A DNA stretch of 43,690 bases from Cyclobacteriaceae bacterium. GTDB taxonomy: Bacteria > Bacteroidota > Bacteroidia > Cytophagales > Cyclobacteriaceae. The translations under genes and the position numbers were made by a program. Below the pieces are notes generated by a model that saw nothing but the letters and a program-made list of their open reading frames with translations, ran no database searches and was not told the origin of the DNA. Of this stretch, positions 1-43,690 are shown in pieces. Within the stretch, counting starts at the first letter, position 1. Each line of letters begins with the position of its first letter. The stretch spans positions 1 to 43,690 of the forward strand of contig CANGUK010000007.1 of assembly GCA_947457095.1 (NCBI GenBank), read 5' to 3'.

Positions 1-39
1 CCGAAGGCAGGACGCAAAGAGTATTCCCAATAAATCTTC

Positions 40-603
40 TTAGATCAGGCTAAGTAAAAAGTCTGCCGTTTTTTTTAAACCACATTTCTTGAGTTGATTT
101 ATAATTTCTAACTCCTCCATTTTTGGATTTTTCCGAGTAAAAACCATCTCCTTGAAAGCAGCAATTGCCTGATCGTGATTTAAGTCGATGATATCGACCA
201 AGAAATCGTCCGCTGCAATCACTTCAATCTCAAAATTGTCTACGATTTCTTTTGGAAAATCTTTTAGGTTGTTGGTTACTATGCAATTTGAATTAGATTT
301 TATTGCTGCTGCAAGGACATGTCTGTCTTTTTGATCAGGTAAGTTTAAGGTAGGGATCAAGAATTCATAATTCTTGACCAATGCCTCTGGAAAAGCTGAA
401 TTTACTGTTGCAATCCTTTTTGCTGCAACTTCATGATTCAATCCTTTTCGAACCATCACTTCTTTCCATTCATCGAAAATATGCTTGCTCCACTTTGGGG
501 TATACAATTCATAATGAGCAAACCAAAAAAGTAAATCCCTAGAGATCAATGGGTAGATCACATTGGTATCTAAAACAGCCTGGAAACGAACGTTAGGAAT
601 CAT
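40..603 (-). CDS. PIN-domain ribonuclease toxin (VapC-like, PIN_3 type)
   Basis: The 187-residue protein has the acidic PIN-fold set: D12 in VLDTNVI, E45, D93 in the PDQKDRHVLAAA segment and D115 after VTNN. PIN toxins are Mg-dependent ribonucleases that usually cut tRNA or rRNA. The gene follows the HTH gene and overlaps it by 11 nt (593-603), the usual antitoxin-first order of a type II toxin-antitoxin pair. The end of the antitoxin reading frame carries AGGAGGGT directly before this ATG, a strong Shine-Dalgarno match that is unusual for this phylum and suggests translational coupling. Family assignment is solid; the RNA target is unknown. Confidence 0.85.
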   Translation of the reverse strand: MIPNVRFQAVLDTNVIYPLISRDLLFWFAHYELYTPKWSKHIFDEWKEVMVRKGLNHEVAAKRIATVNSAFPEALVKNYEFLIPTLNLPDQKDRHVLAAAIKSNSNCIVTNNLKDFPKEIVDNFEIEVIAADDFLVDIIDLNHDQAIAAFKEMVFTRKNPKMEELEIINQLKKCGLKKTADFLLSLI

Positions 604-1048
604 ACCCTCCTAGCTCTTCATCATTATGCATCATTTCGACCAATCGACGCTTCTGTTCGGCTTTAATTTTTTGTTTGTAGTTGACTACGTCTTCAAATTT
701 TATTCTTCGGTGCTTTCCAACTTTGAAAAAATCCAATTCCCCTGATTCAAGCAGCTTGACCAAATGAGGGCGTGAACAGCCCAAGATTTCTGCCGCTTTT
801 TGAGTGGTTACTTCTGTAGCTACCGGTACAATGGAAATTGGTTTTCCTTGACTCATTGCCTTTAATATCTCATTGAGCAAGGTTAAAGCGCTGGAGGGAA
901 TTTGTAGTTTTTCCTTCGTCTCCTCGATCTCAATTTCAGTCATGGGGGAATGAACATGGTCAAGAATCTGTGAGAGTGTTTTATGCGATTTTATTGCAAT
1001 TCGTTGCTCCGCTTTGCTGAGGCTTTTGCTGATTTCTACCATTTCCAT
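593..1048 (-). CDS. Excisionase/MerR-type HTH antitoxin partner of the PIN toxin
   Basis: From the ATG at 1048 the protein is 151 residues; an upstream TTG at 1072 is a less likely start. Residues about 80-125 form an excisionase-family winged HTH (TTQKAAEILGCSRPHLVKLL followed by GELDFFKVGKHRRI), which binds DNA. The N-terminal 75 residues are helical and the C-terminal tail is charged; the tail probably wraps the toxin. PIN genes preceded by excisionase-type HTH genes are a recognised toxin-antitoxin arrangement. Autorepression at the repeats just upstream (1086-1102) is likely but inferred. Confidence 0.8.
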   Translation of the reverse strand: MEMVEISKSLSKAEQRIAIKSHKTLSQILDHVHSPMTEIEIEETKEKLQIPSSALTLLNEILKAMSQGKPISIVPVATEVTTQKAAEILGCSRPHLVKLLESGELDFFKVGKHRRIKFEDVVNYKQKIKAEQKRRLVEMMHNDEELGGYDS

Positions 1049-1069
1049 GGGTTTGATGAAGAAAGAATT

Positions 1070-1102
1070 CAAGTATAATCAAAATAAACGAAACAAACGA
1101 AA
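1070..1102 (-). promoter_or_regulatory. Putative toxin-antitoxin promoter with direct-repeat operator
   Basis: On the minus strand a TATACTTG element (1077-1070) resembles the Bacteroidota -7 consensus TAnnTTTG and lies about 22 nt before the antitoxin ATG. Immediately upstream, the octamer TTTCGTTT occurs twice with a 9-bp period (1102-1095 and 1093-1086). The repeats sit between the -33 and -7 regions, where an autorepressing antitoxin would bind. The operator role is inference. Confidence 0.45.
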
Positions 1103-1140
1103 TAAAAGTTTCAGTTTTTTGATTAATTGAATTCATCAAT

Positions 1141-1503
1141 AAGCCTGCCTTGGGCAGGCAGGCCCGCCGTGGTCGGTAGGAAGGCAGGCTAGTTTCCCCC
1201 ACTTCTTCATTCTTCGATCAGCGTTAGAAGTTCGACATTAGGAAAGTATTCTGCCTTCCGCAGGCAGGCAAATAGCTAGTACAAAGAAGTAAGATGCAAG
1301 AAACAACTAGCAAGAGCCGATTTACCTTCCTTTGCGTCTCTGCGTCCTGTCTGCCGACAGGCAGGCCTGCCTGCTCCAGGCAGGCTTCGCGAGAAAAATA
1401 TCCGCCGCGGCGGACGCGCAAAGGCGCCAAGCCGCAAAGCCTCCGGATGGCAGGCCGCAAAGTCCTTTTTTTCTTTGCGTCTCTGCGTCTTCGCGAGAAG
1501 TAA
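1141..1503. repeat. Cluster of REP-like GC-rich inverted repeats
   Basis: No gene is supported between 1103 and 1526. The stretch holds a 10-bp inverted repeat AGCCTGCCTT/AAGGCAGGCT (1142-1151 and 1181-1190), a CTGCC..GCAGG hairpin near 1251-1270, and a composite element at about 1325-1502. The composite has TTTGCGTCTCTGCGTC blocks at both ends, stacked CCTGCC/GGCAGG palindromes and a CCGCCGCGGCGG centre. The same sequence types recur at 13267-13500, 16403-16417, 43302-43320 and in the first 20 bases. They are dispersed intergenic repeats; apparent ORFs over them are translation artefacts. Confidence 0.75.
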
Positions 1504-1526
1504 AAACATAAAATTACTGTGAGATT

Positions 1527-1853
1527 TTAACTCTCTTTTCCCAAAATGCCGTCTATAAAATCCGTCACTTGTTTGGCTCTTTTATGATCGAGATAGACCC
1601 CATCTGCCTCCAGATCTTCCCCCCTGATGATCTTCCAGATCATCTTCCACCTTTCACTCCAGGGGATAGTCGAGGACTGCTTTCTTCCCGTATCCCAGAA
1701 GACTACATGGAACATGTTTTCCCCATTGTTCTCCTCAGAATAGTAGGAGATCTCCAAGCCCTCTGCGGCGCAATGACATTTTACAAATAACTCGGGAATC
1801 TGGTCCTTTTCTCTCCATCCCAATTCCGTCAATGATTCTCTTTTCTCTTCCAT
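1527..1853 (-). CDS. Small uncharacterised protein, phage/plasmid-type
   Basis: The product is 108 residues. Visible features are a CxC pair (C26, C28) followed by AAEGLEI, an aromatic beta-rich middle, and a WSERWKMIWKIIRGE segment (about 65-79) followed by a short helix with LDHKRAKQVTDFI. Small mobile-element proteins with a similar C-C / EGLEI / W-rich layout come to mind, but no function is known to me. It lies 3 nt downstream of the gene ending at 1857 and is probably cotranscribed with it from the minus-strand promoter at 2461-2468. Confidence 0.65.
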   Translation of the reverse strand: MEEKRESLTELGWREKDQIPELFVKCHCAAEGLEISYYSEENNGENMFHVVFWDTGRKQSSTIPWSERWKMIWKIIRGEDLEADGVYLDHKRAKQVTDFIDGILGKES

Positions 1854-1856
1854 AGT

Positions 1857-2351
1857 TTAATAAGATGAAGAATAGGTAGGAATCCCATAAAACTTGTTTA
1901 ACTCATTTTGCTTCACTTGAATCATTTCGTCAATTTGACCTTCAATCTTTCTTTTCGCTTTTTCCATGAAGTCGGCATTTGCGAATAAGGCTTCCACATT
2001 GTCTCCGTATTGGGAGGTGGTGCCCACAATCCCTCGCACATCCTTTGTGGCGATATTTGGTCGATAGCAGTTCATTCGAACATAGATGTATTCGCGCACC
2101 AAGCTGATTTTAATATCTCTGATGTTATTTTTAGCACGATGAAGCATGATTAATTCTTCCAATAAGGAGGCTAATTCTAACTCCCGTTGAATGGAATTAA
2201 CGGTGTCAATATATTCTTCCACTAACACTTCTGATTCGAAGGAAGAATTCATCATGTGCTCCTTATTCACAAAAGTTTCGACCGCACTTTTACGCGTTTG
2301 TGTAGCCATTAATTCTACAAATACTCCCTGGTTAATTTCTGCTGGTTTCAT
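1857..2351 (-). CDS. Uncharacterised helical protein, first gene of regulon site A leftward unit
   Basis: The ATG at 2351 gives 164 residues beginning MKPAEINQG; a GTG at 2414 in the same frame is possible but less likely. The protein is predicted mostly helical, charged, with no membrane segment and a KAKRKIEGQIDEMIQVKQNEL helix near the C terminus. I do not recognise the family. It is the promoter-proximal gene of a two-gene unit with the gene at 1527-1853. Its promoter is the minus-strand arm of the symmetrical element at 2461-2546, giving a leader of about 100 nt. Confidence 0.6.
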   Translation of the reverse strand: MKPAEINQGVFVELMATQTRKSAVETFVNKEHMMNSSFESEVLVEEYIDTVNSIQRELELASLLEELIMLHRAKNNIRDIKISLVREYIYVRMNCYRPNIATKDVRGIVGTTSQYGDNVEALFANADFMEKAKRKIEGQIDEMIQVKQNELNKFYGIPTYSSSY

Positions 2352-2460
2352 TCGTTTTGATTTAGTTACGTTTTTTTGGATTGAACTATTCGAGCACCCT
2401 TCTTGTATCCTCACCCACAGGGATCGGCACTTTTGGGGGTGTATTGTCGAAATGTGGATA

Positions 2461-2546
2461 CAAACTTAGACAACCAAAAAATAGCGTAAACGCATTTTGC
2501 AAGCTTGTAATTTGAGAGGAGGGGATTTTTTGAGGGGGTACCTTTG
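2461..2546. promoter_or_regulatory. Regulon site A: symmetrical divergent promoter around a palindrome
   Basis: The core TTGCAAGCTTGTAA lies at 2497-2510 and the shared 17-mer extends to 2513. On the plus strand a perfect -7 element TACCTTTG is at 2539-2546. On the minus strand a perfect TAAGTTTG is at 2468-2461. Both start exactly 34 nt beyond the first base of the distal TTG of the palindrome, so the unit is 86 bp and symmetrical about 2503.5. No TTTG stands at the usual -33 spacing in either arm, which suggests activator dependence. It serves the genes at 2638 (+) and 1857 (-). Confidence 0.8.
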
Positions 2547-2637
2547 TGGAAACAAAGCTGCGGCAGCGTATTGGTTAGTTCAATAAACCTACCTCCAAAG
2601 CGAAACACCCCTTTAACCACATTCAAACTTAATCCCC

Positions 2638-3024
2638 ATGCATGCACACTTAGCGAATATCCTGACTACCCTCCTGACCCCTTTAGGCTCTTTTTCTGCG
2701 ATGGAATACGAAGCCAGCGTTGGGGAGCCTTGGGACCTTTACTTTAGGGGACAACGGCTCTCTCACCTTTCGCCGGAGTTTTTCCGCACGTTTGAGGGCT
2801 ATTTTCTTCAAGAACTCTCCTATGCCGACATGCAGGTAGACGAGCTGCTCGACACCTACCTCGTAGTCAAAAAGATGGAGCTAAGTCGAGCTGCGCAGCG
2901 CGCAGAGGATTTCTGGACAGAGCTAGGGATAGAAAAATGTCAAGAAGGTACTGAGCCGGTCGAGAAACTCGTAAATCAGAACCTGGAGGAAGACTCAACT
3001 GGAAAAGATGATTTTTTCTTTTAA
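2638..3024 (+). CDS. Uncharacterised protein, paralogue of the protein at 11885-12346
   Basis: This 128-residue product aligns without gaps near its N terminus with the minus-strand protein at 11885-12346: LGSFSAMEYEASVGEPWDL here against VGNFSAQEYEKATGKAWNF there. Further on, DELLDTYLVVKKME matches DALLDLYLILKEME. The alignment supports the start at 2638 over the internal ATG at 2701. It is soluble, acidic and has no recognised domain. It is transcribed from site A (plus arm), about 85 nt upstream. Both paralogues are driven by the same type of promoter at opposite ends of the island. Confidence 0.65.
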   Translation: MHAHLANILTTLLTPLGSFSAMEYEASVGEPWDLYFRGQRLSHLSPEFFRTFEGYFLQELSYADMQVDELLDTYLVVKKMELSRAAQRAEDFWTELGIEKCQEGTEPVEKLVNQNLEEDSTGKDDFFF

Positions 3025-3202
3025 ACATCGAAAAGATCCCTCTTCAAAATTTTACCTGAATTCTCGAGAGGAGTTTTTATCTTAAATCGCTTATCGTCAA
3101 CGGAAGACAAACCACGGTTCACAGGCCGTCCATGGCTAACTTACTCAAACTTCAACACTTGCTTTTCCAAATCTCCATAACTAATCCAAAAACCACCGAC
3201 AC

Positions 3203-3532
3203 ATGAAATCATCAAATGCGATCCTTCGATTTGCCTCAAAAATTAACTCCAGCGTACCTTCCCGTATTGTGAAAGCCGATCTTTCCGCGTATGGGAGAAG
3301 TGGTTGGGTAACGGTTCAATTTGAGTACAAGGGAACAAGCCATTCCTATAAAATCCCATTTACGAGACCCTATATCAACAAGGAAAGGGGCGATTTTGCC
3401 AATCTGCTCAATCTCAACCAAAGTCGTTCGGACAACAACCTTGTCTTCCAAGAATTCATTGCCCAAGCCACCGCAAACTATACGGTGTATCCACAGATTG
3501 AGGTGGATTGTGTGATTGCGTTAAATGGGTAA
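3203..3532 (+). CDS. Uncharacterised 109-residue protein
   Basis: The product is small and basic, with alternating hydrophobic residues suggestive of beta structure (WVTVQFEYKGTSHSYKIPF, then YPQIEVDCVIAL at the end). There is no signal peptide and no recognised motif. It lies 178 nt downstream of the gene at 2638-3024 on the same strand and could be read from site A or from its own promoter; I see no clear -7 element in the gap. It ends 23 nt from the convergent gene at 3556. Confidence 0.5.
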   Translation: MKSSNAILRFASKINSSVPSRIVKADLSAYGRSGWVTVQFEYKGTSHSYKIPFTRPYINKERGDFANLLNLNQSRSDNNLVFQEFIAQATANYTVYPQIEVDCVIALNG

Positions 3533-3555
3533 GAGCCTAGTGAGGGCCACTTTAC

Positions 3556-3969
3556 TTAAAACATTCCCTCCTCTTCTTCCTCAGCAAATTCCTCCCAATC
3601 TAGGTTGGTGAAGGCTTTGGTGATCAGCTCCCGGATGGATGCCCCATCGGGACTGTCGACAAACCAAATGTAGTTCAACTGGGAGGTAGCGGCTGGATTT
3701 TGAATTCCCTTCCAGGAGACAAACTCTCCAAAACATACCCAGTAGGGCATGCTCACAGTTAGGTCCTTCGGCGTATCGATGGCTACCGCAGTCGAGCGCC
3801 AGTGCTCCGGAGGATCGAGGTGGTCCAGAACCATCTGATTCATCTTGGGTCCGGGTGTCCCTTCCAAGATTCCCTCATAAGTCATGCGAATGCGCAAGGA
3901 GGTCATTTGTACTTCTCTCCCAGAGGCAAGGGTAAATTTAAATTCGTTTTGATTCCAGATTTCGGGCAT
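3556..3969 (-). CDS. Uncharacterised acidic protein downstream of the caspase-like gene
   Basis: The ATG at 3969 gives 137 residues starting MPEIWNQNEF; an in-frame TTG at 4014 would add 15. The sequence is beta-rich (FKFTLASGREVQMTSLRIRMTY), contains a PYWVCFGEFVSW segment, and ends in an acidic tail EEFAEEEEEGMF. The fold reminds me of small immunity-type or accessory proteins of mobile regions, but I cannot name a family. It is the second gene after the caspase-like gene (stop at 4016), so both probably come from the minus arm of site B. Confidence 0.6.
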   Translation of the reverse strand: MPEIWNQNEFKFTLASGREVQMTSLRIRMTYEGILEGTPGPKMNQMVLDHLDPPEHWRSTAVAIDTPKDLTVSMPYWVCFGEFVSWKGIQNPAATSQLNYIWFVDSPDGASIRELITKAFTNLDWEEFAEEEEEGMF

Positions 3970-4015
3970 GGCATTCACGCGGTTGGGTGATGAAAGTCTT
4001 TCTAAAGTTAACAAG

Positions 4016-4582
4016 TTAGTGGGTTGAATAGTACAGCCTTTCGTGGTTGTATTGCGCTACAGGATTGCCCGCCTGGGCTAGCTGTCCGTAACTCGCTTTG
4101 ACCTGCTGGTACAGTTCGGGAATAGGAAGGTGGAGGCATTGGGATACGATGGCAGCAAAGTAGGCATTGGATTCATCTACCTCCTTTTGGCTCACCTTAG
4201 GTAGCCCGTAAGCGATAGCCTCGCCCACTTCGCTGACAAACATTCCTGTAAAGAACCCCGAGAGCCCAAATTCCCGCACATACTGGTCGGCATGGCACCA
4301 GATAAATAGGCTGTCTTTTTTTGCTTGCAGCAGCCCTACCGCCTGCTCATCGATGATGTAGGAGGGCCATCCAGAATTCTGAATCGTGAATTTATTCATG
4401 GACAGCAGTCCAAGAGGAGTTCCATGTCCCATCATCAGGACACGGTCATGCACCTGGATCAAGTCCAGCACCTCCTCCTTGGATCGATTGCCTTGTATGC
4501 GGGTTTGGTTGGGGATACCCGCATAGATGGGGTCCAGAAATGTAGTGGTCGAATCCTCCGGGTGGATAATGAGTGTATTCAT
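4016..4582 (-). CDS. Caspase-fold-like putative cysteine protease (His/Cys dyad)
   Basis: The start is set at the ATG at 4582 (188 residues, MNTLIIHPEDSTT), because the promoter -7 lies at 4636-4629 and rules out the longer frame that begins inside the palindrome. A beta strand leads into MGHG (H53), and about 43 residues later a second strand leads into FIWCHAD (C96). This strand-His-Gly / strand-Cys order is the layout of the caspase/CHAT fold dyad. FTGMFVSEVGEA and a C-terminal YNHERLYY follow. Similar uncharacterised proteins occur in enterobacteria and Bacteroidota. The peptidase role is inference from motif order. Confidence 0.6.
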   Translation of the reverse strand: MNTLIIHPEDSTTTFLDPIYAGIPNQTRIQGNRSKEEVLDLIQVHDRVLMMGHGTPLGLLSMNKFTIQNSGWPSYIIDEQAVGLLQAKKDSLFIWCHADQYVREFGLSGFFTGMFVSEVGEAIAYGLPKVSQKEVDESNAYFAAIVSQCLHLPIPELYQQVKASYGQLAQAGNPVAQYNHERLYYSTH

Positions 4583-4628
4583 GGGTGACAAACTCCTGGA
4601 TAAAAGGCCTGGGCCTACAGGAATGCCA

Positions 4629-4714
4629 CAAAGAAATAAACCAAAAATGAGGAAGTGAATAAAATTACAAGCTTGCAAATGGAGAGGCTCCCAAAAACAG
4701 GCTCCCTAATTTTG
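4629..4714. promoter_or_regulatory. Regulon site B: symmetrical divergent promoter around a palindrome
   Basis: The core TTACAAGCTTGCAA (4665-4678) is the reverse complement of the site A core. The plus-strand -7 is TAATTTTG at 4707-4714, for the DUF2130 gene at 4770. The minus-strand element at 4636-4629 is TTTCTTTG, one mismatch from TAnnTTTG, for the caspase-like gene at 4582. Both are at the same 34-nt offset as in site A, so the unit is again 86 bp and symmetrical. No -33 TTTG is present at normal spacing. Confidence 0.78.
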
Positions 4715-4769
4715 GGGCCTTAATCAGCGAATTAAGGGAACCAATTATTCACTCTAAACAAAAAAAACG

Positions 4770-6062
4770 ATGAGTCAACTTACCCAAATCGAATGCCCTT
4801 CATGTGGCAGCAGCATTGATGTACAAGATGTACTGTCCCACCAAGTGGAAGAAAAACTGAAGCGCGAATTTAAAGAAAAGTTGGAAAAAGAAAATGCTAC
4901 CCTTCAAAAAAAGGAGGAGGAGCTGGAGCGGAGCAAGCAGGAGTTTGCTGAAAAGCAGCGCCAGGCAGAAAGCTTGTTTCAAAAACAGCTACAGACCAAG
5001 TTACAAGAAATGAGTAAGTCCCTAGAGGCTGAGCTTAAGGAAAAAATCGCTCAGGAGGAGGCGGGTCGCCTGGAGCTTCTGGAGAAAGAGCTCAAGGAAC
5101 AATCTGAAAAGGTGAAGGAATTGAATCGCACCAAAGCAGAAATTGAAAAATTGAAGCGAGAGAAGGACGAACTCCAGGAAGCCGTAGAGGCACAAGCAGA
5201 AAAGCGAATCAATACGATTTTGGAACAGGAGCGGCAGAAAAACAAAGCCAGACTATCGGAAGAAGCCGAAAAAATTAAGCTGCAGGAAGAGGCCAAGGTA
5301 GAATTGAAGCTCAAAGAGCTTGAAAAGCAGCTTGCGGATCAAAAAAAGCTGACTCAGGAGATGCAGCGAAAGCAGGAGCAAGGTTCCATGCAGCTCCAAG
5401 GTGAAATTCAGGAGTTGGCCATCGAGGAGTGGTTGCAAACCAAATACCCCTTGGATTCCATAGTTGAAGTTAAAAAGGGAACAAAAGGTGCGGACTGCTT
5501 GCAGGTGGTGAATACCTACACCAGTCAGAATTGTGGTAAAATCTACTACGAAAGCAAGCGAACTAAGGAATTCAAAACTGCTTGGATAGGGAAATTTAAG
5601 GGAGACATGCGTGAAAAGGGAGCAGACATCGGCTTACTGGTAACCGAGACCATGCCCGCTGGGATGGAGCGAATGGGGATTGTAGATGGGGTATGGATAT
5701 GTACCTACGAGGAGTTTAAGGACCTTTCTTTCGTGCTGCGTGAATCGGTCATCAAATTGAACGAGGCCGTCAGTTCCCAAGAAAACAAAGGGGATAAGAT
5801 GCATCTCTTGTATGATTTCTTGACCAGTACCACCTTCAAACTGCAAGTGGAGGCCATTGTGGAGGGATTTTCGGGGATGAAAAATTCCCTGGAAACCGAA
5901 AAAAGATCCATGCAGCGGATTTGGAAGGAGCGTGAAAAGCAGATCGATAAGGTGATTGAAAACACGATCGACATGTATGGATCCATTCGTGGGATCGCAG
6001 GAAATTCGGTACAGCGAATTGATGCGCTGGAGCTTGCAGGAGGGCAGGAGCTATTGAATTAA
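4770..6062 (+). CDS. DUF2130 protein: coiled coil plus PD-(D/E)XK nuclease-like domain
   Basis: The 430-residue protein opens with a half zinc-ribbon (CPSCG, C9 and C12). A long charged coiled coil follows (about 25-215, Lys/Glu rich). Then comes the conserved DUF2130 domain: IEEWLQ (E219/E220), KKGTKGADC (D242), KIYYESKRT (E261-x-K263), AWIGKFKGDM, and ADIGLLVTE. The spacing E...D...ExK fits a PD-(D/E)XK-type active site, so nucleic-acid cleavage is possible, but activity is inferred. A second helical region forms the C terminus. It is read from the plus arm of site B with a leader of about 50 nt. Confidence 0.85.
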   Translation: MSQLTQIECPSCGSSIDVQDVLSHQVEEKLKREFKEKLEKENATLQKKEEELERSKQEFAEKQRQAESLFQKQLQTKLQEMSKSLEAELKEKIAQEEAGRLELLEKELKEQSEKVKELNRTKAEIEKLKREKDELQEAVEAQAEKRINTILEQERQKNKARLSEEAEKIKLQEEAKVELKLKELEKQLADQKKLTQEMQRKQEQGSMQLQGEIQELAIEEWLQTKYPLDSIVEVKKGTKGADCLQVVNTYTSQNCGKIYYESKRTKEFKTAWIGKFKGDMREKGADIGLLVTETMPAGMERMGIVDGVWICTYEEFKDLSFVLRESVIKLNEAVSSQENKGDKMHLLYDFLTSTTFKLQVEAIVEGFSGMKNSLETEKRSMQRIWKEREKQIDKVIENTIDMYGSIRGIAGNSVQRIDALELAGGQELLN

Positions 6063-6082
6063 GGGCCCTGAAATTTGGGATT

Positions 6083-6143
6083 GACAGCCAGGACTAAGGC
6101 GGTGCATGCCTTAGTTCCAGCTGTCTCCCTTCAATTTTGAAGG
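6083..6143. other. Two intergenic hairpins after the DUF2130 gene
   Basis: The first hairpin pairs GACAGC (6083-6088) with GCTGTC (6120-6125) and GGACTAAGGC (6091-6100) with GCCTTAGTTCC (6108-6118), leaving a 7-nt loop and small bulges. The second pairs CCTTCAA (6128-6134) with TTGAAGG (6137-6143). Neither is followed by a clear T-tract, so they may act as an RNA processing or attenuating structure, or be a small dispersed repeat, rather than a standard terminator. Confidence 0.5.
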
Positions 6144-6204
6144 AGGTAAAAATCACCCTTCTCAAACTAACCATCTACCTGAATACAATAAATCGTTTTT
6201 GAAA

Positions 6205-6984
6205 ATGGAAGACAGCAAACAGTGGATTAACGAAAGTTTAAAAAAATTCGGGTTTTACCCCGAGTTGACCTCGCCCAACTACATCAAGTTGATGAAAGCA
6301 AAAAAAGGGCTTGCCAAAGCGAATTCTTTTCTAGACCAAGTGGACATGATCTTGGCGAATAGTAGGGATCAAGAAACTGAAATAGCCAAATTGATTGGTG
6401 AGGATGAGGAGCTATTGAAGTTGGTGTATAGTACTGGAATACGGTATAGTGTTCATGTACTGAACTCCATCCTTGATGTGTTGGATGACTTAGAAGTAGA
6501 CCCAGCGCATATTCTGGAACTGGGGGCTGCGAATGGATGGGCCTTATCCCTTCTGGATGAATATTTTGACAATAGCTGTAAGCTAACCTTAGTGGAAAAG
6601 AACAGGGTGTGGAAGGCAGTGAGCCCGAAGTTCAATGTAGTAAATCTGAGCTATGAAGAATACGATACGGACACGAAGGCTGATTTGATTTTTACCATTT
6701 TTGGAGCACCCTATTTTGGATTTGAGGAGTTGGTCGCCTGTGTAGATAGAGCGCTGTCAGCGCATGGGTACTTTATTGCAGCACTACGCATCCCGGACGA
6801 CCTGATGCTCAGTAATTTTTTAAAACTGTGCGCAACTGCTGGTTTGGAGTTTGACTCAAAACGTTCCGGGCAACTAACAGTAAAGGCCCCCCATGGTCTG
6901 GAGCGGTTCCCAATTCTTGTTTTTAAGCGGGGCACATCAGTGGAGGAAGAACCGGTTGTATTTGATCTGCTTCGAGAGTTTTAA
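6205..6984 (+). CDS. SAM-binding methyltransferase-like protein
   Basis: The ATG at 6205 gives 259 residues; a TTG two codons upstream is also open. A helical N-terminal part (1-95) is followed by a Rossmann glycine motif ILELGAANGW (about 103-112) and an acidic residue at the end of the next strand (TLVEKN, E131), as in class I SAM-dependent methyltransferases. Later strands are ADLIFTIFGAP and YFIAALRIP. The substrate is unknown and the family not named by me. It lies 142 nt after the DUF2130 gene with two hairpins between, so cotranscription is uncertain. Confidence 0.65.
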   Translation: MEDSKQWINESLKKFGFYPELTSPNYIKLMKAKKGLAKANSFLDQVDMILANSRDQETEIAKLIGEDEELLKLVYSTGIRYSVHVLNSILDVLDDLEVDPAHILELGAANGWALSLLDEYFDNSCKLTLVEKNRVWKAVSPKFNVVNLSYEEYDTDTKADLIFTIFGAPYFGFEELVACVDRALSAHGYFIAALRIPDDLMLSNFLKLCATAGLEFDSKRSGQLTVKAPHGLERFPILVFKRGTSVEEEPVVFDLLREF

Positions 6985-7123
6985 TTCTAAAAATCTACTA
7001 AAAATTGAATACAAAATCCCTTAAGATACCCTCAGCAATGCCTTCTCTAGCAAATCCAAATGAGGTCTAACTCCTTAGTTATGAAGAGGTAATGCTCAGT
7101 TTGCTACGAGGAAAGAAGAGAAA

Positions 7124-7173
7124 TTACAAGCTTGCAATCTTCTGAAACGATAGTATTAATTCCCTGAAATTTG
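7124..7173 (+). promoter_or_regulatory. Regulon site C: one-sided palindrome promoter
   Basis: The core TTACAAGCTTGCAA is at 7124-7137 and the -7 element GAAATTTG (one mismatch from TAnnTTTG) at 7166-7173, the same 34-nt offset as at the other sites. The mirrored position on the minus strand (7095-7088) reads GCATTACC and is not a -7 element. The gene to the left (ending at 6984) runs rightward, so no leftward promoter is needed. It drives the three-gene unit starting at 7219. Confidence 0.75.
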
Positions 7174-7218
7174 CATCGTTGATTTGAAATTTATCCATTC
7201 ACCTAACCCAATTATCCC

Positions 7219-8214
7219 ATGTTCGTTACCATCGGAAAACACACCTACCTCGCCAATCCAGCCGTCACCCAGTACGATGACCTCCACCAGGATATCTTCT
7301 GGTACCTCTTGCAGCAGACGCAGGTAAATCAATTTGCTGGCCCAAACAGCCTTCGGGAATTTCTGATCCGCTACCTCTTAATCACCGAGCATCCCTTGCA
7401 CGAAACGGCCGAGGCCTTTATCGATGAGGGGCTGCTGATCTCCGGCACGATGGGGGATCAATCCTTCTCCTTTTACATGAAGGACCTTTTCCCTTTCCTT
7501 GGCTTTGCGGCTACCTCTGGGCGCTATCGGGTGCGTGGAAGATTGGATGAATTTGTCCAAAACTACCAAAGCAAAAAGTACTTGATTCGTCTCGAAACCA
7601 CGGAAGAGGGTGCCAATCAAATGTCCCAAGACCTGCTCGTATTAATTTTGGCTGGGGTAAAGAGTCTGGTATTGATTGACTCCCTAAACATCCACTTCCG
7701 GGAAGATTTGAGTCAGGTCAGCCAAGAGGAGATTGCTCGGGTGACGACGTTTGTGGATTACGTGATGCAGCAGATTCCGGATCAGGTATTTGAGGACTAC
7801 CAAGCAGCGTTTGGCGAGGCCATGAACGGCTACGAGGAATATTACGAGAAAGGGGAGGATGTTCGCTTCGATCCCTGGACCGATTTGCCCAAGGCCACTT
7901 TGATCACCTTGTTTGGACATATCTTGGGCGAGGAGCATCACCTCGTGCAAGAATTCCGCGATGCTGAGAATCCCGATGAGGATGTCCTGCATGACCTGCA
8001 GTTTGAGATTCCCTACATCAAGTTTGCTTATGGTGTCAAGCACGGTTACGTGACCTTGGATGACAACTGGTACTCCCCGCATCTAGAAAATTACTCTCCA
8101 AACTTTAACCTAGATCCCTTGGAGGAGCTAGCTGGTGAAGATGGGGAAGTGTACTCAACCAACAGCATCTACCAAGCCTACCGGATGGAAGAGTGGATTC
8201 ACCTAATTCCTTAA
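7219..8214 (+). CDS. Uncharacterised 331-residue protein, first gene of a three-gene operon
   Basis: The product is a soluble, acidic, mainly helical protein with no signal peptide or membrane segment. The N-terminal half contains a DLHQDIFWYLLQQTQ helix and the C-terminal half an aromatic, Asp/Asn-rich stretch ending NSIYQAYRMEEWIHLIP. I see no catalytic motif and do not recognise a family. The promoter is site C with a leader of about 40 nt. The next gene starts 22 nt after its stop, so the three genes to 9480 form one operon. Confidence 0.65.
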   Translation: MFVTIGKHTYLANPAVTQYDDLHQDIFWYLLQQTQVNQFAGPNSLREFLIRYLLITEHPLHETAEAFIDEGLLISGTMGDQSFSFYMKDLFPFLGFAATSGRYRVRGRLDEFVQNYQSKKYLIRLETTEEGANQMSQDLLVLILAGVKSLVLIDSLNIHFREDLSQVSQEEIARVTTFVDYVMQQIPDQVFEDYQAAFGEAMNGYEEYYEKGEDVRFDPWTDLPKATLITLFGHILGEEHHLVQEFRDAENPDEDVLHDLQFEIPYIKFAYGVKHGYVTLDDNWYSPHLENYSPNFNLDPLEELAGEDGEVYSTNSIYQAYRMEEWIHLIP

Positions 8215-8236
8215 AATTTTTCCAACCCACCACGTC

Positions 8237-8728
8237 ATGCAAAATACCAACAGATTAGCCTTCCTGAATCAAAAATCGGCTGAGCAATTGGAAGCCCTCT
8301 GGGAGAACACCTTTGCAGGAGCAGAAAATGACCGCCACGTCCATGCGCATGTGCCGCTGCAGCATGCCGTTCCCAATAAGTCCCTCCTTTTGGGTTTTGC
8401 GGCCAATAATCCCAGACTTTGGTTGATTCAGCGAATCGAGGATAATGCCATTCTGGGCTACGTAGTCCATGGGCAAATAGGTCCTTTTCCGAATAGTATG
8501 GGGATTGTGATTAGTCGGAAATTTGCCCGTCAGGGCTATGCGCTTGAAACGGGTCAAGAATTGCTCGCCTGGCTCAAGGTGGAAGGGAAAGCGGAGGTTT
8601 TTGCCAATTGCTTGGAATCCAACCTACCCATTATCGGTTTACTGGGACAGTTGGGCTTCGAGCAGCTGGGGCCTACCGGAAAAAGTTACGATGGTGTGAA
8701 TGAACTAAACTTTAAAAAGCAACTATGA
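8237..8728 (+). CDS. GNAT-family N-acetyltransferase
   Basis: The 163-residue protein has the GNAT layout. A central strand with MGIVISRKFARQGYALETGQELLAW supplies the acetyl-CoA phosphate loop (RQGYA) and the following helix. Then come EVFANCLESNLPIIGLLGQLGFEQLG, the typical late beta strand, Asn and FE turn of ribosomal-protein or amino-acid acetyltransferases. The substrate is not predictable. It is the middle gene of the site C operon and its stop overlaps the next start (ATGA at 8725-8728), indicating translational coupling. Confidence 0.75.
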   Translation: MQNTNRLAFLNQKSAEQLEALWENTFAGAENDRHVHAHVPLQHAVPNKSLLLGFAANNPRLWLIQRIEDNAILGYVVHGQIGPFPNSMGIVISRKFARQGYALETGQELLAWLKVEGKAEVFANCLESNLPIIGLLGQLGFEQLGPTGKSYDGVNELNFKKQL

Positions 8729-9480
8729 ATTGGTTAGCAGAGTTGACGCGAGAAAAAATCGAAAAAGGCCCTATTCCCCTGAAGGAACTTCTTGAAAATT
8801 CGCTCTACTATCCCTCCTCAGGATTTGATGGAGGGGTGGTTAAGGATTGCAATACGGTAGGGAATGATCATCAAATCACGAGTTTTATCTACTGTGATTA
8901 TGGGGTGGGAGAGCAGGCCTTCCTGAATCAAAGAGATTCCTTTTTGGGCTATGCCTGTATAGGTAATCGGCGCGTGTTCATGAATGAACTGCTGTCCAGT
9001 ACCTGGATCCCATCCCTCCCTCCAACTCTTAATAGGAAGGAGTACACCCTGTACAAGGACACTTGGAGGCCCTTTGTGCAGTGGGCAGTGTTTGAGCGAC
9101 TGCCTTCCAGAGATCGCACCCATGGTCCGGATCGATTTTCCTTGTTGTATCTAGGGGGTGAAGGCGTGGCCACCTATCAGGCCTTGTATTGGGGCAATAA
9201 ACAGCGGCCCAAGGCCTTGGCCATCATCCAACCCGGTCATGCTTTTGGACTCAACTGGACCAACTATACCGAGCAAGCCAGTCCCCTACACTGGGTGGTA
9301 AAAAACAATCCAGCCGGGGCGCCCTCAATGATTTATTATGGCGGGTATGGGCGTAATTACACAGATTTTTCCTGGACTGAATACAGCCCGCAACGAAAAA
9401 TTTCTCCCTATTACTACCCAGAATATGGATCCGTGATGGTGTATAAGTTGAATGGCTCCTCCAAAGGACTACAAGTCTGA
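8725..9480 (+). CDS. Uncharacterised 251-residue protein coupled to the GNAT gene
   Basis: The start overlaps the GNAT stop by 4 nt. The protein has LLENSLYYPSSGFDGGVV near residue 23-40, then SFIYCDYG, and a tyrosine- and tryptophan-rich C terminus. A similar LYYPxSGFDG / SFIYxDYG pattern occurs, as I recall, in uncharacterised proteins of proteobacterial accessory regions, so this is a wide but undescribed family. There is no signal peptide. The context (GNAT, caspase-like and nuclease-like neighbours under one type of promoter) argues for a joint role, not for a particular reaction. Confidence 0.65.
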   Translation: MNWLAELTREKIEKGPIPLKELLENSLYYPSSGFDGGVVKDCNTVGNDHQITSFIYCDYGVGEQAFLNQRDSFLGYACIGNRRVFMNELLSSTWIPSLPPTLNRKEYTLYKDTWRPFVQWAVFERLPSRDRTHGPDRFSLLYLGGEGVATYQALYWGNKQRPKALAIIQPGHAFGLNWTNYTEQASPLHWVVKNNPAGAPSMIYYGGYGRNYTDFSWTEYSPQRKISPYYYPEYGSVMVYKLNGSSKGLQV

Positions 9481-9705
9481 AGTTGATTTTTGATCAATTG
9501 GAAAAAATCATAAGGAGGAAAAGGATTCAATCCCCCATCACTTGATGCATCATAATGTGAATTTATCATTCCAGCTTTTTTCCTTGATTCGAAACTCCTT
9601 TACCTGCATTTCGAAATTCTTAATTCATCCACCTTTTCCACCTATTTACATATTTAATCTTCGTGAGCTGGTAGGATCTGGATCACTTAATAGAATTAAT
9701 TGACT

Positions 9706-9843
9706 ATGAGAATCACAACTACCCTCACTAGTTTTCTTAAATCCAAATGGTGTACTGTCAAAGCTGGCATACCTACTTTCATTTATTTTTTTTCAGGTTC
9801 TGCTTTAGCTTATGAAGCTAAGAATCAATCTATACAGCTATGA
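9706..9843 (+). CDS. Small peptide gene (45 residues) coupled to the VWA gene
   Basis: An ATG at 9706 opens 45 codons that stop at TGA 9841-9843, overlapping the ATG of the VWA gene (9840) as ATGA. The peptide has a basic N-terminal half (FLKSKW, K19), then a short hydrophobic stretch GIPTFIYFFSGSALAY (21-36), and a polar tail. It could be a weak signal/anchor peptide or a leader that couples translation. The exact 4-nt overlap and good start context support a real gene; conservation would decide it. Confidence 0.5.
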   Translation: MRITTTLTSFLKSKWCTVKAGIPTFIYFFSGSALAYEAKNQSIQL

Positions 9844-10436
9844 AGGTGCCTCTAAAACTCACCTACTATTTAGTGTTAGATGCGAGTAGTAGTATGGATA
9901 GTAGCCTAAACATTATAAAATCTCGTGTTGGAAGCCATCTAAAGCAACTTGAGGCATGGAAGGCAGCTCATCCGACTTTAGGATTGGAAATTAGCTTTTC
10001 TACGTTCAATCAGGATTTTGTTCTCCAAGAGCCGAGTTCAGATTTTAAAAAACTGAAGGTTAGTTTAAAAAAAATCAAACCTGACGGGAAATCTGCTCTT
10101 TTTGATGCCCTGGGGGAAGTTCTGCAAAAAATTCAGGTGGAACAAAATCAAGAAGCAGCCTACTCTAGGTATTGGTTGCTTTGTTTTTTGACGGATGGAA
10201 TTGATAACTCTTCTCAAAAATTTACTACGCTGCAACTTAATGGAATGTTAGAAGTATTGAACGCCATTTCCTCACCCAGTGTATTTAAGGGGGTAGTTTT
10301 AGGAACCTTACCTATGGGGGTAAAGGGTTTAGACTGCCTAGATTTGGATGAGTCTAGCACTGAATTTAGCATTGAGTTAAAACTTTCATTTACGTATTTA
10401 GAACAGGTCATTCGACAGATTTTTTCTTTGAAATAA
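9840..10436 (+). CDS. von Willebrand factor A domain protein
   Basis: The 198-residue product is a single VWA domain: YYLVLDASSSM gives the MIDAS DxSxS motif (D14, S16, S18), PDGKSALFDAL (S85) takes the place of the usual Thr, and WLLCFLTDGIDN supplies the second Asp (D119). Such domains bind a metal ion and mediate protein-protein contacts, and in TerY-type proteins they sit in stress or conflict operons. There is no signal peptide, so it acts in the cytosol. It is the second gene of a peptide-VWA-467-residue-protein unit, 58 nt before the third gene. Confidence 0.8.
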   Translation: MKVPLKLTYYLVLDASSSMDSSLNIIKSRVGSHLKQLEAWKAAHPTLGLEISFSTFNQDFVLQEPSSDFKKLKVSLKKIKPDGKSALFDALGEVLQKIQVEQNQEAAYSRYWLLCFLTDGIDNSSQKFTTLQLNGMLEVLNAISSPSVFKGVVLGTLPMGVKGLDCLDLDESSTEFSIELKLSFTYLEQVIRQIFSLK

Positions 10437-10494
10437 CATACTTTTAGATTATCTAAGTAATTTTAGTTTAGGTAATTTCTTAATTGTAGCGCTT

Positions 10495-11898
10495 ATGTCA
10501 AACAGGATAATCCTCACTTCTGAAGAAAGAGATCATGTAAAATTGCAAGAAGTTAAGGAGGTGCTAAAGTCAATTCCAGGCAATTTTTTTACATACGAAC
10601 CCAAAAAAAAATTGGATAAGCTCTTCATTAAATGGACTCATGGAGATGTTCCTGTGAAGAATGATTTTTTTGATTCAATGAATGAGTTCAGGCATCAGGA
10701 TAAACTGGACAGCTCGGATTACCTTATTTTTTTGACAAGCCGAAAGATCCCAGGGGGTTTTTTTAATGGAATTCAATTCCAACAAAAAAACATATTTATT
10801 GACCTTGAAAATTGGGAGCGGCTTTATTTAAAAGGTTCCCCGGATCGTTACCCTATTGCATTCCATGTGTTGATTTCGGTTTTGATCAACCATTACTTTT
10901 CCATTGAGGAAAAGGCGTTAAAGGCCTTACACTTGGTCGATAAAGGATGTATCTTAGACTTTAATGGACATAAGAACAAGGTGGATTTGAAGATTCTTAC
11001 TGCAAGGATTTGCCCTGACTGTTTGACTACCTTACTCGAAAATAATCCTGACACCAATTTACTTGCTTATTTTAGGTTTGGCATCGAACGAATTAGGCAG
11101 GATATCGTCAACGGCGAGTATTACAAAAAAATAGCCCCTAAACCTGTTCGAGTTTACCTTAAGGAGGCGTATAATAAAAGAACTGGGTACAAGCTTGAAT
11201 TCGATGGAATAGGGGATTTAGATTTGGATCCAATTTGTTTGACTGTATACCTCAATTTTTTAAGAAAGAAGAAGGAAGGAATTCGTCTTCATAAAATAGA
11301 TCAGGACTATTATTTTCTTCTTGAATCGTATAATAAATTTACTCGCTTATCAGACTCCGAGGAGGAAGCCGAGGAAATAATTGAAGATTTGTTGATTAAG
11401 GAAGAGAAGTTAAAGAAACAAACGATAACTATTCAAGGAAATCCTCCGCAAGTAGCAAGAGAAATTAGTTTATACGAAGCTGCGATAAAGATTTTGAATA
11501 AAGAATCAATTGATCCTAAATTAAAAGATAATCCAAAAGTTAAATCAGCTATCGAGGTAGTAAGTCAATTAAAAAAGGAAAATAAAGCAGCCGAAAGAAG
11601 GAAAATTAAAAAGAAAAAAAACGAGAAATCAATTTCTAAGTTGAGCAAGCTAAAGATTGAAAATTGTCAATTTAAAGAATTTAAGAACAATGCATTAAAT
11701 GAGAAAATTCATTTGATTAATGAGGAGTTATCTAAACTTTTAGGGACTTTTGGCCTACAAGAATTTTATAGAATTGAAGATCGAGGAAGAGAAAAATTTG
11801 GAGTGAGTTCGGAAATTGAATTTGAAGATCCTAAAGGCCTAATAAAATCAATTACCACCAAAATTGAAAAACTAGATCCCATAGTTATAACAAAATGA
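10495..11898 (+). CDS. Large uncharacterised protein with Cys motif, operon partner of VWA
   Basis: The 467-residue protein has an alpha/beta N-terminal part (SSDYLIFLTSRKI near 74-84; NIFIDLENWE near 99-108). A cysteine-containing segment follows at about 146-180: HLVDKGCILDF...KVDLKILTARICPDCL with C152, C173 and C176. This resembles a GCxxDF/ICxxC module seen in other uncharacterised bacterial proteins and may bind zinc. Residues about 290-430 are Lys/Glu-rich and probably coiled coil. The local base composition is notably AT-rich compared with the genes to its right. Function unknown. It overlaps the convergent gene by 14 nt. Confidence 0.6.
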   Translation: MSNRIILTSEERDHVKLQEVKEVLKSIPGNFFTYEPKKKLDKLFIKWTHGDVPVKNDFFDSMNEFRHQDKLDSSDYLIFLTSRKIPGGFFNGIQFQQKNIFIDLENWERLYLKGSPDRYPIAFHVLISVLINHYFSIEEKALKALHLVDKGCILDFNGHKNKVDLKILTARICPDCLTTLLENNPDTNLLAYFRFGIERIRQDIVNGEYYKKIAPKPVRVYLKEAYNKRTGYKLEFDGIGDLDLDPICLTVYLNFLRKKKEGIRLHKIDQDYYFLLESYNKFTRLSDSEEEAEEIIEDLLIKEEKLKKQTITIQGNPPQVAREISLYEAAIKILNKESIDPKLKDNPKVKSAIEVVSQLKKENKAAERRKIKKKKNEKSISKLSKLKIENCQFKEFKNNALNEKIHLINEELSKLLGTFGLQEFYRIEDRGREKFGVSSEIEFEDPKGLIKSITTKIEKLDPIVITK

Positions 11899-12346
11899 AA
11901 AATGCGCTAATAAGTGAGGATTGGCATTGATTATTTTTCCACGCATCTAGCAATAAAGTTGATTTCGATGTTAGGGATTGCATCCCCTTTTCGCTCTTGG
12001 AGCAGAGCTTCTTAAAGCCTCGCTCCTCACAAAATGGCGTAGTCTGAAGTTTGTCTTGGTAGTTTTCCATTTCCTTAAGGATGAGGTACAGGTCCAGCAA
12101 AGCATCCTGATCCTCCTTCAAGAAGATATAGAGGATGGAAAAAGTAAAGTAGTCATCCTCGATAAATTTATTTTTATAGGTGATCGATTTGAATTCATTT
12201 TCCCCGAAGAATTGAATTTCCATATCATCGTAAGTGAAATTCCATGCTTTGCCGGTAGCCTTTTCGTATTCCTGGGCAGAAAAATTGCCTACACGAGATT
12301 TATGGGTAAGTACAGCATCAAGAAGTGAGGTGTTGGTGTCTTTCAT
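11885..12346 (-). CDS. Uncharacterised protein, paralogue of the protein at 2638-3024
   Basis: The ATG at 12346 gives 153 residues (MKDTNTSLLDAV); upstream codons of the same frame lie beyond the promoter -7 (12418-12411) and cannot be translated from it. Matching segments with the 2638-3024 protein are FSAQEYEKATGKAW near the start and DALLDLYLILKEMENY in the middle. The C terminus is extended and ends in a hydrophobic SAFFILL. It is the leftward gene of site D. Function unknown. Confidence 0.65.
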   Translation of the reverse strand: MKDTNTSLLDAVLTHKSRVGNFSAQEYEKATGKAWNFTYDDMEIQFFGENEFKSITYKNKFIEDDYFTFSILYIFLKEDQDALLDLYLILKEMENYQDKLQTTPFCEERGFKKLCSKSEKGMQSLTSKSTLLLDAWKNNQCQSSLISAFFILL

Positions 12347-12410
12347 TTGTGATTGAAGTTGGTAAGGATTTGGTGAAATTTCTTTCTGGGGGTGTAGTTG
12401 CTCGATTTTC

Positions 12411-12496
12411 CAAAAGTACTTTTGGATAAACAATTGAAGAAGGAATTTGCAAGCTTGTAATTTTCAAGGCTTGCCAAAAAAAGTTTCCGAATTTTG
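12411..12496. promoter_or_regulatory. Regulon site D: symmetrical divergent promoter around a palindrome
   Basis: The core TTGCAAGCTTGTAA is at 12447-12460. The minus-strand -7 TACTTTTG (12418-12411) is a perfect TAnnTTTG for the gene at 12346. The plus-strand GAATTTTG (12489-12496) has one mismatch and serves the metallopeptidase gene at 12519. Both are at the 34-nt offset, so the unit is 86 bp and symmetrical as at sites A and B. The two promoter positions also settle the starts of both flanking genes. Confidence 0.8.
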
Positions 12497-12518
12497 GCTA
12501 AACTTAAATTTCAATTCC

Positions 12519-13052
12519 ATGCTTTTAGCCCTATTTCCCTCGCTCTCAGAAAAAGAATGCATCGCTATCTGGTGTGCCTGTGCTGCCTTGTGGCTACTCT
12601 GGGTGCTTAGCGATTGGCTTGGTGGGAAATCCAAGGGCCCAGCAAGTTCATCCATCCAAGCGGTGCGCGTGCCCAAGGTGGTCTTTGCTCGGGAGGTGAT
12701 CCGCTGGTGTATGCAGCACTTGGGGCTGCCCAAGGGAAAGAAGGCGGGTCCTCGCCTCCTGCTGCGCTACTACCGCCACCGAAAGGTGATGGGCACCTAC
12801 CAGCAGCGCTCCAAGACCATCACGCTGTATTGGGGGAGCCATGCGAGCTTGAAGGAAGTGGTCAACACCCTCATTCACGAGTACCAGCACTTCTTGGATA
12901 TCCGGACCAACCAGGAAGATAAGGCCTACGACAAGGAGCTGAAGCAAATTGGCTACCAAGACAACAGCTACGAAAAGCGCGCACGGCAGGTCGCCGATCG
13001 CTGGGAGAAGGCTTGCCTCCAAGAGTTGGCTCAGAAGGGGCTGATGAAGTAA
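12519..13052 (+). CDS. Membrane-anchored HEXXH zinc metallopeptidase-like protein
   Basis: The ATG at 12519 gives 177 residues; in-frame codons upstream overlap the promoter and are not used. An N-terminal membrane segment (about 14-33, CIAIWCACAALWLLWVL) is followed by a basic region and the zincin motif in TLIHEYQHFLD (H120, E121, H124). A Glu in NSYEKRARQVADRW (E152) is a plausible third ligand, as in SprT/ImmA-like peptidases. The predicted role is proteolysis by a membrane-tethered enzyme, substrate unknown. It is read from site D, about 20 nt upstream, and is followed by the small gene at 13084. Confidence 0.7.
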   Translation: MLLALFPSLSEKECIAIWCACAALWLLWVLSDWLGGKSKGPASSSIQAVRVPKVVFAREVIRWCMQHLGLPKGKKAGPRLLLRYYRHRKVMGTYQQRSKTITLYWGSHASLKEVVNTLIHEYQHFLDIRTNQEDKAYDKELKQIGYQDNSYEKRARQVADRWEKACLQELAQKGLMK

Positions 13053-13083
13053 TCAAAGTTTAAAAATAGAACTGATAGAAAAA

Positions 13084-13263
13084 ATGGGGTATTCACACAA
13101 GTACGACACCTATTTCAATAACGAAACAGGGGAGTGGACAGAAAAAATAGGCTTCTGTGAGGAAGAAGATAATTGTGAGTATTGTAAGGCTTACAATGAG
13201 GACGGCCGACCTGCTACTGCGTTTGACGCGCCTGAAGATGCGATTGAAAAGGAAGAGGATTAA
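13084..13263 (+). CDS. Small acidic CxxC protein (59 residues)
   Basis: An ATG at 13084 opens 59 codons. The product begins MGYSHKYDTYFNNETGEWTE and contains CEEEDNCEYC (C25, C31, C34), followed by an acidic tail. Small proteins of this type, with the same opening and a CxxC, are familiar from Bacteroidota mobile regions, but I know no function; metal binding is possible. It lies 31 nt downstream of the metallopeptidase gene on the same strand and probably belongs to the site D unit. REP-like repeats begin right after its stop. Confidence 0.6.
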   Translation: MGYSHKYDTYFNNETGEWTEKIGFCEEEDNCEYCKAYNEDGRPATAFDAPEDAIEKEED

Positions 13264-13266
13264 GAG

Positions 13267-13500
13267 GTAATTTTTTCTTTGCGTGCTGTCTGTCTGCCCC
13301 GGCGGAAGGGACAAGTCCACGCAGATCTAAGAAGAAAAAATACGCGGATGAGGGGGCTATATGATTGATCTGCGGGGTAAAGAAAAAAAGAATTGCGCGC
13401 GAAGACGCGAAGGCGCAAAGAGCCTGCCCGCCGCGGCGGGCAAAGAGCGCTTTGATTTCTTTGCGTCTTTGCGCCTTTGCGAGCAAAAACAAGAACTCGC
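13267..13500. repeat. REP-like composite repeat, second large copy
   Basis: The gap 13264-13591 holds no gene. It contains CTTTGCGT blocks facing one another: GACGCGAAGGCGCAAAG near 13402-13420 and CTTTGCGTCTTTGCGCCT near 13459-13478. Between them is a CCCGCCGCGGCGGG palindrome. The arrangement mirrors the cluster at about 1325-1502. The repeats separate the small CxxC gene from the terminator of the TerB-like gene. Confidence 0.7.
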
Positions 13501-13540
13501 GCGAAGCAGGAAAAACGCAAATATACCGCCGATATGGGCC

Positions 13541-13576
13541 AAAAACAAAACATCCCAACCTGAAGGGTTGGGATGT
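13541..13576 (-). terminator. Rho-independent terminator of the TerB-like module
   Basis: Read on the minus strand, an 11-bp perfect stem (ACATCCCAACC at 13550-13560 pairs with GGTTGGGATGT at 13566-13576, 5-nt loop) is followed by TTTTGTTTTT (13550-13541). It lies 16 nt past the stop of the 720-residue gene and ends the leftward transcription unit. Confidence 0.85.
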
Positions 13577-13591
13577 CAGGCTTATTACCTC

Positions 13592-15754
13592 TTACAAAAC
13601 ATTTCCAAGTCTGATCAAAAGCGAATAGAAATTCAAATTTACTTTCTCTTCTTCGGTCACCTTGCCATCGGCATTGGCGAAGTCATTCATAAAGCGAATG
13701 ATGTCCTCCCGAACCGCCTCATCGGGAATATTCGCGTGGAGCACCAAGCAATTTTCACTGACTAACTCAGCAAGCTCCTTGAACTTAAAGGTGGTTTTAC
13801 ATTTTTTGAGCAGAGCTAGGGTATCATCGAGCGCTTCCAAGCATTCGTCCTCGTCCATGTCAAACCAATCCCCCATGGACACGGCAGTAGACTTGATGTC
13901 CGCGAGTTCCTCGGACGTGTACTTGTCTAATTTCCACCCTACCTGCAGCAGGACAAATAGGATGCAATGTGGAATCGAAGTGATATCCAAGGTTTTATTG
14001 GACTTGTCAAGCGTATAAGGGCTGTCTTTTTTCTTCTCCTTCGCTTTTGGGACGGCCTTCTGTTTCTTTGGAGCAGGCGCTTGAGTTTCGGCTTCTAATT
14101 CCCCCATCAATTCTTCCAGTTCACTCGGAATCCCTACCGAAGAAAGATCAAGGACCCTGACGCCCCCAAAAATTTCTAAGTAATCCTCTAGAACAGGATT
14201 GTTGGTGTAGGTGCTGGGATGGAAATCTACCTTTACATGGTCCAGGAGAACTTGCAAAATTCCCTTGTTCCATTCCGAAGAAAGTTCCTTCCAGCGTTCC
14301 AAACAGAAGGTATGAAAGCCTGCCCGATTGTATTCTACGTTGAAAAACTGGAATATCTCATACGCCGCATTGTCCTTAAATCCGCCAACAAGTTTTTCGC
14401 CTAGCGAGGCGTTTTGGGTAATCAGCGTAAAAATTGCTCTTGCAGCATTTTTGTCCATCAATTTGATATCTAGCCCTGCATCTGGTTCATCCCAGAGGAT
14501 AAAATCATACAGGATCAGCCCCAACTTTTCTTCGTTGCTTAGTTGGTCAAAGTTGCCCGATGCTTTTAGCAGCAGGGCGTTTACCTCCACTCCATACTTA
14601 GCGAAACGGGTATGTGCATTCTTTTTTAGAACCTCTTCGATATGATCGACATCTAGCTCTGGCCTCGCTTTGAGCATCAAGAACAATGGAAAATACCGGT
14701 CTTGGGGAGCCAATGAGCCGCCATAAGACTCCGATTCCTCGAGCATATCCCCCAAGTACATGAAAAATTCAAGGGTGTCTAGAAAGAGGCCTTCATTGCA
14801 ATGTTCCAGGAGGTCATCGACTATCGTTCCCAATCCACAAATGTATTCAATGTGAGTGCTGTAGGACTTGTCGTAAATTTCTTCAGCTTGAAGCATGGGC
14901 CCCAGCAAAAGGGCTTCAATCAAGTTGCCATCTTCATGAGCAAGACGGAACAGTTCATTTGTCATTCGAGGAACTACTGCCGCCTTCGTATACTCTCGCA
15001 AGGTATGCTCGTATGCGCCTCGATAGGTTTTTGATTTAGGGGAAAGGCCAAGGTAATAGTTGCGCACCTGTTGAACACAGGTAAGGAATGCGATGGGATC
15101 ATCCAAGCAGCGATCCGAGTCATCAACCTGGGAGAGGTCGGCGGGTTTTCCCTTGGGCAAATTTGCTGCTGGCGTTTTGGGAGCGGGTTCCCTCTCAAGA
15201 CCAAAGGTGGACAGATCAAAGGGATCCGAATCGGGTTCGGACTTTCCCTTTTGTGGGGCTGCTTTAGGAGCATCTTTCTTTCCCACTGCTCTTCCTTCCA
15301 GATCAAATTCGGTCAAATCGAAATCAGAAAGTTCATCGGCCTTGGAAGGGCTTGCCGCTGGTTTTTCTTTTTTCGGTTTTGGAGCCGATTTACTTGGAGC
15401 CGCCTGTTCTTTTTTTCCTTTTCCACCCAAGCTTTCTACAAAGGCAAAAGCTGCATCACAAGCGGCATCCACTTTTTTCCACTCTGGATTTCCCTTCGGA
15501 CGCAGCCCTTGGCTATAGGCTTCCAAACCCCCATTTTTGGCTAAGACTTGTTGGATAAAGTCGGCTTCTCTGCAATAAAAGCCCAGCTTAATGGAGCCAC
15601 CTGCGGTGTTAAAAAATAGGTGAGTACCTCGTTTGGAATGGACGCTTGGAAGGTGGATATCCACATAGTTGTCCTTGTTTACTTTTTTGACTTCAGCATC
15701 TGGAAATTTCGTTTTTATCCTTTCTGCAAGCTGATCTTGAATTGTCTTAGCCAT
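13592..15754 (-). CDS. Large TerB-like protein, single-core paralogue
   Basis: The 720-residue protein has four parts. The N-terminal domain (1-110) runs from MAKTIQDQLAERIK to AACDAAFAFVESL. A Pro/Lys/Ser linker (about 111-210) contains DFDLTEFDLEGRAVG. A helical core follows (about 212-530, from DDSDRCLDDP to NNPVLEDYLEIFGG). The C-terminal domain (about 575-720) has CILFVLLQVGW and FMNDFANADGKVTEEEKVNLNFY, an ADGxVTxEE helix turn like TerB/TerB-like domains. It is a close paralogue of the 1280-residue protein at 17129-20971. TerB-type domains are linked to stress and phage-resistance contexts; the job here is unknown. The upstream one-TM gene is 37 nt away. Confidence 0.7.
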   Translation of the reverse strand: MAKTIQDQLAERIKTKFPDAEVKKVNKDNYVDIHLPSVHSKRGTHLFFNTAGGSIKLGFYCREADFIQQVLAKNGGLEAYSQGLRPKGNPEWKKVDAACDAAFAFVESLGGKGKKEQAAPSKSAPKPKKEKPAASPSKADELSDFDLTEFDLEGRAVGKKDAPKAAPQKGKSEPDSDPFDLSTFGLEREPAPKTPAANLPKGKPADLSQVDDSDRCLDDPIAFLTCVQQVRNYYLGLSPKSKTYRGAYEHTLREYTKAAVVPRMTNELFRLAHEDGNLIEALLLGPMLQAEEIYDKSYSTHIEYICGLGTIVDDLLEHCNEGLFLDTLEFFMYLGDMLEESESYGGSLAPQDRYFPLFLMLKARPELDVDHIEEVLKKNAHTRFAKYGVEVNALLLKASGNFDQLSNEEKLGLILYDFILWDEPDAGLDIKLMDKNAARAIFTLITQNASLGEKLVGGFKDNAAYEIFQFFNVEYNRAGFHTFCLERWKELSSEWNKGILQVLLDHVKVDFHPSTYTNNPVLEDYLEIFGGVRVLDLSSVGIPSELEELMGELEAETQAPAPKKQKAVPKAKEKKKDSPYTLDKSNKTLDITSIPHCILFVLLQVGWKLDKYTSEELADIKSTAVSMGDWFDMDEDECLEALDDTLALLKKCKTTFKFKELAELVSENCLVLHANIPDEAVREDIIRFMNDFANADGKVTEEEKVNLNFYSLLIRLGNVL

Positions 15755-15791
15755 GGAAGTAGGTGTTTGGGAAGGTGTCTCGGGTCAATTC

Positions 15792-16307
15792 TTAACTTTT
15801 TTTGAGGCGGCTGGGTGCCGCGATTTTCTGATGGTACTGAATCACCTGTTCGCAATACTCCTTGGCTTTGGCATAGTCCCATCCGGTACGGGCCTGAAGT
15901 TGTTTCACTTCTTTTTCTAGGTCAAACTGGGGTGAAGTTGCTGGAGTAGCTTTTGGTGCTTTGCTGGGCTCTTGGTTCTTGGCCGCTCCCTTGTCTACAG
16001 GATCTAGGGATAGCTCCGCAATGAGGTCTAGCTCGGATTGGTTGAAGGATAGGCCTGATGCCTTTCCAGTAGTAGCACCCATCCCTGCGCCGAGGACTGG
16101 GGAAGCCCCAGTTGCTTTTTCTCCTTTTTTCGGCCCCTGACTGCCTTTTTTGGGGCTAGGCTTTTTGGAACCTGGTTTTGAAGCTGCTGCTGCTCTAGGT
16201 TTGGCGGGAGCCTTTGCTTTCGGGGTGCTGGTTTTTTTCTTATTGGAATAGTAAATGATAAAGGCGATTGCCAAAGCGATTAAAAAGTAAGTTCCTAAGT
16301 TTTCCAT
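15792..16307 (-). CDS. Single-pass membrane protein, partner of the TerB-like gene (copy 1)
   Basis: The 171-residue protein starts with a membrane segment (MENLGTYFLIALAIAFIIYY) and a KKK stop-transfer. A long Ala/Pro/Lys/Gly linker follows. The conserved C-terminal helix pair (LEKEVKQLQARTGWDYAKAK, then EYCEQVIQYHQKIA) resembles a UBA-like or small binding module. The N and C ends match the protein at 21015-21431, while the linker differs in length and sequence. The context suggests a membrane anchor whose cytoplasmic tail binds the adjacent TerB-like protein; this is inference. Confidence 0.7.
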   Translation of the reverse strand: MENLGTYFLIALAIAFIIYYSNKKKTSTPKAKAPAKPRAAAASKPGSKKPSPKKGSQGPKKGEKATGASPVLGAGMGATTGKASGLSFNQSELDLIAELSLDPVDKGAAKNQEPSKAPKATPATSPQFDLEKEVKQLQARTGWDYAKAKEYCEQVIQYHQKIAAPSRLKKS

Positions 16308-16402
16308 CAGTTGGAGGTTCTATTTTCCGGTAAAATACTAAATCATCGGCTGAATCTATTCCTCTGTAGGTAGGAATGTACAATGTACAAAGTACCAAGT
16401 AC

Positions 16403-16417
16403 CCTGCCTTCGGCAGG
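16403..16417. repeat. Short REP-like palindrome
   Basis: CCTGCCTTCGGCAGG forms a 6-bp stem with a TTC loop, the same unit as in the large repeat clusters, and is followed by GCCGCAAAGG. It lies in the 205-nt gap between the small gene at 16513 and the one-TM gene at 15792-16307. Confidence 0.6.
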
Positions 16418-16512
16418 CCGGTAAGCCGCAAAGGATAGAAGTTTCCCTTCTTCCTTTGGTAAAAATCAAAGGCAATGCAAGCATTGAGGTGTTAACAGGC
16501 CTTGTACTTCGT

Positions 16513-16806
16513 TTAGGTCACGGTAAAATTAAAATTCAGGTAGGTGTATTCCGGGCCTGATTTGGAGGTGAATTTTCCAGGTTCTGCCGCAGTTGTATTG
16601 CTAACCAACCCAATCAATTTCTGGAAATAGGCCTCCGTAACTTCCTTCAATTCTGAGGTGCAAAAAATCAAACTTTCTGCTTCAATCCCATCCCATTCCC
16701 AAAATTCATAACGACAATCCGTACCGTCCAGGTTGAGGTACTTGATGGCGTGAATTTTGGTATCGGATTCGATGCTGACGTTTTTAAACTTTTCCTCAGG
16801 AGACAT
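16513..16806 (-). CDS. Uncharacterised 97-residue protein
   Basis: The product is a small mixed alpha/beta protein (KIHAIKYLNLDGTDCRYEFWEW, then an amphipathic helix LKEVTEAYFQKLIGLV, then YTYLNFNFTVT). I do not recognise it. It starts 4 nt after the gene at 16811-17059 and the pair sits between the two copies of the TM/TerB-like module on the same strand, probably in one transcript with the upstream copy. Confidence 0.6.
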   Translation of the reverse strand: MSPEEKFKNVSIESDTKIHAIKYLNLDGTDCRYEFWEWDGIEAESLIFCTSELKEVTEAYFQKLIGLVSNTTAAEPGKFTSKSGPEYTYLNFNFTVT

Positions 16807-16810
16807 GCCT

Positions 16811-17059
16811 TTATTTTTTGTACAATTTTTCTAGTCTTTGAATTTCTTCCTCACTCAATTCTTTTTCATCATCTAAACTGAAATCTATTTCATCAGTGTA
16901 AAGTTTTTCATCATCATGATGAAACATATCATCACATTCACAATCAACACGATTATCAATCATATCACGTGCCTCATCTTCATCTTCAGCTAAAACACTT
17001 ATTGTCCAAGCTGTAACCACTGTTCGTTCACCAATAAATGTAAATTTCTTCTTTGCCAT
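16811..17059 (-). CDS. Small acidic protein, DpnD/PcfM-like pattern
   Basis: The product is 82 residues. The first half is a beta-beta-alpha unit (KFTFIGERTVVTAWTISVLAEDEDEARDMID) of the kind found in small DpnD/PcfM-like proteins. The second half is very acidic, with CECDD, HHDDE and a final EEEIQRLEKLYKK helix. The assignment rests on pattern only. It lies 69 nt downstream of the 1280-residue gene and 4 nt upstream of the 97-residue gene. Confidence 0.55.
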   Translation of the reverse strand: MAKKKFTFIGERTVVTAWTISVLAEDEDEARDMIDNRVDCECDDMFHHDDEKLYTDEIDFSLDDEKELSEEEIQRLEKLYKK

Positions 17060-17128
17060 AACTTTTTGTTTTTTGTTTAAATAAACCTGACCTAACTATT
17101 TTAAATTGAATTAAGATTTTTGTTCTAT

Positions 17129-20100
17129 CTAAAATAAATATTTTTCAGGGTTATTGGCAAAATCGGATCCATGTATGATCACATTACAATAAAAATCTAG
17201 ATTTACCTGCTCTTCTTGTGTCACTTTGCCATCGGCATTTGCGAGATCATTCATGAATCTAGTGATGTCCTCACGACTTGCTTTATTGGACACATGGTCG
17301 TAAATACCCAAGCAATTCAAAAAAACATAAGCACTCATCTGTTCGACATTGAAGATTGTTTTACATTTTTTCAGGAGCTCGAGGGTTTCATCAAGTGCTT
17401 CAAGACATTCGTCCTGGTCCAAGTCAAACCATTCGCCCAGAGTGACAGCAGTAGATTGTATGTCTGCGATTTCTTCCTTGGTAAACTGATCGAATTTTGA
17501 TCCTACATGTAGAATAACAAACAAAATGCTGTGCATCATAGAAGTTATGACAAGCGTTTTTTTCTTTTCATCAAGGATGTAAGGGCTCTCATCTTCCTCA
17601 GTTTCTTCTTCCTCCTTCGCTGGAGCAGGTGCTGCGGTTAATGTCCCCACCTTTACCCCGCCATACACCTCCAAATAATCTTTCAAGACGGGATTGTTGG
17701 TATAGGTATTTGGATGGAAGTCTCGCTTGACAGAATCCAATAGCAGCTGTAGCTTAAGCGCGTTCCATTCGGAGGAAAGTTCCTTCCAGCGCTCCAAACA
17801 GAATGCATGAAAGCCTTTCCGATTGAATTCCACGTTGAAAAATTGGAAAATTTCATATGTAGCGTTATCATCAAATCCCCCGACAAGCTTTTCTCCAAGA
17901 GCCGCATTTTGGGTGACTAGAGCAAAAATAGACTTGGCTGCAGCAATATCCGCTTTTTTGATATCCAAACCTGGCCCTTCATCCCAGAGAATAAAATCAT
18001 AGAGTACGAGAGCCAATTTTTCTTCATTGCTTAATTGGTCAAAGTTGCCCGATGCTTTGAGTAGCAAAGCTTTTACATCACACCCGTTATTTGCATTGCG
18101 GGATTTTGCTCCCTTGTCTAAGACCATCTCCAGGTTTTCCGGATCTTGTTCTGGGCTTGCCTTGAGCATCAAGTAAAGAGGAAAATACCGGTCTTGAGGA
18201 GTTAATGAACCCGTTGGAGAATCCTTCTCTTCGAGCGTATCGCCCAAGTACAGAAAAAATTCAAGGGTGTCCAGAAAGAGACCTGTATTGCAATGCTGCA
18301 CGAGTTCAGAGACAACTTTCCCCAAAGACCGAGTATAGTCGTTGTGGGTATCAAAGTCCTTGTCGTAAATGTCCCAGGATTTTTTCAAGGGTTCACGAAA
18401 CAGTTGCCCCAAGTTGCCCCCTTCATGACTTTGGCGGACCGCCTTATCAGAGATTCGATGGACTACGGCTGCTTTTGTGAATTCATGCAGGATTTCTTCG
18501 AAGGAGGCCCGGAATGCTTTCGAATCTTTGGAAAGCACGTAGTAATAAAAGCGCAACTGTAGGAGGCTAGTCAAGAAAGGCAAGTGATCATCCAAGCAGC
18601 GATCCGGTTCGTCAACCTGTGAAGGGTCGGCCGGCTTCCCCTTACCTGCTCCTGGTGAAGGAGTTTTGGGTGCGGATTCCTCCTCTAGACCAAAGGTTTC
18701 CAAATCGAAGGTATTCAAATCAAGTTCAGGCTTTTCTACTTCTTTTTTGGGAGTCTCTTCAGGAGCTTTCTTCATTCCTATAGGCCGGCCTTCTGAATCG
18801 AATTCAGTCAAGTCAAAATCGAATCCAGTCAATTCAACCATCGAAGGCGCTTCTTCCTTGGGAGGAGCTGCAGCCGGGGATTCTTTTTTGGGAGCAGTCC
18901 CACCATACACGTCCAAATAATCTTTCAAGACGGGATTGTTGATGTAGGTATTGGGATGGAAGTCTCGCTTGACACGCTCCAATAGCAGCTCTAGTTTGAG
19001 CGCGTTCCATTCGGAGGAAAGCTCCTTCCAGCGCTCCAAACAGAATGTATGAAAGCCTTCCCGATTGAATTCTACATTGAAAAATTGAAAAATTTCAAAG
19101 GAGGCATTGTCATTAAATCCACCGACGAGCTTTTCTCCTAGAGCAGCATTTTGGGTGACTAGTGTAAAAATGGACTTGGCGGCAGCAATATCCGCTCTTT
19201 TGATATCCAAGCCTGGCCCTTCATCCCAGAGAATAAAATCATAGAGTACGAGCGCCAACTTTTCTTCACTGCTCAGTTGGTTAAAGTTGCCCGATGCTTT
19301 GAGTAGCAAAGCTTTTACATCACACCCGTTATTTGCATTGCGGGATTTTGCTCCCTTGTCTAAGACCATCTCCAGGTTTTCCGGGTCTTGTTCTGGGCTT
19401 GCCTTGAGCATCAAGTAAAGAGGAAAATATCGGTCTTGAGGAGTTAATGAACCCGTTGGAGAGTCCTCTTCCTCGAGCATATCTCCAAAGTACATGAAAA
19501 GTTCGAGTGTGTCTAGATAGAGACCTGTATTGCAATGCTGCACGAGGTCGGAGACAAGTTTACCCAAAGACCGGGTGTAGTCGTTGTGGGTATCAAAGTC
19601 CTTGTCGTAAATACCTTCTGCTTCTAGCATTGGACCCTGCAAAAGGAACCTGGACATATCCCCTTCATGGGCTATTCGGGCCATCTTATTGGAGATTCGA
19701 GGAACGACGGCTGCTTTTGTAAATTCCTGCAAGGTTTCTTCAAGGGAGGCCGGGTAGGTGTCTGAATCTCTTGAAAGAAACAAATAATAAATGCGAATCA
19801 ATTGGATCAACGTCAAGAAAGGCCTCGGGTCCGACAAGCAACGATCCGATTCGTCAAACTGTGCCGGTTCTGCGGCTGTTTCCTCAGGTACCTCGACCTC
19901 AGAACTAGATTCCTCTTCTTCCTCTTCCAATTGGGATTCAAACTCTGAGAGGATGGCTTCTAAACTCAATTCATCTTCTTCCGAATTTTCGGGTTGTGAT
20001 GGACCCGATGGGTCTCGCATTCCTATGGGCCTGCCTTCCTCATCAAATTCTGTCAAGTCAAACATCGAAGGTGCTTCTTCCTTAGTAGGAGTTGCAGCTG

Positions 20101-20971
20101 GAGATTCTTTTTTGGGAGCAGCCCCACTTGTTGTTGGAGTACTGGTTCCATCCCCCATCACCTCGCTAAGCGTTCCTACGGGCTGGGCCTGGAATCCATT
20201 AATTAGGGGCGCAACTGCTTCGTGAAACTGCTCGCAAGTGGCTATCAAATTTGTACTAAAACCCTCATTTTCTAGATCTGAACCCTGGTAAGGGATTTCT
20301 ATCCGGACGGTGAGCTTGTCTGGACTGACCTTGCCCGGCTCCACGATTACGGGGTAACGGTCTTGGATTTTATGAATAAAAAGATCGTGGCGAGCAATCA
20401 AGTCAAAGCACTTGGCAACCGATGCTTTTTGCGGGTAATTCGCAGCCAATAGTCGAATCGCATCTTTTTGAATGCGTAGCTCGTAAAGAAAAGCAGACTT
20501 GAAGGTAAAGCTGGCATAGCCTTTCTCTTCATTGATGCTGCATTTTGGATAAGCAGCCTTTATCCGTTGAAGAAGGGTAGACCCAGCGTTTCCGCTTGCG
20601 CCTGGGCGAGGCGTCTTGGACGAACTTTGAGTTGCAAATCCAGTCAAGCTTTCTACAAAGGCAAAAGCGGCATCACAAGCGGCATCCACCTTTCTCCATT
20701 CAGGATTTCCCTTAGGACGGACACCTTGGCTGTAGGCTTCCAAATTTCCATTTTTAGCCAATACTTGTTGGGTAAACTCCTCCTCTCGGCAATAGAATCC
20801 CAGCTTAATGGCTCCTCCAGCGGTATTAAAAAACAGGTGGGTTCCTCGTTTGGGATGGACACCTGGAAGGTGGATATCCACATAGTTGTCCTGGTTAATT
20901 TTTTTGACTTCCGCTTCTGGGAATTTTGCTTTTATCTTTTCTGCGAGTTGGTCTTGGATTGTCTTAGCCAT
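17129..20971 (-). CDS. Giant TerB-like protein with duplicated core (1280 residues)
   Basis: The N-terminal 110 residues are nearly the same as in the 720-residue paralogue. An extra alpha/beta region follows (about 130-270, from QRIKAAYPKC to the CEQFHEAVAPLINGF helix). Two core copies come next, about 375-690 and 790-1105, each running from DRCL to NNPVLKDYL. Between and before them lie acidic/Pro linkers containing DLTEFDxEGRPIGM. The protein ends in the TerB-like domain with FMNDLANADGKVTQEEQVNLDFY. The two cores repeat with a period of exactly 1242 nt (414 codons). The gene directly upstream encodes its TM partner. Function unknown. Confidence 0.7.
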   Translation of the reverse strand: MAKTIQDQLAEKIKAKFPEAEVKKINQDNYVDIHLPGVHPKRGTHLFFNTAGGAIKLGFYCREEEFTQQVLAKNGNLEAYSQGVRPKGNPEWRKVDAACDAAFAFVESLTGFATQSSSKTPRPGASGNAGSTLLQRIKAAYPKCSINEEKGYASFTFKSAFLYELRIQKDAIRLLAANYPQKASVAKCFDLIARHDLFIHKIQDRYPVIVEPGKVSPDKLTVRIEIPYQGSDLENEGFSTNLIATCEQFHEAVAPLINGFQAQPVGTLSEVMGDGTSTPTTSGAAPKKESPAATPTKEEAPSMFDLTEFDEEGRPIGMRDPSGPSQPENSEEDELSLEAILSEFESQLEEEEEESSSEVEVPEETAAEPAQFDESDRCLSDPRPFLTLIQLIRIYYLFLSRDSDTYPASLEETLQEFTKAAVVPRISNKMARIAHEGDMSRFLLQGPMLEAEGIYDKDFDTHNDYTRSLGKLVSDLVQHCNTGLYLDTLELFMYFGDMLEEEDSPTGSLTPQDRYFPLYLMLKASPEQDPENLEMVLDKGAKSRNANNGCDVKALLLKASGNFNQLSSEEKLALVLYDFILWDEGPGLDIKRADIAAAKSIFTLVTQNAALGEKLVGGFNDNASFEIFQFFNVEFNREGFHTFCLERWKELSSEWNALKLELLLERVKRDFHPNTYINNPVLKDYLDVYGGTAPKKESPAAAPPKEEAPSMVELTGFDFDLTEFDSEGRPIGMKKAPEETPKKEVEKPELDLNTFDLETFGLEEESAPKTPSPGAGKGKPADPSQVDEPDRCLDDHLPFLTSLLQLRFYYYVLSKDSKAFRASFEEILHEFTKAAVVHRISDKAVRQSHEGGNLGQLFREPLKKSWDIYDKDFDTHNDYTRSLGKVVSELVQHCNTGLFLDTLEFFLYLGDTLEEKDSPTGSLTPQDRYFPLYLMLKASPEQDPENLEMVLDKGAKSRNANNGCDVKALLLKASGNFDQLSNEEKLALVLYDFILWDEGPGLDIKKADIAAAKSIFALVTQNAALGEKLVGGFDDNATYEIFQFFNVEFNRKGFHAFCLERWKELSSEWNALKLQLLLDSVKRDFHPNTYTNNPVLKDYLEVYGGVKVGTLTAAPAPAKEEEETEEDESPYILDEKKKTLVITSMMHSILFVILHVGSKFDQFTKEEIADIQSTAVTLGEWFDLDQDECLEALDETLELLKKCKTIFNVEQMSAYVFLNCLGIYDHVSNKASREDITRFMNDLANADGKVTQEEQVNLDFYCNVIIHGSDFANNPEKYLF
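17661..19860 (-). repeat. In-gene tandem duplication, period 1242 bp
   Basis: The segments 17661-18618 and 18903-19860 are copies. Anchor words at both ends are offset by exactly 1242 bp: CCATACAC at 17661 and 18903, GATCC at 18601 and 19843. The stretch near 18040-18190 is almost letter-for-letter the same as 19282-19432, so the duplication is recent or kept alike by gene conversion. The third related core (about 14160-15120, in the 720-residue gene) is more divergent. Confidence 0.85.
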
Positions 20972-21014
20972 GGCTACAGGGATTGGGGTGGGTATTTCGG
21001 GTCAATTTGATTCG

Positions 21015-21431
21015 TTAATTATTTTTGAGGCGGGCAGGTTCAGCAATTTTTTGATGGTACTCCGCTGATTGCAGGCAATAGGCCTTGGCGGTGTCGTAAT
21101 CCCATCCTGTGCGCGCCTGCAGTTGCTTTACTTCGTTTTCTAGCTCAAACTGGGAAGAAGCAACAGATGTTTTAGCTAGCAGGCCTGGCTCATCTAATTT
21201 CACTGGCTCTACAGTTTCCTTAGTTTTAGGGATTCCTGTAGGTAGGCTTGAATCGGGTGCTAATCCTGTTTTGTTGGGTACTTTTTTTAGTTTAGGATTG
21301 GAAGGGGCTGCGGGATTGAATACCCTTTCCTCATCCGCAGTGGGATGTGTGATTTTCTTGTTTTTCAGTACTAAGTATAACACAAAACCAATAACAAGAG
21401 CGAAAAAAAAGTAGGTCCCTATGTTTTCCAT
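21015..21431 (-). CDS. Single-pass membrane protein, partner of the giant TerB-like gene (copy 2)
   Basis: The 138-residue protein begins MENIGTYFFFALVIGFVLYLVL (membrane segment), then KNKK, a Pro-containing linker, and the C-terminal FELENEVKQLQARTGWDYDTAK with HQKIAEPARLK. The ends match copy 1 (15792-16307); the linker is shorter. It is the first gene of the leftward unit and lies 43 nt before the 1280-residue gene. The short intergenic stretch is also similar between the two copies, so gene and spacer were duplicated together. Confidence 0.7.
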   Translation of the reverse strand: MENIGTYFFFALVIGFVLYLVLKNKKITHPTADEERVFNPAAPSNPKLKKVPNKTGLAPDSSLPTGIPKTKETVEPVKLDEPGLLAKTSVASSQFELENEVKQLQARTGWDYDTAKAYCLQSAEYHQKIAEPARLKNN

Positions 21432-21665
21432 CAGTTGGTCAATCTAACATCTAGTAAATTAAATCAAAAAATTTAAGTTGCATTTTACCACTCATACATC
21501 CATTTAAATTTTCTCCTTTTTCTTCAGATGTTCCTTATTTTACCTGAATCAATTAAAAAATAATTACTCGATTCCGGAGTTGATTTGTTCTGCCTTCAAT
21601 AGGTAATGGTTAATTAAGGGTAAAATCCGTATCTTAATTGCCTGTTAACCCAAAATAGAATTAAC

Positions 21666-22136
21666 ATGAAACTAAATCCGCAGTATGTTAACTGGATGAA
21701 AGGAGAGTCTGAGGGGTACGATTGGGTGGATGTAACCAATTTTTTATTTATAGCTCATGCTGAGCTAACGGATTACAATTTATCTGAAAAAGAAGTCAAC
21801 AAAATAACTGAGATTTCTGAGATTCTATTTAGCTCTTGGATTGGTGAAGGTGTGCCTTACACGGATTACGATGTGAAAAAAAAGCTAAAAAGAGCGTTTG
21901 ATTGGTATCAAAGTATTCAAGATGCCTCTGAAAAATCCGAGATAGATAAAAATCTAATGAATCAAGTCTTAGAAAATGCAAACTGGTTAAAATCCCAAGG
22001 TTGGTTTAATGATACCTTCGCGAATTCTGTCTTGAATTGGTTAGTAGAGATTTCTAAAGCTGATGGGATTCTTGACAATGAGATTGGAAGTATTCGAAGT
22101 TTGAGCCAATTGTGGAAGGTTAAATCTCCAATTTGA
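21666..22136 (+). CDS. Small TerB-like helical protein
   Basis: The 156-residue product is all helical. The last third, WLVEISKADGILDNEIGSIRSLSQLW, carries the ADGxLxxxE turn typical of TerB-type domains, and the N-terminal half contains a similar ELTDYNLSEKEVNKITEI. It is divergent from the TM/TerB-like module (gap 21432-21665, in which I see no clear promoter) and may be functionally tied to it. It is followed 40 nt later by the gene at 22177. Confidence 0.5.
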   Translation: MKLNPQYVNWMKGESEGYDWVDVTNFLFIAHAELTDYNLSEKEVNKITEISEILFSSWIGEGVPYTDYDVKKKLKRAFDWYQSIQDASEKSEIDKNLMNQVLENANWLKSQGWFNDTFANSVLNWLVEISKADGILDNEIGSIRSLSQLWKVKSPI

Positions 22137-22176
22137 TTTTTAGCCACTTCAATAACTTTATCTAAAGAAAATCACA

Positions 22177-22785
22177 ATGGAAAATTCAACCAAGCAATTG
22201 ATTATTACTTTACAAGGCATAGGATCAGAGTTTATCCAAGGGTTTATTTCGAAGGAGCAGGCACGTATTTTTCGAGAGAAGTATGGAAATATTGCTTCCA
22301 GATGGGACCAGTTTTGCGTAGAAGTTTTGGATTTACAAGGGTATTTTGAATTGCCTTCCATCTCACATGCCACAGGCATTCTAAAAGATAAGCTAGACTT
22401 AAAAATTGAATTCGGAGAAAAGGTGATTTTTGAGGGGAGCTATGCGGATTACTTCCAAAAATACTTTGGAGAGGAGTATGAAAATGAAAATGACCTCAAC
22501 CTTTCCAGGGACTATGGAAAATACATGCCTGAAATAGACGCTAGCAACACGCTCGTGTCAGTAGCCACTGTGGAGTCCTTTTACTACGAGATTACCTTGC
22601 CCCCAACGGAGATCTTCATCCCACAAAATTGGGGTGTAAAGTTTGTGGCTGTAGATGAATTTGGATTGGGCACCATTGACTTGTATTTGGTTTTGGGTAT
22701 CTGCTATTCCAACATTCAATACGATGCCGAATATCCCGGAATAGGGCAAATTAGCTTTGTGAAGCTGGAGCCTGAAGAAGAGTAA
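22177..22785 (+). CDS. Uncharacterised 202-residue acidic protein
   Basis: The product is an acidic mixed alpha/beta protein. An N-terminal helix segment (GFISKEQARIFREKYG) is followed by many beta-type stretches, including VESFYYEITLPPTEIFIPQNWGVKF and GTIDLYLVLGICYSN. There is no signal peptide or known motif. The tail is LEPEEE. It probably forms a two-gene unit with the TerB-like gene before it. Confidence 0.55.
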   Translation: MENSTKQLIITLQGIGSEFIQGFISKEQARIFREKYGNIASRWDQFCVEVLDLQGYFELPSISHATGILKDKLDLKIEFGEKVIFEGSYADYFQKYFGEEYENENDLNLSRDYGKYMPEIDASNTLVSVATVESFYYEITLPPTEIFIPQNWGVKFVAVDEFGLGTIDLYLVLGICYSNIQYDAEYPGIGQISFVKLEPEEE

Positions 22786-22915
22786 GTGCTAGGCGGCAGA
22801 GAAGTAGCTTGACCCAGGTCACAAAAAGCCTGAATAGATTGCAAACGACATACACCTTGCATTCTGGTTTTTCAGGAAGAAGAATAAAAAATAGTTAATT
22901 GGAGGAAATAGAAAA

Positions 22916-24892
22916 ATGAAGGTGCTATCCAAATCACGGTTTAAAATTGGGGCTGAATGCCCCAATAAGCTGTATTACACGTTTCACAAAGAGGAATTCC
23001 CGAGTACCAAGGAGGAGGATACCTTTTTGCAAGCCTTAGCCCAGGGAGGCTTTCAGGTGGAGGAATTGGCACGCATGCATTATCCAGGAGGTCATCTAAT
23101 CACTAGTCCCCACAACGATTACCTAGGGGCGGTGGCAGAGACTACCGAATTGCTAAAACAAGAAAATGTAGTCATCTACGAAGCTGCTTTCCTTTGGAAT
23201 GACCTGTTTATTCGAACGGACATCCTGGTTAAAAAAGGAAATCATATCGAGCTGATAGAAGTCAAGGCCAAACTTTTTGACTCCACGGATTCGTATTTTT
23301 TTGTAGGCAAAAAAGGGGGAATCGTCAGCAGCTGGAAACCCTACTTGTTTGACCTGGCATTTCAGAAATACGTGTTGTCCAAATCGGTACCTGCTGCTAC
23401 GGTCACTGCTCACCTGATGATGGCAGACAAAACCAAAAAATCATCCAGGGATGGGTTGAATCAACTTTTCCGAATTCCTTCTGGCAAAAATGCGGACCCA
23501 AGAAAGGACATCCTCAAGCGGGTACAGCGCTTGGAAGAGGTGGGCGATAGTGTGTTGACCGTAAAAAATATGAATAGCCTCATTGAAGACATTTTGGAAG
23601 GAAAATACGAAGTACTTCCGGGGTATCCCTTTAAAGAGGCGGTCAGCTATTTGGCATCCGTGTACCAATCGGGACAGTACCCCAATTGGCCCACGAATTA
23701 CAGCACTTGCAAGGGCTGCGAATTCCGAGCCACTAAGGAGCAACTTGCTTCCGGTAAAAAGTCAGGTTTCCAGGAATGCATGGCTAAGCAACACAGCTGG
23801 TCGGCAAGTCAGTGCAGCGAACCCAGTATTTTTGAAATTTGGAATTTCAGAAGCAAGGTGGTGCCCACCCTGTTTCAAGAAAATAGGCTGCTGATGCATC
23901 AGCTTTCGGAGGAGGACTTGGCGCCTGAGTACTGTGCCACGGAGATATCATCTTCTGAGCGTAGGTGGATCCAAGTAAAGCATGCGGTGCAAGCAGATGA
24001 CTCCATTCATTGTGTCAAAGAGGAGCTCAAGCAAACCATGGGAAAATGGAAGTTTCCCTTACATTTTATTGACTTTGAAACCAGCGGGGTTGCTCTTCCA
24101 TTCACCAAGGGAAGAAGGCCTTATGAGCAAGTAGCATTTCAGTTTTCCCATCACGTCCTTCGAGAAGATGGGAGCGTGCGTCATCAAACGGAATACCTAA
24201 GTAGCCAACCTGGAGAGTTTCCAAATTTTGAATTTGCTCGAGCATTGAAGTCCGCTTTGGGTGGGGATTCGGGCACGATTTTCAAGTTTGCCAGCCATGA
24301 GAATACGATTGTCAATGCGATCATTGAGCAGTTACTGGACAGTAGGGAAGCAGATAAGGAGGAGTTAATTGCCTTTCTGAAAGAGATCTCCACTTCCAAA
24401 AAGGACAGTGTAGCACAATGGGCAGGGACAAGGGACATGGTGGACTTACGAAAGGTGGTCTTAAGCTACTACTACAATCCCCTGACCAAGGGATCTAACT
24501 CGATCAAAGCTGTGCTGCCGGCGGTACTTCAAAGTTGCTCCTACTTGAAGGACAAATACAGTAAGCCCCTGAGTGAAAATGGAGTAAGCAGCCTTAATTT
24601 TCCAGGCACCCACAGCTGGTTGAAGGACGCTACCCAAGCATTTGTGAGTCCTTACAAACTGTTGCCGCCACTATTTGATGGATGGGAGGAGGACGAGAAA
24701 GAGGAATTGCTTTCCGAAATGGAGGGTATTGCCGATGGAGGCATGGCCTTGACGGCTTATGCGAAGCTTCAATATGTGGATATGTCGGAGAAGGAGCGGA
24801 ACGAATTGACCTCTGGCTTGAAAAAATACTGTGAGTTGGATACCCTAGCCATGGTGATGATTTATGAGCACTTTCGAGAGATTACCCGGTAA
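22916..24892 (+). CDS. DUF2779 protein: Cas4-like Fe-S nuclease plus DEDD exonuclease-like domain
   Basis: The N-terminal half (about 1-290) looks like a Cas4/AddB-type PD-(D/E)XK nuclease: C15, D102 in IRTDILV, ELIEVKAK (E115-x-K117), an AFQKY segment (Q150), and C265, C268 and C288 to complete a 4Fe-4S set with C15. The C-terminal half opens with PLHFIDFETSG (D386, E388), the DEDD exonuclease start of DUF2779 proteins. The pair of nuclease folds suggests DNA or RNA processing, exact role unknown. An unusual GGAGG (22901-22905) precedes the ATG. At 658 residues the length is normal for the family. Confidence 0.8.
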   Translation: MKVLSKSRFKIGAECPNKLYYTFHKEEFPSTKEEDTFLQALAQGGFQVEELARMHYPGGHLITSPHNDYLGAVAETTELLKQENVVIYEAAFLWNDLFIRTDILVKKGNHIELIEVKAKLFDSTDSYFFVGKKGGIVSSWKPYLFDLAFQKYVLSKSVPAATVTAHLMMADKTKKSSRDGLNQLFRIPSGKNADPRKDILKRVQRLEEVGDSVLTVKNMNSLIEDILEGKYEVLPGYPFKEAVSYLASVYQSGQYPNWPTNYSTCKGCEFRATKEQLASGKKSGFQECMAKQHSWSASQCSEPSIFEIWNFRSKVVPTLFQENRLLMHQLSEEDLAPEYCATEISSSERRWIQVKHAVQADDSIHCVKEELKQTMGKWKFPLHFIDFETSGVALPFTKGRRPYEQVAFQFSHHVLREDGSVRHQTEYLSSQPGEFPNFEFARALKSALGGDSGTIFKFASHENTIVNAIIEQLLDSREADKEELIAFLKEISTSKKDSVAQWAGTRDMVDLRKVVLSYYYNPLTKGSNSIKAVLPAVLQSCSYLKDKYSKPLSENGVSSLNFPGTHSWLKDATQAFVSPYKLLPPLFDGWEEDEKEELLSEMEGIADGGMALTAYAKLQYVDMSEKERNELTSGLKKYCELDTLAMVMIYEHFREITR

Positions 24893-25011
24893 GTGCGATT
24901 CCTATTAGGGGAAAAATAGTATGCGCTAATGACTCAAACCGTATCGATTAAGGGATCTCAATTTAGTATTGGTCAAAAAATTAATCTTGATGTTGCTAAC
25001 CTTTTAAAACA

Positions 25012-25206
25012 ATGACAATGAAACCACAGCAATTGTATGATCGAAACAACCGGCTTATCGGAAGAATTAAAGAACGGAGTGGTAAACTTGAAATTTTTGA
25101 TGGCAACAATAAATACAAAGGAAGATACGATCCAAATACCAATATAACCTGGGATAGTAACAATAGAAAAGTAGGCACCGGAAATTTGTTGACTACGCTA
25201 CTTTAA
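25012..25206 (+). CDS. Small beta-repeat protein (YD-like motifs)
   Basis: The 64-residue product has repeated short beta units: LYDRNNRLIGRIKE, LEIFDGNNKYKGRYD, ITWDSNNRKVGTGNLL. Each has the form aromatic-D-x-x-x-(K/R)-x-x-G. Similar tiny proteins are widespread without assigned function. The start could be ATG 25012 or 25018. It is isolated between the DUF2779 gene and the convergent phosphatase gene. Confidence 0.6.
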   Translation: MTMKPQQLYDRNNRLIGRIKERSGKLEIFDGNNKYKGRYDPNTNITWDSNNRKVGTGNLLTTLL

Positions 25207-25245
25207 TTGATAACTAGTCAACTGATACCCCTATCATAACCTTGT

Positions 25246-26169
25246 TTACCAACAAAATTTTCCTTCTTCCAATTCCTTCTCCCCATCAAACCGGTAAGCA
25301 ACTAATTTTCCAGCTTTGGCGATGCTGTAATCCAGGCAGCAAACTTTTTGATTTTGGAGTTTTGGAGATTCTTCAGACAACCAATAATGTCCAAAAAATA
25401 CCGGTTTATGTCCCGTTGAATAGGGAAGAATAGCCTGCATTTCGGTAGGAATTGGGATATTTAATTGCTCAGCCACCTCCGGTTTAAATGAATTTACGGC
25501 GTATTCTAAATAAGTTTTTCCCACTGGGTTTTCCCACCATTTCACGCGAACATGCGTTCGTACATGGCCCTCCACATCTTGGAAAGAATGCCCATTTGGA
25601 AGTTCTAATTCCCGCCCTTTCAGTAGGGTCTCTACTGCTTGATAAAGTTCGTTTTCTTCCTGAGTTGAAGCTTCCAATTGCTCCATTTTCAACAAATTGC
25701 CTCCCATTATTTGCTGAAAGGCCTCTATTTTTTCATCTTCCCAGCAGGCATGTACGACTCTGAAATACTCATTTTCATAAAATAGTGGAAGCTGCTTAAA
25801 CCAGTCCAAACTTTCATTTAAGAAGCCATCGTCTCCAAAGCTGTTCAAAGTATCGCAGTGCTGTTTGATGTTTTGATTGGTATGTGGGCGAAGGAATTCT
25901 CCATTACTGCCTTTGGTATGATAGCATATCGCATTGTACTCGTGATTGCCCATCAAGGCTATCGCACTGCCATTTTCCTGCATCGCCCGTACGAGTTGCA
26001 CTACTTGTCTAGAGTTTTTGCCTCGGTCTATATAGTCCCCTACAAAGATGGCCTGCCTGTCTGGATTGTAGTAATGTCCTTGTTCAGATTGGCTATAGCC
26101 CATCTTTTTTAGTAGTTCTAGGAGGTCATGGTAATGCCCGTGTATATCTCCAATGATATCGTATTTCAT
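25246..26169 (-). CDS. PPP-family metallophosphoesterase
   Basis: The start at ATG 26169 gives 307 residues, MKYDIIGDIHGH. The three metal-binding motifs are in order: GDIHG (7-11), GDYIDRG (44-50) and GNHE (74-77). These are the signatures of Ser/Thr protein phosphatases and symmetric diadenosine tetraphosphatase (PrpE/ApaH-like). The enzyme should use two metal ions in the cytosol to hydrolyse a phosphoester; protein or nucleotide substrate cannot be decided. It is 29 nt downstream of the FISUMP gene at 26199-26774, so cotranscription is likely. Confidence 0.85.
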   Translation of the reverse strand: MKYDIIGDIHGHYHDLLELLKKMGYSQSEQGHYYNPDRQAIFVGDYIDRGKNSRQVVQLVRAMQENGSAIALMGNHEYNAICYHTKGSNGEFLRPHTNQNIKQHCDTLNSFGDDGFLNESLDWFKQLPLFYENEYFRVVHACWEDEKIEAFQQIMGGNLLKMEQLEASTQEENELYQAVETLLKGRELELPNGHSFQDVEGHVRTHVRVKWWENPVGKTYLEYAVNSFKPEVAEQLNIPIPTEMQAILPYSTGHKPVFFGHYWLSEESPKLQNQKVCCLDYSIAKAGKLVAYRFDGEKELEEGKFCW

Positions 26170-26198
26170 TTTGTACAATCAAATGTTTTATATGGTAA

Positions 26199-26774
26199 TC
26201 AGACCTCTTTAATGCAGCGTATTGAATAGCCATTACCCTTACTGTCATAATTACCTCTGTAGACTTTATTACTGTCGTAACTCAAATGACGGGATAATGC
26301 ATCGACTGAATCAGATTCTGTAGAACTCCACCAGTAACCTCCTTCACCAATTTCACTGTCTTCAAATTTTCCATAGGCATCTCTGAAACCTCCTGGAAGT
26401 GCCGAAAAACCACTCTCATTGTTTCCTATTCCTTCTTCTGCCCAATCATTTGAACTTTTCATTTTTATACCGGCAACAACTTCTCCACCTAAATTATTTG
26501 TTAGAATTGTCCACTGCTCGTCAGATGGGATACACCAACCTTCTGGAGCCAAACCCCGTGGATCATTTACAGCATGCCAATTATACAACTTACCATATTT
26601 ATAATTATTTGAGGGCTCATAGTTATAATAACACCACCCGGGATGCCCATTTTCCCCAGCCTCTTCCCAATCTTCATCAAATTCAATATAAGGGATTTCA
26701 TCACCGTTATTGAATGTTTCACAATCCAGGTTTAAACTCATCCATATTTGATCTCCGATTTTTATCTGTTTCAT
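26199..26774 (-). CDS. FISUMP-domain protein (first of three)
   Basis: The 191-residue product is a complete FISUMP (Fibrobacter succinogenes major paralogous) domain: KIGDQIWMSLNLD at the start, then GWCYYNYEPS, YGKLYNWHAVNDPRGLAPEGW, IPSDEQWTILTNNLGG, SGFSALPGGFRDAYG, GYWWSSTES and the ending GYSIRCIKEV. The fold is predicted to be related to C-type-lectin/formylglycine-enzyme-like domains. Family members are usually secreted, but this one has no signal peptide. Biological role unknown. Confidence 0.85.
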   Translation of the reverse strand: MKQIKIGDQIWMSLNLDCETFNNGDEIPYIEFDEDWEEAGENGHPGWCYYNYEPSNNYKYGKLYNWHAVNDPRGLAPEGWCIPSDEQWTILTNNLGGEVVAGIKMKSSNDWAEEGIGNNESGFSALPGGFRDAYGKFEDSEIGEGGYWWSSTESDSVDALSRHLSYDSNKVYRGNYDSKGNGYSIRCIKEV

Positions 26775-26840
26775 TTCTTTGAGGGCTAGGGAAATAGATA
26801 ATTTTTTTGAATTCTGTCTAATAGCCTTTTAACAAGAAGT

Positions 26841-27419
26841 TTAGTCCTTGACACATCGCACAGAAATCCCTGCATTTTTATATTCGCTGCCCTTGCGAGC
26901 TAAATCATAAGGACACCCTAGTCCTCGTGTCCAAGGACCGTAGGTACCACCACCTTCTGAAGAACTCCACCAAGAACCAAAGCGAAAAAGGTCTTCGAAT
27001 TGTCCATCGATGTCTCTCGCTCCTCCTGGAAGACCTGAAAAACTACTTTCATTCGATCCATTCCCAGATATACCCTTATTTTCCGCCCAAAATTCAGTAA
27101 ATTTCATTTTTTTACCCGCTACCTCAACACCCCCTAGGTGATCCGTAAGAATTGTCCATTCTTCATCTGAAGGAATATGCCATCCAGAAGGTGCTAAACC
27201 TCTAGGGTCATTTACTGCATGCCAATTGAACAGTTTTCCATATTTTTCTCCATTCGCGGGATCGTTATCGTAATAGCACCAAGCAGGCTGTTTCTTTTTC
27301 CCAGCATTTATCCATTCCTCCTCCGTTTCGGCTTCTAAAATGGGGTCACCGTTTTTAAAAGTATCCACATCTAAATTTTTTACCATCCAGGTTTGATTGC
27401 CAATTTTTACCGTTTCCAT
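26841..27419 (-). CDS. FISUMP-domain protein (second of three)
   Basis: The ATG at 27419 gives 192 residues, METVKIGNQTWMVKNLD, at the same register as the other two copies; an earlier codon of the frame (27449) is not needed. The domain marks are AWCYYDNDPANGEKYGKLF, NWHAVNDPRGLAPSGW, IPSDEEWTILTDHLGG, SFSGLPGGARD, FGSWWSSSEGG and ISVRCVKD. No signal peptide. It lies 66 nt upstream of the first copy. The variable part between WWSS and VRC differs strongly among the three. Confidence 0.85.
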   Translation of the reverse strand: METVKIGNQTWMVKNLDVDTFKNGDPILEAETEEEWINAGKKKQPAWCYYDNDPANGEKYGKLFNWHAVNDPRGLAPSGWHIPSDEEWTILTDHLGGVEVAGKKMKFTEFWAENKGISGNGSNESSFSGLPGGARDIDGQFEDLFRFGSWWSSSEGGGTYGPWTRGLGCPYDLARKGSEYKNAGISVRCVKD

Positions 27420-27563
27420 AAAATATGTTACAATGTTTTTTATTTTCAATTTTTGTTAACTTAACAAGTGATTCTTATTATTTCACAACGAGTTTGATAG
27501 CCTATTATGTTACTTTTAATTTTAGTATATCAATTTTATTTCTTTTAGCCAATTTTATCTGGT

Positions 27564-28415
27564 TTAATCAATGCAGTTAGGAAAATGATAAAGTTTAATT
27601 TCCTTATATGTGTCCTTAGCAAAATCAAAATCTTTATTAATTTTTTCAATGATTTGTTTTGCAATTAATTTATGCTTTGCAGAAGAATAATATAGTGTTG
27701 GGTCTATTTTAGTTCCCTCCGGGATTTTTATATTTAAATCTTTCCCATAAGCAAATAATTTGCTCGGTACAGCATCTTTCTTTGAACGATTTTGGAAAAC
27801 ACTTAATGGAACTAGATTTTCTTCAATGTTTCCTGGCCCTTTTAGGATTTTTGGGACATGATGATCAATGTCGATTAAGTGTTCTTTTCCTTGCAATTTA
27901 TACTTATGAAACAATGATTTTCGTAAACTGGTAGGAATAAAACCATGTAATTGACTGTCTATTTTTTGAATCCTGGTAATTTCGAAATCCTCTTCAAGTT
28001 TATACCAAGAATTTTGTTTTAAAAATCTTTTTTCTAATAAATGAGGCATTTCAAACGTGTTAGAATTTTTGAGTTTAAATTCAAGAACCCAAATTTTACC
28101 ACCTTTGTAGTTTTCAGTAATTCCTTTCATTTTATTAAACCAGAATCTATCATGGCTTGTTTTGGAATAACTTATAACATAATTGAAAAACTCCTGTAGA
28201 TTATCAAGTGATACTAATATCTTTTCTTCTACAACTCCACATCCAAAAATTGCATATCCTGACTCTGCAACAAAAATTAAGTCATCTTTTTTTAATTGCT
28301 CTGAAAACATTGGCCTTGACTGTTGAGCCTCAGCATACCACCCATCATTCAATTGGTAACTAAATTCACCCCCATCAATAATTTTGGAGCTTCGTTTAAT
28401 TAAATATTTTGCCAT
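27564..28415 (-). CDS. EVE/PUA-like plus HNH-endonuclease-like protein
   Basis: The 283-residue protein has an N-terminal half with a DDLIFVAESGYAIFGCGVVEEK strand set like EVE/PUA-type nucleic-acid-binding domains (about 44-65). Its C-terminal half contains LIDIDHHVPKILKGPGNIEENLVPLS...NRSKKD, which fits a His-Me-finger/HNH nuclease (DHH, Asn and NRSKK as the metal site and following helix). EVE-HNH pairs are known from modified-DNA restriction. Both domain calls are from pattern reading. It sits between FISUMP copies two and three and is notably AT-rich. Confidence 0.6.
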   Translation of the reverse strand: MAKYLIKRSSKIIDGGEFSYQLNDGWYAEAQQSRPMFSEQLKKDDLIFVAESGYAIFGCGVVEEKILVSLDNLQEFFNYVISYSKTSHDRFWFNKMKGITENYKGGKIWVLEFKLKNSNTFEMPHLLEKRFLKQNSWYKLEEDFEITRIQKIDSQLHGFIPTSLRKSLFHKYKLQGKEHLIDIDHHVPKILKGPGNIEENLVPLSVFQNRSKKDAVPSKLFAYGKDLNIKIPEGTKIDPTLYYSSAKHKLIAKQIIEKINKDFDFAKDTYKEIKLYHFPNCID

Positions 28416-28441
28416 AATTATTTAGTATTTATGAATGCCCT

Positions 28442-28996
28442 CTAATCCTTGATGCACCGAACAGAAAGGCCCGTTGCTTTTGGATCGGCAGCCCAAACCC
28501 AACCCCCTTGCTCATACCTCATCCAGGCATATTTTCGATCACTTTCACTGGAAGTCCACCAGCTAGCTCGCATGCCTATGTTTGCAAAATCTCCAACCCG
28601 AATTCGATATCCGCCGGGAAGAGCTGAAAACCCCACTTCATCCGTCCCTTTTTCTTTCTCACTCCAATCATAAGTTGCCTTGAGCTTTTTTCCAACTTTT
28701 TCCTTACCTCCCAAAAATGCTACTAATTCTTCCCAGTCTTCGTTAGTTGGAACGTGGAAGCCCATAGGAGCTAATCCCCTAGGATCGTTTACTGCATACC
28801 AATTGTAAAGCTTGCCATATTTTTCACCATTGGCTTGGTCGTTGTTAAACGAACACCAAGCGGGTTGTTCATTAACTCGAGCTAAATTCCATTCCTCTTC
28901 CGTTTTTGCCTCAGGAATAGGATCTCCATTTCTGAAAGTAGCTACATCTAAATTTTTTACCATCCAGATTTGATCTCCAATTTTTACTTCTTCCAT
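28442..28996 (-). CDS. FISUMP-domain protein (third of three)
   Basis: The 184-residue protein is a single FISUMP domain: VKIGDQIWMVKNLDVATFRN, PAWCSFNNDQANGEKYGKLYN, WYAVNDPRGLAPMGF, VPTNEDWEELVAFLGG, VGFSALPGGYRI, ASWWTSSESD and LSVRCIKD. No signal peptide. It is 26 nt upstream of the EVE/HNH-like gene, so one leftward transcript could cover all genes down to the phosphatase. The 291-nt gap to its right (28997-29287) holds nothing I can identify. Confidence 0.85.
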   Translation of the reverse strand: MEEVKIGDQIWMVKNLDVATFRNGDPIPEAKTEEEWNLARVNEQPAWCSFNNDQANGEKYGKLYNWYAVNDPRGLAPMGFHVPTNEDWEELVAFLGGKEKVGKKLKATYDWSEKEKGTDEVGFSALPGGYRIRVGDFANIGMRASWWTSSESDRKYAWMRYEQGGWVWAADPKATGLSVRCIKD

Positions 28997-29287
28997 TGTT
29001 CTATAATTTAAGTTTAGGTTCTTTTTATTCTTTACTCTTGTTTAACTTACTAATTATCGAATTCCACTCTGTATTTAATATGTTTAAAATTAATTAAACA
29101 AACCAAATCGATTCTTGTTTATGTTGGCTAAAAATAATTTAAGCGCTAGGATGAGCGTAACTGTAAGTGCCTCTAAACCTTTTTATTCCTACCTATTGGC
29201 AAAATCGCTAACTTAGATCCAGGGTAAATATACCCCTAAAGTAAATTCTACCTTTAAACCATAAACTCCCCCAAACCAACCACACAG

Positions 29288-29692
29288 ATGAGCAATCCTA
29301 CTCCTTCCAAAACCCTTCACATCAGCCTGTGGGTGGCACAGGTAGCCCTCGCCCTCGCATTTGGCATGATCGGAGTGACCAAATTGACCACCTCCGAGGC
29401 CGATATCATCCAACAATCTGGTGAGCTCGTTGAAAAATATGGAGTCGGCTTGATTCGATTTATTGGAATTGCTGAGGTCCTCGGTGCACTTGGCCTGATC
29501 CTTCCCGCTGCCCTCCGCATCCTTCCTGTACTTACTCCACTTGCAGCTCTAGGCCTAGCCATCATCATGGGCTTAGCCACAGCCTTGCATGCCTCCAAAG
29601 GAGAGCCTATCGTGACCCAAGTGGTCTTTCTTCTGCTTACCCTGTTTGTGGTTTGGGGACGATTCAGCAAGGCACCGATTTCAGCTCGCTAG
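29288..29692 (+). CDS. DoxX-family membrane protein
   Basis: The 134-residue protein has four predicted membrane segments (about 10-30, 52-70, 75-97 and 108-123). Family marks are GMIGVTKLT near the first helix and IRFIGIAEVLGALGLILPA in the second. DoxX-type proteins are small quinone-interacting or redox-linked inner-membrane proteins; the role here is not known. The gene ends 12 nt from the convergent sulfatase gene. Confidence 0.85.
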   Translation: MSNPTPSKTLHISLWVAQVALALAFGMIGVTKLTTSEADIIQQSGELVEKYGVGLIRFIGIAEVLGALGLILPAALRILPVLTPLAALGLAIIMGLATALHASKGEPIVTQVVFLLLTLFVVWGRFSKAPISAR

Positions 29693-29704
29693 CCATCCTT
29701 TTCC

Positions 29705-31153
29705 TCAATCCATTTTTGCTGCCGGCCGCTTTTCGGTTCCGGGCTGCTTGGTGAGGTCGTCTCCCAGCGTCTTTCGGTACTGCTCAGCTAATGCGCTCAG
29801 TGCGGCTACTACTCCTGGATTTTGGAGAGCCAGATCGAAGGTTTCGCCTGGATCTGTAGACAGGTCATACAGGGCGAGTGGGACCTCTATGGATTTGTAG
29901 ATTCCAGGGAATCCGGCATTGCCCCGCTGGGTACCCAGATAGGTTTGGGAGAGGTGGGGAAAAACCAATTTCCATTTCCCCTGCCGAATGGCTTTGAGGC
30001 TATTGGCATCGTAATAATAGACAAAGTGGTCTCGCGGATTGGCATCGGTCACTTGCTGGAGCAGGGGCAAAATATTCACCCCATCGATTTTTTGACCAGG
30101 CAATGGAGCGCCTAAAAGTGCCGCCATGGTGGGGAAGATATCCATCGTAGCGGCGAGGTTGTTGGAAACCGTTCCTGCGGGAATCACACCCGGCAAGCTC
30201 ATGATGCAAGGAACACGGACCCCGCCTTCCCAAGCCGACCCCTTGCCCTCGCGAAGTCCTCCACTGCTGCCAGCATGGTTGCCAAAGGTCAGCCAGGGAC
30301 CATTGTCACTCGTAAAGATGACCAGCGTATTTTGGGTAAGCCCATTTTTTTCGAGTGCGGCCATCACCTCTCCAATCGAATCATCCAATTCGAGCATCAG
30401 ATCCCCAAATAGTCCTGCACCACTTTTGTTTTTGTAGGGTTCGGACACCGCAATCGGCACATGGGGCATGGAGTGGGCCAGATACAAAAAGAAGGGGCGC
30501 TCCTTGTGCTGCTCAATGAATTGGACCGCCCGCTGGGTGTACAGCTGCGTAAGTTGAGCCTGGTCCTCCAGCGTGCGAATGGGCTTCACGGGTTCATTGC
30601 CTTCGAGTAAGAAGAGCGGAGGGTACTTGAATTTACGGTCTGCGGTGTCGGTCACCGGCTTGCCATCGTAGCCCATAGGCCACATATCGTTGGAGTAGGG
30701 AAGGCCAAAATAGGAATCAAAGCCATAAGAAGTGGGAAGGTAGGGAGCCTTGGCGCCGAGGTGCCATTTGCCAATCATGCCTGTTTGGTAGCCTTTCTTT
30801 TTTGCCAAGCTGGCAAGTGTCTCTTCCTCGGGATTCAGGGCCGTAGTGGACCAGGGCATAAGTGCACCGGAGATATTGAGTCTGTTGGGGTAGCAACCTG
30901 TCAGCAGGGCTGCTCTAGAGGCGCTGCACACGGCCTGGGCTGCGTAGAAATTGGTGAAGCGCATGCCTGATGCAGCAAGCGCATTGAGGTGCGGGGTCTG
31001 CTGAGGATAGCCTCCATAAACTGCTAAGTCCCCATAGCCCATGTCATCCATAAAGATCAGCACCACATTGGGGCTCTTGGATTGGGGCAACTTTTCCTGT
31101 GCTAGGGCGCTGAAATACAGAAAGGAAAGAAGAAGGAGAAAGAGATTTTTCAT
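29705..31153 (-). CDS. Secreted sulfatase (Cys type), first of three
   Basis: The 482-residue protein has a Sec signal peptide (MKNLFLLLLSFLYFSALAQ). The metal-binding IFMDDMGYGDL (D36, D37) is followed by the formylglycine motif VCSASRAALLTG, with C76 as the residue converted by a formylglycine-generating enzyme. Later motifs are GKWHLG, HSMPHVPI, and FTSDNGPW. It hydrolyses sulfate esters in the periplasm or outside, probably from glycans. It is oriented away from the other two sulfatases. No maturation enzyme is in the window. Confidence 0.92.
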   Translation of the reverse strand: MKNLFLLLLSFLYFSALAQEKLPQSKSPNVVLIFMDDMGYGDLAVYGGYPQQTPHLNALAASGMRFTNFYAAQAVCSASRAALLTGCYPNRLNISGALMPWSTTALNPEEETLASLAKKKGYQTGMIGKWHLGAKAPYLPTSYGFDSYFGLPYSNDMWPMGYDGKPVTDTADRKFKYPPLFLLEGNEPVKPIRTLEDQAQLTQLYTQRAVQFIEQHKERPFFLYLAHSMPHVPIAVSEPYKNKSGAGLFGDLMLELDDSIGEVMAALEKNGLTQNTLVIFTSDNGPWLTFGNHAGSSGGLREGKGSAWEGGVRVPCIMSLPGVIPAGTVSNNLAATMDIFPTMAALLGAPLPGQKIDGVNILPLLQQVTDANPRDHFVYYYDANSLKAIRQGKWKLVFPHLSQTYLGTQRGNAGFPGIYKSIEVPLALYDLSTDPGETFDLALQNPGVVAALSALAEQYRKTLGDDLTKQPGTEKRPAAKMD

Positions 31154-31239
31154 GGATTGGGAATCTTGAATAAAAAGTTAGGAATAAAATGGGGGAGTAA
31201 AAAGCTGTTTTTTTCGACCACTGCCAAGACCCACGGACC

Positions 31240-31267
31240 CAAGCAGGTTCGAATCCTTCTCTACCCA
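31240..31267 (+). other. tRNA 3'-end-like fragment
   Basis: The sequence GGTTCGAATCC (31246-31256) is a textbook T-loop with stem ends, and CTCTACCCA follows, like the 3' acceptor strand of a tRNA. No matching 5' half with D- and anticodon arms can be folded convincingly upstream, so this is a fragment rather than a working gene. Such 3' pieces are commonly left by site-specific integration into tRNA genes. It lies between the divergent sulfatase genes. Confidence 0.4.
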
Positions 31268-31348
31268 AGTTCTCTGACTACTGCTGATCACCTGAGTATT
31301 CAGCTAAGCTGGATTTAGGAAAGGAGCCGTACCAGTGCTATAACTTTA

Positions 31349-31379
31349 TTTTGGAAAGAGGCCTTAATTTGATACTTTG
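31349..31379 (+). promoter_or_regulatory. Putative promoter of the second sulfatase gene
   Basis: A TTTTGG block (31349-31354, as -33) and ATACTTTG (31372-31379, close to TAnnTTTG) are 18 nt apart, counted from the TTG. The ATG of the sulfatase follows 76 nt later. Confidence 0.4.
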
Positions 31380-31455
31380 AAAGGCAATACAATTCAATCC
31401 TGACCATTTACTAAGCTTCTAAGAGGTTTAGTGAATGCCAATTCTTTCCAATTTG

Positions 31456-32868
31456 ATGAAAAAGTACAGCCTTATTTTTCTGCTTTCATTCGGCCTGTAT
31501 TGGGATACCTATGCTCAGGCCAAGGAAGAATTCAATGTCCTGTTGATCCATGTAGATGATTTGGGATGGGCGGACATTGGAGTTTTGGGAAGTGATTTTT
31601 ATGAAACCCCTTTTATCGATCGATTGGCCGCTGAGGGGATGCTGTTTAGGCAGTCCTATGCTGCGGCCGCGATTTGCTCCCCCTCCCGAGCGGCCCTGAT
31701 GACGGGCAAATACCCCGCTCGAATGGGGATTACCGATTGGATCTATGCGCGATTCCAAGGAGTAGGTACCACTGGTCTTCCCGGAGAATATGCAGAGAAC
31801 CCAGATCAACCCCTTCGCACCCCAAAAAATCAAGGTTTTCTACCCTTGGAAGAGCTGACCCTAGCCGAGCGAATGAAAGCACAGGGCTACACCACCTACC
31901 ACGTCGGCAAATGGCATCTGGGGGGAGAGGAAAACTATCCCGAGAAACAAGGATTTGATCGCAACTTTGGAGGCAATGACCTGGGTCAGCCCCCAAGCTA
32001 CTTTGATCCATACGAGCCCGCTACCCCTACGCCTTTTTATGCCTTTGATCGGGTGACACCAAGGGATTCCGGCGAGTACTTAACAGATCGAGAAGGGGAT
32101 GAGATTGTGAATTTTCTCCAATCTCAGGCGCAGAAGTTTTTCATCCATTGGGCTCCCTATGCCGTGCATACGCCACTCATGGCTCCGCAAGCCTTAGTCG
32201 ACAAGTACAAGCGTAAAGCAAGCGGAAAACAGAAAAATCCTGTTTATGCCGCGATGGTTGAGAATTTAGATCAAAACGTAGGCAAGGTACTCGCCGAGTT
32301 GGATCGCTTGAAGTTGACCGAAAAGACCTTAGTTATTTTTACCTCAGACAATGGGGGCTTGATGGGTAATCCCACAAATCCCATCACGAATAACGAGCCC
32401 TTACGCTCCCAAAAAGGGTATCCCTACGAAGGAGGAATTCGGGTGCCCACGGTGGTGAAGTGGCCCGGAAAGGTGGCTGCTGGAAAGCAGTCTGAACTTC
32501 CCATCGTGACGCTGGATTGGGCTCCCACGATCTTGGATTACCTGGGATTAAATGCGCAAGAGCAAGGTCTCGATGGACAAAGCTTGGCGGGTGTATTGGC
32601 AGGGGGTGCTTTAGAATCACGGGACCTATTTTGGCATTTTCCTCACTACCGAGGAGCGGATGTAGTACCCTATTCCATCATTCGCTCAGGGGAATACAAG
32701 TTGATCCATTACTTTGATATGCAGCCGGACGAACTCTTTTCTTTGGCGGAGGATCCCTATGAAACCACCAACCTGGCGGCTCAATTTCCAGAGTTAGCTT
32801 CCCAACTTAAATCATCCCTCAAAGCTTGGTGGCTGAAAACAGGGGCCAGAATGCCTCAGAAAAAATAG
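31456..32868 (+). CDS. Secreted sulfatase (Cys type), second of three
   Basis: The start at ATG 31456 (470 residues) puts MKKYSLIFLLSFGLYWDTYAQ at the N terminus as a signal peptide; an ATG at 31435 would mask it. Motifs are IHVDDLGWADIG (metal Asp pair), ICSPSRAALMTG (C74, the formylglycine precursor), HVGKWHLGG and FTSDNGG. The enzyme cleaves sulfate esters outside the cytoplasm. The next sulfatase begins 43 nt downstream, so the two are cotranscribed, and the sortilin-like gene may follow in the same unit. Confidence 0.92.
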   Translation: MKKYSLIFLLSFGLYWDTYAQAKEEFNVLLIHVDDLGWADIGVLGSDFYETPFIDRLAAEGMLFRQSYAAAAICSPSRAALMTGKYPARMGITDWIYARFQGVGTTGLPGEYAENPDQPLRTPKNQGFLPLEELTLAERMKAQGYTTYHVGKWHLGGEENYPEKQGFDRNFGGNDLGQPPSYFDPYEPATPTPFYAFDRVTPRDSGEYLTDREGDEIVNFLQSQAQKFFIHWAPYAVHTPLMAPQALVDKYKRKASGKQKNPVYAAMVENLDQNVGKVLAELDRLKLTEKTLVIFTSDNGGLMGNPTNPITNNEPLRSQKGYPYEGGIRVPTVVKWPGKVAAGKQSELPIVTLDWAPTILDYLGLNAQEQGLDGQSLAGVLAGGALESRDLFWHFPHYRGADVVPYSIIRSGEYKLIHYFDMQPDELFSLAEDPYETTNLAAQFPELASQLKSSLKAWWLKTGARMPQKK

Positions 32869-32911
32869 CGTGAACCCCCACCAATTTAGGTTGGGCTTAG
32901 AAAAAATAGCG

Positions 32912-34468
32912 ATGAAAAAAGGAATGTTAAGTTGTCTAATTTTTACGGGAATTGCCTTCGCTGCACTTGCTCAGGGCAATGGGATTGGACAAAAGGAGCG
33001 CCCCAACATCATTTACATTCTTGCAGACGACCTAGGGTATGGGGAACTCGGGGTGTATGGCCAAGAGAAGATTGAAACCCCAAATATTGATGCCCTGGCA
33101 AAAAGCGGAATGATTTTTACCCAGCACTATTCAGGTGCTCCCGTCTGCGCGCCAGCCAGGTACATGTTGCTGACCGGCACCCACGCAGGCCATGCCTACA
33201 TCAGAGGCAATGATGAATGGAGCGAGCGTGGTGACGTGTGGAATTACCGAGCCACCATTCTGGATTCTACTTTGGAAGGGCAGCGCCCCATCCCCTCATC
33301 GACTGTTTTGCTTCCCAAAAAACTGAAAGAGGTGGGCTACCGCACAGGGATAGTTGGAAAATGGGGATTGGGTGCCCCTCATACGGATGCCATTCCTACA
33401 AAAATGGGATTTGATTTTTTCTTCGGCTACAATTGCCAGCGTCAAGCACATACCTATTACCCAGTTCATCTCTACCACAATGAGCACAGGGTCTATCTCG
33501 AAAATGACACGATTGCACCCTCTACCAAACTTGCGCTAGGGGCAGACCTAGAGGATCCAGAGAGTTACAAAGATTACTCCTTAAAGACCTATGCGCCCGA
33601 TGTGATGTTTGACCAACTCCTGTCCTTTATCGGGGATGAACAAGGGAAGGAAAGCCCATTTTTTCTGTATTGGGCTACTCCTTTGCCACACAACCCCATT
33701 CAAGCGCCGCAGCGCTGGGTCGATTATTATACAGCGAAGTTTGGGAAGGAAGCCCCTTATCTTGGAGAAAAGGGCTATTTCCCCCATCAAAATCCTAGAG
33801 CCGGCTATGCGGCCATGATTTCATATTTGGACGAAAATGTGGGCAAGCTGGTGGCCTACCTCAAAGAAAAAGGTCTGGATAAAAATACACTGATCCTTTT
33901 TAGCTCAGACAATGGCGTGACTTTTACCGGGGGAACGGATGGGGCATTTTTTGAAAGTTCAGGGATTTTTGGAGAGGCCCAAGGTCGAGCCAAGGGCTAT
34001 GTGTATGAAGGAGGAATCCGCGTCCCATTTATCGCCAATTGGCCAACCAAAATAAAGGAGGGTTCACGATCTGAACATCTTTCTGCACAATACGATGTCA
34101 TGGCAACCCTCAGTGAGTTGACTGGATTTGAACTCGAATCGAGTAACGATGGCATCAGTTTTATGCCTACACTACTGGGTCAAGACAAGCAGGAGCAACA
34201 TGAGTTTTTGCTCTGGGTATTTCCTGAATATGGTGGGCAAGTAGCGATTCGATTCGGGGACTGGAAAGTAGTACGCCAGCATCTGAAGGATAAGCAAACT
34301 CCAACCTTGGAGCTTTACAATCTTCGTACTGATCCTCAAGAATTAGTGAATGTGGCAGCTCAGCATCCAGAATTGCTGAGGCAGGCTGCAAAAATATTTG
34401 AGGAGCAACATGAAACTGCCTTCCTCCAAAACTTTCGAATTCCAATTGTGGAAAAAGGATTGTATTGA
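32912..34468 (+). CDS. Secreted sulfatase (Cys type), third of three
   Basis: From ATG 32912 the product has 518 residues with a signal peptide (MKKGMLSCLIFTGIAFAALAQ); the GTG at 32870 would bury it. The metal motif is YILADDLGYGELG. The activation motif reads VCAPARYMLLTG (C79): the CxPxR core is intact, but Ala replaces the usual Ser. GKWGLG, ATPLPHNPIQAP and FSSDNGV follow. It acts on sulfate esters in the periplasm; subfamily and substrate differ from the other two judging by sequence. Confidence 0.9.
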   Translation: MKKGMLSCLIFTGIAFAALAQGNGIGQKERPNIIYILADDLGYGELGVYGQEKIETPNIDALAKSGMIFTQHYSGAPVCAPARYMLLTGTHAGHAYIRGNDEWSERGDVWNYRATILDSTLEGQRPIPSSTVLLPKKLKEVGYRTGIVGKWGLGAPHTDAIPTKMGFDFFFGYNCQRQAHTYYPVHLYHNEHRVYLENDTIAPSTKLALGADLEDPESYKDYSLKTYAPDVMFDQLLSFIGDEQGKESPFFLYWATPLPHNPIQAPQRWVDYYTAKFGKEAPYLGEKGYFPHQNPRAGYAAMISYLDENVGKLVAYLKEKGLDKNTLILFSSDNGVTFTGGTDGAFFESSGIFGEAQGRAKGYVYEGGIRVPFIANWPTKIKEGSRSEHLSAQYDVMATLSELTGFELESSNDGISFMPTLLGQDKQEQHEFLLWVFPEYGGQVAIRFGDWKVVRQHLKDKQTPTLELYNLRTDPQELVNVAAQHPELLRQAAKIFEEQHETAFLQNFRIPIVEKGLY

Positions 34469-34588
34469 ATTCTCAGCTTAAGTCCTTAAAAAGGGCGAAT
34501 TTTCTTAATCAAAACATCCATTTTCTTTTGGATAAAAAGAAGGGAAATGGCTCAAGTATATATTCTACCTATCAGCATGAATCCGCAC

Positions 34589-37210
34589 ATGAACTATTTA
34601 CGCCAAGTAATTAAGCTTTTCCTACTGCTACTTATCTCCATCCCTGCTTTCTCCCAGCAGCCGGCGTCTCCACTGGAGGCTTCCTTTCAAACGTATCGAA
34701 AGATGAAGGCAGAGACGCCCTACAAGTTGGACTGGATCGCTCTCGGCCCCACTGCCAACTCCGCACGAGCCGATGTGGTGCAGGTGGATGTCCAGAATCC
34801 AGGCACCATGTATGTTGGCTTTGGATCGGGGGGATTGTGGAAGACCACCAACAATGGCCTCACCTGGAAATCCATCTTTGAAGAGCAGTCTTCCATAGGT
34901 ATTGGGGATGTGGAATTGGCTCCCTCCAACCCGAATATCATTTACCTGGGAACAGGCGAAAACCTAAAAAAGCCACGAAACTTCACCCTTCCCGGTACGG
35001 GTATGTTCCGCTCCGACGATGCAGGTACTACCTGGAAGTCTATCGGCTTGGAAGATTCCTGGTCCATCGCAGAACTGGAGATTCATCCGACCAATCCAGA
35101 TATAGCTTTTGCATGCGTACTCGGCCACCTCTGGTCAAAGAATAAAAACCGGGGCTTGTACCGCACTACGAATGGAGGAAAAACCTGGGAACAGGTGCTC
35201 TACATCGATGAGCATACCGGGGCCAATGAAATCGTCATTTCACCCACCAATCCTCAAATCATGTATGCCTCCCTTTGGGAAATGAACCCGGGCATCTCTG
35301 GCCAAAATAGTGGTATCTACAGAAGTGTGGATGGGGGCAGCACCTGGATGAAAAGTACGCAAGGCTTGCCTGCTGGCCCCAAAGTGGGCAGGATTGGTTT
35401 GACTGTCTCTGCCACGAATCCGAACAAGGCCTATGCGCTGGTTGACAATCTAAATTACCCACAAGGGCAGTCTGCCGAACTGTATAAAACTACAGATGGA
35501 GGCTTGAGTTGGACCAAAACCCATTCTGGTTCCTTTCCCTTATTTACTACCATCGGCTGGTACTTCACGGATGTGTATGTGAATCCTAAAAACGACGAAG
35601 AAGTATTTGGCTTGGGCATCCGCCTTGCACATAGCCTAGATGGAGGCAAGACGTTTAAGTTTATCGGTGGTGAAGTGACGCGCATCAATCCAAGTTTGGC
35701 GCAAGGACTCCATCTGGATCAAACGGAATTATGGATTAACCCCACCAATCCCAATCACCTGGCGCTAGGGAATGACGGCGGGTTTTACGTGAGCTACGAT
35801 AAAGGATTAACCTGGATGCATTACAATTCCATGCCAACGGGCGAGTTTTACGATATCAGCATTGACCAGGCCGACTACACGATTTATGGGGGCACACAGG
35901 ATGATGCTACGGTATCGGGCCCGCCCAAAGAATTAAATACCCGCTTTCCAGACCCCTGGAAGTATGTATGGATTGATGCCTGGGATGGAGGCGATGGTTG
36001 CGTCACAGCCATTGATCCCGTGGATAAGCACATCATCTACTACAGCCGACAGCATGGCGATGCGATGCGATTGGACAAATCGAAAGACCTTGCTACCTCC
36101 ATTAAGCCCATGCTCCCCAAAGAGATCAAGGATACGCTGGTATTCAATTACATGACCCCCTACTTTTTGTCAAAATACGATCACAAAACCTTGTATCAGG
36201 GTGGAAATTACCTGATGAAAAGTACCGACCGAGGGGATACTTGGCAGGCCATCAGTCCCAACCTGGCTAATTCTTCGGTGAAGGAAAAAAAATCAGTTGC
36301 TGCAGGAACTACTGTAGAATCTCCCCTCGCCAAGGGTCTGCTGTATGTGGGGACCGATCATGGGGCTTTTTGGGTTTCAAAAAATGATGGCACCACCTGG
36401 GAAGAGCATTCCTCAGGAATTGCCTCAAACTACATCCGAAGCATTTCACCCTCCAATCACAAGATCGAACGGGTGTACATGGCCATGACGGGCATCAATT
36501 ACGATGACTTGCATAGTTATGTCTATGTTTCGGAGGATTATGGAAAAAATTGGAAGAGCATTGCTGCTGGCCTTCCAGATGAGCCGGTGAATGTGATCAA
36601 GGAAGATCCTACGAATGAAAACTTGCTGTACCTGGGTACGATGCGGGGGGTGTATGTGTCCCTTGATCGAGGAGCAAGTTGGGACTACCTAGGGGTAAAT
36701 ATGCCTGCCGCAGCGGTAGCCGATCTAGAGATTCACGAAGGATCTCAGGATCTGATTGTTGCTTCCCATGGAAGGGGTATCTATAAAACCAGTCTGAAGC
36801 TTCTCCAGAAGCACCTAACCCAAAAATTACCAAACGACAAAGATTACTTGGCCGAAATCGAACAGGTAAGCAGACCTTGGTTCAATTCCTCGCATGGGAA
36901 TGTGGATTACCGCAGCCTTGAGAAAGTGTCCTTTACCTTCTGGTTGAAGGAGGCGAAGCAGGTCACTCTTTCGGTGCGTGATAGCGCAACCAACGAGGTG
37001 TGGAAGACGGTACTTGACGGTTCGGCAGGGTTCAATCAATTCCGCTGGGATCTGATCGTAGCCAAGCAGGAGAGTGATTCTCCGTATTTTGTACACTACG
37101 ACAAATTTATTGATTCCGGTACCTACACGCTCGTACTATCCACTGCAGATGGAAGCATGAATCAAAAATTTAAGGTGGTCGATGCGATCTCTCCCTACAT
37201 CGAGAATTAG
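34589..37210 (+). CDS. Secreted sortilin/VPS10-like beta-propeller protein (BNR/Asp-box repeats)
   Basis: The start at ATG 34589 gives MNYLRQVIKLFLLLLISIPAFSQ, a signal peptide; ATGs at 34577 and 34547 are also in frame. The 873-residue protein has about eleven Asp-box repeats of the (S/T)xDxGxTW type, such as SDDAGTTWK, TTNGGKTWE, SVDGGSTWM, TTDGGLSWT and STDRGDTWQ, which build large beta-propellers. The C-terminal 150 residues form a beta-sandwich-like tail. Such proteins are glycosidase-like or binding proteins; a glycan role with the sulfatases just upstream is likely but inferred. It overlaps the convergent exporter gene by 4 nt. Confidence 0.85.
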   Translation: MNYLRQVIKLFLLLLISIPAFSQQPASPLEASFQTYRKMKAETPYKLDWIALGPTANSARADVVQVDVQNPGTMYVGFGSGGLWKTTNNGLTWKSIFEEQSSIGIGDVELAPSNPNIIYLGTGENLKKPRNFTLPGTGMFRSDDAGTTWKSIGLEDSWSIAELEIHPTNPDIAFACVLGHLWSKNKNRGLYRTTNGGKTWEQVLYIDEHTGANEIVISPTNPQIMYASLWEMNPGISGQNSGIYRSVDGGSTWMKSTQGLPAGPKVGRIGLTVSATNPNKAYALVDNLNYPQGQSAELYKTTDGGLSWTKTHSGSFPLFTTIGWYFTDVYVNPKNDEEVFGLGIRLAHSLDGGKTFKFIGGEVTRINPSLAQGLHLDQTELWINPTNPNHLALGNDGGFYVSYDKGLTWMHYNSMPTGEFYDISIDQADYTIYGGTQDDATVSGPPKELNTRFPDPWKYVWIDAWDGGDGCVTAIDPVDKHIIYYSRQHGDAMRLDKSKDLATSIKPMLPKEIKDTLVFNYMTPYFLSKYDHKTLYQGGNYLMKSTDRGDTWQAISPNLANSSVKEKKSVAAGTTVESPLAKGLLYVGTDHGAFWVSKNDGTTWEEHSSGIASNYIRSISPSNHKIERVYMAMTGINYDDLHSYVYVSEDYGKNWKSIAAGLPDEPVNVIKEDPTNENLLYLGTMRGVYVSLDRGASWDYLGVNMPAAAVADLEIHEGSQDLIVASHGRGIYKTSLKLLQKHLTQKLPNDKDYLAEIEQVSRPWFNSSHGNVDYRSLEKVSFTFWLKEAKQVTLSVRDSATNEVWKTVLDGSAGFNQFRWDLIVAKQESDSPYFVHYDKFIDSGTYTLVLSTADGSMNQKFKVVDAISPYIEN

Positions 37211-38070
37211 GCTTGCTTCTTTCTGAGTCCCGCTACCAGCATGGTGGCTGAGGTATACAAAATAACTGCGAGGACTACCCATTGCAGGGTTTGTAAGGGC
37301 AGCGATTTGACAATAAACGCCGCGATTAATACCGCAATGGATCCAGGAATCGCCATGGCTAAAGCGGCCTTTCTGTTGTAGGAACCTGTCTTAATAAACT
37401 TCACGGAAGCTGGAGGCATCAGAAAAGCACAGGAGCCCATCATGATGGGAAAAGCAACCGTTGGTGACATCCCTAAGGCAAAAATCAAGGCCATACAAGG
37501 GGCGTACAGGCCTACCCCAGCTGTCATGATGGCGCCCAAAAAGAAATTGACCACCACGGCAAAAACTAATTTGTACCCCGTCAAGCCGATTGCATCGCCA
37601 CCCCCTTGAATCCAGTCCATCATCCGGGCCAGCATAAATCCCGCGGTGATCACCAAGGCAATTCCCATGGTCAGCCTGATTTTCCGTTCCGAAAGTTTGG
37701 ACACAATGCCCGCACCAATCACCGCCCCGACAGCAGCGGATACCAGCATCGAAATCAAGGTTAGCGGATCGACTTCGATGATGGTGATAAAAATAAATGC
37801 CTGCAGTAAGACTGGGATGGTATTGGCAACATTCATTGTCCCTGGGATCAGCTTGTCTTCCGTTTGCCGAGTAAATTTCAATAAGGCTGTTTGTGGAGCA
37901 AAGGCCCCAATGCCCAGCACGTCAAAGAAATTCACGACAAAGCCAATCACCGAAGTTTTGAGCCAGCTTGAATTTTCAAGGTTGGACCGGTTAGCTAGGA
38001 GGTCTTTTACAAACACAAAGCTGAACCAAACGGCCAATGCAATTAAGGAAACCCAAATAAAAATCAGCAT
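37207..38070 (-). CDS. TauE/SafE-family (TSUP) membrane exporter
   Basis: The 287-residue protein has about eight membrane helices in two related halves. GFVVNFFDVLGIGAFAPQTAL opens the first half and VVNFFLGAIMTAGVGLYAPC the second, the paired signature of TSUP proteins, which move sulfite, sulfonates or other organosulfur anions across the inner membrane. Beside three sulfatases, disposal or exchange of sulfur oxyanions is a natural role, though the strand is opposite and the substrate inferred. It lies 45 nt downstream of the L-serine dehydratase gene on the same strand. Confidence 0.85.
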   Translation of the reverse strand: MLIFIWVSLIALAVWFSFVFVKDLLANRSNLENSSWLKTSVIGFVVNFFDVLGIGAFAPQTALLKFTRQTEDKLIPGTMNVANTIPVLLQAFIFITIIEVDPLTLISMLVSAAVGAVIGAGIVSKLSERKIRLTMGIALVITAGFMLARMMDWIQGGGDAIGLTGYKLVFAVVVNFFLGAIMTAGVGLYAPCMALIFALGMSPTVAFPIMMGSCAFLMPPASVKFIKTGSYNRKAALAMAIPGSIAVLIAAFIVKSLPLQTLQWVVLAVILYTSATMLVAGLRKKQA

Positions 38071-38115
38071 AGAAGGAATGGAATTAGTAGCGGATGATTC
38101 AATGTAATGATGGGA

Positions 38116-39705
38116 TTAACAAACCTTAAAAAAGGTCTTAGCGGCTTCTTGCTCTTGTTGATTCAACATCGCCTCAATTTTCTTCGCGGTTTTGGTAATT
38201 GCCAATCCCCCAAGCCCGGTGCAGCGAAGGGTATTCGGGATGGCATCTCCTACCTTTTTCATCGTCTCGACCACTTCATCCAATGGGATCAAATGATTGT
38301 AGTCCGACAAGGCCATGTTGGCACAAGAGATCGCATTGGTGGCAGCCATCACATTCCGATTCAGACAGGGAGCTTCCACGCGGTCGGCAATCATGTCGCA
38401 AATCATACCCAGCGAAGACTGCAAGGCCATAGAGGCAGCTCCTAGGGATTGATCCAAGGTGCCCTTTTTCAATTCTACAATACCGGCTGCTGCCATGCCT
38501 GAGCCCGAGCCGCATTCGGCCATACAGCCACCTACTTCTGCAGCAAAGGTGGCATGCGCGGCAATGAATACCCCGATGATACCGGCTGCCAGCATTGCTT
38601 TCACCGTTTCATCTTCAGGCAAGGAAAGTCCCCTGCTGATGCCAATGAGAGCGCCTGGGAGGGCTCCACAGGAGCCAGCAGTTGGGGCTGCTACCACCAC
38701 GCCCATCGAACTTTTGACCTCCATCATGGCAGAGGTATAGAGGATCACTTGATTTAGAATATCGCCTTCCACCAGCTTTTTGTCCTCTAGCTGCTTTTGA
38801 AATCCAAGGGATTGGGGCCCTAAAATTCGGTCTGCGTACTTCGTTCCCTTCAATCCAAGATCGATGGAGTTTTGCATGATCTGCACAATGCTCCGCATCT
38901 TTTCAAAAACCTCCGCTCTCGAAATATTCCCACGCATGCTTTCATAGTCCACTGCGAGTTCCCAGAGGGCGTGGTTTTTGTCTTGGTTGAAGGATAACAT
39001 TTCCTCGCAGGTAATGAAGGGTACTGTTAGGTCCTTTCGCGACATGACCGGAAGCACTGGGTTGATCTTTTTAATGAAGAGCACTTCCTCCATTCGGAGA
39101 AGCTCCTGACAGAGGTCCTCATTCAAAAAGCTACTTGCCTTGATTTCAATAAAGGTGGATTTGCCCTGACGCACCGCGATTTCATCGCAGGGCATGGACT
39201 TCTCAATAAACTCAGGGATGCTACCTGCCGTCTTTACATAGACAAGCGTCTGGTAAAAATCCCCCGCCATAGAGACCTGGGCACCATCGATTTCAATGAT
39301 TTCAATCATGCCCCCACCGGTAGAAATGGCGGTTACCTCACGGGTTTCTTTCGGATTGGTTAGCGTGAGTTTGTAGGTATTCGGGTGAGTGGCACCTATG
39401 GGATGGATATCGATTTTTATTTGGATGCCAGCCTCTGCAATGGCTTGCAGGTATTCTGGGAGACGCTCTTCGTAGGCTTCCCAACCCAAAAATCCCCCAA
39501 ACAAGCCCATGTCAGAACCTTGTCCCTTGTGTGTGGTGGCGAGGGAGCCGTTGGGGTCAAACTCCACATATACCTCCCTGATATTTCCATCCATCAAATC
39601 TCGGCACATTCGTCCAATTCGAATGGATGCAGCACAATGTGAACTCGAAGGGCCTCGCATGACCGGGCCAATCACATCATTGAAAATGCTTGGGTAGGTT
39701 TTCAT
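38116..39705 (-). CDS. sdaA: L-serine ammonia-lyase, iron-sulfur type, single chain
   Basis: The 529-residue protein combines the beta domain (GPVMRGPSSSHCAA, residues 13-26; GSDMGLFGGFLGW) with the alpha domain. Alpha-domain marks are APTAGSCGALPG (C346), GGCMAECGSGSG (C394, C398) and VEAPCLNRN (C447), the ligands of the 4Fe-4S cluster. The last residue of the protein is Cys (C529), as in family members whose C-terminal Cys reaches back to the cluster. It converts L-serine to pyruvate and ammonia in the cytosol. It may be cotranscribed with the TSUP gene, 45 nt downstream. Confidence 0.93.
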   Translation of the reverse strand: MKTYPSIFNDVIGPVMRGPSSSHCAASIRIGRMCRDLMDGNIREVYVEFDPNGSLATTHKGQGSDMGLFGGFLGWEAYEERLPEYLQAIAEAGIQIKIDIHPIGATHPNTYKLTLTNPKETREVTAISTGGGMIEIIEIDGAQVSMAGDFYQTLVYVKTAGSIPEFIEKSMPCDEIAVRQGKSTFIEIKASSFLNEDLCQELLRMEEVLFIKKINPVLPVMSRKDLTVPFITCEEMLSFNQDKNHALWELAVDYESMRGNISRAEVFEKMRSIVQIMQNSIDLGLKGTKYADRILGPQSLGFQKQLEDKKLVEGDILNQVILYTSAMMEVKSSMGVVVAAPTAGSCGALPGALIGISRGLSLPEDETVKAMLAAGIIGVFIAAHATFAAEVGGCMAECGSGSGMAAAGIVELKKGTLDQSLGAASMALQSSLGMICDMIADRVEAPCLNRNVMAATNAISCANMALSDYNHLIPLDEVVETMKKVGDAIPNTLRCTGLGGLAITKTAKKIEAMLNQQEQEAAKTFFKVC

Positions 39706-39877
39706 AGGGGGTAATAGTTAAGGATTCTTGGATGCAGAATATTTTTAAATATACTGTTTTGTGTAATTAATCCATCCATTCCTGGTTTAGCTAAATGGGG
39801 TCTTGCAGCCGAGGCAAACGTGTCAGCTGTGCAAATTTTTGGAGGCAACACTGCCGGAAACTACTCTCAAAGATTTA

Positions 39878-39906
39878 TTGAATTCGTTTCAATTTTTATA
39901 TTTTTG
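39878..39906 (+). promoter_or_regulatory. Promoter of the DUF3667 gene, near-leaderless
   Basis: TTG (39878-39880) and a perfect -7 TATTTTTG (39899-39906) are separated by 18 nt, close to the Bacteroidota consensus. The ATG of the following gene is at 39912, so transcription would begin within a few nucleotides of the start codon. Confidence 0.55.
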
Positions 39907-39911
39907 AACTG

Positions 39912-40907
39912 ATGAACCAGCAACCCAGTCCTACTTGTCTCAACTGCGAGGAGCCTTTGTTAGGGGACTTTTGTCACTGTTGTGGGCAGCAAAATCTACC
40001 TTTGAAACAGACAATAGGACAACTTTTGCTCGTGTTTTTTGGTGAATTTTTTAATTACGATGGACGATTTCTTCGTTCCATTCGACTCATGCTTTCCCAA
40101 CCTGGAGCGATTACGCTAGCCTACATGGAGGGAAAGCGTACGACCTATGTCAACCCAGTTCGATTTTACCTGTTTACTTCTGCCTTTTATTTCTTAGTGA
40201 TCAATTTTTTGCCCTTGCCTTCCCAAGATCCTTCTTCCAACTTTCCGCTTGCATCCCAGGTGCAGCAATCTTCTTCTGAAGAAGTAGCTCACGGATTTTT
40301 TGACGGGCTGAATGAAGGGTTGGCAGCAGCAGATAGTAGCGACGATGGAACACTAATTCAAACTGATTTTGAAAATTTTCAAGCATTTCAAGCAAATCAG
40401 GCGACCCTTTCCCCAGAACAGCGAGCTTCAGCGCTCGAGCTCCGATTTTTAGAGAAGGTGTATGAGTTGAAGGAAAAATATGGGGACACTACCAGCTTTA
40501 CGAGTGCATTAGGTAAGGAAGTGCTCAAACGATTGCCACAGCTCTTGCTAATTACCCTGCCCTTATTGGCCCTAATTTCCAAATTAGTTTTTTTCAGGAG
40601 AAAGCACTTTTGGTACATCGATCACCTTGTTTTTATTTTATACGAATCTACCAGCCAGTTTTTCTTTCTATTTATCCAATATGGAATAGACTATGTGGCA
40701 CTCAGTACAGAGCAAGGGTGGCTGGAGACCATAGCTCAATTGCTTACACTCGTTTGGATTGGATATTACCTGATTAGCTTCAAGCGATTTTTTGGAAAGA
40801 GCTGGGGCAAGACGCTGCTACTTTTCTCTTGGCTTGGATCTTTGCAAGTACTTCTCCTGCTCGGTGTTTTTATCCTATTTATGGCAGTTTCTTTGTTTAA
40901 TTTGTAG
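39912..40907 (+). CDS. DUF3667 membrane protein with zinc ribbon
   Basis: The 331-residue protein begins with a zinc ribbon (CLNC at 9-12; CHCCGQ at 21-26). The DUF3667 signature LKQTIGQLLLVFFGEFFNYDGRF follows, then LSQPGAITLAYMEGKRTTYVNPVRFYLF and a first membrane helix. The middle is a polar, acidic loop (about 105-200), and three or four membrane helices end the protein. Family members are common in Bacteroidota and uncharacterised. The zinc ribbon requires the start at 39912, which makes the mRNA nearly leaderless. Confidence 0.85.
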   Translation: MNQQPSPTCLNCEEPLLGDFCHCCGQQNLPLKQTIGQLLLVFFGEFFNYDGRFLRSIRLMLSQPGAITLAYMEGKRTTYVNPVRFYLFTSAFYFLVINFLPLPSQDPSSNFPLASQVQQSSSEEVAHGFFDGLNEGLAAADSSDDGTLIQTDFENFQAFQANQATLSPEQRASALELRFLEKVYELKEKYGDTTSFTSALGKEVLKRLPQLLLITLPLLALISKLVFFRRKHFWYIDHLVFILYESTSQFFFLFIQYGIDYVALSTEQGWLETIAQLLTLVWIGYYLISFKRFFGKSWGKTLLLFSWLGSLQVLLLLGVFILFMAVSLFNL

Positions 40908-41001
40908 CCTCATCTGCTTTTGAGTTTGAATTAGCTTTTAAGCTGAATTTAGGTGACTAAGAAAAGCGACTTTAAAAATTCTTCGCCTACACCAATTCCT
41001 C

Positions 41002-41712
41002 ATGAAAAACTCCCTGCGATTTGTCCTGTTATTTTTTGTAATCCTGCAGACGACTACCCTTGCGGCACAGGATCGCTATACAGTGAAACCAGGGGATCCC
41101 AATGGCATAAACAAATGGTACATGGGGCGCCAAATTGCCCAAGTAATGAGCCACTTTGGAATTGACTGGCTTGAACGACAGGAAAGGGAGCAGGAGGAAA
41201 ACACTTCGTTACTTTTAAAAAATCTCGCCCTAAAGCCCGGGATGGTCATTGCAGACATTGGTGCTGGAAGTGGCTACCACAGCACGCTATTATCCAACAT
41301 GGTGGGCAACGGAAAAGTGTATGCCGTGGATGTGGAACGGGAGATGATTGCGTACTTGACTAATCGAATCAAGCGTGAAGGGAAAAAGAATATCATTCCC
41401 GTGTTGGGAACAGAAAAGGCAGTTTCATTGCCGGTAAACAGCATGGACATGATGTTGCTGGTGGATGTGTACCATGAATTTTCTTTTCCTTACGAGATGG
41501 CACTATCCATGTTGGAAGCACTCAAGCCAGGTGGCAAGTTGGTATTGGTAGAGTTCAGAGCTGAAGATTGGAATGTACCGATCAAGACCATCCATAAAAT
41601 GAGCCAGCAACAGGCGGTAAAAGAGTTTAAGGCTGCCGGCTTTTCATTTGAAAAGAATATCAGCAACCTTCCTTGGCAACATTGCCTGATTTTCAGGAAG
41701 CCAAAAAATTAA
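41002..41712 (+). CDS. Class I SAM methyltransferase with Sec signal peptide
   Basis: The 236-residue protein starts with a clear signal peptide (MKNSLRFVLLFFVILQTTTLAAQ). A methyltransferase core follows: MVIADIGAGSGYHS (motif I, 83-94), VYAVDVE (D110 binds the ribose), LLVDVYHEF, and ALKPGGKLVLVEF (motif III). Predicted export of an enzyme that needs cytosolic SAM is odd, yet this architecture recurs in Bacteroidota and Planctomycetes. The substrate is unknown. Confidence 0.82.
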   Translation: MKNSLRFVLLFFVILQTTTLAAQDRYTVKPGDPNGINKWYMGRQIAQVMSHFGIDWLERQEREQEENTSLLLKNLALKPGMVIADIGAGSGYHSTLLSNMVGNGKVYAVDVEREMIAYLTNRIKREGKKNIIPVLGTEKAVSLPVNSMDMMLLVDVYHEFSFPYEMALSMLEALKPGGKLVLVEFRAEDWNVPIKTIHKMSQQQAVKEFKAAGFSFEKNISNLPWQHCLIFRKPKN

Positions 41713-41805
41713 ATTGGCGCTCTATTTTAACTTGATTTTTTAGAGATTCCTGAAAAGCAAATTAAGGCAAGGTCACCTTTTCGACCGCTGATTGCCAACA
41801 GAATA

Positions 41806-41855
41806 TTGCAAACTTTAAGCTAATCTCATTTACCTGATTTTCTCATTTATTTTTG
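41806..41855 (+). promoter_or_regulatory. Promoter of the FG-GAP lipoprotein gene, with degenerate regulon-like upstream element
   Basis: A perfect -7 TATTTTTG is at 41848-41855, 37 nt before the ATG. TTGCAAACTT at 41806-41815 matches the first ten bases of the island palindrome with one mismatch and lies at the same 34-nt offset from the -7, but the right half of the palindrome is missing. The -7 call is good; the link to the regulon is weak. Confidence 0.4.
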
Positions 41856-41892
41856 TAAGCTTTGCCTATGTTTTAAATAGAATTAATCCTAG

Positions 41893-43131
41893 ATGAGGTA
41901 TTCAATCTTTTTTTTAATTGTTGTTTTAATATCATGCAAAGAACCTCTTGAAGAGCCAACATTACCAATTAAGGAATGTAAGGATGAAATAATTGAAGAG
42001 ATAAATAAGAGCACATCTCATTATAACCCATATTTTGTCCCATTCATAAATTACTGGGCAATTTCAGGTATCTCTCCATCGAATTGTACTGATATTACAG
42101 GGAGAACATTTCTTAATATAAATAAGAATAACATCCCTGATTTAATTATTACCATCACGAATGGCTGTGGTTTTGAAAAAGGAAAAGCCTTTGTTTTTAT
42201 TGACAATAAACTTCGATGGTCATTTGAGGATCCACAGATTTTAACTCGAAAAATTGCGAGAGGAGACTTGAACGGGGATGGTTTTGATGATGTTGTTTTA
42301 TTTGGGCACGGTCATGATGGCCCACCCTATCCAGGAGATAAAAATTACATCATTTATTTTACACCAGGAACCTACGAACTCGTAGAGCTTGATTCGCAAT
42401 CAGCATATCATCACACGGGTGCTATTGGTGATGTAAATAACGATGGGAAGCTGGACATAATTCCAATAGCAAACCAATACAAAGAGGGGTATGTTTATTT
42501 AAATAACGGAGATAAGACTTTCCGTAAAAAGAAAATTTTTAATGCTAATGAAGTGGATATTGCCTTTCACTTGGAATTATTTGATTTTAATGGAGATAGG
42601 ATTTTAGACTGTATTATTGGGGGACATGAATGGATGGATTATCCATCCCATAACCCAAATACAAGGATTATTTTTGGCGATGGAAAGGGGAATTTCAACC
42701 CATTTGATTCAATAATTCTTCCAGCAGTAAATGGATGGGGAGTGATTACGGATTTTGACATCCATGACCTAGATCAGGACGGAAATGTTGAAATTATTGT
42801 AACTAGGACAGCAGGATCTTTAGGTACTGGAAGTAATGGTCCTAAAAAAAACCCGAATGGGTTTTATGATGATTTCAGAATTCAAGTGCTGAAAAAAGAT
42901 GGAAACAAATACATCCAAACACAGCTTTTATCATCCCCAAGTGGTTGGGAAATAACAAGTTATCAATGGGTAAATTGGGTGAGTTTGAAAGATATTGATG
43001 ACGATTGCAAATTAGATATAGTGGTAGATACCGAAAGACTAAACTTGCCTATTAATGAGTTGAAACCGTTTCATAAACTTTTCTATAAAGGTGATGGAAA
43101 GGGAGGTTTTTCGATTTCCTACAAGATTTAA
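41893..43131 (+). CDS. FG-GAP/VCBS-repeat lipoprotein
   Basis: The 412-residue protein has a lipoprotein signal (MRYSIFFLIVVLISC, Cys 15). At least five calcium-loop repeats of the DxNxDGxxD type follow: GDLNGDGFDD, GDVNNDGKLD, FDFNGDRILD, HDLDQDGNVE and KDIDDDCKLD, which build an integrin-alpha-like beta-propeller. It should sit on the outer membrane or periplasmic side and bind ligands or ions; the ligand is unknown. Base composition is more AT-rich than the genes to its left. Confidence 0.85.
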   Translation: MRYSIFFLIVVLISCKEPLEEPTLPIKECKDEIIEEINKSTSHYNPYFVPFINYWAISGISPSNCTDITGRTFLNINKNNIPDLIITITNGCGFEKGKAFVFIDNKLRWSFEDPQILTRKIARGDLNGDGFDDVVLFGHGHDGPPYPGDKNYIIYFTPGTYELVELDSQSAYHHTGAIGDVNNDGKLDIIPIANQYKEGYVYLNNGDKTFRKKKIFNANEVDIAFHLELFDFNGDRILDCIIGGHEWMDYPSHNPNTRIIFGDGKGNFNPFDSIILPAVNGWGVITDFDIHDLDQDGNVEIIVTRTAGSLGTGSNGPKKNPNGFYDDFRIQVLKKDGNKYIQTQLLSSPSGWEITSYQWVNWVSLKDIDDDCKLDIVVDTERLNLPINELKPFHKLFYKGDGKGGFSISYKI

Positions 43132-43301
43132 GGTTTTTAAAATTTTTAATCAAAAAGTAATTGACGATGAGTTTTGCTGTTTGATTAGAAAATGACGCTC
43201 CATTATTTACTGATTGATAGTAATCAACATGCCAACCGGCTCTCAAAAAAAAATCTGTGCAGGGAGATTTTTTGCTCATTTTTTATAACCTAGCTAGGAA
43301 T

Positions 43302-43320
43302 CCTGCCCACCGCAGGCGGG
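43302..43320. repeat. REP-like palindrome
   Basis: CCTGCCCACCGCAGGCGGG repeats the CCTGC..GCAGG hairpin type of the clusters at 1.1-1.5 kb and 13.3-13.5 kb. The 386-nt gap 43132-43517 otherwise holds only the rpsP promoter; I see no gene in it. Confidence 0.5.
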
Positions 43321-43432
43321 GAACCCATATCTAGTGTTTAGGAAACGCTTGTTCCATCCGTTGAACCACAAGGCCAACTTGTTCTCTAAGATAGCTCGAG
43401 CTGCAATTTTCCCTGAAATATTTCAGACCAAC

Positions 43433-43464
43433 TTGTGGCATTTCAATCCTTTATCATATCTTTG
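43433..43464 (+). promoter_or_regulatory. rpsP promoter
   Basis: TTG at 43433-43435 and a perfect -7 TATCTTTG at 43457-43464 are 21 nt apart. This is a standard housekeeping-type promoter for this phylum, 53 nt before the rpsP ATG. It also serves as the in-window reference for the -33/-7 arrangement that the four palindrome promoters lack. Confidence 0.65.
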
Positions 43465-43517
43465 CAGTCCAAAATTAGGATAGACGAGATCCATCCACTC
43501 ACTAAAAACAGTTAATT

Positions 43518-43690
43518 ATGTCCGTAAAAATCAGATTAGCACGTCGTGGCCGTAAAAAACAAGCCATTTACGACGTGGTTGTAGCTGATGCAAGAGCTCC
43601 ACGTGATGGACGCTTCATCGAGAAACTCGGAACTTACAATCCGAACACGAACCCCGCTTCCATCAACATCAACAATGAGCGCGCTCTTAC
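43518..43690 (+). CDS. rpsP: 30S ribosomal protein S16 (5' part, runs off the window)
   Basis: The first 57 codons are present: [20 protein letters not shown], then [22 protein letters not shown]. This is the conserved S16 N terminus, with the RLxRxGRKKxxxY and RDGRFIExLGxYNP motifs. S16 binds 16S rRNA early in 30S assembly. The gene is cut by the window edge; rimM and trmD commonly lie downstream in bacteria. Confidence 0.97.

What the first reader, a model, noticed from the sequence alone, without database searches (positions are those of the whole stretch)
2461..12496. An undescribed regulon: exact 17-nt palindromic operator with -7 elements at a fixed offset, used symmetrically for divergent genes
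Four intergenic sites (cores at 2497-2510, 4665-4678, 7124-7137, 12447-12460) share the exact sequence TTGCAAGCTTGTAATTT in one orientation or the other. A TAnnTTTG-type -7 element starts exactly 34 nt past the distal TTG in seven of seven places where a gene starts: TACCTTTG and TAAGTTTG (A), TAATTTTG and TTTCTTTG (B), GAAATTTG (C), GAATTTTG and TACTTTTG (D). At A, B and D the divergent unit is exactly 86 bp and mirror-symmetric. None of the arms has TTTG/TTG at normal -33 spacing, unlike the rpsP promoter in the same window. The palindrome would be centred near -48, where a dimeric activator could replace the -33 contact. The genes served are nearly all of unknown function and include caspase-like, nuclease-like and metallopeptidase proteins, so this may be one coordinated system.
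Basis: seen in the sequence. Interest (0 to 1): 0.92.

Follow-up and report, generated by a model that had tools for sequence, protein, structure and literature searches.

The report
Shared switch of a defence-like gene island
A 14-letter DNA sign placed at one fixed distance from the start signals of many unknown and defence-like genes recurs in two families of Bacteroidota bacteria, which points to one undescribed protein that switches these genes together.

Summary
The core TTRCAAGCTTGYAA occurs five times in the window's genome (four in the window, one before an AAA+/M41 protease gene), with no other site within one mismatch. Related genes in G002, G007 and G011 carry seven more sites. One contig each of two genomes of another family (G363, G389) carries thirteen, eight of them within 54 kb of a 677-kb contig. 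Over these 25 sites (50 arms), exact TAnnTTTG -7 boxes occur only 41 or 42 bases from the palindrome start (22 arms), at no other offset from 14 to 99. Seventeen chance palindromes show none. It is therefore a real operator/promoter module, centred near -47.5. The operator is directional: the -7 lies on the GCAA side in 10 of 10 asymmetric sites of the second family. A missing -33 is not diagnostic, because other promoters of the genus lack it too. Most likely a dedicated dimeric activator drives a stress/defence island. It is not identified; a WYL-domain regulator is the leading candidate. The SOS XRE-S24 repressor and NarL/LuxR proteins are unlikely.

The parts
2497..2510 (.). Operator A, TTGCAAGCTTGTAA
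4665..4678 (.). Operator B, TTACAAGCTTGCAA
7124..7137 (.). Operator C, TTACAAGCTTGCAA
12447..12460 (.). Operator D, TTGCAAGCTTGTAA
2461..2468 (-). -7 TAAGTTTG of A, left arm (GCAA side)
2539..2546 (+). -7 TACCTTTG of A, right arm (GTAA side)
4629..4636 (-). -7 TTTCTTTG of B, left arm (GTAA side; one mismatch)
4707..4714 (+). -7 TAATTTTG of B, right arm (GCAA side)
7166..7173 (+). -7 GAAATTTG of C, right arm (GCAA side; one mismatch)
   Evidence: the left arm has none and faces no divergent gene
12411..12418 (-). -7 TACTTTTG of D, left arm (GCAA side)
12489..12496 (+). -7 GAATTTTG of D, right arm (GTAA side; one mismatch)
1527..2414 (-). Unit A-left: Mrr_cat-like protein (1857-2414, start codon uncertain) and 108-aa protein (1527-1853)
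   Evidence: Mrr_cat 18.9 bits, below cut-off 21
2638..3532 (+). Unit A-right: 128-aa protein (paralogue of 11885-12346) and 109-aa protein
3556..4582 (-).
4770..6984 (+). Unit B-right: DUF2130 protein (4770-6062) and 261-aa protein that looks like a methyltransferase by eye (6199-6984)
   Evidence: DUF2130 E 4e-72; no Pfam hit for the second
7219..11898 (+). Unit C: 331-aa unknown (7219-8214), GNAT (8237-8728), 251-aa unknown (8725-9480), vWA-like (9840-10436), 467-aa unknown (10495-11898); co-transcription of all five is an inference
11885..12346 (-). Unit D-left: small protein, paralogue of 2638-3024
12519..13052 (+). Unit D-right: protein with HEXXH motif, SprT-like below cut-off; the ORF listed from TTG at 12447 begins inside the operator, the real start is probably ATG 12519 as in the G011 orthologue

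Best explanation
The 14-bp dyad TTRCAAGCTTGYAA is the operator of one dedicated DNA-binding protein, probably a dimer and probably an activator. It holds housekeeping-sigma RNA polymerase at promoters whose only other conserved element is the -7 box, 41 or 42 bases from the dyad's start (centre near -47.5 if TAnnTTTG covers -12 to -5). The operator has polarity: the GCAA half faces the main promoter. In the window's clade the opposite arm was also recruited for a second, usually weaker, divergent promoter. The genes served form a compact, lineage-variable island of stress/defence-like proteins: AAA+/M41 protease, DUF2130, vWA and an HEXXH protein in the window's clade; UvrD-type helicases with nuclease domains, a DprA-family protein and an ADP-ribosylglycohydrolase in G363/G389. 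Shown: operator, fixed offset, cross-species and cross-family conservation, polarity, gene content. Inferred: a protein binds; it activates rather than represses; the genes are co-expressed; the role is defence or stress. The regulator is not identified; a WYL-domain protein is my leading candidate.
For: Only 5 sites at up to 1 mismatch in 2.47 Mb, 4 of them in 10 kb. 12 sites in G000/G002/G007/G011: 14 of 24 arms have exact TAnnTTTG at 41/42 and none at any other offset 14-94; 22 of 24 have at least 5 of 6. The 2 that lack it (window 7124 left, L020 6646 left) face no divergent gene. Controls: 17 non-redundant chance palindromes, 34 arms, 0 with 5 of 6; one more, in G072, also none. Orthologous spacers of unit C have diverged to chance (22% identical) while all 14 operator bases are kept. 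G363 contig: 8 of 8 sites, and G389 contig: 5 of 5 sites, have a -7 (5 or 6 of 6) on one side only; 10 of these 13 sites were found without requiring a -7. Each of the 13 -7 boxes faces a gene. Polarity. The G363 site cluster also holds homologues of the window's DUF2130 (41%), vWA (25%) and 467-aa (25%) proteins, type III R-M genes and other PADLOC matches. WYL genes: one ends about 210 bp before a G389 site; two lie divergent to AAA+/M41 genes in G043 and G060.
Against: No gene that I recognised as a likely regulator stands directly beside the sites in G000, G002, G007, G011 or G363 (the nearest are the HTH_17 partner of a PIN protein at window 593-1072, and a BTAD/TPR protein 3.5 kb from the first G363 site; not every neighbour was scanned). 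The G389 WYL protein has no match in the window or in the G363 contig. The AAA+/M41-WYL intergenic regions of G043 and G060 hold a different dyad (RCGACA-N5-TGKCGC, seen by eye), so those WYL proteins probably read another sequence. The DUF2130, vWA and 467-aa homologues of G363 and G389 are not themselves behind a -7 arm, and in G389 the first two lie 20 kb outside the site cluster; nor do sites precede the type III R-M genes. Sequence alone cannot tell activation from repression, and no expression data exist here. 35 of 50 arms have at least 5 of 6 matches, 22 of them exact, so 13 rest on a one-mismatch box; orthologous arms are not independent. L020 4261 left has a 5-of-6 box with no recognised gene behind it. 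The AAA+/M41 operator's second arm has a -7 with no protein gene close by.
Confidence: 0.72

Rival explanations
1. The dyad binds a repressor that keeps defence-like genes silent until infection or damage, as BrxR and RptR do.
For: Two studied regulators of defence islands are repressors: BrxR (PMC9122601, abstract and passages) and RptR (PMC12255303, abstract and passages). CapW is recalled as a third; its paper PMC9122588 was seen only in a listing. Gene content looks defence-like.
Against: The operator (about -54 to -41) does not overlap the -7 box, and the tight 41/42 spacing suits contact with polymerase better than occlusion. RptR sites overlap the -10 box.
Confidence: 0.2
2. It is the SOS operator of the Bacteroidetes LexA-like (XRE-S24) repressor with a shifted motif.
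For: An Elizabethkingia SOS regulator binds TTAC-AAATT-GTAA (PMC8565304, passages), which resembles TTAC-N6-GYAA.
Against: In this genus dinB is preceded by a different shared dyad, TGTTTA-N5-TAAACA, in 7 of the 7 dinB loci looked at, in most of them beside the 231-aa XRE-S24 gene; XRE-S24 genes occur in genomes without the site.
Confidence: 0.05
3. The dyads are copies of a mobile or repeated element (MITE, REP or recombination site) that happens to carry promoters.
For: Near-identical 17-mers clustered in 10 kb.
Against: Spacers between dyad and -7 are unrelated between arms (mean identity 0.29 over 14 arms). Sites are absent elsewhere in the genome. Sites persist at orthologous promoters and in another family.
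Confidence: 0.02

Closest known systems
DriD, a homodimeric WYL-domain activator of Caulobacter (preprint PMC12340889, abstract and passages)
   Different: DriD sites are 20 bp and overlap -35; here 14 bp centred near -47.5, in front of Bacteroidota -7 promoters. No WYL gene was shown to act here.
BrxR, a WYL regulator of defence islands (PMC9122601, abstract and passages)
   Same: One regulator with repeated operators in a defence island.
   Different: BrxR is a repressor with 11-bp repeats spaced by 5 bp and two operators in its island; here the operator recurs before many transcription units and no regulator gene was recognised in the window.
Bacteroidetes LexA-like SOS regulators (PMC8565304, passages)
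   Same: Short dyads, one of them TTAC-N5-GTAA.
   Different: The likely SOS dyad of this genus is TGTTTA-N5-TAAACA.
vWA-MoxR-FtsH ternary conflict systems (PMC7159879, passages)
   Same: vWA, FtsH-type and peptidase proteins with unknown partners.
   Different: No MoxR protein among the proteins I scanned (not searched for in the genome); their FtsH protein has two AAA+ copies, the AAA+/M41 protein here shows one AAA+ match and a ClpB-like small domain.

Membership tests
Bacteroidota sigma-A promoter | TAnnTTTG -7 box | tested here: met
   22 of 50 arms exact, 35 of 50 with at least 5 of 6 at offset 41/42
Bacteroidota sigma-A promoter | TTTG near -33 | tested here: not met
   Not conserved at the arms, but not enriched in 94 other promoters of the genus either
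DriD-like WYL activator regulon | WYL regulator gene linked to the regulon | tested here: inconclusive
   Linked in G389 and to AAA+/M41 in G043, G060; none seen beside the sites of the own genome; own genome not searched for WYL
DriD-like WYL activator regulon | fixed distance between site and -10/-7 | tested here: met
DriD-like WYL activator regulon | site overlaps -35 | tested here: not met
   Dyad covers about -54 to -41 by the -12 to -5 convention of PMC9723704
Bacteroidetes LexA/SOS regulon | same dyad before dinB or the XRE-S24 gene | tested here: not met
NarL/LuxR regulon | GerE-domain protein in the site-bearing genomes | tested here: not met
   PF00196 at E 0.001 not found in G000, G002, G011, one hit in G007; genomes 78-91% complete
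CRP/FNR, MarR or XRE regulator specific to the regulon | a family member restricted to site-bearing genomes | tested here: not met
   None in the clusters of the loci that I held, which are most but not all matches; a shared global regulator of these families is not excluded
Known anti-phage system | PADLOC match of the window's own regulated genes | tested here: inconclusive
   Only weak, partial matches; the G363 island has strong ones

The most novel reading that the evidence does not exclude
One dedicated, polar operator, read by a still unknown (perhaps WYL-type, DNA-damage-sensing) activator that works from about -47.5 without a -33 contact, switches on whole defence islands as a unit in at least two Bacteroidota families, perhaps three. 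In the window's clade it drives both strands from one dimer, and beside the AAA+/M41 protease it also makes a short terminator-ended RNA.
Probability: 0.35. Interest if true: 0.8.

Novelty: new variant of a known kind. Interest (0 to 1): 0.62.

Why it matters
How defence islands are switched on is poorly known, and the two island regulators whose papers I read in passages (BrxR, RptR) are repressors. Here one operator with strict geometry tags many separate transcription units. It can serve as a bait to find the regulator and as a search pattern for undescribed defence or stress genes in Bacteroidota, and it makes activation from -47.5 at a -7-only promoter directly testable.

Tried and rejected
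Regulator by phyletic pattern: HTH_Crp_2, MarR_2, GerE and HTH_3 in site-bearing and site-free genomes (clusters of the held loci in 62 and 92). No protein group is restricted to site-bearing genomes; the one group flagged, in G002 and G007, looks like an antisense ORF. Literature: the string TTGCAAGCTTG was found in 54 papers, 20 listed, none about such a regulon by title. Searches for Bacteroidetes promoters with activators or divergent palindromic operators found nothing relevant (no papers; two unrelated). Structure: the 331-aa model is useless (pLDDT 40); the 'caspase' model is weak. Phages: no relative of the 331-aa protein. Viral contigs: 14 contigs with the 17-mer (12 distinct sites), none with a -7 at 41/42; 0 with the composite pattern. 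Plasmids: only the M41 part matches, in 2 Methylocystis records.

Order-wide composite pattern: 390 genomes, 39 with a match, 45 matches of which 5 are in the own genome, against 10 for the reversed control. Of the 40 outside the own genome I examined the flanks of 32. Four are full palindromes: G363 and G389 (followed up), G367 (inside an ORF, -7 match at offset 43) and G436 (family f11; intergenic, symmetric TTGCAAGCTTGCAA with TACTTTTG at 42 facing a gene: a possible third family, but a single site found by the -7 itself). G363's second match has one mismatch. The printed letters of the other 8 show that they are not full palindromes. This pattern tested offsets 42 and 43, not 41, so it misses many sites and the spread in the order is underestimated. 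The list was cut, so some degenerate matches were never seen; the four listed full palindromes outside the clade (G043, G057, G061, G072) lack a -7.
Full report
Observation. The window is contig C7 of a 2.47-Mb, 83.6% complete genome. The nearest relative with a name, G002, matches by contig number, length and position the record VGMU01, titled 'Bacteroidetes bacterium isolate K_Offshore_40m'.

Fifth site. A search of the own genome with up to one mismatch to TTRCAAGCTTGYAA gives five sites and no others. The fifth, C58:348-361, stands before a gene for an AAA+ protein with an M41 peptidase domain.

Relatives. Of 38 genomes, six have the palindrome: the own genome, G002 (5 sites), G007 (1), G011 (1), and G024 and G032 (1 each, without a -7). 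In G002, G007 and G011 the sites stand before orthologues or family members of the regulated genes: HEXXH protein 74-83% identical to the window's, 331-aa protein 74%, DUF2130 89%, caspase-like 78%, AAA+/M41 86-89%, small paralogue family about 32-43%. Over these 12 sites and 24 arms, exact TAnnTTTG occurs at offset 42 in 11, at 41 in 3 and nowhere else from 14 to 94; 22 arms have at least 5 of 6 matches. The two without it, left of C and left of its G002 orthologue, face no divergent gene. The promoter of unit C shows what is selected: 14 of 14 operator bases kept, spacer identity 22%, offset kept. Other orthologous spacers are more alike (for example 96% at B-left), so they say less. Seventeen chance palindromes elsewhere (5 genomes, 12 distinct viral sites) give 0 of 34 arms with 5 of 6; G072 adds two more empty arms.

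Second family. The order-wide composite pattern led to G363 and G389, genus g95 of family f13. I then scanned one contig of each completely for the bare core. G363 C2 (676,781 bp) has 8 sites, all between 440,079 and 494,344; G389 C54 (246,064 bp) has 5. All 13 have a -7 with 5 or 6 of 6 matches at 41/42 on exactly one side, and that side faces a gene. Three of the 13 had been found with the -7 as a condition; the other ten had not. Over all 25 sites, exact -7 boxes occur at 41 (8 arms) and 42 (14 arms) and at no other offset from 14 to 99. The rest of these two genomes was not scanned. A single site in G436 (family f11) may be a third case.

Polarity. All ten asymmetric sites of G363 and G389 have the -7 on the GCAA side. 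In the own clade, leaving out the symmetric G007 site, exact -7 boxes are at 10 of 11 GCAA-proximal and 3 of 11 GTAA-proximal arms (p 0.0075). The 'mirror-symmetric' unit is thus symmetric in spacing but not in strength, and divergent use looks like an addition in the window's clade.

Position. In Flavobacterium psychrophilum TAnnTTTG covers -12 to -5 (PMC9723704, passages). By that rule the dyad covers about -54 to -41, centre -47.5 (offset 42) or -46.5 (offset 41). The missing -33 is no argument: 94 other TAnnTTTG-plus-ORF promoters of the genus show TTG at -33 no more often than at control distances, and PMC7366714 (passages) says that no -33 motif could be identified in F. johnsoniae.

Genes. 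The own regulon has DUF2130, GNAT, weak vWA, weak Mrr_cat, weak SprT-like, M41 and many proteins without any Pfam match. Partners recur: homologues of the 137-aa protein lie divergent to AAA+/M41 homologues in G047 and G052, and WYL-WCX regulators lie divergent to AAA+/M41 genes in G043 and G060. In G007 the AAA+/M41 gene lies near TerD and TerF-like vWA genes. The G363 site cluster carries homologues of DUF2130 (41%), vWA (25%) and the 467-aa protein (25%), though none of the three is itself behind a -7 arm there, and in G389 the DUF2130 and vWA homologues lie 20 kb outside the cluster. The cluster also holds a type III restriction-modification pair and MkoA- and STK-like proteins (not directly behind sites), and site-bearing genes for a UvrD-PDDEXK helicase (best PADLOC match GajB), a DprA-family protein (best PADLOC match ShosA; DprA is also a housekeeping family) and an ADP-ribosylglycohydrolase. 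This supports 'stress/defence island' but proves no function.

Short RNA. The second arm of the AAA+/M41 operator has TACCTTTG (G000, G002) or TACTTTTA (G007) at 41, followed after about 25-30 bases by a hairpin of 9-10 pairs and a run of 4-5 T, conserved in the three species with pair-keeping changes. An RNA of about 55-60 bases is my inference; the fold z-scores are modest (-1.4, -2.7, -2.5) and Rfam gives no match there at its gathering scores.

Regulator. Families tested by presence: GerE not found in G000, G002, G011; Crp, MarR and XRE members among the held loci are not restricted to site-bearing genomes. The dinB loci of the genus have their own dyad TGTTTA-N5-TAAACA (7 of 7), so the SOS repressor is unlikely. 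WYL is the best lead: a WYL-WCX gene ends about 210 bp before a G389 site that serves a UvrD-type helicase/nuclease gene. WYL proteins regulate defence islands as repressors (BrxR) and damage genes as activators (DriD), and DriD offers the right mechanics: fixed distance, poor promoters, asymmetry, a bidirectional promoter. Against it: the WYL-AAA+/M41 intergenic regions of G043 and G060 carry another dyad (RCGACA-N5-TGKCGC, by eye), and the G389 WYL protein has no match in the window or the G363 contig.

Verdict. The cis-element is established beyond reasonable doubt by sequence (about 0.95). Activation is more likely than repression (about 0.7 against 0.2). A coordinated defence/stress role is likely (about 0.6). 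Identity of the regulator is open (WYL about 0.35).

Noticed in passing
L019:3370-3464 (-) and L021:39-133 (+): SAM-I/IV riboswitch matches (Rfam RF01725, 48-49 bits, gathering 41.1) before the 280-aa unknown gene that neighbours the AAA+/M41 gene in G000 and G002.
   Followed up: no
L058:3274 and L060:941: Shared dyad RCGACA-N5-TGKCGC between divergent WYL and AAA+/M41 genes in G043 and G060; looks like the operator of those WYL proteins.
   Followed up: partly
[quoted passage not shown]
   Followed up: partly
window 13592-15754, 17129-20971; L019:3551-6082: Large unknown proteins of 720, 1280 and 843 aa; the 720- and 843-aa ones share an N-terminal domain of about 130 aa (55% identical), and the 1280-aa one begins alike by eye.
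   Followed up: no
L245:5150-6079, L247:6512-7462: FtsZ-like proteins (by eye) of 309-316 aa beside a site in G363 and G389; a gene that looks like a histone-deacetylase-family enzyme by eye stands one gene further on.
   Followed up: no
window 40-1072: PIN-domain protein with an HTH_17 partner next to the regulon, a probable toxin-antitoxin pair.
   Followed up: no
L298:1092-1105: Symmetric TTGCAAGCTTGCAA in G436 (family f11), intergenic, with TACTTTTG at offset 42 facing a 169-aa unknown gene: possible third family with the module.
   Followed up: partly
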